Shown here piece after piece: positions 1-64,000 of a stretch of 64,000 bases of DNA (positions are counted from its first letter, which is position 1; each line of letters opens with the position of its first letter). Under the pieces are notes generated by a model. That model worked only from the letters and a program-made list of their open reading frames with translations, had not been told where the DNA came from and did not search any database. The DNA is from Mesorhizobium sp. M4B.F.Ca.ET.058.02.1.1 (GTDB lineage: Bacteria > Pseudomonadota > Alphaproteobacteria > Rhizobiales > Rhizobiaceae). The position numbers and the translations under genes were made by a program. The DNA lies in contig NZ_CP034450.1 in NCBI RefSeq assembly GCF_003952505.1, positions 1,860,001 to 1,924,000 of the forward strand, given 5' to 3'.

Positions 1-1
1 C

Positions 2-1876
2 TGGGACGACACCAAGCTCATCTCCTACCTGGCTACCAACAGCTGCGCCGGCAACCGGCTCAGCCTCAAGGACCAGGCCCAGGAGTACGCTGGCGACTAT
101 GCCCAGGAGGAGATCAAGGACATCACCAAAATACCCCTGCCGCAGCTCCTCCAGTACAACCTGGTCGACGCTCTCGGCACCTGGTTCGTTCATGAGAAGA
201 ACCACCCGAAGATGGTCGCTGACCAGCAAATTGACATCTACGAAACCATCTTCAAACCAGCCATCGTGGACATCGTCCAGATGCAGCTCACCGGAATGCC
301 GATGGACATCGAGCAGGTGAAGCTGGTCAATCAGGCGCTGGAAGGCATCCGTGGTGATGCCTCAGATCGGATGCTTCAGCTGCCAATCATCCGAAAGTTC
401 GAGTACATGCGCCTCGAAGCCTACACGAATCTCAAGAATTCCGAGTGGGTTAAGAAGCGCATGACCATTGCAGAAATGGCTCAGCTCGCCCAGGAGAGCG
501 AAAACGTCCGCAAGGAGGTGACGTTCAATCCGAATTCGGGCAATCAGCTGCAGCAGCTTCTCTACGAGGTTATCGGTCTTCCTGTCATTGATTATACCGA
601 TAACAAGCAGCCCGCCACCGGTGGCAAAACCCTCAAGAAACTCGTAAATCACACCTCGGATCCAGAGGTGAAGAATTTGCTCGAAGCGCTCATGGACTTC
701 ATGGCGGTCGAGACGATCCTCACCAACTTCATGCCACACTTTCTCAATGCGCGGCTGGGTCCGGATGGTTGGCATTGGCTCTTTGGATTCTTCAATCTTG
801 GCGGAACCGTCTCAGGACGGTTGTCGTCGAGCAAGGTGAATCTCCAGAACCTGCCGGCCAACGTCGACATGGCTTTGTCGGAAGCCTTGCTGGCGAAATT
901 CCCGATCCTGGCACCGTTCGTAAAAGACGGAAAGCTTAGTCTTGGGAAGTTCATCAAGAGCTGCTTTGTGGCACCTCCAGGCTGGTTCTTCTGTGGCATC
1001 GACTTCGCCTCACTAGAGGACCGGATCTCGGCACTCACCACGAAGGACCCGAACAAGCTTAAGGTTTACACCGATGGCTACGACGGCCATTCAATGAGAG
1101 CTTATGCTTATTTCGGCGATCAGATGCCCGACATCGTGGATACGGTGGAGAGCATCAACACGATGGCTGATAAGGACCACGAGAACAGCAAGAAATATGG
1201 ACCTCTTCGACAGGAATCGAAGACACCTACGTTCCTGCTGACCTATGGCGGCACCTACATCGGCATCATGCAGCAGCTCGGCTGGGACGAGGCAAAGGCC
1301 AAATCGGTCGAGTCCAGCTACCATGAACTCTACAAGGTCTCCGACGACTGGGTGAAAGCCAAGATCGTCCAGGCTTGCAAAGATGGATATGTCACCGCGG
1401 CCTTCGGGCTTAGGGTCAGGACGCCAATGCTTCACCAGGTCGTGCTGGGCACTTCCAAGACGCCTTTCCAGGCTGAAGCGGAGGGCAGGACGGCCGGCAA
1501 TGCATTGGGACAGTCCTGGTGCCTGCTCAATTCCCGAGCAGGCTCCGAGACCATGAGTCAGGTCAGGAAGAGCGAGTTCAAACACTCGATCAAGCCCTGC
1601 GCCCAGATCCACGATGCCCAATACTATCTGGCCCGGGACAACGTCGACGTCATCGAACGCCTCAACAAGTGGGTGGTGAAAGCCTGTCAGTGGCAGAACC
1701 ATCCCGACATCTGGCACGACGAGGTGAAGCTTGGTGGCGAGTTCGGTATTTTCTACCCGAACTGGAGCCATGAGGCAGTTATCCCCAACGATGCTACATC
1801 GTCGGAAATCTACGCCGCCTTCGAAAAGCACATCCACAAGCTGAACGGAAAACCAGCTCAAAAGCTTGCTGCATAA
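2..1876 (+). CDS. Family A DNA polymerase, 5' end outside window
   Basis: Replicative DNA polymerase of the Pol I type (N4 gp39 class). The frame is open from base 2, so 624 residues of the C-terminal part are present and the true start lies upstream. Early residues, including the LVDALGTW stretch, look like the end of a 3'-5' exonuclease domain. The polymerase domain shows GRLSSSKVNLQNLP, motif A GIDFASLEDR, motif B RQESKTPTFLLTYGG and motif C QIHDAQYY. Motif C has HDA where Pol I and T7 polymerase have HDE; the metal-binding Asp is kept. It heads the plus-strand replication block and is followed by a hairpin terminator. Confidence in function is high; only the N-terminus is unknown. Confidence 0.96.
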   Translation, partial: WDDTKLISYLATNSCAGNRLSLKDQAQEYAGDYAQEEIKDITKIPLPQLLQYNLVDALGTWFVHEKNHPKMVADQQIDIYETIFKPAIVDIVQMQLTGMPMDIEQVKLVNQALEGIRGDASDRMLQLPIIRKFEYMRLEAYTNLKNSEWVKKRMTIAEMAQLAQESENVRKEVTFNPNSGNQLQQLLYEVIGLPVIDYTDNKQPATGGKTLKKLVNHTSDPEVKNLLEALMDFMAVETILTNFMPHFLNARLGPDGWHWLFGFFNLGGTVSGRLSSSKVNLQNLPANVDMALSEALLAKFPILAPFVKDGKLSLGKFIKSCFVAPPGWFFCGIDFASLEDRISALTTKDPNKLKVYTDGYDGHSMRAYAYFGDQMPDIVDTVESINTMADKDHENSKKYGPLRQESKTPTFLLTYGGTYIGIMQQLGWDEAKAKSVESSYHELYKVSDDWVKAKIVQACKDGYVTAAFGLRVRTPMLHQVVLGTSKTPFQAEAEGRTAGNALGQSWCLLNSRAGSETMSQVRKSEFKHSIKPCAQIHDAQYYLARDNVDVIERLNKWVVKACQWQNHPDIWHDEVKLGGEFGIFYPNWSHEAVIPNDATSSEIYAAFEKHIHKLNGKPAQKLAA

Positions 1877-1884
1877 GGATCAGG

Positions 1885-1920
1885 GGCCGGGAGGGAAACT
1901 TCCCGGCCTCATTATCTTTG
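1885..1920 (+). terminator. Hairpin terminator after DNA polymerase
   Basis: An 8-bp GC-rich perfect stem (1885-1892 with 1901-1908), 8-nt loop, then TCATTATCTTT. It lies 8 bases past the polymerase stop. The T tract is interrupted, so strength is uncertain. Confidence 0.6.
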
Positions 1921-1925
1921 AATAT

Positions 1926-1943
1926 CCCACAATAAAATGTGGG
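1926..1943. repeat. CCCACA-N6-TGTGGG hairpin, copy 1 of 3
   Basis: A 6-bp stem CCCACA/TGTGGG closes a 6-nt AT-rich loop (ATAAAA). The same stem and loop size recur at 48194-48211 and 59590-59607, always between genes. No T tract follows, so a simple terminator role is not obvious. It sits in a 248-bp gap that otherwise shows only AT-rich sequence before the next gene. Confidence 0.6.
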
Positions 1944-2124
1944 CCAAAATCGAGATAACCGCCTTTCATAAAAACCGCGAAGGTTTATGAGTCGTGCCAA
2001 CAACGACTCTCTGATCGGGATCTCGGAACCCCAACCGACACATCGTAGTGGATTTGCTCTGGCTTTTATTATCAAGCCGGATTAGGTTCATTATGTTTCA
2101 AAATATCTGGAGATAATGCCTATC

Positions 2125-2439
2125 ATGTCCGACAAGATTCATTTCTGGCTCGTGGCCGCCCAGGTTGTGGTGGTCAATCCCAAGACCGGAGACCAGCGGG
2201 TCAGCCTCAACGCGTTGCTGACCACCAAGGAGAACTACATCGCCCGGCTCGACCTGGCCAATGCCCAGAAGGCCGTGCTCGGCCGCTTCAGCCAGACCGC
2301 CGAGCTGGGCAAGGATGACCAGGTCGCCGACGTCTTCACGGTGAGCATCAGCCATCTCGGCCACATGACGCCGGACGAGTTCCATGCCGGCTTCAACGAT
2401 GCTCCCGCAGCTCCTGCCGCGGCGAACCAGGTCAACTGA
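2125..2439 (+). CDS. Small phage protein of unknown function
   Basis: A 104-residue soluble protein (107 if the in-frame ATG at 2116 is used). I chose 2125 because the GGAG at 2109-2112 is only 3 nt from 2116 and 12 nt from 2125; neither is ideal. The sequence contains VVVVNPKTGDQR and a central LDLANAQKAVLGRFSQT helix-like stretch, ending in an Ala/Pro-rich tail. No domain is recognised. It lies between the DNA polymerase and the diphosphohydrolase-like gene, one base before the latter, so it is probably co-transcribed with replication functions. Confidence 0.75.
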   Translation: MSDKIHFWLVAAQVVVVNPKTGDQRVSLNALLTTKENYIARLDLANAQKAVLGRFSQTAELGKDDQVADVFTVSISHLGHMTPDEFHAGFNDAPAAPAAANQVN

Positions 2440-2440
2440 C

Positions 2441-2866
2441 ATGAACGCCCCGGTCAAGAACCAGGAGTTCAAGGCGGACGGCGGCAAGCTCTTGCCGTCG
2501 CTCCTGCTGGAGGGCGTGCCAAGAGCCCTCATGCTGATCATCGCCGTCCTGTCCTACGGCGCCCAGAAATACGAGGCACACAGCTGGAAGCGTGTCGAGG
2601 CATATCGCTACAAGGACGCCAAGCTCCGGCACATGTTCGACGAGCTCGCCGGCCTCGGTATCACCGACCCGGAGAGCGGTCTGTTGCACCTGGCCCACGA
2701 AGCCTGCAACATCCTGTTCCTGCTGGAAATGAAACTCATGAATCTGCCGGCCGACGAGTTCCAGCAGCTTCTGCGCTTCAATGCGCCTCCGATGGATCAC
2801 AAGGTCGCCGCGGCAAAAGCCGAAGCTGAAGCCCAGCTGATGGACCTCTCGAAAATCCTGACCTGA
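2441..2866 (+). CDS. dATP/dGTP diphosphohydrolase-like protein (DUF5664 type)
   Basis: A 141-residue protein matching the small phage family formerly DUF5664, now described as a dATP/dGTP diphosphohydrolase N-terminal domain. Visible features are the opening KADGGKLLPSLLLEGVPRAL, then YGAQKYEAHSWK and a C-terminal helical segment LLHLAHEACNILFLLEMKL, typical of MazG-like all-alpha nucleotide hydrolases. The family is linked to purine dNTP pool control, in some phages to 2-aminoadenine DNA. Here it follows a family A polymerase, but no PurZ-like synthase is visible, so a role in modified DNA is not supported. Start is the ATG one base after the upstream stop. Confidence 0.7.
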   Translation: MNAPVKNQEFKADGGKLLPSLLLEGVPRALMLIIAVLSYGAQKYEAHSWKRVEAYRYKDAKLRHMFDELAGLGITDPESGLLHLAHEACNILFLLEMKLMNLPADEFQQLLRFNAPPMDHKVAAAKAEAEAQLMDLSKILT

Positions 2867-2876
2867 TTTTCAAATT

Positions 2877-2921
2877 ATTATTGCAATAATGCGCCAAGGG
2901 GATATTCTTCAATCCCCTTGG
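2877..2921. terminator. Palindrome plus strong hairpin between genes
   Basis: A perfect 14-nt palindrome (2877-2890, ATTATTGCAATAAT) is followed by a perfect 10-bp stem (2894-2903 with 2912-2921) with an 8-nt loop. No T tract follows on the plus strand, so it may act in RNA stability or as a factor-dependent terminator. Confidence 0.5.
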
Positions 2922-2966
2922 TGAGATGCGCCCAAAATCCACCAGATAATCCCCTTCGAGGAAAAC

Positions 2967-3950
2967 ATGCGCCTGACAAATGTACACGGCCTTAGCTTGC
3001 CGTTGGCGGTTTGGCTGCTCCACGATGAGTACGACTACATCGACGAGCCCAATTACATCTCGGCCACCAGCCTGCTGAAAAGCACCCGCCAGCTGGTCCT
3101 GTCGCGCCGGGTGAACCATGAAGAGAGGGAGGTCGACATCTCGGCTTTCCTGGCTTCCAGCATGGGAACCGCCATCCACGATTCGATCGAGAAGGCGTGG
3201 ACCAAGTCCGGCCGCTGGGCGATGAAGAAGCTGGGCTACCCGGACCACATCGCCGAGAACATCTGCGTCAACCCGTCCGAGGAACAGCTGCTCGCCAACA
3301 CGGCGCTGATCCCGGTGTGGATGGAACAGCGGGCCTTCCGCGATATCACGGTCAACGGCGTCACCTACAAGATCGGTGGCAAGTTCGACCTGGTTCTCCA
3401 GGGACGCCTGTTCGACGCCAAGTCGACTTCGGTGTTCGCCTATCTCCTGGGTCGCAAGGACCAGGACTACGCGCTCCAGGGCGGCATCTATCGCTGGCTC
3501 AATCCTGAGCTCATCACCGACGAGCACATCTTCATCCAGTTCATCTTCACGGACTGGCAGAAGGCCCGAGCCCGTGGTGATGCGGATTATCCGCAGACCA
3601 AGGCGATCGAGTATCCGGTGCTCATGCCCTCCCTGGAGGAGACCGAGCGGTTCATCCGGAACAAGCTCACCGAGATCCAGAAATACGCCAACTCGCCGGA
3701 CGAGGAGATCCCCTACTGCACCGACAAGGAGCTGTGGCGCGGAGAGACCGTCTACAAATATTACTCGGACCCGAGCAAGACCAGCGGCCGATCCACCAAG
3801 AACTTCGACGACAAGTCCGAAGCCCATGCCTTCATGGCATCCAAGGGCGGCAAGGGCATCGTTGTCGCAGTCGCCGGTGAGGTCAAGGCTTGCGAATGGT
3901 GCCCGGCGTTCAATGCCTGCAAGCAAAAGGATCAATACTTTGTCTCTTGA
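2967..3950 (+). CDS. PD-(D/E)XK nuclease, Cas4/RecB-like with Fe-S cysteines
   Basis: A 327-residue nuclease of the PD-(D/E)XK superfamily, probably a 5' or single-strand exonuclease used in replication or recombination. The core reads GGKFDLVLQGRLFDAKSTSVFAYL (about residues 135-158): an acidic residue after beta strand 2, then D-A-K as the catalytic (D/E)xK, followed by a Q-x-x-x-Y-type helix (YALQGGIYRWL). Cysteines near the C-terminus (CEWCPAFNAC) resemble the Cas4/AddB iron-sulfur cluster region. The gene is followed by the helicase-primase with overlapping ends. A strong AGGAA-type site precedes the ATG. Substrate polarity cannot be judged from sequence. Confidence 0.85.
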   Translation: MRLTNVHGLSLPLAVWLLHDEYDYIDEPNYISATSLLKSTRQLVLSRRVNHEEREVDISAFLASSMGTAIHDSIEKAWTKSGRWAMKKLGYPDHIAENICVNPSEEQLLANTALIPVWMEQRAFRDITVNGVTYKIGGKFDLVLQGRLFDAKSTSVFAYLLGRKDQDYALQGGIYRWLNPELITDEHIFIQFIFTDWQKARARGDADYPQTKAIEYPVLMPSLEETERFIRNKLTEIQKYANSPDEEIPYCTDKELWRGETVYKYYSDPSKTSGRSTKNFDDKSEAHAFMASKGGKGIVVAVAGEVKACEWCPAFNACKQKDQYFVS

Positions 3951-6099
3951 CCTCTCAACCGTCGATCACCATCCGGCCCTGGAGGAGATCGTCGATATCC
4001 TTTGCTCGAAGACCCAGAACACCGACCGCGGCTTCTTCCGGACCGAGGTCGCCTACTTCATGGGCAAGATGGCATCGACCATGCGGGCCACGATCCAGAC
4101 CAAGGACCGTGGCGAGATGCCGGTGAACATCTATGCGCTCGCCCTGGCCACTTCCGGCTACGGCAAGGGCCACTCGGTCGGCATCATGGAGGAGGAATTC
4201 CTCAAGGGCTTCAAGACCCGCTTCATGGAAGATACCTTCCCGGTGGTCGCCGACCAGAACCTGTGGGTGATCGCCAACAGTCGGGCTGCCCGCAACGGCA
4301 CCGACCAGCAGGAGGAATACGACAAGGCTGCGAAGGAATTCCGCCAGGCCGGCGCCTATCCCTTCACCTTCGACTCCGGCACCCCGCCGGCGGTCAAGCA
4401 GCTGCGCCAGAAGCTCCTGATGGCCACCTGTGGCTCAGTCAACCTGCAGATCGATGAGATCGGCTCGAACCTGCTGCAGAACGCCGAGCTGCTGATCCTG
4501 TTCCTGGAGCTCTACGACCAGGGCCTGGTCAAGCAGAAGCTGACCAAGAACACGGCCGAGAACCAGCGGGCCGAGGACATGGAAGGCAAGACGCCGACCA
4601 ACATGCTGCTCTTCGGAACGCCGTCGAAGCTGTTCGATGGATCCAAGACCGAGGAGGAGTTCTATTCCTTTCTCGAGACCGGCTATGCCCGTCGCTGCCT
4701 GTTCGGCTACGGCGTGCAGAACAGCCGTGCCCACCAGAACCAGACGGCGGAAGAGGTCTTCAAGTCGCTCACCCAGACGGGTGTCGATGCCGCCGTCACC
4801 AAATGGGCTCGCCACTTCTACACGCTGGCCGACCCGGCGGTGTTCGGCTGGAAGATGGAAGTCCCCGACTCGGTCTCGATCGCGGCTCTCGCCTATCGCA
4901 TCGAATGCGAAAAGCAGGCCGAGAAGATGGCCGATCATGAGGAGATCAAGAAGGCCGAGCTGTCGCACCGCTACATGAAGGCGCTCAAGCTCGCCGGCGC
5001 CTATGCCTTCGTCGATGGATCCACCGAGATCCTGATGGAGCATCTGTCATCGGCGATCAAGCTGGTCGAGGAGTCCGGGGCTGCGTTCCAGACCATCCTC
5101 AACCGCGAGAAGACCTACGTGAAGCTGGCCAAGTACATCGCCGGCATCGGCACGGAAGTCACCCATGCCGATCTCCACGAGGCCCTGCCGTTCTACAAGT
5201 CGAGCCAGGCGGCGAGGAACGAGATGATGACCTTGGCGACAGCCTGGGGCTACAAGAAGCACATCATCATCAAGAAGTCGTTCGCCGACGGCATCGAGCT
5301 CTTCAAGGGCGAGACGCTGAAGGAGACTGACCTCGACAAGATCGTCGTCTCCTACTCGAACCACTGGGCCTACAACTACCTGCCCGAGGAGGTGCCGTTC
5401 GACAAGCTGCACATCCTCACCCAGACGGCCGACTTCCACTGGGCGAACCACCACTTCAAGGGCGGTCACCGCTCGGAGGAGAACGTGCTGGCTGGCTTCA
5501 ACATGATCGCCATCGACGTCGACGGCGGGGCTTCGCTCCATCAGGCTCACGAGCTGATGAAGGAGTTCAAGTTCCTCACCTACACGACCAAGCGTCATTG
5601 CGACGAGGAGAACCGCTTCCGGCTGATGATGCCGATCAACTACCGCCTCGAGCTCGACCACGACGAATACAAGGAGTTCATGAACAACATCATGGACTGG
5701 CTACCGTTTGCGACCGACGAGTCGGCCAACCAGCGAGCCAAGAAGTGGGAAAGCTTCGCCGGCGGGCAACATCACTACAACCTGGAGGGCGAGATCCTCG
5801 ACGTGCTGAACTTCATCCCGAAGACCAGCCGGAACGAGCTCTACAAGAAGTCGAGCCAGGACCTTGGTTCCCTCGACAACCTGGAACGCTGGTTCGCCTC
5901 CAGGATCGCCACCGGCAACCGCAACAACCAGATGATCAAGTACGCCCTGTGCCTGGTCGATGCTGGTTGGGATCTGCCAGCGGTGCAGGCCCAGGTGCAT
6001 GCGTTCAACAAGAAACTGTCGGACAGCATGACCGAGCAGGAGATCGATTCTACAATTTTGGTCACCGTGGCGAAACGCTTTCAACAGCAAAACGCATGA
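3913..6099 (+). CDS. Helicase-primase (N-terminal P-loop ATPase, C-terminal AEP-like primase)
   Basis: Large replication protein, about 728 residues, in the position of N4 gp43. The N-terminal half has a DUF3987-type ATPase with a Walker A-like loop (LATSGYGKGHSVG) and a Walker B-like LQIDEIGSN. The C-terminal third has archaeo-eukaryotic-primase-like features: MIAIDVDGG, then KRHCDEENRFRLMMPINYRL and a short helical tail. ATG 3913 overlaps the nuclease gene by 38 bp; an in-frame TTG at 3940 has a better ribosome site (AAAAGGA, 8-nt spacing) and may be the real start. The last ~17 codons are more AT-rich than the rest and abut a homing endonuclease gene. Confidence 0.85.
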   Translation: MPASKRINTLSLDLSTVDHHPALEEIVDILCSKTQNTDRGFFRTEVAYFMGKMASTMRATIQTKDRGEMPVNIYALALATSGYGKGHSVGIMEEEFLKGFKTRFMEDTFPVVADQNLWVIANSRAARNGTDQQEEYDKAAKEFRQAGAYPFTFDSGTPPAVKQLRQKLLMATCGSVNLQIDEIGSNLLQNAELLILFLELYDQGLVKQKLTKNTAENQRAEDMEGKTPTNMLLFGTPSKLFDGSKTEEEFYSFLETGYARRCLFGYGVQNSRAHQNQTAEEVFKSLTQTGVDAAVTKWARHFYTLADPAVFGWKMEVPDSVSIAALAYRIECEKQAEKMADHEEIKKAELSHRYMKALKLAGAYAFVDGSTEILMEHLSSAIKLVEESGAAFQTILNREKTYVKLAKYIAGIGTEVTHADLHEALPFYKSSQAARNEMMTLATAWGYKKHIIIKKSFADGIELFKGETLKETDLDKIVVSYSNHWAYNYLPEEVPFDKLHILTQTADFHWANHHFKGGHRSEENVLAGFNMIAIDVDGGASLHQAHELMKEFKFLTYTTKRHCDEENRFRLMMPINYRLELDHDEYKEFMNNIMDWLPFATDESANQRAKKWESFAGGQHHYNLEGEILDVLNFIPKTSRNELYKKSSQDLGSLDNLERWFASRIATGNRNNQMIKYALCLVDAGWDLPAVQAQVHAFNKKLSDSMTEQEIDSTILVTVAKRFQQQNA

Positions 6100-6638
6100 C
6101 GATGATCGAGATCTTCAACGGCCGATACTCTGTTGACGAAGACGGTAACGTCTATTCTCTGCGAAATAATGCGGGGAATAGACGGGCTGCTCCTAAATTG
6201 ATGAAGCTGCGTCTGTCCAAAGAAGGTTACCTAACAGTGACCTTAACCACCGATACCGGGCGCCTATTCTGCCAGGTTCATCGATTGGTTGCTCAGGCTT
6301 TTATCCCCAATCCGATGAACAAGCCGGAGGTAAACCACAGGGACGGGATCAAGATTCACAACCGTAAGACCAATCTCGAGTGGGCTACGGAGAGTGAGAA
6401 TGCACAGCACGCATTCCAACTCGGCCTTCGCGTCGGCAATCCGACCTGGGCAGGGAAAATCAATGCGGATTGTCCCAACAGCAAACCAGTCAACCAACTG
6501 GGTTTGGACGGGCAGTTGATCCAGACCTTTCCTTCGATGGCTGAAGCTCGCCGGCACGGGTTCTCGCAAGGGAACATCAGCATGGTGATCTCAGGACAAC
6601 GAGATCATCACAAAGGGTTCAAATGGGCCTTTGCTTGA
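6096..6638 (+). CDS. HNH homing endonuclease with NUMOD-type domain
   Basis: A 180-residue free-standing homing endonuclease. An N-terminal NUMOD4-like segment (MIEIFNGRYSVDEDGNVYSL) leads into an HNH core: HRLVAQAFIPNP, then NHRDGIKIHNRKTNLEW, with His-Asn-His/Asn placed as in HNH_3 enzymes. The C-terminus (NQLGLDGQLIQTFPSMAEARRHG) is a NUMOD1-like DNA-binding module. It overlaps the primase stop by the ATGA tetranucleotide. Its codons are more AT-rich than its neighbours, which fits a mobile gene. Insertion directly at the primase 3' end suggests this gene is its homing site. Confidence 0.93.
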   Translation: MTMIEIFNGRYSVDEDGNVYSLRNNAGNRRAAPKLMKLRLSKEGYLTVTLTTDTGRLFCQVHRLVAQAFIPNPMNKPEVNHRDGIKIHNRKTNLEWATESENAQHAFQLGLRVGNPTWAGKINADCPNSKPVNQLGLDGQLIQTFPSMAEARRHGFSQGNISMVISGQRDHHKGFKWAFA

Positions 6639-6668
6639 AGAAGGCTTGAGCAATCGAGCCTTCTTTTC
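6639..6668 (+). terminator. Terminator after HNH gene
   Basis: Stem AGAAGGCT (6639-6646) with AGCCTTCT (6657-6664), then TTTC. Directly follows the HNH stop codon. Confidence 0.7.
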
Positions 6669-6712
6669 TGGCTCGATTATCTCCAATAATCCGCAACTAA
6701 ATCGAGGTTAAT

Positions 6713-7444
6713 ATGGCAGAAACAAACGACCAGCTGGTGCTGGTGTCGGGCTTCTCCGGCACCGGCAAGAGCGCCAGTCTGCGCAACATCAAGGATCAGG
6801 AACAGTGGATGTACCTGAACACCGAGGCCGGCAAGCGATTGCCGTTCCGGAACCAGTTCAAGAACTTCCGCATCTCCGATCCCTATCAGGTGCTGGAAGG
6901 CTTCGATCACGCGATCGCTAACCCGGACAAGTTCAAGGGTGTCATCGTCGACTCAGTGACGTTCCTCATGGACATGTACGAGTCGGTCTACGTGCTCGGC
7001 GCCAACGACACCCAGAAGGCCTGGGGCAACTTCGCCCAGTTCTTCAAGGAGCTGATGCAGCAGAAGGTGGTGCAGTTCGGCAAGCCGACGATCGTCACCG
7101 CCCACCTGCTCGATAAGCTCGACTCCACCAAGTACGAGCTGAAGACCGAGGTGCCGATCAAGGGTGCGCTGAAGAACAACGGCGTCGAAGCCTACTTCTC
7201 GACCGTGGTGTCGACCAAGAAGGTGTCGCTGCTGGAGCTGGAGAAATACGGCTCCGACCTGCTCACCATCACTGACGAAGACCGGGAGCTGGGCTTCAAG
7301 CACGTCTTCCAGACCCGGATCACCAAGGAAACGACCGGGGAACGCATCCGGTCGCCGATGGGGATGTTCACCAAGGAGCAGACCTTCATCGACAACGACT
7401 GCCAGCTCCTCCTGGATCATCTGGCAAAGTTCTACGCCAACTGA
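6713..7444 (+). CDS. RecA-fold ATPase, Sak4-like recombination protein
   Basis: A 243-residue AAA/RecA-fold ATPase. Walker A is GFSGTGKSASL (residues ~13-23) and a Walker B-like strand is FKGVIVDSVTFL (~77-88). Phage proteins of this size and layout (AAA_24/Sak4 type) bind single-stranded DNA and work with SSB in annealing or recombination. Here it is immediately upstream of the SSB gene, in the order seen in the N4 replication block. The ATG follows a region containing GATTATC and GAGG. Function as a helicase loader is a less likely alternative. Confidence 0.75.
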   Translation: MAETNDQLVLVSGFSGTGKSASLRNIKDQEQWMYLNTEAGKRLPFRNQFKNFRISDPYQVLEGFDHAIANPDKFKGVIVDSVTFLMDMYESVYVLGANDTQKAWGNFAQFFKELMQQKVVQFGKPTIVTAHLLDKLDSTKYELKTEVPIKGALKNNGVEAYFSTVVSTKKVSLLELEKYGSDLLTITDEDRELGFKHVFQTRITKETTGERIRSPMGMFTKEQTFIDNDCQLLLDHLAKFYAN

Positions 7445-7494
7445 TCCAGAAACCGCAAAACCAACCTGAACTAAACCACTGAAAGGACTACCAA

Positions 7495-8241
7495 ATGTCG
7501 AATCTCTTCGGCGGACTGACCACCGACGGTCTCGAGGAAACCCAGGACCGTCTCGGCGGGTTCCGGATCCACGATTCCGGCCCGTACACCGGCACCATCA
7601 AGGCGGCTTACGCCGGCGCGGCTGCCAGTTCCAAAGCCCAGTCGATCACCGTGATCCTCGCCACCGACGATGCCGGCGAGTATCGCGAGACATTCTGGAT
7701 CACCAACAAGAACGGTGAGAACTTCTTCACCAAGGACGGCAAGAAGCAGCCGCTGCCGGGCTTCACCCATGTCGACGACATGTGCCTGGTCACGACCAAC
7801 AAGCCCCTCGCCGCCCAGGCGACCGAGGAGAAGGTCATGAACATCTATGACCCGGACCAGAAGAAGGAAGTGCCGAAGGGCGTCCAGATGCTGGTCGAGC
7901 TGCTCGGCAAGAAGGTCACCTTCGGCATCCTCAAGGAGCTGAAGAACAAGCAGGCCAAGAACTCGGCCGGCGTCTACGAGGATACGGCCGACAGCCGTGA
8001 GGAGAATGTCACCGACAAGATCTTCCACTACCCGTCGAACCTGACCGTCGTCGAGGCCCGCAAGCAGATCCAGACCCCGACCTTCTACGGCGCCTGGGTC
8101 GAGAAGAACAAGGGCCAGACCCGCGATCGTCGCTCGATCAAGGACGGCGTCGGCGGCCAGGCCGGTCGTTCCGGCAAGCCGGGAATGCCTCCCAAGGCCA
8201 ACGACAGCGCGGCCAAGACCACCTCGCTGTTCGGCGCGTAA
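7495..8241 (+). CDS. Single-stranded DNA-binding protein, N4 gp45 type
   Basis: A 248-residue protein matching N4-like SSBs by size, gene position and layout. N-terminus MSNLFGGLTTDGLEE, then an OB-fold-like beta-rich body (GPYTGTIKAAYAGAAASSKAQ, YRETFWITNKNGENFFTKDG) and a low-complexity Gly/Lys C-terminal tail ending TTSLFGA. In N4 this protein coats DNA and also activates host RNA polymerase at late promoters, so it could link replication to late transcription here; that part is inference. The ribosome site is AAAGGA before the ATG. The ~76-residue acidic tail seen in E. coli SSB is absent. Confidence 0.75.
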   Translation: MSNLFGGLTTDGLEETQDRLGGFRIHDSGPYTGTIKAAYAGAAASSKAQSITVILATDDAGEYRETFWITNKNGENFFTKDGKKQPLPGFTHVDDMCLVTTNKPLAAQATEEKVMNIYDPDQKKEVPKGVQMLVELLGKKVTFGILKELKNKQAKNSAGVYEDTADSREENVTDKIFHYPSNLTVVEARKQIQTPTFYGAWVEKNKGQTRDRRSIKDGVGGQAGRSGKPGMPPKANDSAAKTTSLFGA

Positions 8242-8251
8242 GGGGCAGGCA

Positions 8252-8805
8252 ATGCTCATCCCCGTCCTCGGCATGGATCCGGCTCTCGTGAACTGGGGCC
8301 TTGCCGAGGCCAACCTCTGCTTGAAGACTGGCGTGCTTTCGACCCCCACCTCACCCTGATCCATCCGGAGGAGTTGAAGGGCAAGCAGGTGCGCCAGAAT
8401 TCAAACGACCTGCACCGGTCCGAGCAGCTCTCGGCTCCGGTGTTCGCCGCGGCACGCAAGGCGAAGGTCATCTTCGCCGAGGTGCCTGTTGGTTCGCAAT
8501 CAGCCAGGGCGATGGCCAGCTACGGCATCTGTGTCGGCATCCTGGGAGCTCTCCGGGCAGCAGGGCATCAGGTGATCGAGGTCACCGCCACGGAATCGAA
8601 ACTGATTTTCACAGGGGACAAGAACGCCACCAAGCGAGATATGATCGACAGGGCGGTCGAGCTTTACCCTGATGCGAATTTTCCGGTGCATGCCGGCAAG
8701 ATTCCAGATAAAGCTGAACACCTTGCTGATGGGATCGCTGCCATCCATTCGGGCGTGAGAACGCCTGTGTTCCAGAACTTACTCCGACTTTTCCAAGAGG
8801 TTTGA
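8252..8805 (+). CDS. RuvC-like Holliday junction resolvase, apparent -1 frame break
   Basis: Resolvase-like protein of about 184 residues if the frame is corrected. The 5' frame starts at ATG 8252 (AAGGGG upstream) and gives MLIPVLGMDPALVNWGLAE, a RuvC-type first motif with the catalytic Asp at residue 9. That frame stops at 8359. The protein clearly continues in the -1 frame from about 8347: HLTLIHPEELKGKQVRQNS, then VIFAEVPVGSQSARAMASYG (second acidic motif) and ADGIAAIHSG near the end. The switch falls on a run of five C (8343-8347). One missing C would explain it; a -1 slip on CCC is the alternative. Family membership is confident, the frame status is not. Confidence 0.75.
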
Positions 8806-8808
8806 ACC

Positions 8809-9345
8809 ATGCAGATCAAAATGCGGGCCGTACTGAGCCAGGCTGAGCTCGAGGAGGCCGTGCGCCTGTTCGTGCGTCAGGAGCTCCCGTCGGCCACCGA
8901 CCAGAACATCACCGTCACCTTCGAGGATGACAAGGACGGCAACCTGACCGCGGCTGTCGACATCGACAGCGCTGATGGTGGCGAAGCTCCGAGCCAGAAG
9001 CCGAAGACCACCCGCAAGAAGGCTATTCAGGGCGCCAAGGACGCCACTGTGGTTGCTGAGCAGGCTTCCGAGGAGAAGCCGGCCGAGACTACCGCCAATG
9101 TCCAGGAAGAATCGGAGAGCGCTGCTGACGCCTCCAAGGATCTGCCGTGGAAGGAAGATGCCGCCGGCACCGACCAGCCGATCGTCAAGGAAGACAAGCC
9201 GGTGACCCAGCCGAACGAGATCCCGGCCGAGACCACCAAGATCTTCCCGGATGCGGTTTCGTCGGCTGCACCGTCGGCACCGAAGCCCGACACGGCTGCC
9301 GCTGCCAAGTCGCTCTTCGCCAACCTGACGAAGCCGACCCAGTAA
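8809..9345 (+). CDS. Acidic, low-complexity phage protein of unknown function
   Basis: A 178-residue protein. The first ~60 residues form a compact domain (MRAVLSQAELEEAVRLFVRQ, then beta-rich TVTFEDDKDGNLTAAVDID). The rest is a long disordered Glu/Ala/Pro/Lys linker ending AAAAKSLFANLTKPTQ. The SLF-containing end resembles the SLFGA end of the SSB two genes upstream, which may mean a shared partner. It starts 3 bases after the resolvase stop and is followed at 3 bases by a small membrane protein, so it belongs to the replication operon. No known family is recognised. Confidence 0.8.
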   Translation: MQIKMRAVLSQAELEEAVRLFVRQELPSATDQNITVTFEDDKDGNLTAAVDIDSADGGEAPSQKPKTTRKKAIQGAKDATVVAEQASEEKPAETTANVQEESESAADASKDLPWKEDAAGTDQPIVKEDKPVTQPNEIPAETTKIFPDAVSSAAPSAPKPDTAAAAKSLFANLTKPTQ

Positions 9346-9348
9346 GCC

Positions 9349-9516
9349 ATGGCGGTCATCAAGGCGCTGCTCATTGCAGCGCTGGTCACCTTGGGATTAT
9401 TCATCATAATCGTGTGGATAATCCCATTAATGACTTTCCTGTTAATCTTCGCTGGTATAGCGGTTATCGCCTACGGGATTCTCAGGGAAGACAAAGCGAT
9501 CAGCAGGCCCCCCTAG
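9349..9516 (+). CDS. Small membrane protein, 55 aa
   Basis: MAVIKALLIAALVTLGLFII continues into a second hydrophobic stretch, giving two closely spaced membrane helices and a short charged tail (LREDKAISRPP). It starts 3 bases after the upstream stop. Its stop codon lies inside the loop of the following terminator hairpin, an economical arrangement. Function unknown. Confidence 0.65.
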   Translation: MAVIKALLIAALVTLGLFIIIVWIIPLMTFLLIFAGIAVIAYGILREDKAISRPP

Positions 9517-9528
9517 AGGGGGCCTTTT
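9505..9528 (+). terminator. Terminator overlapping a stop codon
   Basis: Perfect 8-bp stem (9505-9512 with 9518-9525), short loop and TTTT. Ends the replication operon message. Confidence 0.85.
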
Positions 9529-9543
9529 CATTCGGGGAAACCA

Positions 9544-9828
9544 ATGAACCTGTATCACTGGGCGGCCGCCAGCTGCCTCAAGGAGTATTCGGCCGGCGAC
9601 ATCATCGTCATGGCCGAGACGATCGAGGATGCTCGACAGAAGGCCTACAGACACGCCGATATCTGGATCAGAGATCAGCGGGCCTGGTGGTTCAACTTTG
9701 ACGGCTCAATCGACCGCGAGATGTGGCAGGACAGCTATGACGGCTTTTATCGCCTGCTCAAGGAAGATCTGGCCCAGGAACCAGACTTGATAACCCCTGG
9801 TGTCGTCTTCATTCGGGGGTCCGAGTGA
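9544..9828 (+). CDS. Hypothetical protein, 94 aa
   Basis: Soluble protein starting MNLYHWAAASCLKEYSAGDI, with many aromatic residues (AWWFNFDGSIDREMWQDSYDGFYRLL). No family recognised. The next gene starts within its last codons (GTGA overlap at 9825), so the two are translationally coupled. Confidence 0.7.
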   Translation: MNLYHWAAASCLKEYSAGDIIVMAETIEDARQKAYRHADIWIRDQRAWWFNFDGSIDREMWQDSYDGFYRLLKEDLAQEPDLITPGVVFIRGSE

Positions 9829-10076
9829 GCGGAAACAGCTGCCGGCTCGGCGCCATGAAGGATGCCAAGATCGGTGTCGCAGCCATCTGCCAAGAGAAGG
9901 CCTACGTCGTCTTCAACAATGGCGTCCAGTTGCCGATCACCCGCTGGCTCAATGCCGACAAGCAAACCTGTCACATCGGCGAGGAGCCTCGCCATTACGA
10001 ATTCGGAGATGAAGAACACGGCTATGGCACAGGCAGTTACGACGCCTATGACATGCCGTCCTGGGAGCACCACTGA
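9825..10076 (+). CDS. Hypothetical protein, 83 aa, GTG start
   Basis: Starts at GTG 9825 overlapping the upstream stop by four bases. The centre reads AAICQEKAYVVFNNGVQLPI, a beta-rich fold, and the C-terminus is rich in Glu, Gly and Tyr. An internal ATG at 9855 could be used instead. Stop and next start overlap (TGATG). Function unknown. Confidence 0.65.
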   Translation: MSGNSCRLGAMKDAKIGVAAICQEKAYVVFNNGVQLPITRWLNADKQTCHIGEEPRHYEFGDEEHGYGTGSYDAYDMPSWEHH

Positions 10077-10381
10077 TGCAAGTTCCACTGCCTTGGTCGC
10101 CGGCTGACCGCTATATCGTCCTATCGCCCAGCCAGAGGATCGCCCGGGATATTCTCTGGGTCGACCATCAGATCAATCCCAGGCTACCGATCCTGAGATT
10201 CTTCGGTCGGGTCGATTCGCTCCGCGGCTATCGCAACATGCCGGTCCTGACCCTGGATCCTCATCTCGAGTTCCGCCAGAGAGACCGTGACGAGCTCAAC
10301 ATCCTGTTCGCCTATAGCAACATCCGGAGCTGGAAGTCCGAAGACTTCCAGCATCTCAAGGATCTCAGTGGATCAAATTGA
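10076..10381 (+). CDS. Hypothetical protein, 101 aa
   Basis: Basic protein with PWSPADRYIVLSPSQRIARD and FRQRDRDELNILFAYSN; no family recognised. It is the last plus-strand gene of this block and runs tail-to-tail into the virion RNA polymerase gene, overlapping its 3' end by 17 bp, with no bidirectional terminator in between. Confidence 0.65.
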   Translation: MQVPLPWSPADRYIVLSPSQRIARDILWVDHQINPRLPILRFFGRVDSLRGYRNMPVLTLDPHLEFRQRDRDELNILFAYSNIRSWKSEDFQHLKDLSGSN

Positions 10382-13300
10382 TCCAGGGGTTGAGCCGGAA
10401 GGCATGCAATCCCATGCTCGGGCCGATCGAGTAGCCCAGCTTGCCGTCATTGAACAGCGCCAGCGCATTGTCGGCCACCGGTGAACCGATGTCCCCGATC
10501 AGCGGGAAGTTGGGCACGGCGGTCATCAGCAGCGAACGCAACGGGTTGTGGCGCAACATGTAGGCAGCTTCCTTCATGATGCGGAGCTTGTAGTTGTAGA
10601 ACCACAAGAGACCCATGCTCTCGAGATACTGACGGCCGCGGCCGGCGAGCTTGTTGTAGTTGACGAACGCCTCGTTGACCTGGGCGATCGCCTCATGCTT
10701 GCCGACCTTCTTGCGGCCGCTCAGGTGGTCATAGAGGATCGCCTTGCCGACGAAGTCGCCATACTGCACCGCACGAGCCAGGCCCTGGAACAGCGCCGTG
10801 TCGCGCGTGACCAGCGCATAGCGGGCCGGGGTCTTGAGACCATCGGGCAGCGAGTTGACCTTGCGCTCGACATAGCTCTGCCATTTGCCGTCGGCGATCG
10901 CCAGATCCTCGGCCGTGACCTGGCCATTCGAGATGGCCGAGAACTCGCCTGCCTCGATCAGCGGCCAGATCGACATGCGCTTGTAGCTGTCCTGCAGCGA
11001 GCGGATCTCGGTCTCGAGCTTGCGGATGGCAACCAGGTCATTCTTGCCCTTGGCCGCCCTGAGCTCTGCCTCGGCCGAGATCTCGCGGCCGCGGCGCTTG
11101 ATGTAGGCATTGATCTCGGCGGTCTTGGCCGGAACACCCTTCAGCACCTCACGAAGCGGGACACCGCGGTTGAGCAGCTGGAACATGTTCGAGACCATGT
11201 TGGCCGCCGGCACGATCACCGACTTGACCACGATCAGGGTCTTGGCATTGGCCACCACCGACTGGATGTTCTTTTCCGAACCAACCAGGATCGAATAGGC
11301 GTTGTTGCCAAGGATGCCGGCAGCGAGCTTCTCGAACTCGGTGGCGACAGTCGGCTTCCACCGGGTCTTGCCGGTGAACAGATCTCCGACCGAAGCCTGG
11401 CGGGCGCCGAAGGTATCGAGCAGCATATCACGACGGACCCAGAACTGGTCCGGCCCGAACACCTGCTTGATGTAGTCGCGGCTCTGCTTCGGGATCAGGC
11501 GTTCAGCCTCGATCAGGATGCGATCGTCGGTCCTTGGATCGAGTCTGGCGATGTTGACGAACTCGTTCCTGCGGCCTTCACGCTGGCCTTTCTGCCAGAG
11601 CTGATGCAGCGTGTCGACGAGCTCCTCATTGACCTGCTTTGCCAACAGCTCCTCGACCTGGCGACCACGCCAGACACCGATCATCTGCGCCAGATCCGTC
11701 GAACGGTTGAGGCTGATCAGCTTGCTGGGATCGGCCGCACGCTCGAAAGCCACGATCCGGCCGGCATTGTCGTAGACCGGCAGGAGATTTTCCCTGGTAG
11801 CCGTCTGGTTCGCCAGCTGGCGTTCGACCAGGCGCACCATCTGAGCGTCGTCGATGCGACCGGCCATGACCTCGCCGACCGTATAGCCGGTCTCGGGATC
11901 GACGCCCGAAGCTGTCTGATGGACGGTCTGCAGCACACCCTGACTGAACGGAGCCCGACCGGAGACCGGTGCGAAATAATAAGACCGGTTGCCGAGCACA
12001 CGATCGGCAGAGGAACCAGTGTAGGCTGACAGGCGCTTGTAGCCGCGGCCTACCAGGTGAGCATGCTCGCTGTCGGAAGCGATGAGCAAGGATCCGCCGC
12101 TCTGGTTCTCCGAAGGGATATGTCCCTTGTAGTGATTGAACAACGCTGCCGTGGTTGAGCGTGCCTTGGCGAGCTCATCCGTGCGCTGGCCGACCAGGTA
12201 GTTGTTGACGAACTCGACACCATCCTTCTGGTTCCGGATCAGATCAGCGACCATGTCCCTGGATTGCTGGTCCGTCTGCTCGATGGCATAAAGCGTGACC
12301 AGGCGGTCGAGGTCATCGACCATCGACTGAGCCGGCGTCAGGTTCCTGACACCCGCAACCGAGAAGGCAGCAATCGCATGAGCATTCCGAAGGAGCTGTG
12401 GGCCGTGTTCCCCGGTCACCATGAAGTGAGCGAGCTGCTTTGCTTTCACCAGGAACCGTTGATCGTAAGTCTGTTCAAGGGCCTGAATTTCGGCATTCCG
12501 GCGGGCTTCACTGCTTACGAGCTCAAGGCCACCCACGATCCCGTGGCGCCCATGGAGTGCCGCGAGATCCGTCTTTCCAAGCACCTTATAGAGTGCGGTC
12601 CACTGGGCAGCTGACACCGGCCGGGTGAAGGCACTGGCCAGCTTCTCCGGGAGCAGGTCACGGAACTGCTGACGGGTCTGCTGCACCTCGGCCCGGACCT
12701 TCGAGATCATGTCGAAGACCGGCGCATTCTCACGGGTGCGGCCGACGACATCGGCAACCAGTTCCTTGATCGGGTTCAGACCCTCCCGGCGGTTGAGCCA
12801 GGAGACGACACCGAGAGCTGCCTCTTCGGCCCGAGCCTCGTTGATCATGGTGGCCGCGGCATTGACCAGGCGGGCGCCGGCGCGAACGACAGGGCTGCTG
12901 CTGGTCTGCACGACCTGGCGGCTCTTCAGCACGGCCTTCTCGCTCAGGTTCTGCGCCGCATCGGCGACGTAGTTGTTGAGCTTGTCGAGACCGTTCTCGG
13001 TGGTGCGCTCGATGAAGGTCCGCTGGTCGCCGACGTTCTCGATCATCGCCATCATCAGGCTGTCGAGAGCATCGCGGACATTGGTGTCGTTACGCTTCTC
13101 GCCCGACAGAACCAGGGAGAGCCGATCCATGCCGGCGTTGCCCAGGTTGTCGATCGCCGCGTCCAGCGTCTTGGCATTGTCCTTGATCGTCTCCGGCTTC
13201 TTCATGCCGGCGAGGATCTTGCGGAACCTGTCACTGGTCATGGCGAGCGAGATGAACGAGCTCATCAGCGAGGACCGGCCATGCTTGTCGGTCTCGTTGA

Positions 13301-16300
13301 TGTAGAGGCCGTTCAGCGCATCGAACATCTGCTGCGCATGGTAGGCGTCAGCCTGGTCGTTCGGATCGTTGTTCTCGCGGAAGTCCGTGACCTTCAGCGA
13401 CTTGATGACGTCGGCGTAGATATCCTCCATCCGCGAAAGCGAATTCGGGTTCAGCTGCACCTCGGTCGCCAGGGTCGCCTGGATCATGGTGAAGGTGGTC
13501 CACGCCTGCATGTTCCCGAGATCCGGGAAGTAGGCAGCAAACGACGTGGCGATGTCGGCGGCCGACTGCTTGGCATCATCGAGCTCACGAGCACGAACCA
13601 GGCGCTGGTGATGACCGGTCAGATCCTGGCCGCCCTCGTTCATCCAGGCAACCACCTTCTGGCTCAGCCGCTGGCGGATGGCCTTCAGCCGATCGCTGGT
13701 GCCGAAGTAGCGGGACTGGTACAGCGCCGTCGTGGCGAAGTCCTGCTTGAGCAGCTCCACCTGGCTCGGCGTAGCCATCAGGATCCTGGTGTTGAAGCGC
13801 AGGTTCGACAGGATCGAGTCACCAACGCGAGGACCTTTGTTCTCGCCACCCCAGATCAGCGCCTTGAGCGCACGAAGCGCATCGCCGACGATCCGGAACA
13901 GCGGGTTCTTGACCTTGGTCTTCTGAGCCAGCGTGGCCAGGTTCTCATTGCCCAGCACCCAGGCCATGAACTCGTTCAGCGCCTGAGCGTCACGACCTGC
14001 ACGCTGATGCTGCAGGATCGCATTCTCGGCCGCACGGCGGGCGCCATAGCCGGCTGCATTTTCGTTGCCATAGTCGAGAGCGAGCCACTCATCCATCAGA
14101 CCCTCGATGCGGGTGATCGCATCACGCTCTTCCTTGGAGAGCAGCGTCGGGTCGGCATAGAAAGCGTTCACCTTGTCGAAGGTGGCGGCGTGGATCAGCT
14201 CGTGGACGATGGTCTCGGCCGACTGGTTCGGGATGAGGATTATCTTGGAAATCGGATCGTATTTTCCAAAGAAATCCTGATCGCTCGGGGTAGCCCGATC
14301 AGCGTTGTAAACACCTTCCCAGGCGCGCAGCTGGGCACTGTTGCCCAGCACCAGACGATGTTCGGACTTCTCCAACAGCTTCACGGCCTGGCGCATCATC
14401 TCGCGCTGGACCGGGGTCAGCTTGTTGTAGAGCGACTTGAACAGGCCGGTCAGATCCGAGCCAGTGAGCACACGGGCACCGGTCTCATCTGCAGCACCGA
14501 CTTCTGCGGCCGCGGTCAGAATGGTCTCATCCCCCTGCTCGATGGCGGTCTTGCCGGCTTCCTTCAGCCGGGACTCGGCGAGCAACTCTTGGTAGCGGGC
14601 ATTCATCGCTTCCGCAATGGTCGCAAGATCGGCTTCCGGATCCAGCTCGACCGAACCTTCGTTGACGAACGGGCTCTCGGAGCTGGCCATCTGGTCGACC
14701 GAAAGCGGGAACTCGGCATACACTTGCCGGCGGATATCGGTCTGCTCGGCCACCTGGTTCAGCTGAGCCAGGACCTGCTGCATGTATTCCTTCGCCTCGT
14801 CCGGCGTGAGCAACTCTTCCGGCTTAAGTTCGAACTTGCCGGCCTTGGCTTGCGAAATCTCCTTCAGAGCTTGGTTCTGCGGATCGTTCAACGCACCGCC
14901 GGGGAACAGAGCTTCCACCGGGCTGTTGCGCAGGAACTCGGCAAAGCTGTCAGCGACCGAACGCACCGGATTGGTGTTACTCGTCCAGGTCTTGAACACA
15001 GCCTCGTTGACGCCGCGGGAATAATCCTCGATGGCGTCGGCCGGCATGTTGAGACCGTCGAAGACGTGCAGCACACGGTTCGCTGCCTCCTGGTTCTGAG
15101 CCAGGAAGTTGAGCATCATCTGACCATCGCCCGAGCCAACGGTGAGCGTGGGGATCGAGCTGACGCCTGCCAAGGTCGGGCCATAGACATAGGCCGGTGA
15201 AGACAAATCGCCCGTCAGCGAGCGAGCAAAGCTCTCCGGCATCGGGATCTCATATTCCTTGCCGTCGATCGTGATCTTGGAATGGATTACTTTCTCGCTA
15301 CCGTCCGGCTGGATTTCAGTCCGGGTCAGAAGATCCGACTTTTCACCACCCGACAGGAAATAACCTTGGGTCTTGGTATCGATTATCGGAGAATATACCT
15401 GCAGATTTTTCAGAATATCATCCAGATCTTTCTGCGACAGGAATTCCCCCTTGTTGTAGTCGTACTTCGCCGGGTCGCCCTTCATCAGGGCGATGCGGGC
15501 AGCAATCTCCTGGATGAACATGCCCTTGAGGATGATCGACTGCAGCTGGGTAGCCTGCTGGATCGCACCGGTGGTCGTGTCGACGTGCTGGGTCACCTTC
15601 TCCTGGATCGCATCCCGCATCGGGTCGACCAGGAACATCTTGATGTTGTTACGCAGAGCCTTCAGCTGCTTGCGATCGAGCACGAAATCATGCGGATTGA
15701 CGACGAGCTCAGCCGACTTGCCGGAAACGAAATAGCCTTTCTTCGGATCCTTACGGACCTGCCTGGAGACCAACTCCTGCAGGTCATCGAGGATGACGGG
15801 CAGATCGTTGGCCTGCTTGCCGGGGATCGCTTCGGACAGCTTCTCATAGACGGCGCCGATCAGCTCATCAGCGATCTTGCCGGCAATGCCGTTGGCTCCG
15901 GAACCATAGATGGTGATGGTCAGCGGGTTCTTGGTGAGACCGCGCTTGATGGTGAGCGAGTCACCGTCGACCGTCACGTTGGCATCGAGCGCTCCCAGGA
16001 GTCGCTTGAATTGCTGGAACAGCGCATACGCTTCCGGCGCATCGGCAGCCAGGGTCTCGTTGAGATCGGCCATATTCCGTTCGGTCTTGGTCGAGCTGTC
16101 CTCATAGAGGTCAATCTTGTGGAAGACGCCATCCTCGGACTCGCTATTCAGCGTCTTGCCGAGACGGCCGAAGAACACACCACCCTTGGAGATCTGCTTC
16201 AGCCATTGCGGCGTGATCGAGCCAGTGGCCCACAGCATCAACGCATTGATCGGACCGTTGGTCTTGCCGTCAGCTTCTAGATAGTTGGCCGTTTCGAATG

Positions 16301-19300
16301 CCGACAAATCCTGGCCCTGATCCCCGGCGTTCTCGTAACGAGCCAGGGTGAGTAGGGAATGGATTCCATGCGGCTTGAGCTTTGCCGCCTGCAGCAGCTC
16401 GAGCGTGCTGGCCGGAATAGGACCCTTCTTGTCGAGCCAGATCTTGAGCTCTTGAACCAGGGGACGAAGTTCACCGCCCTCGGTCATGGCCGTCTTGATG
16501 ACAGCCTTGACGACGTCAGCCCGGATTGCCTTCTCAGGCTTGACCCCGGTCTGGTCAGCAATACCCTGGCCGATCGTCATCAGGAACTTGCCGAAATCCG
16601 ATTCAGAAGGATCCCGTAGATCCAGCTTGGTTCCGGTCGGCATGAAGACCTCACGGGCGAGCTTGTCGGCCTGCGGGTTGGAAAGACCAGCCATTTGCAG
16701 GCGGCCCAGCTTGTTGACGTGGTGCTTGTAGTAGGTCGGCGCATTCTCGCCGTGCCGTTTCACCGCGGCCATCTGCTTGGCGACGTTGTTGAACGAGTTC
16801 ACCAGCTGGCGCTGCAGACCCTTGACCGATTCCCAGTGGGCCTTGTTGAGGCCCATCTCGGTATGCTTGCGGTCGAGATCGCCCTTCTTGTAGGGGCGCT
16901 CGCTGAGCAGCGAGACGAAGGCTTCCTCGCCCAGGGCCTGGACGAAGTCAAACACATCATGGTTCGGGAAGTAGGGGGTCTTCTGGACATTGGCCAGCGC
17001 CTGCTTCTGCTGGTCCGTGGTCTTGACCGTCGGATTGCGCAGCTGGGTGCCGTCGACTTCCGTCACCGGTTCGCCGATCGAGTAGCTTTCGATCTCCTTG
17101 GTCTTGAAGGCCAGGTCGGCAAGCAGCTCGTGGGCGCCATCCAGGCTCTTGATCAGCGCCTTGACGTCACTGGTTCGGACATCGAACCAGACGCGGCCGA
17201 ACTCCTTGTTGGAGACGGCCGGGAATTTTTCCATTCCCAACTTGATCAGGCCAGCAGCCTCGAGCCCGTGCAAGAGTTCGGCCGCAACACCTTCCGGGAT
17301 ACCGCGGGTGAAATCTTCTTTGACTTCACGATTGGCTTCGACGCCCCAGAATTTGCGGACATGCTCAGCCAGGGTACGCTTCGCAATGTCGACAGAGGTG
17401 CCGCGGTTGAAAGCGGTCACCATGTCATCGCTGACATCCTGTTCATCGATGCCCATAAAGCGGGCGACATCGCCCCTCTGAAGCTCTACCGATCGGTCAG
17501 CCAGGTTGAGCGCCCAGTCAAGAGCAGCGATAACTGCCGTCTGCATCAACTGGGGGTCATAATCCTCCATGTTCTTTTCGAGCAGGTTGAGGACCCGGGT
17601 CTCTTTCCAGCGCGTGACTTCAGTGCCAGCCTCCATTTTGGCCTTCAGGCCGTCTTCCGCCATCTTGGCATCGAGGCGGTCGTACATGTGGCTGAGCGCC
17701 TTATTGCCCAGAACCAGGAGACGCTGGAAACCCTTGAGATCATCGGCCGTGATCTTGCTCACGTCGAGACCTTCCGCGAAACCGGACACAGCACGAAGGC
17801 TGCCCAGCATACGGTAGAATGCCCGGAGCGGTGCTTCAGTCAGGTCGAGCATCCGGGAGTTGATCGTCTTCGGCAGCCGGAACGCTTCATGGAACCGGTT
17901 GCGGCCTTTCGGCTGAACCAGGTTGGGGAATGCCTCGGCCATCGTCAGAGCCGGGCCGGTGTCTTCCGTGGCTTCGACAAGATCCAGGACCCGGCGATCG
18001 GCAATCTGTTGTGCCGTCGGGGCTTCGGCCGGAAAAGCGTCAGCGCTTTCTTCGGGTTGGGTCTGCTGAGGAACCGTCTCGGCAACGGGTTCCGCGTCCA
18101 CCTCGACAGGAGCCTCTACAGGCTCAACCTTCACAGTTTCTGCGACCGGCTCCTCGACAACAGGAGCAGGCTCGCTCACTTCCTGAGTTGACGACTTCTC
18201 AGTCTCACCGGTAGATTCCGTCTTGCTGACCTCTTCCGCAGGGGTTTCTTGGCGGACATCCCTGGCGGGCTGAGCAGGCGGAAGGGGAAGCTCCACCTTC
18301 GCATTGTTGGTCTCTGACGTGGTAGCCGGAGATTTGACAGGTGCAGGTGTCGAGCTTCCCCTGTTTTCATCCAAATTCAGAGCCGGGATCTCGAGCTCGG
18401 GGATGCCGAACTCCGGATATTGCTTGGCGATGTCGTTGGCCAGCTGGCTCGTTGCCAGTGCCTCGGCATGGACCTTGCGGGCGAAACGCTCGGAGCCGGC
18501 ATTGCCGACACGCACACCAACCTTGTGGTAGCCATCGGCCGGCAGGAACTTGTCATCTGGACCCAGTGCCGAATAGGCCACGTTCTGCCCGTCGCCATTG
18601 GCGATCGAGGTGTTGAGCGCCACGACCTTGTTGCGCATCGAGCGAGCGAACAGCGCCAGCCGCTGAGCCTTGCGGCGAGCAGTCTGGACATCACCCTGGG
18701 CGATGGCCTGGTTGATGCCGGCGACATGATCCCGGAGCGAGGTCTGGTGACCCTTGACGCCGCCATCGGTCTCGATCTGGCGGCCGACGAAGTTCATCCG
18801 CTCGTCATGCGCCTCGGTGAGCTTGAGCTCGTCCTGGAGATCCTGCGCCTGGTTCTCGACCGGGCCAGCCTCGGGAAGCCGGTTGCGAGCCTCATAGAGC
18901 CGTGCCGAGTTGAGCAGCGAGGTTGCGCTGCGGATCACGCGCTTCTGCTCCGGGGTGAGCTGGATGGTGCCCTCATCCGCCTGGAACAGGACCTGCTCGG
19001 CGACATTCGGGTTGACCGCCTGCGGAGCGACCTGAGCCACGTTGACCAGGTTGGAGACGATCTGGTGGCCCTGCTCGGAATTCATGTCGACCTGGGAGAG
19101 ATCCTGGTCGGGCATCTGCATCTTTTCGCTGGCCCACTCGATGGCCTGCTTGACCTGCGGAACCTGAGCGATCTCCTGCAGGATACCGGCGTAGCTCTGG
19201 AAGCGCTGGAAGTCCTCGCTGTCATGCGAGACCTTGTCCATGAACTCGGGGAAATCCTCGAGGAACAGCTTCTTGTTGTCCTGGACGGCCTTCAGCACGA

Positions 19301-20882
19301 AGGCACCGGCAGCGGTGCGATCTTCCGGAGCAGCGGTCTCGTCGTTGGCAACCTGAGCCAGGGAGCTGACAGCCCCGAAGAGATCGGGCGACTGCGCCAC
19401 GTTCTGAGCCAGATGGGAAGGAAGCCCGTCGAAAGACTCGGGCTTGATCTGGGAAGCCTGCTGGACCTGGTTGATCCACTTCTGGCTCTGCTCGTCGGTG
19501 GCGCCATTCTCCTGGGCAACCGTGCGCAACGACTCGGCGACTGCTGGAGCTTCCTGAGCTGCGGCCGCAACTGCCGGTGCCATGTTCTCGGGCGAGACCG
19601 TCGACTCGGCCTGGCGATCGGCGAGGATCTTTTCCCCGCGCTGCTTGGCCGTGTCGGCAACGTATTTCAGGCCGACGCCTGCCGTCTTGGCCGCCTGCTT
19701 CAGACCGCCGAGAGCAAGACTCGGAGCCTGGGCGACAGCAGCCGAACCAAGGCCGCCGACAGCGCCCAGCACTGCCTGGTTGCCGACATCCTCGGTGATG
19801 CCCTGGTTCGGATCGGCCTGCAGCTTGACGCCAAGGTTCTGGGCGACCTGGCCGGTAACCGACTGGGCAGCTTCCTCGACTGGTTCCTTGATCAGGTTCT
19901 GCGCGACTTCAGCGATCGGCCGGAACTTCAGCGGGGCTGCTTCGAAAGCGCCGACTTCGGTGACCTTGCCGATGGCAGCACCGGCAATGCCCTGGATCGC
20001 CGCGGCAGTCATGCCGGCGTTGTGAGCGATGTGTTCCCTGGCCGTCTGCGGATCCACACCATTGGCGATCGCCGCCTGGTAGTCAGGCGACGTCTGCATG
20101 AGATCCTCATGCGAGCGGCCCATGATGTCGGTGACGGTCTGGGAGTAGGCACCGCCACCTTCCATGAGACCGATTGCTGCCGGGGCAGCAACTCGAGCCG
20201 CCATGCCTGCTGCGGTCAAGCCCTTGATGAGCGGGCCGCCGGCGCCGAGAGAACCAGTGCCCTGAGCCACGGTGCTCTTAAGCAGCGTCGGGTTGTCAGC
20301 AATCCGCTCGACCGAATTGAGGGCATCACGGCCGATACGCTTCAGGCCGGCGACCATGGATCCATCGGTCTTGACGTCCTGCTCGAACTGCGCCGCCGTG
20401 TCCTGCTGATCCAGAGAGCTGCGGACACCCTCGATATATTCGTTGCGCTTGGTCTGCTGCGACATGTCCCGGCGGGTGTAGCCGATGAAGTCGTTGAGCA
20501 GCTGGTTGGCGCCGACACCCAGTTTCGGGTTGACGATGCCGGCGCCGAGCACGCCGATCGAACCGACGGCCGAATTGAAGCCGGTGGCGACGTCGACGAT
20601 GTTGTCGCTGATCCCGCGCCCGGTGGCGCCCTTCATGAAGTTCTGCAGTTCAGCGTTGCCCTGATCCAGCTGGTTCAGCTGGGACTGCACGGCCTGCGGA
20701 TACTTCTGGCCGAACTCGAATGGCGTCAGGTTCTGGCGATCCTGGAGGATCTGATTGTCGGTCGCGACAGCGTTGCCCCGGTTGATGGCTTCGTTGAGCA
20801 TGTCCTGTGCCACGCCGCCTTCGGTCGTGGCCTTCCCGATCTGAGCCAGATCCTGGACGAACTTGCTGTTTACGTCGGCCAT
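10365..20882 (-). CDS. Giant virion RNA polymerase, N4 gp50 type
   Basis: A 3505-residue virion-encapsidated single-subunit RNA polymerase, almost the size of N4 gp50 (about 3500). T7-family motifs fall in the central third: a TxxGR-type NKLGRLQM near residue 1390, motif A YLEADGKTNGP near 1536, motif B KRGLTKNPLTITIYGSG near 1650, motif C LHVFDGLN near 1938. These match the N4 mini-vRNAP spacing closely. It is injected with the DNA and transcribes early genes. N-terminal ~1000 residues are helical and acidic, with a Pro/Glu/Val linker near 950. After the polymerase comes a metalloprotease-like VHELIHAATF (~2224). The C-terminal ~1000 residues resemble large polyvalent virion proteins. First gene read after a terminator at 20905-20940. 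Confidence 0.95.
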   Translation of the reverse strand: MADVNSKFVQDLAQIGKATTEGGVAQDMLNEAINRGNAVATDNQILQDRQNLTPFEFGQKYPQAVQSQLNQLDQGNAELQNFMKGATGRGISDNIVDVATGFNSAVGSIGVLGAGIVNPKLGVGANQLLNDFIGYTRRDMSQQTKRNEYIEGVRSSLDQQDTAAQFEQDVKTDGSMVAGLKRIGRDALNSVERIADNPTLLKSTVAQGTGSLGAGGPLIKGLTAAGMAARVAAPAAIGLMEGGGAYSQTVTDIMGRSHEDLMQTSPDYQAAIANGVDPQTAREHIAHNAGMTAAAIQGIAGAAIGKVTEVGAFEAAPLKFRPIAEVAQNLIKEPVEEAAQSVTGQVAQNLGVKLQADPNQGITEDVGNQAVLGAVGGLGSAAVAQAPSLALGGLKQAAKTAGVGLKYVADTAKQRGEKILADRQAESTVSPENMAPAVAAAAQEAPAVAESLRTVAQENGATDEQSQKWINQVQQASQIKPESFDGLPSHLAQNVAQSPDLFGAVSSLAQVANDETAAPEDRTAAGAFVLKAVQDNKKLFLEDFPEFMDKVSHDSEDFQRFQSYAGILQEIAQVPQVKQAIEWASEKMQMPDQDLSQVDMNSEQGHQIVSNLVNVAQVAPQAVNPNVAEQVLFQADEGTIQLTPEQKRVIRSATSLLNSARLYEARNRLPEAGPVENQAQDLQDELKLTEAHDERMNFVGRQIETDGGVKGHQTSLRDHVAGINQAIAQGDVQTARRKAQRLALFARSMRNKVVALNTSIANGDGQNVAYSALGPDDKFLPADGYHKVGVRVGNAGSERFARKVHAEALATSQLANDIAKQYPEFGIPELEIPALNLDENRGSSTPAPVKSPATTSETNNAKVELPLPPAQPARDVRQETPAEEVSKTESTGETEKSSTQEVSEPAPVVEEPVAETVKVEPVEAPVEVDAEPVAETVPQQTQPEESADAFPAEAPTAQQIADRRVLDLVEATEDTGPALTMAEAFPNLVQPKGRNRFHEAFRLPKTINSRMLDLTEAPLRAFYRMLGSLRAVSGFAEGLDVSKITADDLKGFQRLLVLGNKALSHMYDRLDAKMAEDGLKAKMEAGTEVTRWKETRVLNLLEKNMEDYDPQLMQTAVIAALDWALNLADRSVELQRGDVARFMGIDEQDVSDDMVTAFNRGTSVDIAKRTLAEHVRKFWGVEANREVKEDFTRGIPEGVAAELLHGLEAAGLIKLGMEKFPAVSNKEFGRVWFDVRTSDVKALIKSLDGAHELLADLAFKTKEIESYSIGEPVTEVDGTQLRNPTVKTTDQQKQALANVQKTPYFPNHDVFDFVQALGEEAFVSLLSERPYKKGDLDRKHTEMGLNKAHWESVKGLQRQLVNSFNNVAKQMAAVKRHGENAPTYYKHHVNKLGRLQMAGLSNPQADKLAREVFMPTGTKLDLRDPSESDFGKFLMTIGQGIADQTGVKPEKAIRADVVKAVIKTAMTEGGELRPLVQELKIWLDKKGPIPASTLELLQAAKLKPHGIHSLLTLARYENAGDQGQDLSAFETANYLEADGKTNGPINALMLWATGSITPQWLKQISKGGVFFGRLGKTLNSESEDGVFHKIDLYEDSSTKTERNMADLNETLAADAPEAYALFQQFKRLLGALDANVTVDGDSLTIKRGLTKNPLTITIYGSGANGIAGKIADELIGAVYEKLSEAIPGKQANDLPVILDDLQELVSRQVRKDPKKGYFVSGKSAELVVNPHDFVLDRKQLKALRNNIKMFLVDPMRDAIQEKVTQHVDTTTGAIQQATQLQSIILKGMFIQEIAARIALMKGDPAKYDYNKGEFLSQKDLDDILKNLQVYSPIIDTKTQGYFLSGGEKSDLLTRTEIQPDGSEKVIHSKITIDGKEYEIPMPESFARSLTGDLSSPAYVYGPTLAGVSSIPTLTVGSGDGQMMLNFLAQNQEAANRVLHVFDGLNMPADAIEDYSRGVNEAVFKTWTSNTNPVRSVADSFAEFLRNSPVEALFPGGALNDPQNQALKEISQAKAGKFELKPEELLTPDEAKEYMQQVLAQLNQVAEQTDIRRQVYAEFPLSVDQMASSESPFVNEGSVELDPEADLATIAEAMNARYQELLAESRLKEAGKTAIEQGDETILTAAAEVGAADETGARVLTGSDLTGLFKSLYNKLTPVQREMMRQAVKLLEKSEHRLVLGNSAQLRAWEGVYNADRATPSDQDFFGKYDPISKIILIPNQSAETIVHELIHAATFDKVNAFYADPTLLSKEERDAITRIEGLMDEWLALDYGNENAAGYGARRAAENAILQHQRAGRDAQALNEFMAWVLGNENLATLAQKTKVKNPLFRIVGDALRALKALIWGGENKGPRVGDSILSNLRFNTRILMATPSQVELLKQDFATTALYQSRYFGTSDRLKAIRQRLSQKVVAWMNEGGQDLTGHHQRLVRARELDDAKQSAADIATSFAAYFPDLGNMQAWTTFTMIQATLATEVQLNPNSLSRMEDIYADVIKSLKVTDFRENNDPNDQADAYHAQQMFDALNGLYINETDKHGRSSLMSSFISLAMTSDRFRKILAGMKKPETIKDNAKTLDAAIDNLGNAGMDRLSLVLSGEKRNDTNVRDALDSLMMAMIENVGDQRTFIERTTENGLDKLNNYVADAAQNLSEKAVLKSRQVVQTSSSPVVRAGARLVNAAATMINEARAEEAALGVVSWLNRREGLNPIKELVADVVGRTRENAPVFDMISKVRAEVQQTRQQFRDLLPEKLASAFTRPVSAAQWTALYKVLGKTDLAALHGRHGIVGGLELVSSEARRNAEIQALEQTYDQRFLVKAKQLAHFMVTGEHGPQLLRNAHAIAAFSVAGVRNLTPAQSMVDDLDRLVTLYAIEQTDQQSRDMVADLIRNQKDGVEFVNNYLVGQRTDELAKARSTTAALFNHYKGHIPSENQSGGSLLIASDSEHAHLVGRGYKRLSAYTGSSADRVLGNRSYYFAPVSGRAPFSQGVLQTVHQTASGVDPETGYTVGEVMAGRIDDAQMVRLVERQLANQTATRENLLPVYDNAGRIVAFERAADPSKLISLNRSTDLAQMIGVWRGRQVEELLAKQVNEELVDTLHQLWQKGQREGRRNEFVNIARLDPRTDDRILIEAERLIPKQSRDYIKQVFGPDQFWVRRDMLLDTFGARQASVGDLFTGKTRWKPTVATEFEKLAAGILGNNAYSILVGSEKNIQSVVANAKTLIVVKSVIVPAANMVSNMFQLLNRGVPLREVLKGVPAKTAEINAYIKRRGREISAEAELRAAKGKNDLVAIRKLETEIRSLQDSYKRMSIWPLIEAGEFSAISNGQVTAEDLAIADGKWQSYVERKVNSLPDGLKTPARYALVTRDTALFQGLARAVQYGDFVGKAILYDHLSGRKKVGKHEAIAQVNEAFVNYNKLAGRGRQYLESMGLLWFYNYKLRIMKEAAYMLRHNPLRSLLMTAVPNFPLIGDIGSPVADNALALFNDGKLGYSIGPSMGLHAFRLNPWINLIH

Positions 20883-20904
20883 GGGGTCCTCGGATTATCT
20901 TGAA

Positions 20905-20940
20905 AATGAAAAAGGGAGCGGATGAAAATCCACTCCCTTT
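20905..20940 (-). terminator. Terminator between ejection protein and vRNAP
   Basis: On the minus strand, AAAGGGAG (20940-20933) pairs with CTCCCTTT (20918-20911), followed by TTCATTTTC. The vRNAP gene probably needs its own promoter or read-through. Confidence 0.7.
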
Positions 20941-20974
20941 ATATGCACCTATTTTCAGGTGATTTTCAATCACA

Positions 20975-23482
20975 TTATTGCGGTCGCGGCTGCTCTCCTT
21001 GACCGCTGAAGATCGTGGTCGGGGAACCAGGCTCCTGACCAAGCTGCTGGAGCACGGCATTGAGCTTCTCGACGATCTGGAGAGCCTGCGCCAGAGCCGC
21101 CCTGTTCTGGGGCGTATCCTGGCCGCGCTGGATCGCATTGAGGATGTTGGCGGCTTCTGCCTGGCTCGAGAGGAGCTGGGCATGGATCGCCGTGATCTGC
21201 TGCTGCGAGACGGTGCCGAGACGCTGGTTGGCGATGGCCGAAGAGCCACGAGCCAGCTTGATCGAGCCGTCAACGTTGAAGCCGATCTTGTTGAGATCCT
21301 TCTGGACACCTTCCATATCGATACGTCGAGCCGACGAACCACCATTCTCCGAGCCGCCGAAACGATCACCGCTGAACCAGCTGTCCGGGATCAGGCTGCC
21401 GAGGATCGGCACCTTGTCGATCGTCGCCTGGAGATCCCTCGACACCGGGTTCTGGGCGATCAGCGCACCAGCTGCCGCCGGCCGGAGCTTGTTACCCGAC
21501 TGCTGCATGGTCTGGTTGAGAGCCTCGAGGACCGCCTGTTCGTTCATGCCCTCCAGAGCACCGCCCTGGCCGGTCAGGCGTTTCATCACCTGGTTCACCG
21601 ACTCGGTCGAGTTCTGCGCCTGCTGGATCTGGGCGATGAGCGGGGCATCGGCATTGAAAGCCTGGTCGACCGTCTGCTGATCGAGCAGCTTCTGGGCCGC
21701 TGCAGCCGGGGTATCGGTCGATCCGGCATCTTGGTTCGCAGCAACCGGCCGAGCCGCCTGAGCCAGTTGGGCTGCAGCCGTGGCATCGGTAGCCGCACCG
21801 GCCGGGGAAACCAGAGAGCCGATCAGATTGCCGGCATCCGTCACGGCCTGCGCCGAGGGAGCTGCTTCCGGAGCAGCCGGCTGACTGACACCATTGGCCG
21901 CATCCAAGGCCAGTTGTTGCGCCGGCGTGAGCGGCTGACCACCAGTCGGCACGGGACGATCCGGAGCCTGGCTCTGGAATGCATCGAGCGGCGACGGCGC
22001 CTGATACTGATCGAGCGTGGTGCCAACCGGCAGCGTGATCTGCGGACGGGGAGCCGGAGCAGCCTGAGCCGCCGAGGCAGGAAGCGGAGCCACATCGGCC
22101 GTCGACTGGCCATTGGTGATGTTGCCGAGCTGGCCACGATCGCCATTCTGGTAGGCCGTGATCGCCGCGGCGAGCTTGTCATCCGACACATTGCGGAAGC
22201 CGTCCCACTGACCGCGCAGAGCCGCCATCTTGCCGGCCATCGAGCGAGGACCAGACAGCGCCTTGTCGGCGATGTGCTGGAACATGGCATCCTGGACTTC
22301 CGGCGTGAACACCGTGTTGTCCGGCAGGCCCATCTCCTTGGCCGTATCAGCAAGGGTGGAGCCAACGATCTGGTAGCGACCCATGGGCGTTGCCAGGTAG
22401 CCGAGCTGCGCCTTCTGGTGCCTGCCATAGGCGCCGTCGGACGAGGCGAACTGCTTCAGGGAGCCGATGGTCTGCTGTGAGACATCGACGCCGGCGAACG
22501 CACCGCCACCCTTTTGGGCATGGCCGTAGAGCGTCGAATAGTTGCCGCCGCCTTCCTTGGCATCGACCAGCTGGCTGAGCGGGTTCTGGATCCCTCCACC
22601 GGCAGGAGCACGCGGACCAGGCTGGGGAACAGCCTGCGGGACATCGCTCTGGACACCGAGGCTGCGAAGCAGCAGCGTGCCCTGGTCAGCCGTGGCGAAG
22701 ACCTTCTGATCGGCGGACTGGTTGATGACCTCGATCGCCTGCGCTTTGATGCGCGGATCCTGGATCGTGTCGTCGTTCTGGATCGCCCGGATGGCCACGT
22801 CGGGCGTGGCATTGCCGTTGATCTGCTTGAAGGCGAGCTGACGAGCCTGGTCGGTGATGCCCTGGTTCTCCCAGAACTTCTGGTTCTCCAGCACATCCTT
22901 CTTGTAGCCGAAGCCGGCCGTGCCGGTCGAACGGGCTGCATCGAGCAGACCAGGCAGTGCGTCGGCCTTGTAGCCGGCATTGAGCAGCGTCTGGGAGTTG
23001 TCCGACAGCATGGTCCGTGCCTGCTCGACCTTGGCCGGATCACCCGAACCAGCGAGGGTCTGGACCGTGGCCAGCAACTTGGCCGCTTCCGGCTGGGCGG
23101 CAAGCCGAGCCTGGGCCAGTGCATCATCTCGCTGTGCCGTGGTGTTCTGGAACGAAGCACGATCGTTGACCAGCTGCTGGTTCTGGTTCGCCAGAAGCGA
23201 AGCATCCCGGGCCATGCCGTATTTCAGGGCATCGGCGGACACACCGGTCGTATCGATGGCGCCGGACTGGAGGGCCGCCTCTAGATCGCCGGGCTTGGTG
23301 AAACGCGAGAGAGCCGACAGGTAGGTGCTCGAAGCTGCATCCTGCTTGCTCTGCTTCAGGCCGGACAAGGCATCGCTCAGACCGCCAAAGCCCGACTGCA
23401 ACAGCTGTGCAGCCAGGCGCTGGGATTCAGCGACACCGGAGAAATTCGGGGCGGAAACTTCCCGCCAGGTCAAGGGAGCCAT
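20975..23482 (-). CDS. Internal ejection protein with lysozyme-like domain
   Basis: An 835-residue late virion protein upstream of the vRNAP gene, the place of the N4 ejection proteins (gp51/gp52 region). A peptidoglycan-hydrolase-like segment lies near residues 300-410: VDAKEGGGNYSTLYG carries the likely acidic catalytic residue, followed by AYGRHQKAQLGYLATPMGRYQ and FQHIADKAL, as in phage muramidase/transglycosylase domains. The remainder is Ala/Gln-rich and helical, typical of internal core proteins that form a channel through the envelope. Likely role: local cell-wall opening and escort of vRNAP. The start ATG 23482 is 12 bp after the upstream gene ends. Confidence 0.75.
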   Translation of the reverse strand: MAPLTWREVSAPNFSGVAESQRLAAQLLQSGFGGLSDALSGLKQSKQDAASSTYLSALSRFTKPGDLEAALQSGAIDTTGVSADALKYGMARDASLLANQNQQLVNDRASFQNTTAQRDDALAQARLAAQPEAAKLLATVQTLAGSGDPAKVEQARTMLSDNSQTLLNAGYKADALPGLLDAARSTGTAGFGYKKDVLENQKFWENQGITDQARQLAFKQINGNATPDVAIRAIQNDDTIQDPRIKAQAIEVINQSADQKVFATADQGTLLLRSLGVQSDVPQAVPQPGPRAPAGGGIQNPLSQLVDAKEGGGNYSTLYGHAQKGGGAFAGVDVSQQTIGSLKQFASSDGAYGRHQKAQLGYLATPMGRYQIVGSTLADTAKEMGLPDNTVFTPEVQDAMFQHIADKALSGPRSMAGKMAALRGQWDGFRNVSDDKLAAAITAYQNGDRGQLGNITNGQSTADVAPLPASAAQAAPAPRPQITLPVGTTLDQYQAPSPLDAFQSQAPDRPVPTGGQPLTPAQQLALDAANGVSQPAAPEAAPSAQAVTDAGNLIGSLVSPAGAATDATAAAQLAQAARPVAANQDAGSTDTPAAAAQKLLDQQTVDQAFNADAPLIAQIQQAQNSTESVNQVMKRLTGQGGALEGMNEQAVLEALNQTMQQSGNKLRPAAAGALIAQNPVSRDLQATIDKVPILGSLIPDSWFSGDRFGGSENGGSSARRIDMEGVQKDLNKIGFNVDGSIKLARGSSAIANQRLGTVSQQQITAIHAQLLSSQAEAANILNAIQRGQDTPQNRAALAQALQIVEKLNAVLQQLGQEPGSPTTIFSGQGEQPRPQ

Positions 23483-23494
23483 GGACGAAACCTC

Positions 23495-24016
23495 TTAGGC
23501 GGGAAGCTTGTGGGACTGGTAGTAGGCGTCTGCCGTCGCCTGCGAGTCGCCCTGAGTGAAGGCTCGGGAATTCGAGCGATCCTCCAGCGTGGTGTTGTAG
23601 GACTGGATCTGGTTCGCCAGGTTCTTCTGGGCGAACTCCTTCTGGAAGTTGAACTGCGCCTTGGCCAGCTTGTTGGCTTCCCAGGCCTGCCACAGGGAAC
23701 CAATGGTCTGCAGGCCACCGAGGGCGAGCTTGCCCCAGTCGAGGCCACTGACGCCGCCGAGACCGCTGAACATACCCTTGGAAGCACCGGGAGCTGCCGG
23801 GAATGCGCCCGCCGGACCGTTGCCATAGCCGAGGATGCTCGACAGATCCGAGGACTCACCGACACCGGAGATTCCACTGACCGGGGCCGAAGCGGCACTC
23901 TGGAAGTAGGAACCAACGGGATTGGAAGCACCGCCCGTCAGATAAGGGGTGGCGACAGCACCGGTGCCGCCCATACCGCTACCGTACTGGTAGATGCTAT
24001 CGAGATATCCAGCCAT
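23495..24016 (-). CDS. Small internal virion protein, gp14-like layout
   Basis: A 173-residue protein with a Gly/Ser/Ala-rich first half and a helical second half (WQAWEANKLAKAQFNFQKEF, then NLANQIQSYNTTLEDRSNSR). This pattern, an apolar segment followed by an Asn/Gln-rich amphipathic coil, resembles internal core proteins of T7-like and N4-like phages. It sits between two ejection-type genes. No catalytic motif. Function as an ejected channel component is inferred from position. Confidence 0.65.
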   Translation of the reverse strand: MAGYLDSIYQYGSGMGGTGAVATPYLTGGASNPVGSYFQSAASAPVSGISGVGESSDLSSILGYGNGPAGAFPAAPGASKGMFSGLGGVSGLDWGKLALGGLQTIGSLWQAWEANKLAKAQFNFQKEFAQKNLANQIQSYNTTLEDRSNSRAFTQGDSQATADAYYQSHKLPA

Positions 24017-24030
24017 TTTCTCACCTATTA

Positions 24031-26475
24031 TTAAGTAAATGCATCCGGGAGTTTTAATGAATATGTCGGGAACTCGTACAGGAGATCCCTGGACATGTCC
24101 GCAATATCGCTTCCGGTCATCAAGGTCCGGGTGAGGAAGGTGTCGGAGCTCTCGGCGATCAAACTGTTCGCGGAACTCACGAACATGTTCGGGTCGATGA
24201 TCGCCCCACCATACCCGAATTCTTTAAAATATGCTTGCTGAATTTTATCAGCGTCCTGTTTTGATTTTTTAGCATAATCCAGGGCCTCCTGCTGGAGGTC
24301 GAGGACGTTCTGGTTCCACATGTTGACGACGCCATGAGCGACCGAGTCGGTCAGCTTCATGAGGTTGTCGACGCGCAGGAAGTCGCCCCAGTTGATCGCC
24401 AGGGAACCAGACGAGAAGGAGCCGGCCACCTGCCCTGCCAGAATCATGACGACGGCGCCGAGGATGGCTCCGATGATGCCCAGGTTCTTGGTCACCATCT
24501 CGAGCAGCGTTGCTAGAACCAGAGCAGCAAGGGCATTGACCACAGCACCGGCGATCGCCGCGGTAAGGCCGGTCAGTCCGAGCGATGCGCCGACGGCGAA
24601 GTTGGTGCCCAGCAAGCCGAGACCGGCGCCACCGGTGAAGACAACCGAGACGACGGCGATGACTACGACCAGGAGGATCTTGAAGATGCCGGACTCGTAC
24701 CACTTGGTCTTGTAGACCTCATAGCAGTTGAAAACCGCGAAACAGCATGCGGTGGCCATCTGGGAGGAAGACGCCAGAGGAGTCTGCCGCCAGGTCTCGT
24801 AATGGAGCGGGATGATGAAACCCGATTCATCTGGATCGGCCAGAGCTTTCTTGGTGTCGATCTCGACGAAGTGCGTCTGGTAGACGTAATTCTTGAAGAC
24901 TGCCCCGACGACTTCCAAGTAGGTGTAGCTGCCGGCCGTCCGCTGCCAGTAGATCTTCATGTGATGGATCGACTCGGCCAAATATGAAGCGGTGCGCGGG
25001 CCATCACGACCATTGATGACGGCGGTTCGGTAGATGTCATCCGTGCCGGTGTGCTCGAGCCAGATCTCCCCTGATTTCGCATCTGGTTTTGCCAGCCCGA
25101 CGCCGCTGAAATCCTTGACATATTTCCAGTTGATGCGAATGTCGTATTTGGAATTTATTGCGCCGGCGCCTGCAATGCGAATAACGGAATTCGGCATTGC
25201 CGGGGCAACAGGACGAGGCGGCTCCGGGCCAATGGGGTTTGACTGCCAGAACTGCCAATTGATCATCGCCGAGTCGTAAGCGTCGATCTGATCCAGGTAG
25301 TTGGCGTATACCGCTGCCGGGTCGCCGGTCTGGGACTGCTGCAAGATCTCGAAGAATGTATAGATGTAGCGCCGACACTCCCTTTCCAGGACGTTCAACG
25401 ACACACCGAAGGTCACATAGGCGTTGTCGATGTCACCGAGATTCTCATTGTCGGCGAGTTGCTCGATCAGCTTGTCGAGCTTGCCGCCGGTGGCCTTCTT
25501 GAACGCTTTCTTGATCTGCGGGTAGACGTCCGGCAGATAGGTGTTCGAGATGAATGTCGTGTTCAGTCGGAAAGGGATGAACGGGAAAAACTGGCCATAG
25601 CTTGTGCCAGACGTCACCAGTTCATCGAGCTCCGCGCTGCCGCCACCTATCTCGTAGATGTAGAGCTGAGTAGTGGAGAAACTCCGATAGATCGTCTGTT
25701 GGCTATCGATCCGATAGGATCGGGTGGTTCCCGTGCCGTCGTCGAACTGATGCATGGTTTCGGTCAGGGTGCCGACGCCGTCAGCCGAGTCGAGCGCGCT
25801 GACTTTTTCATAGATCGCCTCGATCGCCGTGCCTGGATCGGCATCGGCGTTCAGCAGCGTCCAGTCCGTTGTGTCGGGAAAGCTCTCGCCCACAGCCAGC
25901 GTGACCACATCACCGGTGATAGTCGGGCCGACATCGTCCTCAAGCACCTCGGTGAAATAGGCGTAGAGATACTGCCCGTTTGGCTCATAGTCAGGAACTG
26001 ACACGATCACCGAAGAATCGTCCGGAAAGACAATCGTCATCTCCGCCGTATCGGGGTCATAGTCCACGGTCCAGGCCGTGTCGTAGTCATCCGGCTGGTT
26101 CACCAGGAGCCAGCGTTCAGCCCAGTATTTGATATTGGCGTCGTCGACAAAGGCGCTCTCCGCCCACACGGCGAGACCCGGCGTGGTCGGGATGTAAGGA
26201 ATGACGAGGACAGGATCAATGGTGCCGCGGATCTCCAGCGCACCAGTAGGCATGCCAACCTGGTCATAATTCTCGGGCGTGTTCGCCCAACGATAGAAGT
26301 TGCGCAGCTGAATCGCCGGCCCATGCATCAGGCCGGCATTGATCGTGTCGCCCATCGTCTCCTTGGTTCCGGAGAGGACGTTGCGAACCACCAGGCTCTG
26401 CATGTAGTCCGGCCGGTCAACCTCGTCACCGGCCAGATTGTAAACCACGGAATCGACCGCGACGATCGTACCCAT
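24031..26475 (-). CDS. Large structural protein with C-terminal membrane segments
   Basis: An 814-residue late protein. The N-terminal ~500 residues are beta-rich (MGTIVAVDSVVYNLAGDEVD, LYIEIRGTIDP-type strands) like a tail or connector protein. Around residues 590-690 there are several hydrophobic helices (IFKILLVVVIAVVSVVF, GLTAAIAGAVVNALAALVLA, IGAILGAVVMILAG) that could enter the host membrane during ejection. The tail after these is charged and soluble. By order it is in the gp53/gp54 area of N4-like maps. I infer a pore or tail-tube role; no enzyme motif is seen. Confidence 0.65.
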   Translation of the reverse strand: MGTIVAVDSVVYNLAGDEVDRPDYMQSLVVRNVLSGTKETMGDTINAGLMHGPAIQLRNFYRWANTPENYDQVGMPTGALEIRGTIDPVLVIPYIPTTPGLAVWAESAFVDDANIKYWAERWLLVNQPDDYDTAWTVDYDPDTAEMTIVFPDDSSVIVSVPDYEPNGQYLYAYFTEVLEDDVGPTITGDVVTLAVGESFPDTTDWTLLNADADPGTAIEAIYEKVSALDSADGVGTLTETMHQFDDGTGTTRSYRIDSQQTIYRSFSTTQLYIYEIGGGSAELDELVTSGTSYGQFFPFIPFRLNTTFISNTYLPDVYPQIKKAFKKATGGKLDKLIEQLADNENLGDIDNAYVTFGVSLNVLERECRRYIYTFFEILQQSQTGDPAAVYANYLDQIDAYDSAMINWQFWQSNPIGPEPPRPVAPAMPNSVIRIAGAGAINSKYDIRINWKYVKDFSGVGLAKPDAKSGEIWLEHTGTDDIYRTAVINGRDGPRTASYLAESIHHMKIYWQRTAGSYTYLEVVGAVFKNYVYQTHFVEIDTKKALADPDESGFIIPLHYETWRQTPLASSSQMATACCFAVFNCYEVYKTKWYESGIFKILLVVVIAVVSVVFTGGAGLGLLGTNFAVGASLGLTGLTAAIAGAVVNALAALVLATLLEMVTKNLGIIGAILGAVVMILAGQVAGSFSSGSLAINWGDFLRVDNLMKLTDSVAHGVVNMWNQNVLDLQQEALDYAKKSKQDADKIQQAYFKEFGYGGAIIDPNMFVSSANSLIAESSDTFLTRTLMTGSDIADMSRDLLYEFPTYSLKLPDAFT

Positions 26476-26492
26476 CGTTAGGCTTCCTCAGA

Positions 26493-27371
26493 TCAGGGGT
26501 TGAGGCTGAGGTTGGTCCTCAACTTGCTGAACACCGCATCGAGCGAGGCATTGGTGAACATGGTCGGAGCCAGCAAGCCCTCGTCGATCGTCTTCTGGGT
26601 GATCCAGGAGTCGGACAGGAACTTGGCGAACTTGGTCTCGGCATCCCGTTGATAGGACGTGATCTGCTGGGTGTAGAGATCCTTCTGCTTGCCCACGGCG
26701 CCGGCGACGGGAAGCGTGTCGGTGCGGGTGTCGAGCGTCTGGGCACGCTGCACCTCGACCTGCTCGCCAAGCAAGCTGGCCTGCTTCGGCAGGATGTTCG
26801 CATTGGTGAAGTCCAGGCCCTCGCCCTGCTTGAGCAGGTTGCCATAGGTCGCATCCTCGGTGGAGATCTTGATCTTGGTCAGACCGTAATTGGCTTCGGC
26901 CGTCGCTGCCTCGAACTGGGTCCGGACCAGCTCAACACGAGCCGTCTCGAGCTCCACACGGGCCTTGACGATTTCGACCTCGGCCTGGCGTGCCTGGGCC
27001 TGAACCAGGAGAGCCTGCCAGTAAGCCTGGTCCTTGGTCAGCAGGAACTGGGTGGCATTCTGCAGGGCGGCTCCGACGATGCCGATATAGGCCTTCGTGT
27101 ATTCGGCGCCGGAGATGCGACTGGCCTGGTATTCCACCTTGAGATGGTTGACCAGGCTGACCATCAGCTTGTCGAAAACGCCTGAACCACCGACTTGGCC
27201 GGTGGTCAGGTCATCGACGGTGATCTGCGGGATCGCGCCATAGAGCGGCCCGGTCCCGTCCGGCAGATCGAACAGCGGATCTTCCAGATTGATCACAGGA
27301 AAGGAGAAATCCTTGCCAGTCGTCAGCGTCGTCAGCAGGCTATTGGCGAGGACGTCAGCACCAGATGACAT
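26493..27371 (-). CDS. Coiled-coil virion protein
   Basis: A 292-residue protein dominated by a long helical stretch from about residue 110 to 170 (QARQAEVEIVKARVELETAR and following), then TKIKISTEDATYGNLLKQGE. The N-terminus is beta-rich with ITVDDLTTGQVGG. Proteins with this design occur next to the capsid gene in N4-like phages (gp54/gp55 area). It ends 18 bp before the 814-residue protein starts. No enzymatic features. Confidence 0.65.
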   Translation of the reverse strand: MSSGADVLANSLLTTLTTGKDFSFPVINLEDPLFDLPDGTGPLYGAIPQITVDDLTTGQVGGSGVFDKLMVSLVNHLKVEYQASRISGAEYTKAYIGIVGAALQNATQFLLTKDQAYWQALLVQAQARQAEVEIVKARVELETARVELVRTQFEAATAEANYGLTKIKISTEDATYGNLLKQGEGLDFTNANILPKQASLLGEQVEVQRAQTLDTRTDTLPVAGAVGKQKDLYTQQITSYQRDAETKFAKFLSDSWITQKTIDEGLLAPTMFTNASLDAVFSKLRTNLSLNP

Positions 27372-27411
27372 GGAGATCTCCTATTCCTGATTATCAGATA
27401 ATATTATCTGA

Positions 27412-28110
27412 TTATTCGACGCCGCCGGCCGCAGCCTGCGAAGCTGCGAGACGGGCCAACTCGACCTCGGTGAGCGGAGGCAGGACCTCGAGAGCGAACT
27501 CACGAACCCAGTTGGACTCGACGATCTCGCGGCCGCGGTTGTCCTTGCGCACCTTGATGTTCAGGAACTTGCGGTCTTCGAGCTGCAGGAAGATGCAGTA
27601 CGGGATGTGGTAGCCGTTGTCGGTCACCTCGCCGTAGGGGATGTATTTCCGGACGGCGCCGAGGACCTCGTTGGCAAAGGTGAAGATCTCGCCCGGGAGA
27701 TCCTTCTTCTTGGGATCCAGGTTGGTGATGCGGACACGGATCAAACGCATGTATTCGTCACGCATCTGCTGGCGGTGGGACTTGATCTTCGGACCGGTAG
27801 CCGCGGAGACAGCCGGTTCGGCCGGTGCCTCTTCCTGGCTCTCGGCTTCGCCGTCGAGCTTGGCCTGGATCTTGGCCTTCAGAGCGTCGAGGCCGATGTT
27901 GTTCGAGAATTGGATGCCCATCACCCGGGCACGCTGCTTGAGCATGTCGAGCTGGCTCACCTGGGGAGCAGCCGGCTCGTCGTCTTCGACTTCGGGAGCA
28001 GCCACGGGAGCAGGCGTTGCCGGAGCAACCGGGGCAGGAGCAGCGGCATTGGCAGTCGTGGTGCCCTTGATGCCGGCGAAAAGATTGTCGGAGGATTTGA
28101 CTTCGGTCAT
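27412..28110 (-). CDS. Virion-associated protein with SAP-like motif, N4 gp55 position
   Basis: A 232-residue protein just downstream of the capsid gene. An Ala/Pro-rich linker (residues ~18-50) leads into a SAP/HeH-like helix-turn-helix QLDMLKQRARVMGIQFSNNI, followed by another linker and a globular domain MRDEYMRLIRVRITNLDPKK with FTFANEVLGAVRKYIPYG. That globular part is common in podophage structural blocks. Probably a DNA- or capsid-associated protein; the precise role is not known. A strong AAGGAAAATCC site precedes the ATG. Confidence 0.65.
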   Translation of the reverse strand: MTEVKSSDNLFAGIKGTTTANAAAPAPVAPATPAPVAAPEVEDDEPAAPQVSQLDMLKQRARVMGIQFSNNIGLDALKAKIQAKLDGEAESQEEAPAEPAVSAATGPKIKSHRQQMRDEYMRLIRVRITNLDPKKKDLPGEIFTFANEVLGAVRKYIPYGEVTDNGYHIPYCIFLQLEDRKFLNIKVRKDNRGREIVESNWVREFALEVLPPLTEVELARLAASQAAAGGVE

Positions 28111-28146
28111 TGGATTTTCCTTGAAAATACTTGATTGATTTACTTA

Positions 28147-28180
28147 GAAAATAGGGGAGGGAAGCAGACTTCCCTCCCCC
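28147..28180 (-). terminator. Strong terminator after the capsid gene
   Basis: Perfect 11-bp GC-rich stem (28154-28164 with 28169-28179) and 4-nt loop. On the minus strand it is followed by TATTTTC. It probably trims the abundant capsid message. Confidence 0.85.
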
Positions 28181-28207
28181 GTTGGTTCACTCAGGCGGTG
28201 CCGCCGA

Positions 28208-29419
28208 TTAGATCGGAGCCACGCACTTGATGAGGCCGATGCGCTCCGAACGCTTGACCAGGATACCGTAGTACCACTTGATCGAGCTGAAGCCGGTCTC
28301 GCCATACGGGTCGTTGCGGTCGGCAGTTTCCTTGCCGGGCATCTTGGTCAGGACCGAGAACTTCACGGTCTTGCCGTCCGTCTGGAAGCCGATCGTCGAG
28401 AACGAGTCGTCGCCGACGACGAGCATCGGGTAGACGTCGTAGTGATCGGTGCCGCCGACATTCGACTCACGGTAGCCGAGGTTGGCCGTGACAGCGGCGC
28501 CGGCGCCTGCCCAGCGCAGCATCTCCGGAACCTGGACGATGCGGAAAGCATCGACGGTGCCGATTTCGCCGTTCAGGATCGTGCCGGCATCGCCGTAGTG
28601 CTGGACCGCGATGAAGGCCTTCTCGTTGAACTGGTCCTTCATGCCCTTGACGACGGGAACCAGTTCCGAGCCGATGAACATGACGCGAGCCGACGGCAGG
28701 GTCTTGGTGTCGACCAGGCGGGAGCCGGTGATCACCTTGGTCTGCTTCGGCGTGCGGTTGTCCGTCAGGATCTGGTCCAGACGCATCAGGTTGGCATAGC
28801 TCACGACCGAAGGCGTTGCACCCTCGCCCGTAACCGTGGCCGGGGAGACCGCGTCACCGGCATAGAGGATGACACCGGCAGCAGCCAGCAGATCCTTCTG
28901 GAGCACGGCTTCGGTCAGCTGCACGGCACCGTTCATGAGCTCGCGGCTCAGGTGGTCCATCACGCCGTCGTCCGAGTCGAAGTCGATCGACTCCGCGGTG
29001 AACTCGGTGAAGAAGCCGAACTTGGAGATCGAGCCTTCACGGCTCAGACGGGTGAAGCCGACGCGGTTGACGCGGCCGCCGTTCTCGGTGAGGACGGGCA
29101 GCTTCGACGTGATGGTGCCGATGTCCTTGGACGAGCCATAGAGGTTGCCGTTGGCGATCGTGGCGCCCGAGGCATCGATGCCCTGGTCGTTGATGTTGCG
29201 ATCGTCGAGCAGCGGGACGTACTCATAGACCTTGATGGTCTTGCCGTAGTGCTTCGGCATGTTGACGGTCGAAGCGAGCGGCATGAAATACTGCTCTTTG
29301 CGTGCTTCGATCAGGGCCTTCTTCAGCCAGAAGAAGGTCTGCATCTGGTTGGAACCAGCGCCGTCGATGCCGGAGGCGGTGCCGCCGGCGACCTGGGTGG
29401 GGGCGTTGTAATTCAGCAT
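28208..29419 (-). CDS. Major capsid protein, N4 gp56 family
   Basis: A 403-residue HK97-fold capsid protein matching the N4-gp56 family in length and sequence. Recognisable blocks are [20 protein letters not shown] near the N-terminus, [20 protein letters not shown], and [13 protein letters not shown] helix [20 protein letters not shown]. It is flanked by a scaffold-like gene upstream and a strong terminator downstream, the usual arrangement for a protein needed in large amounts. No cleavable delta domain is obvious. Confidence 0.95.
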
Positions 29420-29465
29420 TTCAGAAAATCCACTTTGAAAATCCCGGCCGCCCGAAAAACCTCAA

Positions 29466-30743
29466 TCAGAGGCGACCGTTGAACTGTTTCAGGAAATCGT
29501 CATCCGCCATTTCGAGCGGGTTGACGGCGGTGGCTGCCTTGCGCGGAGTCGTCTTGGTTGCGGACGCCGCGGCGGCCTTGTCACCGTTCTGCACCTGGGG
29601 CTTCGGGGCTGCGGTCCGGGTGGCGATCACTTGGGGCTGCTGTGTAACCACAGGCTGGGTCTGGATCGGCGCCTTGAAGCCATTGTTGGCTTGCAAGTGG
29701 TCCCCGGCGAGCTTGTAAGCTTTGAGGAACGGTGTCGAATTCGGAATGTGACCAAGTAGCTTCTGGCGGTCGATCTCGGCGACGATCTGGTCATAGATGC
29801 CAGTGTCACGCTGAGATTGGATAACCCCGAGCAGCTGCGGCTCTTGCCAGAGAGCGGATTTGCTCTCCTGGTCCCACGTCTGGTTGATCGCCTGCAGCGT
29901 TGCCTGGCCGCCTTCGTGAGCTTGGATCTCAGTCAAGGCTTCCTGAAACGCCACTTCCTGATCACTGACAGAGTGGTTTTTCGGAACGTAAGATACATTA
30001 TCGGCGATATTCAAATCAAGGGGGTCAATACCCGCATCCTTGATTAATTTCTTAATCGCATCCGGATTTTTGTTATTAATGTCGATCAGGTACGACAGCT
30101 TGCCCTCATCGAGCAGGTCGGCCTTCTCGAGCATCCGGAGCGTCTTCAGGGCCGGTTGCAGGTCCTGGATCTTGCGGCCATAGCCGGCGCCCATCTGCAT
30201 CAGGCGAATGGCTTCCTCGGGCGTCTTCAGCTCGATCGTGCGGCCGTTCGCCTTGAACGGGGTCATGATTTGCTTGAAGAACGCCTCGTAGTCGACGGGC
30301 TTGGCCGGCTCTTCCTTCTTCTCCGGATCCTTGGCTTTGTCGGCGGCTTTGTCGGCGTCGGTCTTTACCGCGTCAGCTTTCGGATCTTTCCCTGCGGCCT
30401 TGGACGGATCGTCTCCGGCACCAGTATCTGCAGCGGAACCAGAAGCAGAATCCCCAGGCTTGGGTGCAGATTCGTCGTCATCCTTCGCCTTGGTCTTGTC
30501 GTCGCCCGGCTGCTCTTCGGTCTCGCCATCTGCAGCATTGCCGTCGACCTCTTCATTTTCCTGGGTTTCCGCGGCAGCGGCCGCTTCGGTATCGACAGCC
30601 TCGGAAACGTCGGAACCAGGGGTTGCCCCCTGGTCCACGACTTCCTCGGCCTTGGGTTCAGCTGCCGGCGCAACGGGCATCGGAGCGTTCAGGAAGTCCT
30701 CGTCGGACATCCCGAGATAATCCTTGACGGCCTCGGTGGTCAT
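29466..30743 (-). CDS. Scaffold-like acidic protein, N4 gp57 position
   Basis: A 425-residue protein upstream of the capsid gene. The first ~140 residues are highly acidic and disordered (Asp/Glu/Ala/Lys-rich). A folded region follows (PVDYEAFFKQIMTPFKANGR, PEEAIRLMQMGAGYGRKIQD, LRMLEKADLLDEGKLSYLID), then a Gln-rich helical part and a basic C-terminal tail ending EMADDDFLKQFNGRL. The layout matches phage scaffolding proteins that bind the capsid through the C-terminus. The DDDFL end echoes the DEDFLNAP near the N-terminus. No protease motif is visible. Confidence 0.75.
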   Translation of the reverse strand: MTTEAVKDYLGMSDEDFLNAPMPVAPAAEPKAEEVVDQGATPGSDVSEAVDTEAAAAAETQENEEVDGNAADGETEEQPGDDKTKAKDDDESAPKPGDSASGSAADTGAGDDPSKAAGKDPKADAVKTDADKAADKAKDPEKKEEPAKPVDYEAFFKQIMTPFKANGRTIELKTPEEAIRLMQMGAGYGRKIQDLQPALKTLRMLEKADLLDEGKLSYLIDINNKNPDAIKKLIKDAGIDPLDLNIADNVSYVPKNHSVSDQEVAFQEALTEIQAHEGGQATLQAINQTWDQESKSALWQEPQLLGVIQSQRDTGIYDQIVAEIDRQKLLGHIPNSTPFLKAYKLAGDHLQANNGFKAPIQTQPVVTQQPQVIATRTAAPKPQVQNGDKAAAASATKTTPRKAATAVNPLEMADDDFLKQFNGRL

Positions 30744-30748
30744 CTGGA

Positions 30749-31084
30749 TCAGCCCTCGTGATCTTCAGCGCGCAGCTCGGCGAGGGCTTCGTTCATCTCG
30801 ACGACGTCCTGCTCGGCCCGGTTGCCCATCAGGATGATGGCATTGACCCAGCGCTTGAAATGGCCAGCTGCCTGGGCAGCGGCGAGAGCGTCGGCACGAT
30901 CGTCCTTGCTCAGGCTCGGATCGGTCGACAGGTGGCAGTAGCGGGCGCACTCTTCCTTGAGGAAACCCTCGGTGATCAGCGCCCGGAAGTCGGCGTTGTC
31001 AGTGAGGCGGACCATACGGTCCCGCTGTTCTTGGACGGCCTTGGCGACAGCAATCTGCTGCTCGAGGGCTTGGATATCCGACAT
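30749..31084 (-). CDS. Small late protein, N4 gp58 position
   Basis: A 111-residue helical protein (MSDIQALEQQIAVAKAVQEQ, then KDDRADALAAAQAAGHFKRW). It lies between the scaffold-like and portal genes, 5 bp from the former, and is preceded by a bidirectional terminator. Coiled-coil N-terminus; function unknown, probably structural or assembly-related. Confidence 0.7.
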   Translation of the reverse strand: MSDIQALEQQIAVAKAVQEQRDRMVRLTDNADFRALITEGFLKEECARYCHLSTDPSLSKDDRADALAAAQAAGHFKRWVNAIILMGNRAEQDVVEMNEALAELRAEDHEG

Positions 31085-31142
31085 AATCGATTCCTATTTT
31101 GTGGGAGTTGGATTTAACGATTATCTTTTTATCGGAAAAAAT

Positions 31143-31166
31143 AATGCGGGGTCAAGGCCCCGCATT
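31143..31166. terminator. Bidirectional terminator downstream of portal gene
   Basis: Perfect 9-bp stem AATGCGGGG/CCCCGCATT with 6-nt loop, flanked by A runs on one side and T runs on the other, so it can stop transcription on either strand. Confidence 0.88.
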
Positions 31167-31205
31167 TTAAAAATATCAATTTCAGTCGGTTATCTGGCGA
31201 TTATC

Positions 31206-33491
31206 TTAGATAATCGGTGCCCCTGCCAGGTTCGAACCAGAGCCAAGGGGATCACTCTTGCTCTTGCTGACGGCGTTCCAGCCGACAGCTGCTTCGATGT
31301 CGGGATCGGACTCACCGCCATTGGCCTGCTTCTTCGGCTTGACCAGCGCCTTGGTGATCTCCAGATCCTGGTTGCCCTCGGCCTGTCCACGCTGCTTTTC
31401 CATCTCCCGGGCGTGCGTGGTGCCGGTCTCCTGCTCGACGGTGTTGAGAGCGCCCTGCTCTGCCTTGACCATCTCGGACCGGGCCTTGGCCTGGTTGAGC
31501 TCGATGTCGGACTGCAGCTTCTCGATCTCCTTCTGCTCCTTGGCGATCTGCAGCTGCATGAGCTGCTGCTGCATTGGATCAGGCTTCGGCTCGAACTTCT
31601 CGATCTGGTGCTGCAGCTCAGGCATGCGCTTCAGCCGGGCGATCTCGACCAGGATCATCTTGGTGACGTTGAAGTCCATATTGTTGCCCATGGTCTGGAG
31701 CATGAACGCCAGGTCCTGGGCCTTGTTGTTGTCGATCTCGGCGGTGGAGATGTCGACCTTGAGGTCGAAGTCGCCGGCCAGGTCCTCACGCTTAATGGTG
31801 AGGAAATCCTTCTCGTCGTCGAGCGGCGGACCGCCATTGTGGCCGATGCCAACCGGAGGACGGTTGGTCACCCGGATCACTTCCTTGTCCGACAGGAAGA
31901 TGGCGTTCATCGCGATGATCTTGCGGCCGATCTGGGTCAGGCCGGAAGCCAGGCGCCGGAGGATCGCCATCTCGCGCTTGGCCGCGGCATCGAGAATTCC
32001 CCGGATGCCGGCGGCGACGTCGCCATAGGCATTGCCGGAAAGACCGCCCGAGAACGCCTTGACGCCGGTCAGCGCTTCGGCTTCCTGGTTCTGCATCTGC
32101 AGCATGGCCAGGGCCGACTGCGGGATCTCGGGATACTTGTGCTCGATGATGCCCTGGGTCGGATTGATGGTCGGGTTGAACTCGTAATCCTGGCCATTCT
32201 CGTAGCGCCGGCGGTTCAGCACATCGAGCATACCCTTGGCGAAACCCTGCTGGCCGTTGGCCGAGCGAGCCATGAGGTCGATCATGCCACGGGAGACGGC
32301 GCCCAGGATCTTCTGGTTGTCCTCCAGCAGCTCGGCATCCGACTCGCCCATCACCTGGCGCTTGATCGGCATGTAAGGCGCCACGACGAAGGGATGCTTC
32401 CCATCCGGGAAGGGATTCTCTTCCATGCGGATCAGCGTGTTGCCGATCCAGGTGGCGACGATCTGCACCATCTCGCCGGTGCCGTGGACATCGTAGGGAC
32501 CCCAATATTCGTAGGCCACGATGCGCTTGCGCATTGCGTCGGTGAAGTTGAAGTTGGTGTCGCTCGACAGCGGAGTGTGGTTGGGCTCTGAGGCCACCGA
32601 AGCAGCGGCCGATTCCCAGTTGACGAACTCCAGATTCTTGTAGCGGCCCGGCTCTTTCTTCAGCTCGGCCTTCGAGGTTTCGAACGAGATGACGACGAAG
32701 CCGGCTTTCTCCAGATCATCGCCGCAGGACGGATCGTAGTAGAAGTTCTCCGGGTTGATGATGCCCAGCGTCGGCCGGTTCTCGATGACCTTCTGGACCT
32801 TGACCTTCTGAGTCCCGGTCTTGACGGCGACAGTGACCTGGCCAGTCTCCTCGTAATAGTCGAGGGCGGCCTTGAGCTCTTCAGGCGCCTGCTGGTTGAA
32901 GGTGTTCGGATCTTCCTGCTTGAACGCCAGGCCCTGCTGGAAGAGGTCGATATCCTGCTGGTTCTGGGGAGCCAGGTGATCGTAGACCGGGGCATCCTCC
33001 TCGACCTCGATCGTCTTGCGGCACCAGCCGACACGCACGATCGCCGTACCCTCGTCGACATTGGCCCGGACGTAGTTGTCGATGAAGCTGACCCGGTTGA
33101 GCTTGGTGCGGAACTGCCAGTTGAGCAGCAGCTCGTTCTGGCGGGCAGCCGGACCGTCTTCGAAGGTCACCGGGCTGACGTCGAACAGCTTCTCCGACGA
33201 GTTGAACGGCTCGGTCAGCGCCGAGTAGCGCCACTCTGCCTGCCGGCGGATCAGCTTCGGCTGGACCTGGGAACGGCCCTTGATCTTAGGCGGCTTGGAC
33301 GAACCAGAGACCTCATTGAGCTCCCGCCACTTCTTGACCTTCAGGACGAACGTGTCGTGTGCCGGCCGGGATGCCTCGAGGTCGCCCTGCAGGATTCTGA
33401 CGTTGGGCTCATTCGGCCAAGTGGTCAGCTTGGGAGCCTCGGACCCATTGAACTGCATGGTGTTGGGATCTTCGGCCTCGGCCATTTTCAT
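31206..33491 (-). CDS. Portal protein, N4 gp59 type
   Basis: A 761-residue portal, the same size as N4 gp59. Typical podophage portal segments are seen: KKWRELNEVSGSSKPPKIKG, RRQAEWRYSALTEPFNSSEK, VRANVDEGTAIVRVGWCRKT and NPENFYYDPSCGDDLEKAGF, followed by AYEYWGPYDVHGTGEM. Near residue 550 there is GIGHNGGPPLDD, a short motif common in alphaproteobacterial phage proteins and also found in the terminase of this window. The C-terminal ~200 residues are a Gln/Glu-rich coil (barrel/crown) and a low-complexity tail. It forms the DNA gate at the capsid vertex. Confidence 0.93.
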   Translation of the reverse strand: MKMAEAEDPNTMQFNGSEAPKLTTWPNEPNVRILQGDLEASRPAHDTFVLKVKKWRELNEVSGSSKPPKIKGRSQVQPKLIRRQAEWRYSALTEPFNSSEKLFDVSPVTFEDGPAARQNELLLNWQFRTKLNRVSFIDNYVRANVDEGTAIVRVGWCRKTIEVEEDAPVYDHLAPQNQQDIDLFQQGLAFKQEDPNTFNQQAPEELKAALDYYEETGQVTVAVKTGTQKVKVQKVIENRPTLGIINPENFYYDPSCGDDLEKAGFVVISFETSKAELKKEPGRYKNLEFVNWESAAASVASEPNHTPLSSDTNFNFTDAMRKRIVAYEYWGPYDVHGTGEMVQIVATWIGNTLIRMEENPFPDGKHPFVVAPYMPIKRQVMGESDAELLEDNQKILGAVSRGMIDLMARSANGQQGFAKGMLDVLNRRRYENGQDYEFNPTINPTQGIIEHKYPEIPQSALAMLQMQNQEAEALTGVKAFSGGLSGNAYGDVAAGIRGILDAAAKREMAILRRLASGLTQIGRKIIAMNAIFLSDKEVIRVTNRPPVGIGHNGGPPLDDEKDFLTIKREDLAGDFDLKVDISTAEIDNNKAQDLAFMLQTMGNNMDFNVTKMILVEIARLKRMPELQHQIEKFEPKPDPMQQQLMQLQIAKEQKEIEKLQSDIELNQAKARSEMVKAEQGALNTVEQETGTTHAREMEKQRGQAEGNQDLEITKALVKPKKQANGGESDPDIEAAVGWNAVSKSKSDPLGSGSNLAGAPII

Positions 33492-33579
33492 CGGTCCATC
33501 AAAATGATTTAGTTAAAAATCGGTTGGGAGTTTGCCCTAATATCAATGGGGCATTTTCAATGAAAAGTCACGTCGATTT

Positions 33580-35064
33580 TCAGAACCACTCGGTAAACCG
33601 GGCTTTGAGGCCGTTGGTCGGGTGGTAGATGAAACACTCGACGCCCTGGCGGTTCACGTAGGCGTTGCGATCGTGCCACCCGTCCGGCGCCGAAGGAGAG
33701 CGCACATACTCGATGTTGAGGTAGTGGCCCTCGGTCATCGGCGTGCCGCTGATATGCGCGGTCATGCCGTTGTGGTCCTTCTCGCGCAGGAACTCGATCT
33801 CGCCACGGGTCTTGCGGATCTTGTGGTGGACGTGATGCAGGAGCCAGTAGAGGTTGAGGCACTCGGAGATGTGCTCGCGGGCTTCCTTGACCATGACGCC
33901 GTAGAGCTTCTCCTCCTTGGCTCCATCGCCATGGGTGAGGCCGAACAGGTTGCGCTCGAAGCGGTAGTATTTCCGGTGCGCCTCCGAGATGTTGTATTCG
34001 GTGGCGTGGACCCTGGGGTTCCTGGTGAGACGGCCGGCGACAGCCTGGGTCAGAGCCCAGCCCATCAGCCAGTCATGGTTCGACATGCAATGCACCAGGT
34101 CGACGTCGGCCAGTTTGGCGCATTCCCCGATCGCGGTGTCCAGAGCGGCGCCGGCGTCCTTGAAGCCCTGGAAGATGGTGCCGTCGGAATCCTGGTAGGT
34201 GCCGCTCGTGGTGCTGGTCCGCGGACCGTCGACGTGCAGGATGTCGTTGCCCATGACGAACAGGACACGGCAGATGCCGAACGGCTTGGCCAGCTTCAGC
34301 AGCGCCTTGGTGCCTTCGATGACACGATGCATGGCGACTTCGCGGTTGTAGACATGACCGGTCTCACTCTTGACGCACAGCTTCAGGAAATGGACATCGG
34401 CCAGGTCGACGACGAGCAGGTGTTCGCCGGCGGGATCAACGCGCTTCGGCAGGGAACCAGGAAGACGAACAGGAGCCTCGGCGACAGCTTCCCGGACCAT
34501 GTCGAAGACCGAGACGTCCTGGCCGGTGTTCGGGTTCTTGACGAACAGCGAGTAGCCGTTGCCGTTCTCGTCCTTGGTGATCTTCCAGAAGTGGGAGAGG
34601 TTCCGTGGATCCTCGATCCCTCCGGCCTGTGCCGCTTCCAGGATCTCGGGATGGTGAAAGTGCTCGAGGCCCTGGTTGAGGATGCGGCCGACCGCGTCTT
34701 TGCCGACCCCGACTATACGACCGATCTCGGTCAAATGGGGAGATCCATCATGCTTGAGGACGGTCTGACCCAGCTCCCGGATCCGGGCCTGGATTTCGGG
34801 AGGAGTGATGTTGTGCGGCGCCATGTCAGTGGCCCTGATCGCTGCCCAGATGAGCCCGAGCAAACCCACCGTTACGATGCCGACGGCAGTCATCAGGCTC
34901 TGGCGCTGGATGGTCTCGGCACTGGTTCGGGTCTTGCGGACGAACCGCATATCGGCCTGGGCTTCGAGCGGGTCCTCGATATCGAGACCCAAAGTCAGAA
35001 ACGTCTTCTTGACGGCTTCCTGAGCGGCACGCTCAGCGATCTCTTGAATCTCAGAGTCAGTCAT
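33580..35064 (-). CDS. Membrane-anchored calcineurin-like phosphoesterase
   Basis: A 494-residue fusion. Residues 1-85 (MTDSEIQEIAERAAQEAVKK to a membrane helix SLMTAVGIVTVGLLGLIWAA) resemble a small stand-alone alphaproteobacterial phage membrane protein. Residues ~95-125 look like a helix-turn-helix (LTEIGRIVGVGKDAVGRILN). From ~190 there is a metallophosphoesterase with DLADVHF, MGNDILH, MSNHDWLMG, THGDG and HVHH, the full two-metal site pattern. ATG 35064 is chosen because AGGAAAT precedes it; an in-frame ATG 51 bases upstream lacks a site. It lies between spanin and portal genes. Substrate (nucleic acid or nucleotide) is unknown. Confidence 0.8.
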   Translation of the reverse strand: MTDSEIQEIAERAAQEAVKKTFLTLGLDIEDPLEAQADMRFVRKTRTSAETIQRQSLMTAVGIVTVGLLGLIWAAIRATDMAPHNITPPEIQARIRELGQTVLKHDGSPHLTEIGRIVGVGKDAVGRILNQGLEHFHHPEILEAAQAGGIEDPRNLSHFWKITKDENGNGYSLFVKNPNTGQDVSVFDMVREAVAEAPVRLPGSLPKRVDPAGEHLLVVDLADVHFLKLCVKSETGHVYNREVAMHRVIEGTKALLKLAKPFGICRVLFVMGNDILHVDGPRTSTTSGTYQDSDGTIFQGFKDAGAALDTAIGECAKLADVDLVHCMSNHDWLMGWALTQAVAGRLTRNPRVHATEYNISEAHRKYYRFERNLFGLTHGDGAKEEKLYGVMVKEAREHISECLNLYWLLHHVHHKIRKTRGEIEFLREKDHNGMTAHISGTPMTEGHYLNIEYVRSPSAPDGWHDRNAYVNRQGVECFIYHPTNGLKARFTEWF

Positions 35065-35164
35065 ATTCCAATTTCCTAAAGTATTATTTCTATTATCTTT
35101 GGTGATTATTAACATAATGGCTGCGGAAATTGGAAAGCGCCATTATACGATTATTAATGAGTAT

Positions 35165-35506
35165 TTATTTCAATTGCAAGGTCGGCGGTGCGGCATTCTG
35201 ATTCACCGCCAGGAGTTCCGCGTATTTCTCGTAATACTCGGCGCAGACGATAAGCTTGGCGTTGGTCTTCGACTGCTGCCGGCGCTCCCGGCGGAGCAGG
35301 ATCCGGGTGTCGTCGACCGTGTTCAGCTTGGCGTGCTCGACCAATTCCTTGCACCATGTCGGCCAGGGAGCCAGGTGAACCCCAGCCTGGGTCTTGCCGA
35401 TCGTGGCGCCTGCCTTCTCGAGGCGGGCCTTAGTCGTTCCGCATGCCGTCAATGTCAGCGTCATTGAGAGTGCAACCGCGACCAGCATCCTTGAGAGCTT
35501 GGGCAT
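35165..35506 (-). CDS. o-spanin (Rz1-like outer-membrane lipoprotein)
   Basis: A 113-residue lipoprotein: basic start MPKLSRMLVAVALSMTLTL then the lipobox LTAC, giving lipidation at Cys 20 or so. The mature part is Lys/Arg/Leu-rich and should span toward the inner-membrane partner. It overlaps the i-spanin gene by 77 bp in another frame, the usual Rz/Rz1 arrangement. There is no clear ribosome site, as expected for an embedded start. The longer upstream open frame in the same phase is not needed. Confidence 0.85.
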   Translation of the reverse strand: MPKLSRMLVAVALSMTLTLTACGTTKARLEKAGATIGKTQAGVHLAPWPTWCKELVEHAKLNTVDDTRILLRRERRQQSKTNAKLIVCAEYYEKYAELLAVNQNAAPPTLQLK

Positions 35507-35828
35507 AGGCGATGTCTTTCTTTTCGTTGATGTCGTCGTCTTTGAGCTGCTTGGATTGCAGCTCGGCAATTCGAGCCAGGAGCCAGAAGTTGGCATCATC
35601 CCCGGCCTGGCGCTGGCGTTTGAGCTCGGCAATCGTGGCATTGGCCGCGGCGAGCTCGGTGACGTGCGTGTAGCTGTCCACTGCCTTGTCGACGGCGTGA
35701 CGGATCGACGAAACCTTGTCGACTTTCCACCACAGGAACAAAGCCAGAACCAGGAACAGGGGAACCGGGATCGAGATCTTAAGGACCGGCCAGATCCAGC
35801 GGGTCCAGATGAGGAGAGCGAGTTCCAT
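35430..35828 (-). CDS. i-spanin (Rz-like)
   Basis: A 132-residue protein with one N-terminal membrane anchor (IWPVLKISIPVPLFLVLALFLWW) followed by a periplasmic coiled-coil (HVTELAAANATIAELKRQRQ and DDDINEKKDIAYAQALKDAG). With the o-spanin it would fuse inner and outer membranes at lysis. Start ATG 35828 shares one base with the endolysin stop. A Gram-negative host is implied. Confidence 0.88.
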   Translation of the reverse strand: MELALLIWTRWIWPVLKISIPVPLFLVLALFLWWKVDKVSSIRHAVDKAVDSYTHVTELAAANATIAELKRQRQAGDDANFWLLARIAELQSKQLKDDDINEKKDIAYAQALKDAGRGCTLNDADIDGMRND

Positions 35829-36487
35829 CAGAGACCGCTCACACAAAGCTCGGCTTCACCGATGCGCTGGGCGTCACCCATCTCACGGCGCTTGACCAGG
35901 CCAGGGACAACATGACGATCATCGCCAATGCCGGCCTTGTTCCAGGCGGTCTGGGCTTCACAGGCTTGACGCCATTTGCCGGCCGGGATGTAGATCACCA
36001 TGGCGGTCGAGCCAAGCTGACCTCGGCGAGGGTTCACAGATCCGACGCCAAAGTTGTAGGCGCCGGAGATCATCGACGCCTGGACGCTGACCGGGGCGTG
36101 GATGAAGCCTTTGCCCTTGTCGACCAGGGGCAGGTAATAGTCGTGAATGACACGCTTGATCAGCATCGCCTTGCACTGCTCCTTGGTGAAGCTCATGCCG
36201 GCGGTGACGGGCTTGCCGTTGATCCGCGTCTCGCCATAGCAGATGTCCCAGATCTTGGCGTAGCGATCCCAGTGCGACTTCAGCACCAGGCCCTCCCACG
36301 GAACGATCAGCTTCTCGACGGCGAGCTCGACAGCAGGGGGAGTGATCCCCTTGTCGACCTGCTCATGAATGATCTTCGGGGTGACCTGGGAAGAAAGCGT
36401 CAGCAAGCCACTGGCGGACAGTGCGAGCATGACCGCGGCGATGGCGGCCTTTGCGCGGCCGCTTGCCCTTATCTTGTTGATTGGCAT
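35828..36487 (-). CDS. SAR endolysin, GH24 lysozyme
   Basis: A 219-residue phage lysozyme cutting peptidoglycan glycan strands. The N-terminal AAIAAVMLALSASGLLTLSS is weakly hydrophobic and Ala/Ser-rich, as in signal-anchor-release endolysins. The catalytic region is VPWEGLVLKSHWDRYAKIW then DICYGETR: Glu and the following Asp match the E-x8-D pair of T4-type lysozymes, while the usual Thr seems replaced by Asp (WDICYG). A GGAG site precedes ATG 36487. The first 125 bases overlap the holin gene in another frame. Activity after release would be triggered by holin depolarisation. Confidence 0.88.
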   Translation of the reverse strand: MPINKIRASGRAKAAIAAVMLALSASGLLTLSSQVTPKIIHEQVDKGITPPAVELAVEKLIVPWEGLVLKSHWDRYAKIWDICYGETRINGKPVTAGMSFTKEQCKAMLIKRVIHDYYLPLVDKGKGFIHAPVSVQASMISGAYNFGVGSVNPRRGQLGSTAMVIYIPAGKWRQACEAQTAWNKAGIGDDRHVVPGLVKRREMGDAQRIGEAELCVSGL

Positions 36488-36713
36488 TGGTAATCTCCAA
36501 ATTCATTTGCGGTTGGGGAACGACCCGAGCCCAAACAGCGCCGACTAAAATGATGATGGTGGCCCACCTGAAAATGGCGGGCGGGATCCCGTAGGAATCC
36601 GGGTCGAAATAAGGGAGCAGCTGCTCCAGGACTTGAAACAGAAAACCCAGGTAGATCAGCCTGGCACTCCAGGCCCGAAACAGGATCGTGTGCCACCGGT
36701 CGACGAGCTTCAT
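36363..36713 (-). CDS. Putative holin
   Basis: A 116-residue protein starting MKLVDRWHTILFRAWSARLI with two membrane helices (about residues 8-33 and 48-66) and a strongly basic C-terminal tail. The AWSARLI opening resembles small DUF7940-type phage membrane proteins placed in lysis cassettes. GAGGA lies upstream of the ATG. The long out-of-frame overlap with the endolysin gene supports tight control of lysis order. Holin is inferred from topology and neighbours. Confidence 0.72.
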   Translation of the reverse strand: MKLVDRWHTILFRAWSARLIYLGFLFQVLEQLLPYFDPDSYGIPPAIFRWATIIILVGAVWARVVPQPQMNLEITNANQQDKGKRPRKGRHRRGHARTVRQWLADAFFPGHPEDHS

Positions 36714-36898
36714 GACTGGTTCCTCTTGAACCAGCGGGAGAGCTCGATCGCACAGTGGTTCGGCTCGATCAGGCGGGACATGAGCCGGCAGAAGCGACAT
36801 TGCGTGCCATGTTGCTCAGCCATCCGGGCACAGAGCGTCTGATCTCCTCGTCCACCGAGGAGACGGTTCAGAAAGCTCGATGCCCGGTAGAAGCTCAT
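36710..36898 (-). CDS. Small Cys-containing protein, 62 aa
   Basis: Starts 5 bp after the tail spike stop and its stop overlaps the holin start (ATGA), so it fits the operon with no gaps. Contains CRFCRLMSRL, a possible half zinc site, and a basic/aromatic end. No family recognised; it may be a lysis or tail accessory protein. Confidence 0.55.
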   Translation of the reverse strand: MSFYRASSFLNRLLGGRGDQTLCARMAEQHGTQCRFCRLMSRLIEPNHCAIELSRWFKRNQS

Positions 36899-36902
36899 GG
36901 GA

Positions 36903-38645
36903 TTACGGCACCATGGTCAGCACGCCGCCGTTGTTCCAAACGGCGCCCGAGACCAGCCCGGCGCTGCTCGTCGGAACGGCAAGCTTGAGATTGAGACGGG
37001 CACCGTCCCCATTCGGCAGGGTGGCCACATAGTTCGGATCCATGATGAATCGCTGAACCACCGTGGTCAGATGGTTCGAGAACATGAGGGTTGCGCCGTT
37101 GCAGTAGTTGCCGCCTGCCCGACCAACGTCGACACCGGTCCCTGCAGCGATCGTGCCTGCGAATGCCAGGCCGGCGGTCATGCCGTCGAAGTTGTTGCCG
37201 ATGACGTTGAGGCACTTCACGCCACCGGTGCCGCCGCCAATATTGAGGCCGTAGGCATTGCCGCCAGCAACGGAGCCGCCCATGCGATTGCCGATGAAGT
37301 TGAAGACGTTGCCCCGGTAGGCGCGGATCGTGTTGTACTGACCATGCAGCGCGTCGTAGAAAGTGCAACCCAGGATGTTGACGTCCCGGAAATCCTGGTT
37401 CTGGCTCGTTTCCCAGAACTGCAGGTAGCCGGCGGGATAAGCCGCCTGGACGTTGCAGGACTGGAACGTGAGGCCTTCGCCCGAACCAAAGACAGGGGGC
37501 TTGATGCCGGTGGGCTTCATGTGGACTTCGTCCCACTTGTGGACGTTGCAGAAACCCACGCCACTGACGTCCTGCAGGCCCCAATGCACGCCACCACCCG
37601 TCGACTGACCGCGGCGGAACGAGCCCTGGGTGCAGCCGTAGAGATTGACGGCAACGCCGAGCTGGGAAACCGTGTTGATGAGGAAGTCTTCGAAGGAGGT
37701 GAGAGCCGACCCGGTCGTGATGAGACCGACGTCGAGAAGCGTGCCGTCGAACGTCGTCGAGCTCTGGATTAGGTACATGCGCGACAGGTTGAAGGCCATC
37801 GTATCGCGCGCATCGATCGCCCGGTTACCGGCGCCAATGGCACCAGCGGTACAACGAAGCTGCGAGCGCTGACCTGCTCCTGCACCATTGCCGCCGATGC
37901 CCTCGAAGCGCACGTTGCGGCGGGCGTTCAGATCGATCGAAGTGAAGTCGGCCGTTCCCTTCCAGGCGATGGTGCCGCCCTCGGTGGGCAGTCCGTCGAT
38001 GAGGGCCTGGAGAGCAACCGTCTGATCCTCGCCCATGTTGCCGGTGAGGCCGTTCTGGTTGCCGTCGACATACAACAGGTCTGAGAATGACACTGCCCCC
38101 AGCAGGGCACGCACCTGAGCAAACGTCTTGTTCTCACGGGCCGTGGCATCGGCATTGTCGACCAGCATGGTGTTGGCCACCAGAGGCGGCAGAAGAGCAT
38201 CGGCCGGGACATCGGTGGCAGCGACACCCGTGCCGTTCAGCTCGACGTACTCGTCGCCGGAGGCATTGCCGGTGTCGAAATAGATGCTGCCCGTCCGGGC
38301 GCCGAGAGCGGTCGGCGTAAAGGCCAACTGCACGGTCGCCGTCTCGCCCGGGAGAAGCTTGGCCGGCAGGCTCGACTTCAGGATGAAGTCGCCCTTCAGC
38401 TCATGGCCGTAGATGTTGACCTCGCCGTAGCCGCTGTTGGTCAGCACCGCGACCAGGCCGGACGACTCGCCATTGGTGACGGTGTCGTTGAAGGTCAGGG
38501 TCGACACCGAGATTTGCATTTCCTCCTTGCGTTTGCCATAAGGCATATCGCGGATTCGACGGCTGGACTGATCCTCGTCCTGGTCGATGAAATCCTGGAG
38601 GGGAATATAGCCCGCCATCTTCGGGTCAGTCGGGTCAACGGTCAT
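36903..38645 (-). CDS. Tail spike/fibre with Ig-like domain and beta-helix
   Basis: A 580-residue receptor-binding-type protein. Residues ~45-145 form an Ig-like choice-of-anchor-D/HYDIN domain (ISVSTLTFNDTVTNGESSGL, GETATVQLAFTPTALGARTG, DEYVELNGTGV). After a linker comes a right-handed beta-helix (DQTVALQALIDGLPTEGGTI as in pectin-lyase folds, then repeated N/G/V ladder turns). The C-terminal ~50 residues may be a trimerisation end. No catalytic residues for depolymerase activity can be assigned. Preceded by AGGAAAACAATC-ATG. Confidence 0.8.
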   Translation of the reverse strand: MTVDPTDPKMAGYIPLQDFIDQDEDQSSRRIRDMPYGKRKEEMQISVSTLTFNDTVTNGESSGLVAVLTNSGYGEVNIYGHELKGDFILKSSLPAKLLPGETATVQLAFTPTALGARTGSIYFDTGNASGDEYVELNGTGVAATDVPADALLPPLVANTMLVDNADATARENKTFAQVRALLGAVSFSDLLYVDGNQNGLTGNMGEDQTVALQALIDGLPTEGGTIAWKGTADFTSIDLNARRNVRFEGIGGNGAGAGQRSQLRCTAGAIGAGNRAIDARDTMAFNLSRMYLIQSSTTFDGTLLDVGLITTGSALTSFEDFLINTVSQLGVAVNLYGCTQGSFRRGQSTGGGVHWGLQDVSGVGFCNVHKWDEVHMKPTGIKPPVFGSGEGLTFQSCNVQAAYPAGYLQFWETSQNQDFRDVNILGCTFYDALHGQYNTIRAYRGNVFNFIGNRMGGSVAGGNAYGLNIGGGTGGVKCLNVIGNNFDGMTAGLAFAGTIAAGTGVDVGRAGGNYCNGATLMFSNHLTTVVQRFIMDPNYVATLPNGDGARLNLKLAVPTSSAGLVSGAVWNNGGVLTMVP

Positions 38646-38733
38646 GATTGTTTTCCTGAAAATGTAGGTTGAAAATAATCGGGCGATTTATCTGAAAATA
38701 CCCGATCGATTATCGAAACACAAGGAGAGGATA

Positions 38734-38931
38734 ATGCCATCGGACGAGAGAGCCACCGTGCTTTTCCTGCAGAATCTCACCGAGCAGGGATTTGAGGCCG
38801 AGATGGCGTATCCATCCTGGGCGGACGGTCAGCCGATCGTGAAACTCTCGGCCGACACCAAAATCACCGCCGCGGTCAAAGACGCATGGGACGAAGCAGT
38901 GGAGGAGGCTGATCGCCTCCCCCGTCGTTAG
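38734..38931 (+). CDS. Small plus-strand gene inside the late block
   Basis: A 65-residue acidic protein, MPSDERATVLFLQNLTEQGF and onward, with a very good ribosome site (AAGGAGAGGATA-ATG). It sits alone on the plus strand between two leftward tail genes; its end overlaps the next gene's end by 4 bp. GATTATC and an inverted ATCGGGCGAT/ATCGAT-like stretch lie just upstream and may hold a promoter. The opposite orientation suggests early or middle expression. Function unknown. Confidence 0.7.
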   Translation: MPSDERATVLFLQNLTEQGFEAEMAYPSWADGQPIVKLSADTKITAAVKDAWDEAVEEADRLPRR

Positions 38932-40946
38932 AGATATTGTCCCTGAGTTGCCGTAGTGCCAGCCACGTCGCCGGGGAACACATTGGCGCCGCCGCCACCC
39001 GTATTGATGATCGAGCTCGAATTGACGATGTAGCGCGTGCCTGTGGCAGCACCGGTCCAGGTAATGGGAGACGAGATCTGACCTGCCATTGTTGCATTGG
39101 CAAAGCTGGTGAAGGCCGGAGTACCGCTGACCGTCATCGCCAGACCACTCGCGAAGATGACCATGCCACCGTTCTGGGCTCCAACGTGAGTCGCGCCTCC
39201 GCCTGAGATGGTGGCATTGCCCTGGACCCAGATACGGCTCTGGTAGGCGGCGTTGAGCTGGGTGAAGCCAGCCGCCACCGGGCCATACTCCATCACCCCC
39301 ACATAGAGATAGGAATCGTTGCCGTCGGCGTAGATGCCGTGACCGCTGGTGGTTGTCTGGACCTTGAAACCTTCAATCTTCCAGGCATCGCCCTGGTTCC
39401 GTGCGAGCACGGCGATGAACTGGCCGGTCGTGGAGATCACACAGTTCGCCGGCGTGGCGACATTGCCGCGCAGGACACAGGCGCTGCTCTTGGCGCCTTC
39501 CACACGGGGGAAGGCGATCGCCCCGGTGTAGGTGCCATCCGCAACCTGGACAGTGATGTTGAAACCATTGGCATCCAGCCCTGCGACGACATCGAGCGCC
39601 TTCTGGATCGTCAGGAAGGCGCCGCCGCTCGTGTTGGCCAGGCCGTTGTTGGCGTCATTGCCATCGGTGCGGACATAATAGGTTCGGGCGGCCGTGAGCA
39701 CTTCACGCCGAGTCAGAGCAAGGAGCGTGCTCACGCTGGTCGAAAGATCGCTGACCTGCTTCTGCAGCTTGCCAAAAGCGGACAGCACGGTATCAGCAGC
39801 AGTGATCGCCGTGCCGGTTGCCAGGGACAGGCCGGTCAGGACACCCCCGAGAACCGTCGAGGCGAAGTCGGAGATCGTCGCCGCCAGCTGGGTGCCGGTG
39901 TGATTGGCCCGGTTTTTCAGGTTGGCGTCGGTGTCGTTGGCCGTGGCGCCACTCGCAATGCCGGCCAGCTTGGTGATCTGCGCTGCCGTCATGAACTTGT
40001 AGGCGGTCGCCGTATCGTCGATGTCGGCCGCGGTGAGCACAATCACACCGGTCCGACCAGCAACCGACTGCACCAGGTCAGTCTCGATCTTGAACCAGTT
40101 GCCGGCGAACGTCGTGGCCGAGGCATTGTCGACCGTGGCCAGGATCAGATCGTTGAGCTCGAACACGACACCGTTGACAGTGCCCGGGACCGAGACCTTG
40201 TACTGCCAACCGGCACGAGCTGCGCCGCCGGCCGGGAACGAACCGGTCGACGCATCCCACACACCCTTGAATGCCAGGGGCGTGCCGAGAGCGGTGATCG
40301 CCGCGACCACGGCATTGTAGGACGCCAGGGCAGAGGCGGCACTGGTAGCCGATTCATCGGCCGACGTATCAGCCGCAGCAGCCGATGCAGCTGCAGCCGC
40401 TACCTGGGCAGGGACGTCCAGGATCTCGGTCTCGAGACCCGCGACAGTCGTCACGTCCGCAGAGACACCAGCGACCGTGGTCACATCGCCGGAGATGCCG
40501 GCAACCGTCGTCACGTTGGGAGCGATGCCCGCTACGGTCGTGACATTGGCGGCGATACCGGCCACCGTCTGGATCTCGGTCAGATTGTCCAAGAGAGTGG
40601 CCAGGTTTGCCTGGATGTCCAGCAGCTCGGGAAGACTGCCGTGCAGCTCCAGGAGTTGCGTGAGATCGCCATGGATCGCCAGCAGCTGAGTGATGTTGTC
40701 GGCCAGGATGTTGAGGTCGCCGATGCTCGCGTCGATCGTGTCGATCTTGTCGATGATCAGGACCAATGCGTCGACCGCATCGATGGAACCAACGAGACGA
40801 TACACCTCAGCCATGTGGGCCGAGACGTGCTTGACGTATTCGATGTATTCGGCGACCTGGCGGACGTGCTTGTAGGCCGAGCCGATCATCTTGTCGACGA
40901 GCTGGGCCTCATTGCCGCAGGCGCTGGTGGTGGGGGAGATGCCCAT
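38928..40946 (-). CDS. Tail fibre with coiled stalk and beta-helix tip
   Basis: A 672-residue fibre. N-terminal ~100 residues are a helical stalk (EYIEYVKHVSAHMAEVYRLV). Residues ~125-185 hold about six near-identical repeats built on NVTTVAGI. An Ala-rich coil follows, then a virion-fibre module LAFKGVWDASTGSFPAGG seen in many prophage fibres, and from ~430 a DUF1565/pectate-lyase-like beta-helix (TYYVRTDGNDANNGLANTSG). The start is ATG 40946, which shares a base with the upstream stop; the longer open frame upstream is not coding-like. Likely host-recognition protein. Confidence 0.82.
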   Translation of the reverse strand: MGISPTTSACGNEAQLVDKMIGSAYKHVRQVAEYIEYVKHVSAHMAEVYRLVGSIDAVDALVLIIDKIDTIDASIGDLNILADNITQLLAIHGDLTQLLELHGSLPELLDIQANLATLLDNLTEIQTVAGIAANVTTVAGIAPNVTTVAGISGDVTTVAGVSADVTTVAGLETEILDVPAQVAAAAASAAAADTSADESATSAASALASYNAVVAAITALGTPLAFKGVWDASTGSFPAGGAARAGWQYKVSVPGTVNGVVFELNDLILATVDNASATTFAGNWFKIETDLVQSVAGRTGVIVLTAADIDDTATAYKFMTAAQITKLAGIASGATANDTDANLKNRANHTGTQLAATISDFASTVLGGVLTGLSLATGTAITAADTVLSAFGKLQKQVSDLSTSVSTLLALTRREVLTAARTYYVRTDGNDANNGLANTSGGAFLTIQKALDVVAGLDANGFNITVQVADGTYTGAIAFPRVEGAKSSACVLRGNVATPANCVISTTGQFIAVLARNQGDAWKIEGFKVQTTTSGHGIYADGNDSYLYVGVMEYGPVAAGFTQLNAAYQSRIWVQGNATISGGGATHVGAQNGGMVIFASGLAMTVSGTPAFTSFANATMAGQISSPITWTGAATGTRYIVNSSSIINTGGGGANVFPGDVAGTTATQGQYL
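40425..40580 (-). repeat. Tandem repeats inside tail fibre gene
   Basis: Roughly 27-30-bp units encode VTTVAGI(A/S)xx, about six times in a row. Such repeats can change number by slippage and so vary fibre length. Confidence 0.7.
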
Positions 40947-41661
40947 TAGACGAAGCCTCGCTGTTCGAGCTTGCTGTGCGATGTGGAGAAGGTCTGGTTC
41001 ACCAGATCGCGCTGCTCGACTTCGAGACAGGCCGCTTCGTAGGCGCCGAGATACTCCTGACTTTTTACAATATTTTCCTGCCCGTTCATATGGCAAAACA
41101 CTTTATAGGCGACAAATAGTCGGAGCGGATTTTCAAGGTAAATCGGGATTTCGATTTCCTGATCCAGAAGAGGATTGGGACCATCGATCCGATCATCGAG
41201 CTTCCGATGGCTGGCCTGGTAGGTCACCGTGAGCTCGGCGCCACCGACGGGACTGGGAACCTGGAGGATGTTCGGATAGGGCGTGAACAGCGAGTTGCAG
41301 TTCTCGGCGTCGTTGAGGACGAGCTTGCAGCCGGCGTCGTTGTAGACCCCAGGATTTTGATCAGATCGCCGGTGAACGGCTCGTCCGGCAGGTCCTTGAT
41401 GTAGGGCCAGTCGACGTCGGAACCCGAGGTCTCGGCGTATTTCGGGATCAGGTGGTAGTTGGTGATCTGGTTCACCAGCTCGATCAACAGATCCTTCTCG
41501 CTCAGCAGGAAGCGGGAGTAGATCGCGAGCAGCGCATCGTTGGTGTATTGCACCAGCTGCGGCCGCTTTTCCAGGATGATCTGGCCGGAACCAGACTCCG
41601 AGATCGCCAGGTTGGAGAGCTCCCCAAACGAGAGCTGCCGGAACAGGTCAACGATTTTCAT
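40946..41661 (-). CDS. Adaptor-like structural protein, apparent -1 frame break
   Basis: Between terminase and fibre genes. The first frame (from ATG 41661) encodes MKIVDLFRQLSFGELSNLAI through FTGDLIKILG, then becomes low-quality Ser/Thr/Pro sequence and stops at 41224. The -1 frame continues naturally from 41347 as VYNDAGCKLVLNDAENCNSL, then TPYPNILQVPSPVGGAELTV and on to a stop at 40946 overlapping the fibre start. Together they give a 238-residue protein. The junction lies on CCCC (GGGG in the message, 41347-41350). A missing G or -1 slippage on GGG would explain it. The protein looks like a head-tail connector; no family is certain. Confidence 0.7.
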
Positions 41662-41688
41662 TATTAATCGCCTTTAAAAATCAGATAA

Positions 41689-43313
41689 TCAAACGACATA
41701 AGAGGAAAGCGCGCTGGGCTCTTCGACGATCTCGTCGTCGTTCCAAGTCGGTCCGCCATTGTGCCCTCCCCGAGGACAGGCGCCTGTTCGCTTGGCTTCC
41801 ACGCGTTCATGTACATTAGCATAGAAATCGTATCGAGGCAGTCGTCTTTTCCCTTGAGACCATTTTTGGTGGCCATCCGGATTTGTTGATAAAAATGCCC
41901 CATGATTTTCGAGGATTTCAACTCGGTCGGGAAATACATCTTCCCGGACTTGAACAGCGGCACGACCAGGTTGAAGCGGGCGAGCTTGTTGATCAGCGGC
42001 CGGATGCCGGGGTCGCCGGACTTTTCCGATGAGGCGAAGTTGAACCAGATGTTCCTGGTCAGCATCTCGGCCTGCAGCCACTTGATGAACGCCTTCTGCT
42101 GGCCGGACACTTCGATGCCCACCGACTGCGGCCGGTACATCTGAACCAGCTGGAAGAGCTTGTTGATCGACACGTCCATGGTCGTGCGCTCGCAGAAGCC
42201 GTCGACCCAGAACCAATCGCCATTGGCGTTGTAGGCCCAGACCGAGATCACCGAGAAGTCGGCCGTCTGCTTGTCGGAGGTGGCGAAGTCGGTGGTGATG
42301 TAGAAGTTGAACTGGCTCTGGCGCTCGAGCAGCTGGATGCGGGAGAACTCCCGGATCTCCTTGTCCTGGACCAGGCGTTCCTCGTCGGACGAGATGCGGA
42401 GCATGAGCTCCTGCATGAAGCCCTCGACCTTGCCATTCAGCACCGCATCTTCGTATTGCTTGACGATGAAGTCGTAGGTGAAGCGATCCTCCCAGGCGCC
42501 GCGGAATTCCTCGCGCGTGCAGGGGAAGCGCTCGCACACCGGCCAGACGTTGACGTCCCAGGCACCCGACTCGACAGCCTCGATGAGGATGTCTTCGTTG
42601 TTGAACGGCGTGCCGTTGAAGACGATCTTGCGACGGACCGGGTCGAGCGCGTAGTTGATACCCTTGTGGACCGTGTCCTTGATCGCCTGCATCGAGGCCT
42701 TGGACTTGGCGTCATCGTCGGAGACCAGGTCATCGAGCACCGCCAGCTTCGGGCGCTTGCCGAAGATCTTGGTGCCGCGGATACCGGTCTTGGCACCAAA
42801 CATCTTGATGCCGAAGCGTTTACCTTCCTTGTTGGTGAACTCGATATAGTTGTCGGTGAAGTGCGCCTCGGGCAGCCACTCCTTCAGGAAGTCACTGTTA
42901 TCATAGCGGAATTCGAGGTTCTTACGCGCCGACTTGACACCGTTGTCCATCGAGTCGGAGACGTAGATCATGCTGTCCAGCTCGCCGAATCCCGGCAGGT
43001 ACTGGAAGATGGCGAGGAACGGAGCCAGGTATTCGAAGAACAGCGTGGTCTTGGCGGCGCCACGGAAACACAGGTTGGCGACGTTGCCGGTCGAGCTGGC
43101 CAGCTTGTCGAGCATCTTGAGATGCACCGGCGGCGTCTTGTGGCTCTCACCCTCGGCGCCATTCACCAGCTTGATGAAGTTCATGAACACCAGGCTGAAG
43201 TCCGCCGGCACGTAGGATCCGTCGTTGAGCCAGGTGTAATCGACCTCGTCCAGCCACTCGTCGAGCGACTTCTTGATGACCTCGCGGCCCGAGAGCTCCA
43301 GCCGATTAGACAT
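41689..43313 (-). CDS. Terminase large subunit, N4 gp68 type, C-terminal frame break
   Basis: DNA-packaging motor with ATPase and nuclease halves, about 541 residues. ATPase: NLCFRGAAKTTLFFEYLAPF (Walker A variant GAAKT) and KLAVLDDLVSDDD (Walker B). Nuclease: YITTDFATSDKQTADFSV and GKDDCLDTISML carry the acidic metal ligands. Frame zero ends in a poor tail (stop at 41664). In the -1 frame after codon 515 the sequence GGHNGGPTWNDDEIVEEP runs to a stop at 41689, matching the HNGGP motif in the portal, so the real C-terminus is most likely that one. The junction is GGGG (41768-41771). No small subunit is certain. Confidence 0.9.
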
Positions 43314-44115
43314 CGGTGGCCTCGTCCTTGTTGATCAGGCGGGAGGCGGCGACGTCGATCGTCTTCATCTGGCCGCTCTCGATCAACTCGCGTTGCTGCT
43401 GGGCCAGCCTGCCCAGCATGTCGCGCATCTCCCTCATGCCGGAGTTGTCGTCGATGGTGATCTTCAGATCGCCGCCCTTGACTTCCGGCTTCTTGAGGTG
43501 GGTGAGCAGACCGATCGCTGCCTCGGCCTGGACCTTCTCCGAGTTGGCATTGACCATCAGGTTGGCCAGGTGGTTGATCGCTTTCTGGTGGATGTCCTGG
43601 TTCAGCACCCAGGTCGGAACCAGGGACTGCTCGAGAACCAGGTTGACCAGCTTGCCCCGGGCGAAGGCCGACACGTAGGCCGAGATGTCCTTCTTCGAGG
43701 CACCCTTGGCGATCAGGGCCGCGTAACGCTGCGGGAAGGTGCGGGCATAAGCGTCTTCGTTGCTGTGCCCCATCAGCTTGAACGACACGTAGGCGACGGC
43801 GCTGAGGTAATCCTCAGTCTTGAACTTGCCGTCCTTGAGCACGGCCGTGTAGCTGATGAAGTTCTCGCGGATGTTCTCGGCCACGATCGGGTCGGTCGAG
43901 ATCTGGTTCAGCGTGTTGACCAGGTTCGGGGTGACCGACGCGCGAAGGTGCGAGGGCAGAGCCCGCTTGAGATCATCCTCGGTCAGCGAACCAGAAGCGG
44001 GAACCGGAGCGGATGCGGCGACTGCAGGTTGTGCCGGCTGTGGAACACTCGGGGGCGTTACCGCGGCAGCCGGTTGCGGCGCCAGCGGCGGATTATCAAA
44101 AAGGGACTTCGTCAT
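43306..44115 (-). CDS. Late protein upstream of terminase, N4 gp69 position
   Basis: A 269-residue protein with a Pro/Ala-rich N-terminus, then a helical body (TEDDLKRALPSHLRASVTPN, YLSAVAYVSFKLMGHSNEDA, FPQRYAALIAKGASKKDISA) and a coil near the C-terminus (MRDMLGRLAQQQRELIESGQ). Start ATG 44115 has AAGGAAATAAT upstream; the earlier in-frame ATG does not. It overlaps the terminase start by 8 bp. Position and helical character fit a small terminase or DNA-recognition partner, but no helix-turn-helix is clear. Confidence 0.7.
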   Translation of the reverse strand: MTKSLFDNPPLAPQPAAAVTPPSVPQPAQPAVAASAPVPASGSLTEDDLKRALPSHLRASVTPNLVNTLNQISTDPIVAENIRENFISYTAVLKDGKFKTEDYLSAVAYVSFKLMGHSNEDAYARTFPQRYAALIAKGASKKDISAYVSAFARGKLVNLVLEQSLVPTWVLNQDIHQKAINHLANLMVNANSEKVQAEAAIGLLTHLKKPEVKGGDLKITIDDNSGMREMRDMLGRLAQQQRELIESGQMKTIDVAASRLINKDEATDV

Positions 44116-44306
44116 ATTATTTCCTTGCACGCAATTATTTTTATGGTAATCATAACACCATATTCGGTGTCCGAGTTTTTAAAAATCAATTTTTGATTAT
44201 CTTTTGAAATCCCTCCGGCGTTTTGTGGGTTTCCGCCGTTGAGGGTTTGAGGGCCGAGAGCAGCTGTCCCCTCCTTGCGGTGCGCTCTCGGCCCTCGTCC
44301 GTTTCA

Positions 44307-44534
44307 TCACTCCGCATCCTCGGACATATCGATGATCGTATCGCAGGCGGTACAGACCACGTCGAAGCCTGGGAACGTCGCGTCCTCGGCCGAGTTCGTG
44401 ATCAGCGTGAACGCCTTGTTGTTGCAGACCGAGCATTCCATGATGGTGTCGTCGGGCAACTTCTCGACGATCACCTCGGCAGACGCCTCGATGCGCTCGA
44501 TCTTCTTGGACCGGAAGTCGACGATCTCAGCCAT
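44307..44534 (-). CDS. Zinc-ribbon-like small protein, 75 aa
   Basis: Starts at ATG 44534 overlapping the upstream stop. MAEIVDFRSKKIERIEASAE is followed by two CxxC pairs (ECSVCNNKAF and VVCTACDTII), a classic four-Cys zinc ribbon, and an acidic end. It could bind nucleic acid or RNA polymerase. The longer open frame upstream is not needed. Confidence 0.72.
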   Translation of the reverse strand: MAEIVDFRSKKIERIEASAEVIVEKLPDDTIMECSVCNNKAFTLITNSAEDATFPGFDVVCTACDTIIDMSEDAE

Positions 44535-44620
44535 CAACCCTGGCCCTTTCGAGCCAGGATCTTGCGGACGTGCTGCTGCATCTGCCGCAGCTCTTCCTTG
44601 TTGATGACGACGGCGGTCAC
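44534..44620 (-). CDS. Tiny coupled ORF, 28 aa, GTG start
   Basis: GTG at 44620 overlaps the upstream stop (GTGA) and its stop overlaps the next ATG (TGATG), so it bridges two genes without any gap. The peptide, VTAVVINKEELRQMQQHVRK and a short basic end, is amphipathic. The double coupling argues it is translated; function unknown. Confidence 0.5.
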   Translation of the reverse strand: MTAVVINKEELRQMQQHVRKILARKGQG

Positions 44621-44937
44621 CGGGCACCGACCTTGCGCTTGCCGGTCTCGGTCTTGAGCATCCGGGCCATCATCCAGACGGAACCAGCTGAGGTGGAGGC
44701 GACGTAGATCACGCCGGCGACGGCGATCTGCCACCAGGTTCCCTTGGTCGCGGCGTCCCAGATCATCCCCCAGATGAACAGCTGGTTGACGTACCAGATG
44801 CCATTGGAAGCGATCGACCATTTCCAGTGATGCATGACGTCACCCGAGTTTCTCGATCGGGAGACCGCGGTGAAGACGGCGTTCTGAACCAGGCAGAGCG
44901 CAGCGAAGACGAGCATTGTGAGGAGGAAGCTCATCAC
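44617..44937 (-). CDS. Small multi-span membrane protein
   Basis: A 106-residue protein with three hydrophobic stretches (SFLLTMLVFAALCLVQNAVF, SNGIWYVNQLFIWGMIWDAA, WWQIAVAGVIYVASTSAGSV) and a basic C-terminal tail. It overlaps the gp49-like gene (ATGA). Proteins of this type occur beside gp49/gp69 genes in N4-like phages. Possible holin or superinfection-exclusion role; not determinable. Confidence 0.7.
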   Translation of the reverse strand: MMSFLLTMLVFAALCLVQNAVFTAVSRSRNSGDVMHHWKWSIASNGIWYVNQLFIWGMIWDAATKGTWWQIAVAGVIYVASTSAGSVWMMARMLKTETGKRKVGAR

Positions 44938-46118
44938 CAGTCCACCTTCATCTCTTCAGCCGCCGGCTTGCCGATCAGCGCCACGGCTTCGGCACGCGCC
45001 ACCCGCTTGGCCAGGGCGTGCTTGTAGCCCTCCATGTTGTTGACCTGGACGTAGAGGTCCTTGCGGTCGGCGGCCGGCAGACGGTGGAAGTCTTCGGTGC
45101 GGAGGAAGGCTTCGAGCTTCTCGTAGCGTTCGGTGAGTTGGGAGAGTTCCAGCTTGGTACGGTCGAGCCAGGTGCCCCAGACCATCTTAGCATCCTCGGG
45201 CTTGCTCGCCTCCTCGGCCGGCTTGAAGGGGCAGAGATCCTTGTCGGCCAGTCGCTCGTTAAGCCGGTCGCGGAGAGCGACGTGAGCGCGGTAGATGGCA
45301 TGCCAGTCTGCGTCGGTGTCGTGCTCGATGCCAACTTCCTTGGCATCCTCGGTGACGTAGGCAACCAGGAATGGCTCGGCATCCTCTTCTTCATCGAGAA
45401 TGACGATGAGTGGTTTGGTGCCGCTGGTCTGGCTCGCCGTCCCGGACCCTTCCGCGCTTGCGGCTGCCGGCTGCGCCTCGGCCGCGCGCACGGGCCGGTA
45501 GGCTCGCTCGAACACGTCCTTGGGGGACCAGGAGACGTAACCCTTGAAGATGTCGGTGTTGGGCTTGTCGCGGGGGTCGGCGTATTCGACCAGGTAGCCA
45601 ATATCGTCACCATCCTCGTCGGCCGGTAGCTGCCAACCACGAAGAAAGTTGTATTCGAGCCGGCTCATCACCTTGGCGTTGATCACCTTGGTTCCGATAT
45701 AGGTGTGCATGTTGGGGCCGGGCGCAATGGCGCCTTCCAACAGCTTCTGGTCGCGGGCGATGCGGCTCTTCAGCTCGTAGCCCATCAGCGCCCACATCTT
45801 GTTGACGGCATCGGTGCGCGCCAGGCGCTGGCCGATCTCGGCATTGAAGTTGGCCGGGTCGGCGCACGCGCTCTGTCCCAGGACGGTGAAACCGTTCCAC
45901 AGGCGCAACACACAGATGGTCAGGAGAGCCAGGTCAGCTGGCGTTCCCTTGATAGCGTTCTGTCCAGAGGTACTTGCGTAATCCTGGTTGGACTGCTGGT
46001 CGCCCTGCGATGCGGTGAAGTAGTGCTCGGAGATGATGGCCGCGTTGACGGCCTCGAGAGTCACGCGCTCGCCAGCGCTCTTCTCGATCAGCTCCTGTTC
46101 AGTGACGGGCTTGTTCAT
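44934..46118 (-). CDS. N4 gp49/Sf6 gp66-domain protein with long C-terminal extension
   Basis: A 394-residue protein. Residues ~15-120 are the N4 Gp49/Sf6 gene 66 domain: VTLEAVNAAIISEHYFTASQ, LALLTICVLRLWNGFTVLGQ, SACADPANFNAEIGQ and the KMWALMGYELKSR end. The remaining ~270 residues are unusual for this family: a YxxD-rich beta segment, an Ala/Ser linker, and a helical C-terminus (LERAYRPV and LTERYEKLEAFLRTEDF). An AAGGGA site precedes the ATG. The domain function is unknown in N4, and the extension may be a fused second protein. Confidence 0.8.
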   Translation of the reverse strand: MNKPVTEQELIEKSAGERVTLEAVNAAIISEHYFTASQGDQQSNQDYASTSGQNAIKGTPADLALLTICVLRLWNGFTVLGQSACADPANFNAEIGQRLARTDAVNKMWALMGYELKSRIARDQKLLEGAIAPGPNMHTYIGTKVINAKVMSRLEYNFLRGWQLPADEDGDDIGYLVEYADPRDKPNTDIFKGYVSWSPKDVFERAYRPVRAAEAQPAAASAEGSGTASQTSGTKPLIVILDEEEDAEPFLVAYVTEDAKEVGIEHDTDADWHAIYRAHVALRDRLNERLADKDLCPFKPAEEASKPEDAKMVWGTWLDRTKLELSQLTERYEKLEAFLRTEDFHRLPAADRKDLYVQVNNMEGYKHALAKRVARAEAVALIGKPAAEEMKVDW

Positions 46119-46152
46119 TTTGAAATAATCCCTTGTTGAAAATGGATGATAA

Positions 46153-46405
46153 TCAGCGACGGCGATCGGCGCTGTACTGGGTCATGAGCTCGTCGTGCTC
46201 TTTGCTTTTTTGGGATCTTGACCAGGGTCCGCCAGCCGGGAGCGATCTCATGGGTCCAACCCCTGGCGTCGACGATCAGATGCCCGTTGGCGCCGTAGTC
46301 CGGATAGGGGACATTCTTCTCAGACACCGCGTCATGCACCTCGTACTTGGCGCCGTCGGGGTAGGTGTACTGGCGCCGGTGTTCGTTCTCGATCTGCTTG
46401 GTCAT
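46153..46405 (-). CDS. Small late protein with apparent frame break at A6
   Basis: Starts MTKQIENEHRRQYTYPDGAK with AAGGGAAATAAT upstream. Sequence is normal through WRTLVKIPK, then frame zero becomes Arg-rich with A/T third positions and runs to a stop at 46115. The +1 frame after AAAAAA (46204-46209 area) reads SKEHDELMTQYSADRRR and stops at 46153, with strongly G/C third positions as in neighbouring genes. The corrected protein is about 84 residues. One extra A, or a +1 slip, would explain it. Frame zero also creates an ATGA overlap with the next gene, which argues weakly for the uncorrected form. Confidence 0.6.
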
Positions 46406-46414
46406 ATTATTTCC

Positions 46415-46486
46415 CTTGCATTATCCGTTGTGGTTTATAAGATAATCGACGTAGGTTTTAGACCACTATTAGTTTCATAATGCAAG
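46415..46486. promoter_or_regulatory. Divergent control region with 10-bp inverted repeat
   Basis: CTTGCATTAT (46415-46424) and ATAATGCAAG (46477-46486) are perfect inverted copies on either side of the late/early divergence. Each arm contains a -10-like ATAAT and lies just upstream of the ribosome site of the adjacent gene. Likely divergent promoters or an operator; GATAATC also occurs at 46441. Confidence 0.5.
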
Positions 46487-46497
46487 AGGGATTTTTT

Positions 46498-46722
46498 ATG
46501 AACGTAATTCGGGATTATCTCCCATGGCTGATGTCAGCCATAACCATCTACATGACGGTCCTCGCCGGGAATAAGTCGCGGCGGGCTTGGCTGATCGGCC
46601 TGGGGAGCCAGGGGCTCTGGCTGACTTGGATCATTTCGTCCGGGGCTTGGGGCCTGCTGCCGGGGTGCTTTGCCCTGACGATCGTCTACGCCCGCAACCA
46701 TCTCAAGTGGAGGAAGTCCTGA
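46498..46722 (+). CDS. Small membrane protein, 74 aa
   Basis: First plus-strand gene after the late block. MNVIRDYLPWLMSAITIYMT and two further hydrophobic parts (AWLIGLGSQGLWLTWIISSG, LLPGCFALTIVYARNHL) give two or three helices. AGAGGG precedes the ATG at 46498. Its stop shares a base with the next start. Looks like a PQ-loop-type miniature or a small phage membrane protein; function unknown. Confidence 0.7.
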   Translation: MNVIRDYLPWLMSAITIYMTVLAGNKSRRAWLIGLGSQGLWLTWIISSGAWGLLPGCFALTIVYARNHLKWRKS

Positions 46723-46823
46723 TGGAACAGGTCCTCACCGAACTGCTTCGCCAGTGGCTGCCTTTGGGTGGCGCCTCGGTGGCTTTCATCGCCACCTACT
46801 TCCTGCTCAGGCACTTCGCCTGA
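46722..46823 (+). CDS. Tiny membrane protein, 33 aa
   Basis: MEQVLTELLRQWLPLGGASV followed by AFIATYFLLRHFA: one membrane helix. TGATG overlaps at both ends and GGAGG upstream support translation. Function unknown. Confidence 0.6.
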   Translation: MEQVLTELLRQWLPLGGASVAFIATYFLLRHFA

Positions 46824-47095
46824 TGAGCCAGGAAGCAAAGACCCTCGCCCCGACGCTGAGCGACGATGAGATCGAGGACATCCTGGAAGGCCAGGAACCA
46901 ATGGAGCCGATGACCGTCTGCATCGACTCACCCTACGGCAACCTGGTCCTGCCGATCGCCATGATGATGGACAAGTTCGGCAATCCTACCGAGATCGAGT
47001 ACGACACGAAGACCCTGCTCTGTGGATCCGCGGAGCTCGGCTGGTACGAGATCGACGTCGAGGCCGGCTCCTGGGTGAAGCCCACTCTCCATTAA
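46823..47095 (+). CDS. Hypothetical protein, 90 aa
   Basis: Acidic protein MSQEAKTLAPTLSDDEIEDI, with a beta-rich body (DSPYGNLVLPIAMMMDKFGN, SAELGWYEIDVEAGSW). Coupled to the tiny membrane gene through TGATG. No family recognised. Followed by a terminator and the long gene-free region. Confidence 0.65.
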   Translation: MSQEAKTLAPTLSDDEIEDILEGQEPMEPMTVCIDSPYGNLVLPIAMMMDKFGNPTEIEYDTKTLLCGSAELGWYEIDVEAGSWVKPTLH

Positions 47096-47130
47096 ATCAT
47101 AATGATAGACAGCGATTAATTCGATTTCAG

Positions 47131-47160
47131 AGGGGGCTTGCCAAGTGCGACCCCCTTTCT
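47131..47160 (+). terminator. Terminator after first early operon
   Basis: AGGGGG (47131-47136) pairs with CCCCCT (47151-47156), followed by TTCT. A small inner CTTG/CAAG pairing is possible. Confidence 0.65.
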
Positions 47161-47279
47161 CTATGCTTATGTCATCCTGATTTGCGGAACCCCCGCCTAC
47201 CCCTGTCGAATTCCTCTCCTCTCTTTCCCTAAGAAAGAAAATAAAGAGAAGGAAAAGACGGACGGGCGAAGCTATAGGT

Positions 47280-47296
47280 GAATCCTGTAAGGATTC
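47280..47296 (+). promoter_or_regulatory. Candidate vRNAP hairpin promoter 1
   Basis: GAATCCT-GTA-AGGATTC: perfect 7-bp stem with 3-nt loop. N4 virion polymerase promoters are 5-7-bp hairpins with a 3-nt loop whose central base is a purine on the template strand; the complementary loop here is TAC. No gene start is close, so this is the least certain of the five. Confidence 0.4.
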
Positions 47297-47463
47297 CCCC
47301 ACCCAGCTATAAGAAACCCACCCAAACATTATAACCATAATCAATACCACAGTGATTAGAAAATCATTATGGGAAAATCCCGCGCTATATTTTTGGGGGA
47401 TTTAATAGGTAATCATTAAGCCCATTATCTGGTTCATTATATAAATAATATTATATAATTAAT

Positions 47464-47555
47464 CGCAGTACGGATTTTGTGATAATTACGTCCAGCATTA
47501 TGGGAAAAATATTATAATTATTTTCGCAGTACGGGAAATCCCATAGTTACGTTCT
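47464..47555. repeat. Direct repeat, CGCAGTACGG plus TTACGT
   Basis: CGCAGTACGG at 47464-47473 and again at 47525-47534 (61 bp apart), each followed about 10 bp later by (A/G)TTACGT. Spacing is near six helical turns. Possible protein-binding or end-processing site. Confidence 0.5.
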
Positions 47556-47677
47556 GACGTAGTATTCACACCGGGGTACTCCCCATCATCTTCAAGTACC
47601 CCCCGGGTGTGCATCCCATCACACCCTCACACCACCCCGGTGCTTCGCTCCTTCTGGTTCATCTGGCTCATCGGATG

Positions 47678-47690
47678 CGGGCTTCGCCCG
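47678..47690 (+). promoter_or_regulatory. Candidate vRNAP hairpin promoter 2
   Basis: CGGGC-TTC-GCCCG: 5-bp stem, 3-nt loop (GAA on the template strand, purine centre), 43 bp before the gene at 47733. Position and form fit an early promoter. Confidence 0.45.
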
Positions 47691-47732
47691 TTCTGGATCA
47701 TTCATCATCCTCAACCATTGGAGCTTATCATC

Positions 47733-48059
47733 ATGGCTACTGTTCTCAGCGCTTCTAACGCTACTGCAACGTCTATCCTCAGCACGGTGCAGACGCTGGC
47801 TATCACTGCACAGCGTACCATCAACACGGCAGCTGCCGGGCTTGACATGCTGGACACATACGTCGAGGACGCAAGGACTCGTCAGGTCGACGCATCGAAG
47901 ATCGCTCGTCATCACTATCGCAAGAACCTTTTGCTCGAGGCATCCATCGAGCAGGCCCGCAAGGAGCAGCAGCTCACAAGGGAGATCGGCAACGATCAGG
48001 TGCTCAGCAAACTGTTCTCTGACAATCACGCAGAACTGGAGGCGCTCTTCGCCTCCTAA
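47733..48059 (+). CDS. Early helical protein, 108 aa
   Basis: MATVLSASNATATSILSTVQ opens a mostly helical protein, with ARTRQVDASKIARHHYRKNL, EQARKEQQLTREIGNDQV and an acidic end LEALFAS. GGAG is 10 bases upstream of the ATG. It is the first gene after the gene-free region and so probably among the first expressed. Coiled-coil character; no family recognised. Confidence 0.72.
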   Translation: MATVLSASNATATSILSTVQTLAITAQRTINTAAAGLDMLDTYVEDARTRQVDASKIARHHYRKNLLLEASIEQARKEQQLTREIGNDQVLSKLFSDNHAELEALFAS

Positions 48060-48072
48060 TACCACTCTGTGG

Positions 48073-48090
48073 TCTAGGCTTCGGCCTAGA
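48073..48090 (+). terminator. UUCG-loop hairpin after early gene
   Basis: TCTAGGC (48073-48079), loop TTCG, GCCTAGA (48084-48090): a very stable tetraloop hairpin 14 bp past the stop. T tract downstream is weak (GGTATTTTC). Confidence 0.6.
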
Positions 48091-48128
48091 TCACCGGTAT
48101 TTTCTCGATAGTATATTCTAATTATCGA

Positions 48129-48147
48129 GTTAATGCGCAGCATTAAC
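48129..48147 (+). promoter_or_regulatory. Candidate vRNAP hairpin promoter 3
   Basis: GTTAATGC-GCA-GCATTAAC: perfect 8-bp stem with a 3-nt loop (TGC on the template strand, purine centre). About 280 bp before the gene at 48426. Confidence 0.45.
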
Positions 48148-48193
48148 CACGAGGGCATGACGAGCGAAGCGAGTCATAACCGAGTGAGTTAAT

Positions 48194-48211
48194 CCCACAC
48201 GATAATGTGGG
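48194..48211. repeat. CCCACA-N6-TGTGGG hairpin, copy 2 of 3
   Basis: Same 6-bp stem as at 1926-1943, loop CGATAA. Confidence 0.6.
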
Positions 48212-48377
48212 GACAAATCCCCTGAATCAGATCATGTTCAACCCAACACAGCTGAGCTGCGTTGAGTTCAAGGCACACGACGTAGGGCCATTCGCTTCCC
48301 GCAAGGGCACACTGGCTTAGCTCTACCGGATCTGCATGCCTTGGGCTCTGCCCAGCTCAGCCGTAGGCCACGACCGA

Positions 48378-48390
48378 GATGCGTAGCATC
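48378..48390 (+). promoter_or_regulatory. Candidate vRNAP hairpin promoter 4
   Basis: GATGC-GTA-GCATC: 5-bp stem, 3-nt loop (TAC on the template), 36 bp before the ATG at 48426, a good distance for an early promoter. Confidence 0.5.
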
Positions 48391-48425
48391 GAGAGAGTGA
48401 GCTCCCAAACCTTGGAGACTGCACA

Positions 48426-48632
48426 ATGGACCGCTCGTCCAATCGCACTCGCATGCCTGCTGTCGAATATACGATCACTCACTTCTCGAGTGATCCGCTC
48501 GCACAGCTCAATCATCAGGCTCACGGATCACATTCGTGGGTCGACGATGAGTTCGACCACTTCGCTGATGAGGACACGTTCCTCCATCACGATCGGCTCG
48601 CTCCCATCTGGGAGATGACCAATGCCCGCTAA
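48426..48632 (+). CDS. Small acidic early protein, 68 aa
   Basis: MDRSSNRTRMPAVEYTITHF followed by an unusual His/Asp-rich centre (LNHQAHGSHSWVDDEFDHFA). Could bind metal, but no known motif. TTGGAG lies upstream. Overlaps the next gene by 11 bp. Confidence 0.62.
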   Translation: MDRSSNRTRMPAVEYTITHFSSDPLAQLNHQAHGSHSWVDDEFDHFADEDTFLHHDRLAPIWEMTNAR

Positions 48633-48855
48633 GAAGCCCTTGGACTTCGAGCTCGATACCGACTTCAAAGCCTTGAAGCAGGTCGAGGTCGAGCATGATC
48701 GCATGCTCACCATCAAGCCCGTCTATAAGCTGATCGATCTCATTCTAATGATGTCGATCTGCGCTGGCATGGGCTTCGGTGCCATGGCGCTCTACGATCG
48801 CGCACTCGATCGTGGTCCGGTCATCTGCTCGGTCACCGCAGGGACCTGTCCCTGA
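48622..48855 (+). CDS. Single-span membrane protein, 77 aa
   Basis: Charged N-terminus (MPAKKPLDFELDTDFKALKQ), one membrane helix (LIDLILMMSICAGMGFGAMA), and a short outside part with two Cys. Coupled to its neighbours by overlapping starts and stops. Early envelope protein of unknown role. Confidence 0.65.
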   Translation: MPAKKPLDFELDTDFKALKQVEVEHDRMLTIKPVYKLIDLILMMSICAGMGFGAMALYDRALDRGPVICSVTAGTCP

Positions 48856-49001
48856 TGAACCAGATCCTCGCAGACGGGGCATCGCTCTATGAGCTCTTGT
48901 GGCTGATACCGATCATCGCGGCATTCGCGGTGATCAACGTGCTCTGGATCCTGTTCATCGATCGTATCTTCGACCGGGTCGAGGACAACGTCGATGAGTG
49001 A
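48855..49001 (+). CDS. Tiny membrane protein, 48 aa
   Basis: MNQILADGASLYELLWLIPI then AAFAVINVLWILFIDRIF: one long hydrophobic helix and an acidic tail. Starts on the upstream stop (TGATG) and overlaps the next gene by 8 bp. Too short for most gene callers. Confidence 0.6.
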   Translation: MNQILADGASLYELLWLIPIIAAFAVINVLWILFIDRIFDRVEDNVDE

Positions 49002-49140
49002 GATCCTCATCGAGCCAGAATGGGACAAGACCATCGCCGAGATCTCAACGTGGCTTCGTGCCACCAAGCAGATCGCGTTCACACCGCGGTCTGGCAAGCC
49101 ATTCATCGTCCATCCAAAGCGCATCTCGATGAGGCGCTGA
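48994..49140 (+). CDS. Small protein, 48 aa
   Basis: MSEILIEPEWDKTIAEISTW and a basic C-terminus (RSGKPFIVHPKRISMRR). Overlaps the upstream gene. Small, amphipathic, unknown; of the type that inhibits host proteins in early phage regions. Confidence 0.55.
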   Translation: MSEILIEPEWDKTIAEISTWLRATKQIAFTPRSGKPFIVHPKRISMRR

Positions 49141-49155
49141 ACCAAGGAGACCATC

Positions 49156-49296
49156 ATGTCAGTTCGCAAGGCTGACCTCGTTCGCGAGAACATCGTCAAG
49201 CAAATGGACGATGCTCGCAGCTGTGGTGATGAGGAAGAATTCGAGCGTCTTCGCAAAGAACTGGAATACCTCGACACTCATCGCAGCGAATATTGA
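49156..49296 (+). CDS. Small helical protein, 46 aa
   Basis: MSVRKADLVRENIVKQMDDA, then EEFERLRKELEYLDTHRSEY: two short amphipathic helices. AAGGAG lies 6 bases upstream of the ATG. Unknown function. Confidence 0.6.
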   Translation: MSVRKADLVRENIVKQMDDARSCGDEEEFERLRKELEYLDTHRSEY

Positions 49297-49370
49297 TCGC
49301 TTTCTCTGGTTGGCGCTTCGCGCCTTCCGGACTGTTCAACCTCAAACCAAAACACATGGAGCTACCACTC

Positions 49371-49784
49371 ATGTCCATCCTCGATTTCACTGCACCGAAG
49401 ACCCAGCAGACCAGCCGCACGCCGTTCGCCGGTCTCACCAGCGTCGGTCATGCCAACTATGGCGAACGTCCCAAGGCCAAGGTCTGGCTGAACGTCGGCT
49501 ACGAGAAGAACGGCAAGTTCATCAACCTGCCGATCGGCCTGCCCATCGACACCATGGAAGCGGGCGAAGTCCGCGGCCAGAACGAAGACTGGGTCAAGCA
49601 GCGCACAGCCCAGAACGAGCTGCTCAAGGCTCTGCAGGCCATGGGCGCCGCCTTCGCGCCGGGTCAGGAAGAGACCATCAACCTGACCATCAAGCTGCGC
49701 CGTGTGAACGAGCAGCTCGAGGTCGCCAAGGACCAGAACGAATACTCGTTCGATCCGGCCTCGCTGCTGGTCGCCGCCGAGTAA
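49371..49784 (+). CDS. Early protein of unknown function, 137 aa
   Basis: ATG 49371 follows GGAG at 9 bases; an upstream in-frame TTG at 49293 is not needed. The protein (MSILDFTAPKTQQTSRTPFA, VWLNVGYEKNGKFINLPIGL, LKALQAMGAAFAPGQEETIN) has a beta-rich first part and a helical middle. High GC at third positions marks strong coding. It is followed by a perfect terminator, so it closes an operon. No domain recognised, although NVGYEKNGKFINLPIGLPID is widespread in small phage proteins. Confidence 0.72.
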   Translation: MSILDFTAPKTQQTSRTPFAGLTSVGHANYGERPKAKVWLNVGYEKNGKFINLPIGLPIDTMEAGEVRGQNEDWVKQRTAQNELLKALQAMGAAFAPGQEETINLTIKLRRVNEQLEVAKDQNEYSFDPASLLVAAE

Positions 49785-49793
49785 ACCTCAACC

Positions 49794-49826
49794 GGGAACC
49801 AAGGATAAAACCTTGGTTCCCATTTC
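49794..49826 (+). terminator. Perfect terminator
   Basis: 11-bp perfect stem (49794-49804 with 49811-49821), loop ATAAAA, then ATTTCATTTTT. Confidence 0.9.
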
Positions 49827-49869
49827 ATTTTTCACCGACGGTATCACCGTCTAATCCGGGATCATCACC

Positions 49870-50334
49870 ATGAAAATGCTCAGCTTTTTCTTCGCTGCTT
49901 TCGCTCTCATCGCCTCGTCGATCATCCCGGCCAATGCGGCAACCGCGCTCTGGGAAAAGCAGGGCGCCTGGGAAATCTATGGCGACACCAGCACCGACTC
50001 GTGCGGAGCCATGGTCCAATACGACAATGGCCTCACGCTCAGCGTGCTGTTCCTCGACAACACGGCCGCGATCGCCATCGTCTGCACATCGGTGACCAAG
50101 GGCCAGTCCTATTCGGTCAAGGTCGGCGTCTCAACCGGCGAACATGGGACTCTCGAGGCTGTTGCGTCCAGCAACGACACCGTGATGTTCCTCAACATCA
50201 ACCAGAACACCGTCAAGGCACTCGTCAAGGCGCAAGTGATCTACATCGAGGGTCTCGGCGGCTTCGATCTCACCGGATCCAAGGCTGCCATGGCTTCGGC
50301 CTGGCAGTGCTACGAGACGCTCAACAGCTTCTGA
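49870..50334 (+). CDS. Secreted/periplasmic protein with signal peptide
   Basis: A 154-residue protein with a clear signal peptide MKMLSFFFAAFALIASSIIP and cleavage after ANA. The mature part begins ATALWEKQGAWEIYGDTSTD and contains three Cys (DSCGAMVQ, IVCTSVTKG, WQCYETL). This layout resembles the small invasion-associated or SIP-like periplasmic proteins of alphaproteobacteria. A phage-encoded exported early protein may alter the envelope or block superinfection. Followed by a gene-free stretch. Confidence 0.72.
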   Translation: MKMLSFFFAAFALIASSIIPANAATALWEKQGAWEIYGDTSTDSCGAMVQYDNGLTLSVLFLDNTAAIAIVCTSVTKGQSYSVKVGVSTGEHGTLEAVASSNDTVMFLNINQNTVKALVKAQVIYIEGLGGFDLTGSKAAMASAWQCYETLNSF

Positions 50335-50389
50335 AGATTACCGATCGGGATTGATCTCCCATCGGCCAAACCTCAGCTCCTAACCATCG

Positions 50390-50404
50390 CCTGTGATGCA
50401 CAGG
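50390..50404 (+). promoter_or_regulatory. Candidate vRNAP hairpin promoter 5
   Basis: CCTGTG-ATG-CACAGG: perfect 6-bp stem with 3-nt loop (CAT on the template, purine centre). Confidence 0.45.
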
Positions 50405-50734
50405 TCGCGAGCCAGCATAGGAGTAACGCATGTGTATGTGACCCTTCGGGGACTCTCGTACCGTTCGCTCTGGCCATATGTGCCAGTCATAGCGCCCTCA
50501 TCAACCACCGCTCATCCGAGCACATCTGGCGCATCGGACTTGAACTAATCTCTCAATTGGCCAATCAGCAACCGACGATAACATCAAGGCTGCGGGGCCA
50601 TAATACCCATCGCTGAATGCGCGCCCAGACACCGGCGTTAACTGTGACCGTGAGCCAAACACGCAAAATGGGGTCGAGCAGAGGACTGAAGCAAAGCCGG
50701 TTGGTCTCCGTTATCGGACCTCATACGTACAACT

Positions 50735-50774
50735 GAGGGGCGCTCTTCCTGACCGGGAGCGTCCCTCCTTTTAA
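50735..50774 (+). terminator. Terminator
   Basis: 11-bp stem with one G-T pair (50735-50745 with 50757-50767), then CCTTTTAATT. If transcription starts at the hairpin at 50390, it would define an RNA of about 360 nt. Confidence 0.75.
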
Positions 50775-50808
50775 TTCATAATCGATAGACAGACAGGAGC
50801 CTGAGCTA

Positions 50809-51234
50809 ATGAAGGAAATCCTTGAATTCTCTGGCGAATATCGCTGGCTGTCCAACTTCTTCATGGTCCATGTGACCATCGGGCAGTTGACGTTCGCCAG
50901 CACTGAGCACGCCTACCAGGCTGCCAAGTCGCTCGACCCAGTGGACTGGAAAGATGTTATCGAATGCGTCTCGCCAGGCGCTGCAAAGCGCATGGGCAGG
51001 AACGTCACGCTCCGGCCAGACTGGGAAGACATCAAACTCGATGTCATGCGCGAGATCACCGCGGCCAAGTACGACCAGCATCCTCATTTGCACGCCAAGC
51101 TCATGGCCACCAAGGGCATGAATTTGGTTGAGGGCAACCACTGGGGTGACACCTTCTGGGGCGTCTGCCGCGGTAAGGGCGAGAACCATCTCGGCCGCAT
51201 TATTATGGAATATCGAGACAGACATTTTCCTTAA
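50809..51234 (+). CDS. NADAR (YbiA/DUF1768) domain protein
   Basis: A 141-residue single-domain NADAR protein. Landmarks are EYRWLSNFFMVHVTIGQLTF, ASTEHAYQAAKS, WEDIKLDVMREITAAKYDQH and NHWGDTFWGVCRGKGENHLG, including the conserved SNF, E-H-A-Y-Q and W-G motifs. NADAR enzymes are N-glycosidases; some cleave riboflavin intermediates, others remove ADP-ribose from guanine in DNA, reversing DarT-type toxins. A phage copy could therefore counter DarTG-like defence; which substrate applies cannot be told from sequence. ATG 50809 begins the operon after a terminator; the AGACAGGAGC site fits. Confidence 0.9.
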   Translation: MKEILEFSGEYRWLSNFFMVHVTIGQLTFASTEHAYQAAKSLDPVDWKDVIECVSPGAAKRMGRNVTLRPDWEDIKLDVMREITAAKYDQHPHLHAKLMATKGMNLVEGNHWGDTFWGVCRGKGENHLGRIIMEYRDRHFP

Positions 51235-51358
51235 AAATAATCAGGAAAAATGCCTGTGGATAACCCCGGAAAGTAGGAATCGATTTGACTTCGGTTCCTA
51301 TTATCTAAATACCAATTCAACATTTTCGAAAAAATCGGCTGTAAGGAGCCTAAACCCT

Positions 51359-51571
51359 ATGTCGTGGAAACCAGAGGTGTTCGTCGAAGGCAAATGGTCT
51401 CGCAATGGCCTGGTCTTCGCTACCAAGGAAGAGGCCGAGGCCAACGCCAAGGACCTGATGTGGCGCTGGACGATGGTCCAGGATTCGCGTGCCGCGGAGA
51501 GTACCGATCCGGTCAACTACACCTACATCGGCGGCGAGCTGAAAGCCGTCCAGCAGGAAGCCAGCACATGA
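51359..51571 (+). CDS. Small protein, 70 aa
   Basis: MSWKPEVFVEGKWSRNGLVF, ATKEEAEANAKDLMWRWTMV: the common phage fold in which a short sheet is followed by an EAEA helix. AAGGAG precedes the ATG by 10 bases. Unknown function. Its stop overlaps the next start (ACATGA). Confidence 0.65.
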   Translation: MSWKPEVFVEGKWSRNGLVFATKEEAEANAKDLMWRWTMVQDSRAAESTDPVNYTYIGGELKAVQQEAST

Positions 51572-51696
51572 TCAGTTATCTCACCGGCGGCAATCTCTGC
51601 TACGGCCAGCCCGTCAACATCCTCGGGCTGGTCATGACCATCGTGGTGGCTCTTGTCATCAAGGACATAATCAAAAGTCTTTGGAGGAACCGATGA
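51568..51696 (+). CDS. Tiny membrane protein, 42 aa
   Basis: MISYLTGGNLCYGQPVNILG followed by one helix LVMTIVVALVIKDIIKSLW and a basic end. ATGA overlap with the upstream gene. Unknown. Confidence 0.58.
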   Translation: MISYLTGGNLCYGQPVNILGLVMTIVVALVIKDIIKSLWRNR

Positions 51697-51869
51697 ACAA
51701 GCGCGAGATCAAGCAGCGCATTTACCTAACCGGCAGTCGCATGACGGGCTACCAGGTTTTCCACAATATACCTGGCCCGACAATCGATTGCTTCGTCGAC
51801 AGTGCCAAGATCGGCAACGCCATCATTCGCGCATTGCGTGAACTGGCCTACAAGGACAACCAGAAATGA
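51693..51869 (+). CDS. Small protein, 58 aa
   Basis: MNKREIKQRIYLTGSRMTGY with a mixed alpha/beta body and basic C-terminus. TGGAGGAACCG precedes the ATG. Overlaps both neighbours by four bases. Unknown. Confidence 0.6.
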   Translation: MNKREIKQRIYLTGSRMTGYQVFHNIPGPTIDCFVDSAKIGNAIIRALRELAYKDNQK

Positions 51870-52330
51870 GCGAGCCCATCACCATCGGCATCCACACGAT
51901 GCAGATGAGCGACAACCGCGAGGAGTATTTCGTTTTTGTCCGTCGAGGCGATCGTGAGATCACGCCTCACAGCTACCGCAGTCCGTATCGCAACCGGGCT
52001 GAATATGAGGTGGCCGAGTGGAAGCACGTTCTACTCGGCTGGCCGAAGCCTGATCTGATGGATCCACAATATGCGGATCCGAAAGCACTTAATGAAGTGG
52101 ACCCGGCTGACAAGCTCGTCGTCGTGCTCGAAGGCGGCCTAGTCTCACACATCGCAGGCACCGGCATCATGGTCGGACGCACTGTCCACGTCATCGATTA
52201 CGACACCGATGGTGCAACCATCGGAGACAGCGAGCTTTACGACATCGAGCAAAGTGACGGCAGCACTACCACTGCCTACTTCAACACCGAAACCGTGGGC
52301 GAGATGACAATCACGCTCCCAACCGATTGA
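51866..52330 (+). CDS. Hypothetical protein, 154 aa
   Basis: Beta-rich protein: MSEPITIGIHTMQMSDNREE, YFVFVRRGDREITPHSYRSP, KLVVVLEGGLVSHIAGTGIM, HVIDYDTDGATIGDSELYDI. The second half resembles small phage proteins that begin VVVxEGGxVxxV. Unknown role. Translationally coupled to the preceding gene. Confidence 0.66.
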   Translation: MSEPITIGIHTMQMSDNREEYFVFVRRGDREITPHSYRSPYRNRAEYEVAEWKHVLLGWPKPDLMDPQYADPKALNEVDPADKLVVVLEGGLVSHIAGTGIMVGRTVHVIDYDTDGATIGDSELYDIEQSDGSTTTAYFNTETVGEMTITLPTD

Positions 52331-52339
52331 GAGAACCAA

Positions 52340-52930
52340 ATGAGCTACCTCGCATATGCCGGCATCGGCTCGAGAGAGACCCCTGCCCAGACCATCAAGG
52401 TCATGCGCCATGTCGGAGCCTATCTCTGCTCGCAGGGATGGACACTGCGCTCTGGTGCAGCTCCTGGCGCCGATAGTGCCTTCGAGCTGGGCCACAACGA
52501 CCAGGCATTCCAGGATGCTGCTCATCCCGAGAAGGAGATCTACCTGCCCTGGAAGGGCTTCAATGGCTCCGACTCGAACCTGCATCCCGAGCGGATCCCG
52601 TTCAGCGACCAGGAGATCAGCCTGGCCAAGAACACACATCCAGCCTGGCATCACTGCTCGCCGTCGGCAAGGCGCATGCACACCCGCAATGTGCGGCAGA
52701 TCCTGGGCTGCGAGGCCGTTAATGGCCCGACAGTCACACCGGTCAAGTTCGTGATCTGCTGGACCGAGGGAGCCAAGATGAAGGGTGGCACAGCCCAGGC
52801 TCTGCGCATCGCACAGTCGTGCGAGATCCCGATCATCAACCTCGGCTTCGCCAAGGACGCCGGCGAGCTGGAGAAAATGGTTCTGCAGATCGACGCTCTG
52901 CAGGCCCAGTTCAAGGAGCAATACGCATGA
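52340..52930 (+). CDS. SLOG/DprA-like Rossmann nucleotide-binding protein
   Basis: A 196-residue Rossmann protein. LAYAGIGSRETPAQTIKVMR is the first beta-alpha unit and TLRSGAAPGADSAFELG is the nucleotide-binding SGxxxGxD-type loop of SLOG/DprA-like proteins. KFVICWTEGAKMKGGTAQAL is the second conserved strand and loop. SLOG domains bind or process NAD, ADP-ribose or related nucleotides and occur in many anti-phage systems and in phages. Its operon partners are NADAR and A1S_2505-type genes, which is consistent with NAD/ADP-ribose handling. Activity not determinable. Confidence 0.8.
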   Translation: MSYLAYAGIGSRETPAQTIKVMRHVGAYLCSQGWTLRSGAAPGADSAFELGHNDQAFQDAAHPEKEIYLPWKGFNGSDSNLHPERIPFSDQEISLAKNTHPAWHHCSPSARRMHTRNVRQILGCEAVNGPTVTPVKFVICWTEGAKMKGGTAQALRIAQSCEIPIINLGFAKDAGELEKMVLQIDALQAQFKEQYA

Positions 52931-53109
52931 GCGACACGACCATTGCTCCACTCCAAAAGCATTACCAGGAGAGCCTGGACTATTGGCGCAAGGCGCTCAG
53001 GGAGCTGCATTTCGAAGAGGAACGGCTCCGTTTCCAGGCAGAAGTCTGCGCCGGCCGGATCCTTCGTCTCAAGCGACGGGCCTATGAATCGGGAGTCGAA
53101 ATCAAATGA
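52927..53109 (+). CDS. Small coiled-coil protein, 60 aa
   Basis: MSDTTIAPLQKHYQESLDYW, RKALRELHFEEERLRFQAEV: one long amphipathic helix and a basic end. ATGA overlap with the SLOG-like gene. Unknown. Confidence 0.6.
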   Translation: MSDTTIAPLQKHYQESLDYWRKALRELHFEEERLRFQAEVCAGRILRLKRRAYESGVEIK

Positions 53110-53315
53110 CCCTTCGGGAGAAAGTATTCGAGAACCTTCAACACGCCAAAGAAAATGGCGATTTCGAGCCCGGCGGTTTCCTCCATGGGGAGACCGTCGA
53201 GCAGCTGGCCGATGACATGGTGGCCTATGCCGCGGACGTTGAGGACGAAGATCCGAAAGATCTGATTCCTCACATCCAGGCCTGGCTGGACCAAGAAGGG
53301 ATTCAGATCAAATGA
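53106..53315 (+). CDS. Small acidic helical protein, 69 aa
   Basis: MTLREKVFENLQHAKENGDF, ETVEQLADDMVAYAADVEDE, IPHIQAWLDQEGIQ. Overlaps its neighbours by four bases on each side. Unknown. Confidence 0.62.
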   Translation: MTLREKVFENLQHAKENGDFEPGGFLHGETVEQLADDMVAYAADVEDEDPKDLIPHIQAWLDQEGIQIK

Positions 53316-53524
53316 CCAAGAAACAGGAGAAATTCCTCGCCGGCGTGTTCGGCACCCTGCTGCTCGCAGCTATCGCTGTAGCATTCGGCGGATTGACATT
53401 TTGGCTGTTCGATCACGTCGGGCCGCTAACATCAATCACCTGCTTGATCATTGCGATCGCTCTGTTCGCCGGCTTCATGAACGCCAGCACACCCGACAAG
53501 AAGGAGGAGAGCAATGAGCCATAA
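53312..53524 (+). CDS. Two-span membrane protein, 70 aa
   Basis: Basic start MTKKQEKFLAGVFGTLLLAA, two membrane helices (AIAVAFGGLTFWLF; TSITCLIIAIALFAGFM) and a short charged tail. Overlaps the following gene by 11 bp. Early envelope protein of unknown role. Confidence 0.65.
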   Translation: MTKKQEKFLAGVFGTLLLAAIAVAFGGLTFWLFDHVGPLTSITCLIIAIALFAGFMNASTPDKKEESNEP

Positions 53525-53735
53525 GCAACGGCCTTGCCCTTGTGGCTCGGGCCTCCAATCATCCTGGCAGCACGATGCCCGCGGCATTCCCATGTGCCGC
53601 ACATGCGTGCGCTGCCACACCGCCAAGATGGACGGCTACCGGGCCGACGTCATCAACAACCCGAACTACGATGCGGATGAGCCGATCGACGACGATCCGC
53701 CATCCTTTCATCAAGAGTCGTTCGACGATTATTAG
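53514..53735 (+). CDS. Zinc-binding small protein with SEC-C-like Cys cluster
   Basis: MSHKQRPCPCGSGLQSSWQH carries a CPCGSG motif like SEC-C domains, then CRTCVRCHTAKM adds two CxxC pairs. The C-terminus is acidic. Six Cys plus His suggests one or two zinc sites. Possible adaptor to host proteins; unknown. Confidence 0.68.
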   Translation: MSHKQRPCPCGSGLQSSWQHDARGIPMCRTCVRCHTAKMDGYRADVINNPNYDADEPIDDDPPSFHQESFDDY

Positions 53736-53744
53736 GAGAGAGCC

Positions 53745-53891
53745 ATGTTTCACAGCATCTACCGGGGTTTCGTCATCTGGCGAAACACTGAACCCGGCTA
53801 TGCGCTCCGGTGGACTGCCAAGCATGACAACGGGGACAAATTCGCTGCGGATACCCTGGCCGGGCTTCGTCAACTCATCAGAGAGGCGTGA
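53745..53891 (+). CDS. Small protein, 48 aa
   Basis: MFHSIYRGFVIWRNTEPGYA, then LRWTAKHDNGDKFAADTLAG and a basic helix. AGGAGAGAGCC precedes the ATG. A compact beta-hairpin-helix design common in phage early regions. Unknown. Confidence 0.6.
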   Translation: MFHSIYRGFVIWRNTEPGYALRWTAKHDNGDKFAADTLAGLRQLIREA

Positions 53892-53893
53892 CA

Positions 53894-54217
53894 ATGGACG
53901 AACTCATCAAGGCCGTGAAAAGCCTCATCAGCGACATCGAGAGCATGCAGCTCGTCCCTGACGATCGAAATGCATCCGAATGGGTCTGGTTCGGTCCCTT
54001 CTCTGAATGGGAGACCGGCGATGGCACGGTCGAAGTCGAGTGGCCGAACCTAACCATCTCACTTGAGACAGTGAAGAAGCTGCTCGAATCCAAGACCATC
54101 GACGGCCAGGTTGTCGACAAGCAGAAGGCTCTCGACAACGCCCTGCTCAAGGGCCAGGGCCGCGAGGTCGACCTGGCGCTCAACCAGCTGCACGTACCCG
54201 GAGCATTCAAGAAATGA
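53894..54217 (+). CDS. Hypothetical protein, 107 aa
   Basis: MDELIKAVKSLISDIESMQL starts a helical N-terminus, followed by a beta-rich centre (ASEWVWFGPFSEWETGDGTV) and a helical end. A GTG at 53888 overlapping the upstream stop is an alternative start; ATG 53894 has GAGAGG at 7 bases. Unknown. Confidence 0.65.
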   Translation: MDELIKAVKSLISDIESMQLVPDDRNASEWVWFGPFSEWETGDGTVEVEWPNLTISLETVKKLLESKTIDGQVVDKQKALDNALLKGQGREVDLALNQLHVPGAFKK

Positions 54218-54414
54218 AAATCAGCGAACTCATCAACACCCTGCAGCAGATCCAGGTGACCTATGGCGACATCGCCATCACCGGCGGCGCCATGCTCGAT
54301 GACGTCCCGCTCTCGCAGGTCAGCGTCACTGACGTCGAGGGCATGGAGGTCTGGCCGCACGACCCCAATGGCGTGGCCGGCAAGCACAAGATCGACGGGG
54401 TCTTCTTCCAATGA
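54214..54414 (+). CDS. Small protein, 66 aa
   Basis: MKISELINTLQQIQVTYGDI, AITGGAMLDDVPLSQVSVTD: a short helix then beta strands, a widespread small phage fold. ATGA overlaps with both neighbours. Unknown. Confidence 0.65.
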   Translation: MKISELINTLQQIQVTYGDIAITGGAMLDDVPLSQVSVTDVEGMEVWPHDPNGVAGKHKIDGVFFQ

Positions 54415-54794
54415 GCCTGGTCTTTGTCTTTGGCTCCAACACATCCGGCCGGCACGGCAAAGGCGCTGCGCTGGCCGCCAGGCGCTACCACGGCGCTGTC
54501 TATGGCGTCGCCAAGGGCATGACGGGCAACAGCTACGCCCTGCCCACCTGCAACGATTACTTCCAGCCTCTATCGCTCGATCTCATCAAGGACGAGGTGG
54601 AAGACTTCCTGGGCTTCGCCGCTGTCAATCCGCAGCTGGGCTTCCAGGTAACCCGAATCGGCTGCGGCCTCGCCTATTACAAGGACGAGGACATTGCTCC
54701 GATGTTCCGCCAGGCGCCGCAATTCAACGTCTTCTTCGACGAGAAATGGAGGCCGTTCCTCGGGAACGGGTATGACTATTGGGGGAGCTTCTAA
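54411..54794 (+). CDS. A1S_2505-family phage protein (macro-like)
   Basis: A 127-residue protein matching the A1S_2505 phage non-structural family: VFVFGSNTSGRHGKGAALAA, GVAKGMTGNSYALPTCND, FQVTRIGCGLAYYKDEDIAP. The G-x-N/S and GAAL loops and the G-C-G-L-A-x-Y motif resemble macro-type ADP-ribose-binding folds; that similarity is inferred from motif spacing. It closes the operon that begins with NADAR and is followed by a terminator. Function unproven; ADP-ribose handling is a reasonable hypothesis. Confidence 0.75.
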   Translation: MSLVFVFGSNTSGRHGKGAALAARRYHGAVYGVAKGMTGNSYALPTCNDYFQPLSLDLIKDEVEDFLGFAAVNPQLGFQVTRIGCGLAYYKDEDIAPMFRQAPQFNVFFDEKWRPFLGNGYDYWGSF

Positions 54795-54841
54795 GCCTGA
54801 TTCTAAAGGTCCTGGGCATCGCCCTGGCCATCACCAGAGAA

Positions 54842-54870
54842 AGGTCGCTGAGAAATCAGCGGCCTTTTTT
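54842..54870 (+). terminator. Strong terminator before RNAPII gene
   Basis: 10-bp stem with one G-T pair (54842-54851 with 54856-54865), GAAA tetraloop, then TTTTT. Confidence 0.9.
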
Positions 54871-54907
54871 GCATCTCCCTTCTGCTACCACAACAAGGAG
54901 ACCATTC

Positions 54908-55780
54908 ATGTTTCAACTGCTCAGACAAGCCGAGATCGGCCCGGAACCAGAGGGCATGGACACCTCCCGAGCGCTCGAGTTCCAGATCGAGATCGAGAAG
55001 CTCTTCCACAAGAACCAGCTCTTCCCGCGGATCAAGGGCGAGTTCACCAACTGCAAGGAGTTCGACTTCGAGAAGCACATGCGGGCCAACAGCATCGAGC
55101 CGGAGTTCGGATTCGATCTCCTGGTTCAGATGGTCCTCAACAAGCGAGCGCCGTTACAGACCCTGGTGGGCGCCCTGCGCAAGCATTTCGACGGCGACTG
55201 CCAGAAGACCGCCGACGAGCTCGTCAAGGCTGTGTCGGCCGACCTGGTCGACTGGAGCCCTGTCGCTCGCCAGTTCGTCGTGCGCTACGGCATCTCGCCC
55301 GACATCCAGGAGGATCTCGATCGCTACCAGTATCCGCTACCGATGGTGGTCAAGCCAAAGGAGCTGACCTGCAACCGCTCCAGCGGCTACTACACCGGCA
55401 AGGATTCGGTCATCCTGCGCCACAACCACCATGAGCTCGACGTCTGTCTGGACCACCTCAATGCGGTCAACAAGACCAAGTTCAAGGTGAACCAGCAGGT
55501 GGCAACCACCGTCAAAAACCGCTGGCGCAACCTCGACAAGCCCAAGCCCGACGAGGAAGCCGGCGAATACCAGAAGCGGGTCAAGGCGTTCGAGAAGTTC
55601 AACAACTCGGCTTTTGATGTGATGCACCATCTTGGTTTGGCTGCTGAAGGTGAATTTTATTTCACCCATAAAGTGGACAAACGGGGCCGCACATACTGTC
55701 AAGGCTACGTTTGCAACTATCAGGGCAATGCGTGGCAAAAAGCCATGATCGAATTCGCAAACCAGGAGGTTACCGAGTGA
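54908..55780 (+). CDS. RNA polymerase II small subunit, N4 p4 (gp15) type
   Basis: A 290-residue N-terminal half of a T7-like RNA polymerase, comparable to N4 gp15. The C-terminal part holds the template/initiation motif THKVDKRGRTYCQGYVCNYQ (DxxGR), preceded by KFKVNQQVATTVKNRWRNL. Motifs A-C are absent here and are in the gene at 57810. The subunits must join to form the middle-gene polymerase. Start ATG 54908 has AAGGAG. The last ~55 codons (from about 55612) are markedly more AT-rich than the rest and end in EFANQEVTE, a sequence repeated in diverged form after the homing endonuclease gene, showing the 3' end was replaced on insertion. Confidence 0.92.
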   Translation: MFQLLRQAEIGPEPEGMDTSRALEFQIEIEKLFHKNQLFPRIKGEFTNCKEFDFEKHMRANSIEPEFGFDLLVQMVLNKRAPLQTLVGALRKHFDGDCQKTADELVKAVSADLVDWSPVARQFVVRYGISPDIQEDLDRYQYPLPMVVKPKELTCNRSSGYYTGKDSVILRHNHHELDVCLDHLNAVNKTKFKVNQQVATTVKNRWRNLDKPKPDEEAGEYQKRVKAFEKFNNSAFDVMHHLGLAAEGEFYFTHKVDKRGRTYCQGYVCNYQGNAWQKAMIEFANQEVTE

Positions 55781-56292
55781 CTCTACCGACCCAAGCCGAA
55801 CTCAAATTGGCTTTGGATTACGACCCAATCACAGGAACATTCACATGGACTCACCATGAGAGTGTATATGTCAATGTTAGGGGCAAACAGACTGGAACGT
55901 CTGGTAGTCGTGGGCATAGGCATATCGTGTTTAAGGAGAAAATCTACAAGGCACATCATGTAGCTTGGGTTATCTCTCACGGTTATTGGCCGTCCAAAGT
56001 CGATCACGAGGACAATGATCGTGCCAATAACCGTTTGATCAATTTGAGAGAAGCGACATCGTTACAAAATCAACAAAATCGGACAATCTCGAAAAATAAT
56101 ACGTCCGGTTATAAGGGGGTCATCTCCAGGAAAAACGGGAAATTCGAAGCCAAGATAATCGTTAACAAACGGTATACATATCTCGGCAATTTTGATGATC
56201 CAGCGGAAGCGGCTAGAGCCTATGATCAAGCCGCCGTCACACATTTTGGGGCTTTTGCCAGAACCAACAAATCCTTGGGATTAATCCCATAA
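55777..56292 (+). CDS. HNH homing endonuclease with AP2 domain
   Basis: A 171-residue mobile endonuclease starting at GTG 55777, overlapping the RNA polymerase stop (GTGA) and using its AGGAGG. HNH core: HHVAWVISHGYWPSKVDHED followed by NDRANNRLINLREATSLQNQ. The C-terminal part NTSGYKGVISRKNGKFEAKI and onward is an AP2-type DNA-binding domain. Low GC sets it apart from neighbours. Directly after its stop lies a relic of the RNA polymerase 3' end. Confidence 0.94.
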   Translation: MTLPTQAELKLALDYDPITGTFTWTHHESVYVNVRGKQTGTSGSRGHRHIVFKEKIYKAHHVAWVISHGYWPSKVDHEDNDRANNRLINLREATSLQNQQNRTISKNNTSGYKGVISRKNGKFEAKIIVNKRYTYLGNFDDPAEAARAYDQAAVTHFGAFARTNKSLGLIP

Positions 56293-56293
56293 C

Positions 56294-56323
56294 GAGTTTG
56301 CAAATCAGGAGATAATCGACTAG
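56294..56323 (+). repeat. Displaced original 3' end of RNAPII small-subunit gene
   Basis: Bases 56294-56323 translate as EFANQEIID-stop and match the EFANQEVTE-stop end of the polymerase gene at 55751-55780, with 20 of 27 coding bases identical. Differences are mostly third-position, as between related alleles. This is the old gene end pushed downstream by the endonuclease insertion. The rest of 56324-56449 shows no gene. Confidence 0.8.
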
Positions 56324-56449
56324 CATTTTCTCTGTCGATAATCAGGAGACGGAAACGATGGTCCGAACCGATCACACTCTTCGATGTAGGATCGAGATTC
56401 CTCCTCCTTATGGCTAGTCGACCCAGCCTGACGTAGGACCCAACCCACC

Positions 56450-56479
56450 AACAGCCCCTTCGGGGGCTGTTCCTATTTT
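56450..56479 (+). terminator. Terminator after homing endonuclease region
   Basis: 9-bp perfect stem (56450-56458 with 56463-56471), TTCG loop, then CCTATTTT. Confidence 0.88.
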
Positions 56480-56493
56480 GGAGATAATCCGAC

Positions 56494-56712
56494 ATGATAA
56501 TCGACAAACTTGGTGACTACCGAACCAGGGATGGTCGGAAAGCCAACATCTTCGGGTTCAACGACAATGACGTCACCTTCCCTGTCCGTGGTGCTGTCTA
56601 CAAGATGTACCGCGGCAAGGAGAGGCCACGGGGCTACTTCATCTGGATGAAAGACGGCCGCTCCAGAGCTCTGGGCGAGTCCGGCCTCGACCTGGTGGAT
56701 TTCATCGGATGA
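56494..56712 (+). CDS. Small protein, 72 aa
   Basis: MIIDKLGDYRTRDGRKANIF, GFNDNDVTFPVRGAVYKMYR: compact beta-rich protein, strongly basic centre. GGAG plus GATAATC upstream. This small fold is common in phage early regions. Coupled to the next gene. Unknown. Confidence 0.65.
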   Translation: MIIDKLGDYRTRDGRKANIFGFNDNDVTFPVRGAVYKMYRGKERPRGYFIWMKDGRSRALGESGLDLVDFIG

Positions 56713-57035
56713 GCATCGTTCCGAAACCACCGATCCAGAAGCTATTCGAAAATCTCAACACGCCGGCAATCGAGCCGGCGGTTTGGAACAAGCACCATGG
56801 CCGGATGGTTCCGGAAGATGCCGTCTACATCGGCCGCGGCTCGGAGTGGGGGAACCCTTACGTGATCGGCAAGCACAGGACCCGTGAAGAGGTCATCGAG
56901 CTCTACCGCACCAAGATCCTGCCCTACCTGGATCGAACCTATCTCAAGACCCACCTCAAGGGCCGGCATCTGGTTTGCTTCTGCAAGCCGGCGGCCTGCC
57001 ATGGCGATCTGCTGCTCAAGGAGGCAAACAAATGA
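56709..57035 (+). CDS. DUF4326 protein
   Basis: A 108-residue protein with all DUF4326 landmarks: AVYIGRGSEWGNPYVIGKHR, TREEVIELYRTKI and HLVCFCKPAACHGDLL, including the conserved C-x-C and C-H-G-D. The family is widespread in phages; its biochemistry is unproven. The Cys/His/Asp cluster suggests a metal or nucleotide site. Overlaps the neighbours by four bases. Its presence near NADAR, SLOG-like and macro-like proteins is suggestive. Confidence 0.88.
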   Translation: MSIVPKPPIQKLFENLNTPAIEPAVWNKHHGRMVPEDAVYIGRGSEWGNPYVIGKHRTREEVIELYRTKILPYLDRTYLKTHLKGRHLVCFCKPAACHGDLLLKEANK

Positions 57036-57235
57036 CACTCAAAGGCTACACCAGCGGCGGCGCGATCCACGTCACCCTCGGCGACGGCGCCTGTCTCGGC
57101 ATCGATGACAAGGACCAGCTGTTCATCCTGGATCGCAACGGCACCAGGATCGATCTCAATCGAGCTACCGTCACCCGATTCACCCAGCTGCAGGAATGTC
57201 TGGGCCGGCTGATCATTCACGCTCTGCCGGAGTGA
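57032..57235 (+). CDS. Small beta-rich protein, 67 aa
   Basis: MTLKGYTSGGAIHVTLGDGA, CLGIDDKDQLFILDRNGTRI. ATGA overlap with the DUF4326 gene. Unknown. Confidence 0.62.
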   Translation: MTLKGYTSGGAIHVTLGDGACLGIDDKDQLFILDRNGTRIDLNRATVTRFTQLQECLGRLIIHALPE

Positions 57236-57239
57236 TCTG

Positions 57240-57512
57240 ATGCCCAGAACATTCAGCTACCTGACCAGCAGCAAGGACATCGACATCGACTGGCTCAGTG
57301 TCGACAACATGCTCTACGAGCGTGATTCCGTCCAACTCACCGAGCTGCGCTCGAACTGCAAGACCGCCATCATCGAACAGCACCTGGGCTACGGCCCAGG
57401 CAATCCCATGGCCGATGATCCGAACGTCAAGTTCTACCGGTCCCGATATCTCGGCAAGGACTGCTACTTCATCGCCAAGGATGACGTGCAATACATCTTC
57501 AGCCAGCCATGA
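57240..57512 (+). CDS. Hypothetical protein, 90 aa
   Basis: MPRTFSYLTSSKDIDIDWLS, LRSNCKTAIIEQHLGYGPGN, FYRSRYLGKDCYFIAKDDVQ: mixed alpha/beta. Ends with overlap into the next gene. Unknown. Confidence 0.62.
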   Translation: MPRTFSYLTSSKDIDIDWLSVDNMLYERDSVQLTELRSNCKTAIIEQHLGYGPGNPMADDPNVKFYRSRYLGKDCYFIAKDDVQYIFSQP

Positions 57513-57781
57513 CCCACGTTGATATCGACGTCGACATCTGGCGTGACGGCCGAAATGTTCACGGCCTATTCGACAATGGGTTGCTTCGGGACAGCTACCC
57601 TTACATCGACTATTCGGGAACCAAGTTCCTGAAGGACCAGGTCTCTCTGAAGAACATCCTCTTCGAAACCTTCGAGCCCGACTTCAACGGGCTCTACCCG
57701 TTCATGCTGCGGAACCGCTTCGTCTTCTTCCAGACCAAGGAGGATGCCGAGCTATTCCGCGGCCTGCTCTACATCTATTAA
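57509..57781 (+). CDS. Hypothetical protein, 90 aa
   Basis: MTHVDIDVDIWRDGRNVHGL, NILFETFEPDFNGLYPFMLR, FVFFQTKEDAELFRGLLYIY. The last segment resembles the beta-alpha ending of small phage proteins. Lies 28 bp before the RNAPII large-subunit start. Unknown. Confidence 0.62.
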   Translation: MTHVDIDVDIWRDGRNVHGLFDNGLLRDSYPYIDYSGTKFLKDQVSLKNILFETFEPDFNGLYPFMLRNRFVFFQTKEDAELFRGLLYIY

Positions 57782-57809
57782 TCCCCATCCAATCAAGGAG
57801 CGCTACCAC

Positions 57810-59012
57810 ATGTTCCAACAGTTCACCGGCAAGGAATACCTCAAGATCGATATCGCCGGCAGCTTCGGCTACGACAAGCAGGACTGGGACGATCGCATCG
57901 GCTGGTTCGACCAAAACGAGCATCAGCTCCATGCCCTGGTTCCCCAAGCTGAGGAGCCCGCTCTCTTCTACGCCGGCGTCCTGGCCTGGGAGAAGGCCAA
58001 GGAGGGCAAGGCTTCCGGCTATCCGATCTCGCTCGATGCCACCTGCTCGGGCATCCAGATCCTCGCCTGTCTCGCCGGCGATCGCAGGGCAGCCGAGATC
58101 ACCAATGTCGTCGACACCGGCCATCGCCGGGATGCTTACGTCTCGATCTACCAGGACATGGTCAACGAGCTCGGCGAGACGGCCAAGATCGACCGCAAGC
58201 AGACCAAGCTCGCGATCATGACCCACTTCTACAACTCAGCGGCGATCCCGAAGCAGATCTTCGGCGAGGGCCAGCTGCTCGGCCTGTTCCACGACAAGGT
58301 TAACGAGAATGCCCCGGGAGCCAATGAGATCACCAACACCATGCTGGCGATCTGGGACCCGACGGCGCTCGTCAACGAATGGGTGCTGCCCGACAACTTC
58401 CATGTCCACATCAAGGTCATGGGCTCGGTCACCGAGGCCGTGCAGTTCCTCAACGAGCCGTTCGACATCACCTACAATGTCAACATGCCGATCAAGGGCG
58501 GCCGCTCTCTGGGCGCCAACATGGTTCACTCCATCGACGGCATGGTGGTCAGGGAGATGCAGCGCCGGTGTCACTACGACCCGGCGAAGATCGAACAGCT
58601 CACCAAGCTGCTCAATGCCGGTGCTGCCGGCAGGAACACCCACAGGCCGCAGGACAAGCTGGTGATGGCCCTCCTGGATCATTACCGTGCCTCCGGCTTC
58701 CTGTCGGCCCGCATCCTCGAGCTGCTCGACCTGGAGAACCTGGGCCATATCCCCCATGCCCTGGTTCGCAACCTGATCGCATCCCTGCCTGAGAAGCCCT
58801 TCGAGGTGATCTCGGTGCATGACTGCTTCAGGTGCCTGCCCAACTATGGCAACGACCTTCGCCGGCAGTACAACAACCTGCTGGCGGAAATAGCGGAGTC
58901 GAATCTGCTCGGCTTCATCGTCTCGCAGATGGTCGGCAAGCCGATCCAGATCAACAAGCTGGATCCTCACCTGGCGCACGACATCCGCAACACCAACTAT
59001 GCTCTATCCTGA
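57810..59012 (+). CDS. RNA polymerase II large subunit, N4 p7 (gp16) type
   Basis: A 400-residue catalytic half of a T7-like RNA polymerase (N4 gp16 has about 404). Motif A is PISLDATCSGIQILACLAGD, motif B DRKQTKLAIMTHFYNSAAIP (the R..K......Y of T7-type enzymes) and motif C VISVHDCFRCLPN. It needs the small subunit at 54908 for the TxxGR motif. ATG 57810 has AAGGAG; both subunits begin MFQ after a similar leader. In N4 the genes are adjacent; here about 2 kb separates them. Followed by a terminator. Confidence 0.93.
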   Translation: MFQQFTGKEYLKIDIAGSFGYDKQDWDDRIGWFDQNEHQLHALVPQAEEPALFYAGVLAWEKAKEGKASGYPISLDATCSGIQILACLAGDRRAAEITNVVDTGHRRDAYVSIYQDMVNELGETAKIDRKQTKLAIMTHFYNSAAIPKQIFGEGQLLGLFHDKVNENAPGANEITNTMLAIWDPTALVNEWVLPDNFHVHIKVMGSVTEAVQFLNEPFDITYNVNMPIKGGRSLGANMVHSIDGMVVREMQRRCHYDPAKIEQLTKLLNAGAAGRNTHRPQDKLVMALLDHYRASGFLSARILELLDLENLGHIPHALVRNLIASLPEKPFEVISVHDCFRCLPNYGNDLRRQYNNLLAEIAESNLLGFIVSQMVGKPIQINKLDPHLAHDIRNTNYALS

Positions 59013-59034
59013 TTATCTCTGATAATGTATTTTG

Positions 59035-59065
59035 GACCCACTTCCTGATTTTCAGGGAGTGGGTC
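59035..59065 (+). terminator. Terminator after RNAPII large subunit
   Basis: 13-bp stem with one G-T pair (59035-59047 with 59053-59065), then CCCTCATTTTC. Confidence 0.75.
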
Positions 59066-59090
59066 CCCTCATTTTCAGGAAAAGATAGAC

Positions 59091-59579
59091 ATGAGCAATT
59101 TCAACATCGGCCTCAGTGCCGACAACAAGACGGTCTACGTCACCCGCGGCGGTGATGCTCTGCCCGGCGGCGCAACCAATGTGCTGACCGATTTCGTGCA
59201 TGACGACACTGCCGACGTCGTCGACGCCAACCCGGAGAACCACGTCCTCTTCCATCACGTCCAGGAAGCCCTCTACCATGCGGGAATCCTCGACATGCAG
59301 TCGGTCTCGATCGTCGTCAGCGGCGCTCTTGCGGCCGAGTATCTGTCGGCTGCGGCCGTCACTGTCGCCGATCCGGGCACCGTTCCCATCGTGATCAAAT
59401 ACCAGCCGGCCAACGTCAATGCCGCCAACGCCGACTTCAACTTCGTCTCGGCCAATCCGGCTGTCGCCACGGTCAGTGCTGCCGGCGTCGTTACCGGTGT
59501 CGCCAATGGCTCGACCACGGTCACGGCGACCGAGAAGGGTGGCACCAAATCGGTGGTCGTTGCCGTCACCATCACTTAA
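59091..59579 (+). CDS. Ig-like (Big_2) domain protein
   Basis: A 162-residue protein. The first ~85 residues are a separate N-terminal domain (MSNFNIGLSADNKTVYVTRG, HVQEALYHAGILDMQSVSIV). The second half is a bacterial Ig-like group 2 fold: FNFVSANPAVATVSAAGVVT, GVANGSTTVTATEKGG. Such domains usually decorate capsids or tails, yet this gene lies among middle genes far from the structural block. GGAAAAGATAGAC precedes the ATG. Surface or decoration protein is inferred. Confidence 0.8.
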   Translation: MSNFNIGLSADNKTVYVTRGGDALPGGATNVLTDFVHDDTADVVDANPENHVLFHHVQEALYHAGILDMQSVSIVVSGALAAEYLSAAAVTVADPGTVPIVIKYQPANVNAANADFNFVSANPAVATVSAAGVVTGVANGSTTVTATEKGGTKSVVVAVTIT

Positions 59580-59589
59580 CCAGAAAATC

Positions 59590-59607
59590 CCCACATTATA
59601 ATGTGGG
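59590..59607. repeat. CCCACA-N6-TGTGGG hairpin, copy 3 of 3
   Basis: Perfect 18-nt palindrome with loop TTATAA; the stem equals copies 1 and 2. Confidence 0.65.
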
Positions 59608-59626
59608 TAGATTATCAGTTATCCAC

Positions 59627-59661
59627 AGCCTCCATTTCTTTTTGAAATGGGGGCTTTTTTT
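59627..59661 (+). terminator. Strong terminator
   Basis: 12-bp stem with one G-T pair (59627-59638 with 59644-59655), then TTTTTT. Confidence 0.9.
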
Positions 59662-59705
59662 CTGGGCTGGGGAAAGATAATAAGCATCACGGAACATTTC
59701 AAAAT

Positions 59706-60341
59706 ATGTCGGAAACAATGACCTACATGACCGATACCCAAAGGGTGGAGCTCTCGCTCCCTGTTCACATCATGCTGAGCGTGCTCGTCTCTGGCGCCAA
59801 CTGCGCCGAACCAGCAGGCAGACCGACAGACATCAGTCCGGCCGGCGTCGAGAACTGGAAGGCCCAGTGGCACCAGTTCAACGAGCGCCTGGGCAAGGAC
59901 CCGATCTTCCAGAAGTCCTATCAGACTTTCAGGAAAACCCGGGAGTTGCTCGTCGCTGCCTGCTCTGAAGCGCTCGCCGGCGTCTATCCGGAGAAGAAGG
60001 AAATGTCGCTTCTCCGGCGCATCGAGCGCATCCATACCGAGATCGTCGAGCCTTACGTCAAGGCCGACAATCCCGATCCGCGGAAGATAGGCATCATTGC
60101 CTTCTACCTGCTCCAGCACCTGGTCGAGACCCGGACGATCATCGTCCCCGAGGACAGCTCCTTCGGCAAGGCTCTCGAGTTCATGCTGCCGGCGCTCTCC
60201 CCATGGGAGGGATCCACCGAGCAGGAGATCCAGGACTACGAAGCGCTGAACAGGTCGGCACAGAAGCAGGTCCGCAAGATCCTCCTCCATCTGCAGCAAG
60301 AAGGGTATTATAAATATATCCCTATACCATTAGCTGCATAA
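59706..60341 (+). CDS. Middle protein of unknown function, 211 aa
   Basis: A helical protein with MSETMTYMTDTQRVELSLPV, VENWKAQWHQFNERLGKDPI and a long helical core. No catalytic motif. The protein ends at 60341, just before an AT-rich gap with GATAATC/GATTATC elements. It is the last gene before the foreign-looking region. A role with RNAPII, as N4 gp1/gp2 have, is possible but unsupported by motifs. Confidence 0.66.
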   Translation: MSETMTYMTDTQRVELSLPVHIMLSVLVSGANCAEPAGRPTDISPAGVENWKAQWHQFNERLGKDPIFQKSYQTFRKTRELLVAACSEALAGVYPEKKEMSLLRRIERIHTEIVEPYVKADNPDPRKIGIIAFYLLQHLVETRTIIVPEDSSFGKALEFMLPALSPWEGSTEQEIQDYEALNRSAQKQVRKILLHLQQEGYYKYIPIPLAA

Positions 60342-60373
60342 TATTATCTTGATAATCTGAAAGGGATTATCTG

Positions 60374-61204
60374 ATGGACATCCAGACCCTCATCGACAAG
60401 ACGGCTGCCGGCAACCGGGAGACATACGAGCTGACGAAGGAAAACTTCGAGGCTCTACTCGCCCGGGCCGTCGAGCTGCAGAACCAGCTGAAGCAGACCC
60501 CCACCCCCGCTGTCGCCATCCCAGAGACAACACGCGATCTGGAGGCGGCTGGCCTAGAGGCCGCCTGCAAAGCGATGTGCAAGCCATCTGGCCTCTCTGC
60601 GTGGCAGAACAACATGCCATACGCCGAAGCCGCCATCCGCGCCTATCTCGCCTCCTCCTCGGCAGCACCATCAGGAGAGGCGGAGCCGGTGGGCGAAACG
60701 GCAGACCTGATCGAGCGGCTGCAAGACTGGATGCGCGAGCCGGACTTTTCCGACGAGTTCAGCGTTGAAGATATCACCGACTGGATAAACCGCCGGCCGA
60801 CACACATTGCGCCGAAGTTGGCCGCTCGCCTCACCGCCATGCAGGCGGAAGTGGAAGCGTGCCAGCGCAAGTCAGAGGCATATCTGAAAAGCGGAAACCT
60901 CGCCATCGATGACGTTGCTCGGCTGCAGGCAGAACTGGACGCGGCGAAGGCGGTGATAGCCAATCTGCGGATGATCGTGGACGTCTACTCAGAGGCCAGA
61001 GACGCCCGCGCCGAAGCCCTCACCGCTGCTACCGCAGTAGCGGTGCCGGGGATGGTGCTGGTGCCGAGAGAGCCGACACTGGAAATGTACAATGCGGCCT
61101 ACTCTTGGTTCGGCTCAAGCCGTTTCAATTTCGGCGAAATGTACCGAGCCGCCCTCGCCGCATCCCCCTCCGCACAGACAGATGGAGGGCGGGATGGCCG
61201 GTGA
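60374..61204 (+). CDS. Prophage-type protein of unknown function, 276 aa
   Basis: A mosaic protein: helical start MDIQTLIDKTAAGNRETYEL, an Ala/Cys segment LEAAGLEAACKAMCKPSGLS, a coiled coil (MQAEVEACQRKSEAYLKS and RLQAELDAAKAVIANL) and a C-terminal module VLVPREPTLEMYNAAYSWFG typical of Rhizobiales prophage small proteins. The tail AALAASPSAQTDGG is also typical of such modules. GC and codon use differ from the phage core. AAGGGATTATCTG precedes the ATG. The gene ends 4 bp from the oppositely oriented regulator. Function unknown; likely acquired. Confidence 0.7.
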   Translation: MDIQTLIDKTAAGNRETYELTKENFEALLARAVELQNQLKQTPTPAVAIPETTRDLEAAGLEAACKAMCKPSGLSAWQNNMPYAEAAIRAYLASSSAAPSGEAEPVGETADLIERLQDWMREPDFSDEFSVEDITDWINRRPTHIAPKLAARLTAMQAEVEACQRKSEAYLKSGNLAIDDVARLQAELDAAKAVIANLRMIVDVYSEARDARAEALTAATAVAVPGMVLVPREPTLEMYNAAYSWFGSSRFNFGEMYRAALAASPSAQTDGGRDGR

Positions 61205-61207
61205 GCG

Positions 61208-61408
61208 CTATTCTTTGATGATGCGCTGCCTGCGCTTGATCTCGCGTTCGATAGCCTCGCGGATCATATCCAGGCGCGGCTCATCCTTTGCCAGAACGGC
61301 ATCGATCCTCGCCGTCATGCCCTCGGCAAGTGGCAAGCGGAGTTGCTCTGTCCATTCTTTCTTTCGTCCCACACGGCGCTGGATATCGTGTTCCTGAATT
61401 TGTAGCAA
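61208..61408 (-). CDS. Ribbon-helix-helix-like regulator
   Basis: A 66-residue protein on the minus strand with a ribbon-helix-helix pattern: RKKEWTEQLRLPLAEGMTAR forms the strand and first helix, IDAVLAKDEPRLDMIREAIE the turn and second helix. The ATG at 61447 lies upstream of the likely -10 box (61438-61443), so I prefer TTG 61408, which has AAGG at 6 bases. A divergent gene and a perfect 12-bp inverted repeat lie just upstream. It could act as the repressor of that region, near the integrase gene; not proven. Confidence 0.62.
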   Translation of the reverse strand: MLQIQEHDIQRRVGRKKEWTEQLRLPLAEGMTARIDAVLAKDEPRLDMIREAIEREIKRRQRIIKE

Positions 61409-61437
61409 GTCGCACCTTTTTCGTGTACACGCTATTG

Positions 61438-61466
61438 CATATATCATGTACCTGATATAAATTCAA
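61438..61466 (-). promoter_or_regulatory. Predicted sigma-70-type promoter for the regulator
   Basis: On the minus strand TTGAAT (61466-61461), 17-bp spacer, TATATG (61443-61438). Overlaps the inverted repeat, so the regulator could control itself. Confidence 0.6.
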
Positions 61467-61477
61467 TCAGGTACATG
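61445..61477. promoter_or_regulatory. 12-bp perfect inverted repeat, probable operator
   Basis: CATGTACCTGAT (61445-61456), 9-bp spacer, ATCAGGTACATG (61466-61477). Lies between the divergent regulator and the gene at 61496. A weaker rightward TTGCAT / TATAAA pair (61435 and 61456) also overlaps it. Confidence 0.72.
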
Positions 61478-61495
61478 AAACGGAGACCGATAGAA

Positions 61496-61804
61496 ATGGC
61501 AACGGATATGGTGGACCGAATTTTGGGGCCTCGCACGGTAGCCTCCGCCATGGAGGGAATTCGCAATTGGGATCGCCGCGCGGGTTCGATGCCTCTCCTT
61601 TCCGAGCAGCTTTCCTTGATGAAGGACGGGGCTCAAACGTGGTCTACAACGCATTCTTGGCCCGCCGTCAGAGACGCGATGACTAGGCTTGGCCTTGTGC
61701 TGGCACTGGAGCCGCTGCGCGATGACGGCTTCATTTTTCCGAGAACCGAGATCACCGAACTTGGCCGCGAGGTTCGCGCCGAACTCACTGGAGGGCGGGG
61801 ATGA
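61496..61804 (+). CDS. Hypothetical protein divergent from regulator, 102 aa
   Basis: MATDMVDRILGPRTVASAME, RNWDRRAGSMPLLSEQLSLM: helical, mixed charge. ATG 61496 has CGGAGA at 9 bases; ATG 61475 lies inside the operator arm and lacks a site. No family. Its position opposite the regulator is that of a gene under direct control. Could be a lysogeny-related protein. A short 41-codon frame at 61801-61926 follows with an ATGA overlap but does not look coding-like. Confidence 0.6.
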   Translation: MATDMVDRILGPRTVASAMEGIRNWDRRAGSMPLLSEQLSLMKDGAQTWSTTHSWPAVRDAMTRLGLVLALEPLRDDGFIFPRTEITELGREVRAELTGGRG

Positions 61805-61846
61805 GCGCGCCTCTGAAAATGTCCCGCGAAGAGATGGAGAGTGGGG

Positions 61847-62035
61847 ATGAATCGCGAAATTCTCATCATTGTCCGCGATATCCTGCAGGCAGGGAAATGT
61901 GCCGTTTCAAAGGAAAGCAGCGATGAATATGTCGCCGCTGCCGCCTTCGTTTTTGATGAGGGACTGTTCTTCTTCCGCGATGAAGCGCTGAAAATTGTTG
62001 AGGCAGAACTCGCGGAGCCCTCCAATGCCCTCTAA
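61847..62035 (+). CDS. Hypothetical protein, 62 aa
   Basis: MNREILIIVRDILQAGKCAV, SSDEYVAAAAFVFDEGLFFF: alpha/beta. GGAGAGTGGGG precedes ATG 61847. Overlaps the next gene by 11 bp. Unknown. Confidence 0.58.
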   Translation: MNREILIIVRDILQAGKCAVSKESSDEYVAAAAFVFDEGLFFFRDEALKIVEAELAEPSNAL

Positions 62036-62363
62036 CCCCGGCCAGGAGCGGGCCATGCCCGATGTAGAGCGAATTGCGGCCGAGTTGCGGGCGATCATCG
62101 ACCACGACGCATCACTTGGTTTGAAGCCGCCGCTGCACGCCGAAATCCGCGCTCTTCTAGACGAACTGGCACGTCAAGGCGAGGCGTTGAAGCTGGCGAG
62201 GGAGGCGCTGGACGCAATGGTTCACGCCGTGTGCGGTGAATCTGGCTTTGCGAATGCTGTCCGAGTGAACAGCGGTTTTGCTTATCCGTGGCCAGCGCTG
62301 GATGAGGCGGAGGCTTTGGCAATAGAAGTGATCATGGAGAAGACCGATGAAAAATACCGTTAA
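62025..62363 (+). CDS. Hypothetical protein, 112 aa
   Basis: MPSNPGQERAMPDVERIAAE, then a helical stretch EIRALLDELARQGEALKLAR and a C-terminal ALDEAEALAIEVI. Overlaps the following gene by 17 bp. No family. Acquired-type gene. Confidence 0.58.
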   Translation: MPSNPGQERAMPDVERIAAELRAIIDHDASLGLKPPLHAEIRALLDELARQGEALKLAREALDAMVHAVCGESGFANAVRVNSGFAYPWPALDEAEALAIEVIMEKTDEKYR

Positions 62364-62757
62364 GTTCGACGCCGTTCTCGACATGAACGACCCGCAGTTT
62401 GCGGAGAAGCTTCGCGCGGCCATTGGCGCCGAACCGGGCGAGCCCATCGAAGTCAGAACGCCTCAGTTTGACCGAACGGACGGGCTGACAGTTCCGAAGC
62501 CTATCATGGACTTCGCCAAGCTGCCCGCTCTTTTTGAGGAAACCCTCAAACAGATCGGTTGTCAGAAATGGGACGAGCCCGACAAGGAAGGCAACGTTCT
62601 CTGGCTCTACCCGGCCGAATGGTACGACCACATTCCAGAAGGCCACGTCATGCGCTGCATCGACGGGCATGACTATCCGTTCAGGCATGGCGAGACTGAC
62701 AACGACATGCGCTTCGGCGCTCTCGCTTACGGTTTCCTGAGAAAGGCAGCGCCATGA
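62347..62757 (+). CDS. Hypothetical protein, 136 aa
   Basis: MKNTVKFDAVLDMNDPQFAE, LKQIGCQKWDEPDKEGNVLW, HVMRCIDGHDYPFRHGETDN. Contains LYPAEWYDHIPEGH, a pattern also seen in small phage/plasmid proteins. Its stop overlaps the next tiny ORF (ATGA). Unknown function. Confidence 0.65.
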   Translation: MKNTVKFDAVLDMNDPQFAEKLRAAIGAEPGEPIEVRTPQFDRTDGLTVPKPIMDFAKLPALFEETLKQIGCQKWDEPDKEGNVLWLYPAEWYDHIPEGHVMRCIDGHDYPFRHGETDNDMRFGALAYGFLRKAAP

Positions 62758-62807
62758 CCGTCACCCGCGCCGCCCGCGCCTTCCTCTCTACACTGGAGGG
62801 GAAGTAA
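62754..62807 (+). CDS. Tiny ORF, 17 aa
   Basis: MTVTRAARAFLSTLEGK, coupled on both sides (ATGA, TAATG). A GGAGG-like TGGAGGGG near its end serves the next gene. May be a leader or translation-coupling ORF rather than a functional protein. Confidence 0.35.
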   Translation: MTVTRAARAFLSTLEGK

Positions 62808-62980
62808 TGGTCACCCGCCCGACCCAGAAGATGGTCGATGAAGCCACCCTGGCGCTGTTCAACCACAACAGCGACCAGGCGCTTCAGTCATCCATCGAGC
62901 TGCAACTGGTTACCCGGCCAACCAAGGAGGTTGTCAAGAACCTCCGGGCATGGGCCGATTATCTGGAGGAGCGATCGTGA
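62807..62980 (+). CDS. Small helical protein, 57 aa
   Basis: MVTRPTQKMVDEATLALFNH, then NSDQALQSSIELQLVTRPTK and a helical, basic end. GGAGGGGAAGTA precedes the ATG. Stop overlaps the next GTG (GTGA). Unknown. Confidence 0.55.
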   Translation: MVTRPTQKMVDEATLALFNHNSDQALQSSIELQLVTRPTKEVVKNLRAWADYLEERS

Positions 62981-63207
62981 CCCGATCGCTCGCCATCTCT
63001 CAGCGCCAGGTGCAATCCCTGATTCGGGCAGCCGAAGCAGAGAAAGCCATCGTGGAAGTCAAGGTCGGAAATGCAATTTACCGACTTATCCCCAAATCTC
63101 GGGCAGATGAATCGAAAGACGCTCTTGACGAGGACTCTTCGCCGGCGGCCTTTAAGACCTTCGAGGAATATCAGGCCTGGAGGGATAGCCGTGCTGGTAA
63201 AGATTAA
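62977..63207 (+). CDS. Small protein before integrase, possible excisionase-type, 76 aa
   Basis: GTG 62977 overlaps the upstream stop. VTRSLAISQRQVQSLIRAAE, IVEVKVGNAIYRLIPKSRAD: a short helix-turn-helix-like unit followed by a beta strand, then an acidic tail. Such small basic proteins often precede integrases as excision or direction factors, but the sequence does not match a known one. Overlaps the integrase by 17 bp. Confidence 0.55.
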   Translation: MTRSLAISQRQVQSLIRAAEAEKAIVEVKVGNAIYRLIPKSRADESKDALDEDSSPAAFKTFEEYQAWRDSRAGKD

Positions 63208-64000
63208 GGGCATCCACAAAGTCAAGATGACGCTCGCCGACGGATCCAAGGAGACCTACTACTACGCCTGGCGTGGCGGACCCAGGATGAAGGAGAAGCC
63301 GCATACCGAAGCTTTCTCCCGGGAGCATGCCCGTCTCAGGGAGAAGGCCGCCGAGACGGTCAAGGTGATCCTCACCCTGGATCATCTGATCGAGCACTTC
63401 ACCGGGCCGGAGCATCAGCGCAATCCCGACTTCCTGGTTCTCGCCGAGAGCACCAGGGTCGATCATCTCTATGCCTACAAGCTGGTTCGAAAGCACTGGC
63501 CGGAATGTCCCCTCGCCTTCACCCAGGCGAAGGGATTCAAGGGCGATATTCGCAAGTGGCATCGCTCCATGCGAGCCAATCCACGCAAGGCCGACAAGGC
63601 ACTGTTCTCGCTGTCCAAGGCGTTCTCCTACGCCATCGAGACCGAGTATCAGGGCATCGAGAAGAACCCATGCACCGGCATCAACCGGCTCTACGAGGGA
63701 TCCAGAAAGGAATTCCTCTGGACCCAGGAGCAGATAGAACTGGCTCGCGCAAAGCTTGAGCCGCATCTGCTGCTGCCTTTCGAGATCGCTCTCGCCACCG
63801 GCCAGCGCCAGGGTGACATCCTCGCCATGAGCTGGAAGCAGTGGGACGGCAAATACCTGCAGTTCGCCCAGTCGAAGACGGGCAAGAAGCTCAAGGTGCT
63901 GGCCAACACCCGCATCAAGACCATGCTCGACACCCTGCTGCCGGCCAACAAGGACAAGCTGCGGATCTGCCTCAACTCCCGCGGCCGTCCGTGGACCAAG
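63191..64000 (+). CDS. int: Tyrosine recombinase (integrase), cut by right edge
   Basis: Open to the end of the window (270 codons). GTG 63191 with GGAGGG at 7 bases. The N-terminal part KIKGIHKVKMTLADGSKETY with YYAWRGGPRMKEKPH matches arm-type binding domains. A SAM-like core-binding region (TLDHLIEHF through KAFSYAIETEYQGIEKNP) follows. The catalytic domain begins FLWTQEQIELARAKLEPHLL, then the first catalytic Arg in FEIALATGQRQGDILAMSW. The HxxR and Tyr motifs lie outside. It would integrate phage DNA into the host chromosome, rare among N4-like phages. No attachment site is seen inside the window. Confidence 0.93.
   Translation, partial: MLVKIKGIHKVKMTLADGSKETYYYAWRGGPRMKEKPHTEAFSREHARLREKAAETVKVILTLDHLIEHFTGPEHQRNPDFLVLAESTRVDHLYAYKLVRKHWPECPLAFTQAKGFKGDIRKWHRSMRANPRKADKALFSLSKAFSYAIETEYQGIEKNPCTGINRLYEGSRKEFLWTQEQIELARAKLEPHLLLPFEIALATGQRQGDILAMSWKQWDGKYLQFAQSKTGKKLKVLANTRIKTMLDTLLPANKDKLRICLNSRGRPWTK

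Follow-up and report, generated by a model that had tools for sequence, protein, structure and literature searches.

N4-like phages are, to our knowledge, widely treated as strictly virulent. The criteria for their family, the Schitoviridae, include a genome of 59 to 80 kb that is linear with defined ends, and a podovirus morphology (PMC7650795). Integrated N4-like proviruses as such have already been reported in silico: Zheng et al. 2023 (PMC10654107) likewise describe them, with lysogeny genes, in bacterial contigs, mainly of Moraxella, and a term search of its main text found no mention of attL, attachment or integration sites, or permutation. No mapping of the attachment sites of N4-like prophages was recognized in the open-access literature searched, mostly at listing level. 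Two described phages were compared with the locus presented here, Rhizobium phage RHph_X2_28B (Xoxocotlavirus; portal, 63.4%) and Sinorhizobium phage ort11 (Huelvavirus; portal, 63.6%), the latter by its portal alone.

An N4-like prophage in a Mesorhizobium chromosome

The window is the whole 64,000-nucleotide stretch analyzed, positions 1,860,001 to 1,924,000 of contig NZ_CP034450.1 of Mesorhizobium sp. M4B.F.Ca.ET.058.02.1.1. The contig is a complete 6.46-Mb chromosome, and the window is a part of it rather than a phage contig. The first-pass annotation had seen the hallmarks of an N4-like phage here, which was borne out by PHROGs-matched core genes, including that of a 3505-aa virion RNA polymerase. 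These and neighboring genes are the following (window coordinates).

1..1876, + strand, DNA polymerase, C-terminal part (gene start left of the window)
3376..6099, + strand, primase (phrog_2135)
7495..8241, + strand, single-stranded DNA-binding protein (phrog_743)
10365..20882, - strand, virion RNA polymerase, 3505 aa (phrog_2206)
28208..29419, - strand, major capsid protein (phrog_1357)
31206..33491, - strand, portal protein (phrog_1216)
41664..43313, - strand, terminase large subunit (phrog_38)
54779..55780, + strand, N4-type RNA polymerase, RNAP1-like (phrog_2166)
57744..59012, + strand, N4-type RNA polymerase, RNAP2-like (phrog_2051)
59091..59579, + strand, Ig-like (Big_2) protein, the last gene in the order shared with RHph_X2_28B before the break
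59706..60341, + strand, 211-aa ORF, conserved in G413 (68%)

The prophage spans chromosome positions 1,847,630 to 1,924,385, that is, 76,756 bp between the att positions, a length within the range given for Schitoviridae genomes. It is flanked by host DNA on both sides and lies at the natural target tRNA-Arg(TCT). Such an element is rare: among 146 genus genomes and 394 family genomes it was found in its own genome only, and a portal-only scan of genome contigs (18 stretches) found no relative.

The N4 core and its order are common to the prophage and RHph_X2_28B, which matches 35 of the 89 query ORFs of the prophage, a set chosen by a codon-usage heuristic and containing some doubtful ORFs. 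Compared with this virulent phage, however, the prophage shows a circular permutation of the gene order, with the opening at the integrase. This argues against a contig fused at the virion ends, which, judged by gene order, are expected near 46 to 48.5 kb of the window. A phage contig fused to host DNA was rejected in view of the permutation at the integrase together with the linkage of the left flank to the same tRNA-Arg in congeners (five of the eight examined). RHph_X2_28B has no match to the integrase, the small gene upstream of it, or the XRE gene of the prophage, and carries a beta-glucanase and small genes where the prophage has its integration module.

Integrase and right attachment site

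The integration module at the right end comprises two genes.

62977..63207, + strand, small conserved gene directly 5' of the integrase (ORF from 62950, conserved start about 62977)
63191..64249 (end at chromosome position 1,924,249), + strand, tyrosine integrase (PF00589), 352 aa, 270 codons within the window

The tyrosine recombinase, which had been annotated from 63191 to beyond the window edge, turned out to be complete. It starts with GTG at 63191 (alternative start, ATG at 63071), scores 45.5 bits against PF00589 (cut-off, 27.1), and has the catalytic residues (R206, K229, H294, R297, H320, and Y333); both the HxxR and the Tyr motifs suggested for a search past position 64000 are present. 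The small gene upstream, noted in the first-pass annotation as a possible excisionase-type gene, may encode a directionality factor; it had no match among Pfam and PHROGs families, and its structure model was weak (pLDDT, 62).

The suggested tRNA-linked att site past 64000 was also found. The integrase gene ends 87 bp before tRNA-Arg(TCT), and attR is present, carrying the 49-bp 3' half of this tRNA gene as the attachment core; the phage att arms carry repeated CTGTAAA-type motifs. The intact integrase of a prophage that lies beside a tRNA gene means that this N4-like branch can, or recently could, stay dormant. A role of the integrase in resolving genome multimers or in mobilizing other DNA, instead of in lysogeny, is hardly credible: nothing beyond the general possibility was found for it, and both the integrase and the att core are located where phage and chromosome meet, beside the target tRNA, as in related integrative elements.

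Left junction

No direct-repeat pair of attL and attR was obtained, the canonical 49-bp left core being missing in this genome. A second near-identical copy of the core was not found elsewhere in the genome, and a search for attL by exact 14-mer repeats gave nothing. The left crossover appears instead to have joined a secondary site, GAGCACCGGC-CTGGTAG-GCCG; the overlap there is not the one present in attR (TTAGAAG). On the phage side, the sequence begins at the core crossover, and on the host side the tRNA half-site recurs as a 12-bp inverted copy, which elsewhere in the 104-kb stretch occurs in the tRNA only. Because the left crossover took place at a noncanonical site, excision is probably impaired in this copy.

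The left side of the tRNA locus is variable, since DNA left of the tRNA in congener G012 matches other parts of our chromosome, at 1.52, 1.54, 1.74, and 1.96 Mb. Pre-tRNA DNA of G001 has a weak match at 2,068 kb of our chromosome.

We consider it somewhat probable that the lineage is temperate and that this copy has been locked in by its left crossover at the secondary site. The phage side beginning at the crossover, the inverted half-site copy, and the absence of the 49-bp copy on the left all fit this reading, which refines the best explanation and does not contradict it. On the other side, decay has not set in, as the N4 core genes that were read have their full length, and low-frequency excision despite the mismatched overlap is still conceivable.

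A second collinear provirus and other carriers of the integrase

A second collinear N4-like provirus of 73.3 kb, G413 (IMG/VR UViG_2706794523_000001; portal, 77%; integrase, 82%), unites the integrase, the small gene, and the N4 core in one record, which starts too late for attL. Its integrase shares 351 of 352 residues with that of Mesorhizobium sp. LSJC255A00 (475,396-bp contig), and by this gene G413 is attributable to a provirus of that strain. Between the two proviruses the integrase has a dN/dS of 0.156 at a dS of 0.80 and eight other genes have values of 0.188 to 0.266, all of them rough (dS, 0.4 to 0.9). These rates indicate that the integrase has co-diverged with the core genes under purifying selection. 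The two N4-like integrases pair as sisters with a support of 91/88, below the star level of the tool.

Integrases mostly 53 to 73% identical to ours are found in IMG/VR records, in Rhizobium phage RHph_N28_2, and in an island of congener G002. Many of these elements have the tRNA-Arg core and several the small upstream gene, and in the stretches read their DNA matches to the prophage are limited to the surroundings of the integrase and att. The G002 element (integrase, 73% identical) uses the same tRNA, is bounded by a 49-bp direct repeat enclosing 64 kb, and has a left phage-side arm matching that of our prophage; it looks like a defense-type island, with no virion gene listed among ten large ORFs.

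Non-N4 elements at the same tRNA also carry integrases of this family and the small upstream gene, which would suit an assembly chimera or a fusion of two prophages, with the 60- to 64-kb segment coming from another element. The prophage, however, has its opening at the integrase, within the virion map; in G413 a single collinear record contains the N4 core together with the small gene and the integrase; and the GC content is similar throughout. This makes the alternative a poor fit and extremely improbable.

In other N4-like prophage contigs the integrase adjoins tRNA genes in all five examined, and tRNA-derived direct repeats were present in four of the five. The co-diverging integrase in G413 and the tRNA repeats in these four prophages point to a temperate N4-like lineage. 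The alternative that illegitimate recombination gave the integrase to a virulent phage, which then integrated a single time, as a dead end, is quite improbable, although two counts speak for it: of the 89 phage records with a similar integrase and the 500 with an N4-like portal, the 25 and 40 listed, respectively, have none in common, and a PF00589 integrase occurs in only 3 of the 22 IMG/VR N4-like records of at least 68 kb. Against it stand the same module in G413 at a dS of about 0.8 under purifying selection, the complete att arms, and the other N4-like prophages with integrases adjoining tRNA genes. We hold it very probable that the locus is a 76.8-kb Schitoviridae prophage at tRNA-Arg(TCT) from a lineage that keeps a tyrosine-integrase module. 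The temperate or formerly temperate lineage proposed in the first-pass annotation is thus supported by the intact integrase, the tRNA-Arg core, the permuted order, and G413.

Accessory genes and candidate regulators

An accessory stretch with the following features separates the core from the integration module.

60374..62757, + strand, accessory genes, with no counterpart at that place in G413
61208..61447, - strand, ribbon-helix-helix-like ORF (judged by eye only)
61475..61804, + strand, divergent 109-aa ORF, with a 66% homologue in G413
61444..61456 and 61466..61478, perfect 13-bp inverted repeat, operator-like, between the divergent ORFs

The genes from 60374 on had been described as differing in composition and resembling cargo, but they are not distinct: the GC content of 60374 to 64000 is 59.0%, versus 58.7% for the whole prophage (z, 0.13) and 65% for the host flanks, and in tetranucleotide distance from the remaining prophage this segment ranks 7th of 47 windows. 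The 60.4- to 62.8-kb genes are missing at the same place in G413. None of seven ORFs, four of them from the 60.4- to 62.8-kb stretch, matched PADLOC defense genes.

As to the ribbon-helix-helix regulator with a divergent gene and operator-like repeat, the ORFs and the repeat are there, while the family assignment is by eye only; the ORF had no Pfam or PHROGs match up to an E value of 0.1 and none in G413. The G413 homologue of the 109-aa ORF sits elsewhere, at 62092 to 62358 of that record. The pair is not conserved in G413 and was rejected as a conserved lysogeny switch.

The best candidate repressor, a weak one, is an attL-side XRE-type protein (ORF L002 7741-7992), which barely passes the HTH_3 threshold (23.3 versus 23.0). 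Its gene has a homologue in G002 only (54%); none of the 20 IMG/VR integrase loci has one, nor does G413, although the latter record possibly begins too late to show it.

Proposed course of integration

After injection, the linear genome would circularize at its virion ends. The integrase, whose gene follows that of RNAP2 on the same strand, would recombine attP, located between the integrase gene and the small XRE-type gene, with the tRNA gene in its anticodon-loop region. The replication block would thereby be split from the early RNA polymerase block. Transcription from N4 early promoters depends on a polymerase that is delivered in the virion, and partly for this reason the prophage is probably silent, perhaps helped by a repressor such as the XRE-type protein, a weak candidate. 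A scan for virion-polymerase promoters (hairpins with a 3-nucleotide loop and a stem of at least 6) gave four candidates in the G000 stretch and none in the G413 stretch, so no hairpin is conserved; the signal in the promoter scans was close to the shuffle level.

The question raised is how a prophage restarts if the polymerase that acts first is normally brought in by the virion. The complete lysogen genome with its mapped tRNA-Arg site, the LSJC255A00 provirus, and the N4-like prophages of other bacteria that are bounded by tRNA repeats make N4 lysogeny testable in isolates rather than in metagenomes.

Lysogeny may, tentatively, be recurrent across N4-like phages and repeatedly acquired through different integrase modules; integration would then either separate the replication block from the early polymerase genes or split it. 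With early promoters dependent on a polymerase from the virion, such a prophage would by default stay silent, and for induction the host polymerase would have to restart it, by a route not known from other temperate phages. Of 25 loci, 17 were taken further, at least 5 of which have a PF00589 integrase. By the RHph_X2_28B order, integrase modules occupy at least four places, all between RNAP2 and primase (nine of nine records).

A chromosomal N4-like prophage with a complete integrase at a tRNA gene

The N4-like genes are chromosomal, since the window spans bases 1,860,001-1,924,000 of a single 6,461,656-bp contig. PHROGs matches identified a virion RNA polymerase of 3505 aa (matched along its length), two further N4-type RNA polymerases, and the portal, major capsid protein, terminase, primase, DNA polymerase, SSB, and N4-type ATPase. 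The closest portals among the matches listed of 500 phage records were those of the rhizobial Schitoviridae RHph_X2_28B (63.4%) and ort11 (63.6%). The GC content of the prophage is 58.7% versus 65% in each host flank. The tyrosine recombinase that the first-pass annotation had seen running over the window edge turned out to be complete, and the tRNA-like attachment site it proposed to look for beyond position 64000 lies next to it:

63191 (GTG) to 64249, + strand: tyrosine integrase, 352 aa (alternative start, ATG 63071)
chr 1,924,337-1,924,413, - strand: tRNA-Arg(TCT), 3' end 87 bp past the integrase stop

The integrase scores above the PF00589 cut-off, and the catalytic residues R206, K229, H294, R297, H320, and Y333 are all present in an alignment with 20 relatives, H294, R297, and Y333 being the HxxR and Tyr motifs to be looked for past the edge.

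The congener G002 carries an integrase 73% identical to ours at the same tRNA-Arg. Its 64-kb element is flanked by two copies of a 49-bp stretch from the 3' half of the tRNA, at contig positions 66-114 and 64,151-64,199. The DNA just inside its left repeat matches positions 7609-7961 of L002 (the 104-kb stretch comprising the window and 20 kb on each side), left of the window; by this match our prophage begins at chr 1,847,630 and is 76,756 bp long. By eye, CTGTAAA-type motifs are repeated in both att arms. The att core, with up to 8 mismatches, follows the integrase in 11 of 20 IMG/VR loci with related integrases, the remaining loci being partly too short to show it. The host DNA to the left comprises the terminal part of a permease operon (ABC transporter) together with an SDR gene. 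In five of the eight congeners examined (G001, G003, G004, G007, and G008) the permease end lies 3.2-6.9 kb from tRNA-Arg on the same contig; in G002 the two are on separate contigs, and G005 and G006 gave no such match.

The canonical 49-bp tRNA core is missing from the left end of our prophage. The sequence at this junction (L002 7609-7635) is GAGCACCGGC-CTGGTAG-GCCG, with the phage arm following. Its phage side starts at the core crossover; the 12 bp on its host side repeat the tRNA half-site in inverted orientation and occur elsewhere in the 104-kb stretch only in tRNA-Arg. The tRNA region has ten matches in its own genome, the nine outside the locus being tRNA-sized and 75-81% identical. 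This arrangement suggests that the integrase may have recombined with a secondary site, or that a deletion followed later, and that excision would be poor.

Gene order and the possibility of a chimera

The first-pass annotation had allowed for a chimeric assembly. If a phage contig had merely been joined to host DNA, the map would open at the virion ends. In the virulent rhizobial N4-like phage RHph_X2_28B the order is RNAP1, RNAP2, two small genes, Ig-like, beta-glucanase, small genes, ATPase, metallopeptidase, and onward. At one end of our prophage, the Ig-like gene gives way to a 211-aa ORF, then accessory genes, a small gene, and the integrase, with attR last; at the other end the ATPase block begins. 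Judged from this order, the circle was opened at the integrase gene, a point interior to the virion map, which argues against a chimera.

A second, collinear provirus

N4 genes and this integrase, a combination that the annotation had proposed to look for in integrated copies, are likewise united in G413 (IMG/VR UViG_2706794523_000001, 73,302 bp), with portal and integrase 77% and 82% identical to ours. The two proviruses are collinear between L002 8289 and the stop codon of the integrase, and 60 of the 89 query ORFs have a match in G413. The G413 integrase equals that of Mesorhizobium sp. LSJC255A00 (P0122, longest contig 475,396 bp) at 351 of 352 residues. The genes of 60374-62757 are missing from the corresponding place in G413, and a homologue of 61475-61804 is present at another position. 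Between the two proviruses the integrase dN/dS is 0.156 at dS 0.80, compared with 0.188-0.266 for eight other genes, the small gene upstream of the integrase among them; by these substitution ratios, the integrase has been retained and has diverged together with the core.

The named proteins nearest to those of our prophage come from Mesorhizobium. The protein search also yielded portal relatives in Mesorhizobium (P0002, 79%, 108,681-bp contig; P0004, 76%, 153,248-bp contig) and M. yinganensis (P0014, 69%, 727,017-bp contig). Among the species representatives the lineage is rare: of 146 in the genus and 394 in the family, only our own genome carries it. A portal (P0007, 70%) and an integrase (P0193, 63%) come from the same sources, the longest contig being 76,769 bp for each, and may belong to another N4-like phage whose integrase is of this family.

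Candidate regulators

Of the proposed ribbon-helix-helix regulator with an operator-like repeat, the ORF and the repeat exist, the latter as a perfect 13-bp inverted repeat (61444-61478) overlapping the start of a divergent 109-aa ORF; the ribbon-helix-helix-like ORF had no family match in Pfam or PHROGs and none in G413. The small gene that precedes the integrase is shared, in conserved form, by N4-like and other elements. An XRE-type ORF of 83 aa on the attL side scores just above the HTH_3 threshold and, among the records compared, is matched only in G002 (54%); it is, tentatively, the best repressor candidate.

Other N4-like prophages

According to PMC10654107, N4-like viruses were formerly considered strictly lytic; the study counts 40 integrated N4-like proviruses, mainly in Moraxella, and 54 genomes with lysogeny genes. 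An N4-like prophage is thus a known kind, here supported by firmer evidence and by an example in a complete genome. The passages covered of PMC8224337, PMC10386132, and PMC10783043 mention no N4-like prophage; the Schitoviridae family criteria were those of PMC7650795.

Scanning GTDB contigs with a portal profile yielded 25 loci, 17 of which were taken further. An integrase was on the portal's contig in at least 5 of the 17 genomes, in all five cases with its domain no more than 0.8 kb from a tRNA gene, and in four of the five a direct repeat of tRNA sequence was found past the opposite end:

Dyella sp. ASV21: 16 bp
Alteromonas sp. BMJM2: 30 bp
Burkholderiaceae MAG: 50 bp
Xenophilus sp. Marseille-Q4582: 46 bp, bounding only 43 kb and hence a remnant

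In Marinobacterium litorale, where the contig stops inside the element, the search found no repeat. None of the stretches read from these five genomes matched our integrase at 1e-5. A PF00589 integrase was present in 3 of the 22 IMG/VR N4-like records of at least 68 kb (among 80 loci kept of 594).

Integrase slots in N4-like elements (G562 and G569, further N4-like records)
After RNAP2: our prophage, G413, Dyella
Between ATPase and metallopeptidase: Xenophilus
Metallopeptidase or deaminase on one side, thymidylate synthase on the other: G562, G569
Beyond DNA polymerase: Alteromonas, Burkholderiaceae, Marinobacterium

By the RHph_X2_28B order, the integrase falls between RNAP2 and primase in all nine elements, the primase itself being outside the stretches read of Marinobacterium, G562, and G569.

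The portal matches contain in-frame TAA codons in the Marinobacterium (two; G419:C16 82864-84999) and Alteromonas (one; G422:C65 49349-51430) prophages, which may reflect end effects or decay. Among loci L055-L079, several N4-like contigs roughly 70-75 kb long were binned into implausible hosts (Anaerolineales, an archaeon, and Lachnospiraceae) and are probably phage contamination of genome bins. A 75,126-bp Acinetobacter baumannii "plasmid" (NZ_CP110465.1) encodes an N4-like portal (46.8%) under the annotation "chromosome partitioning protein ParB".
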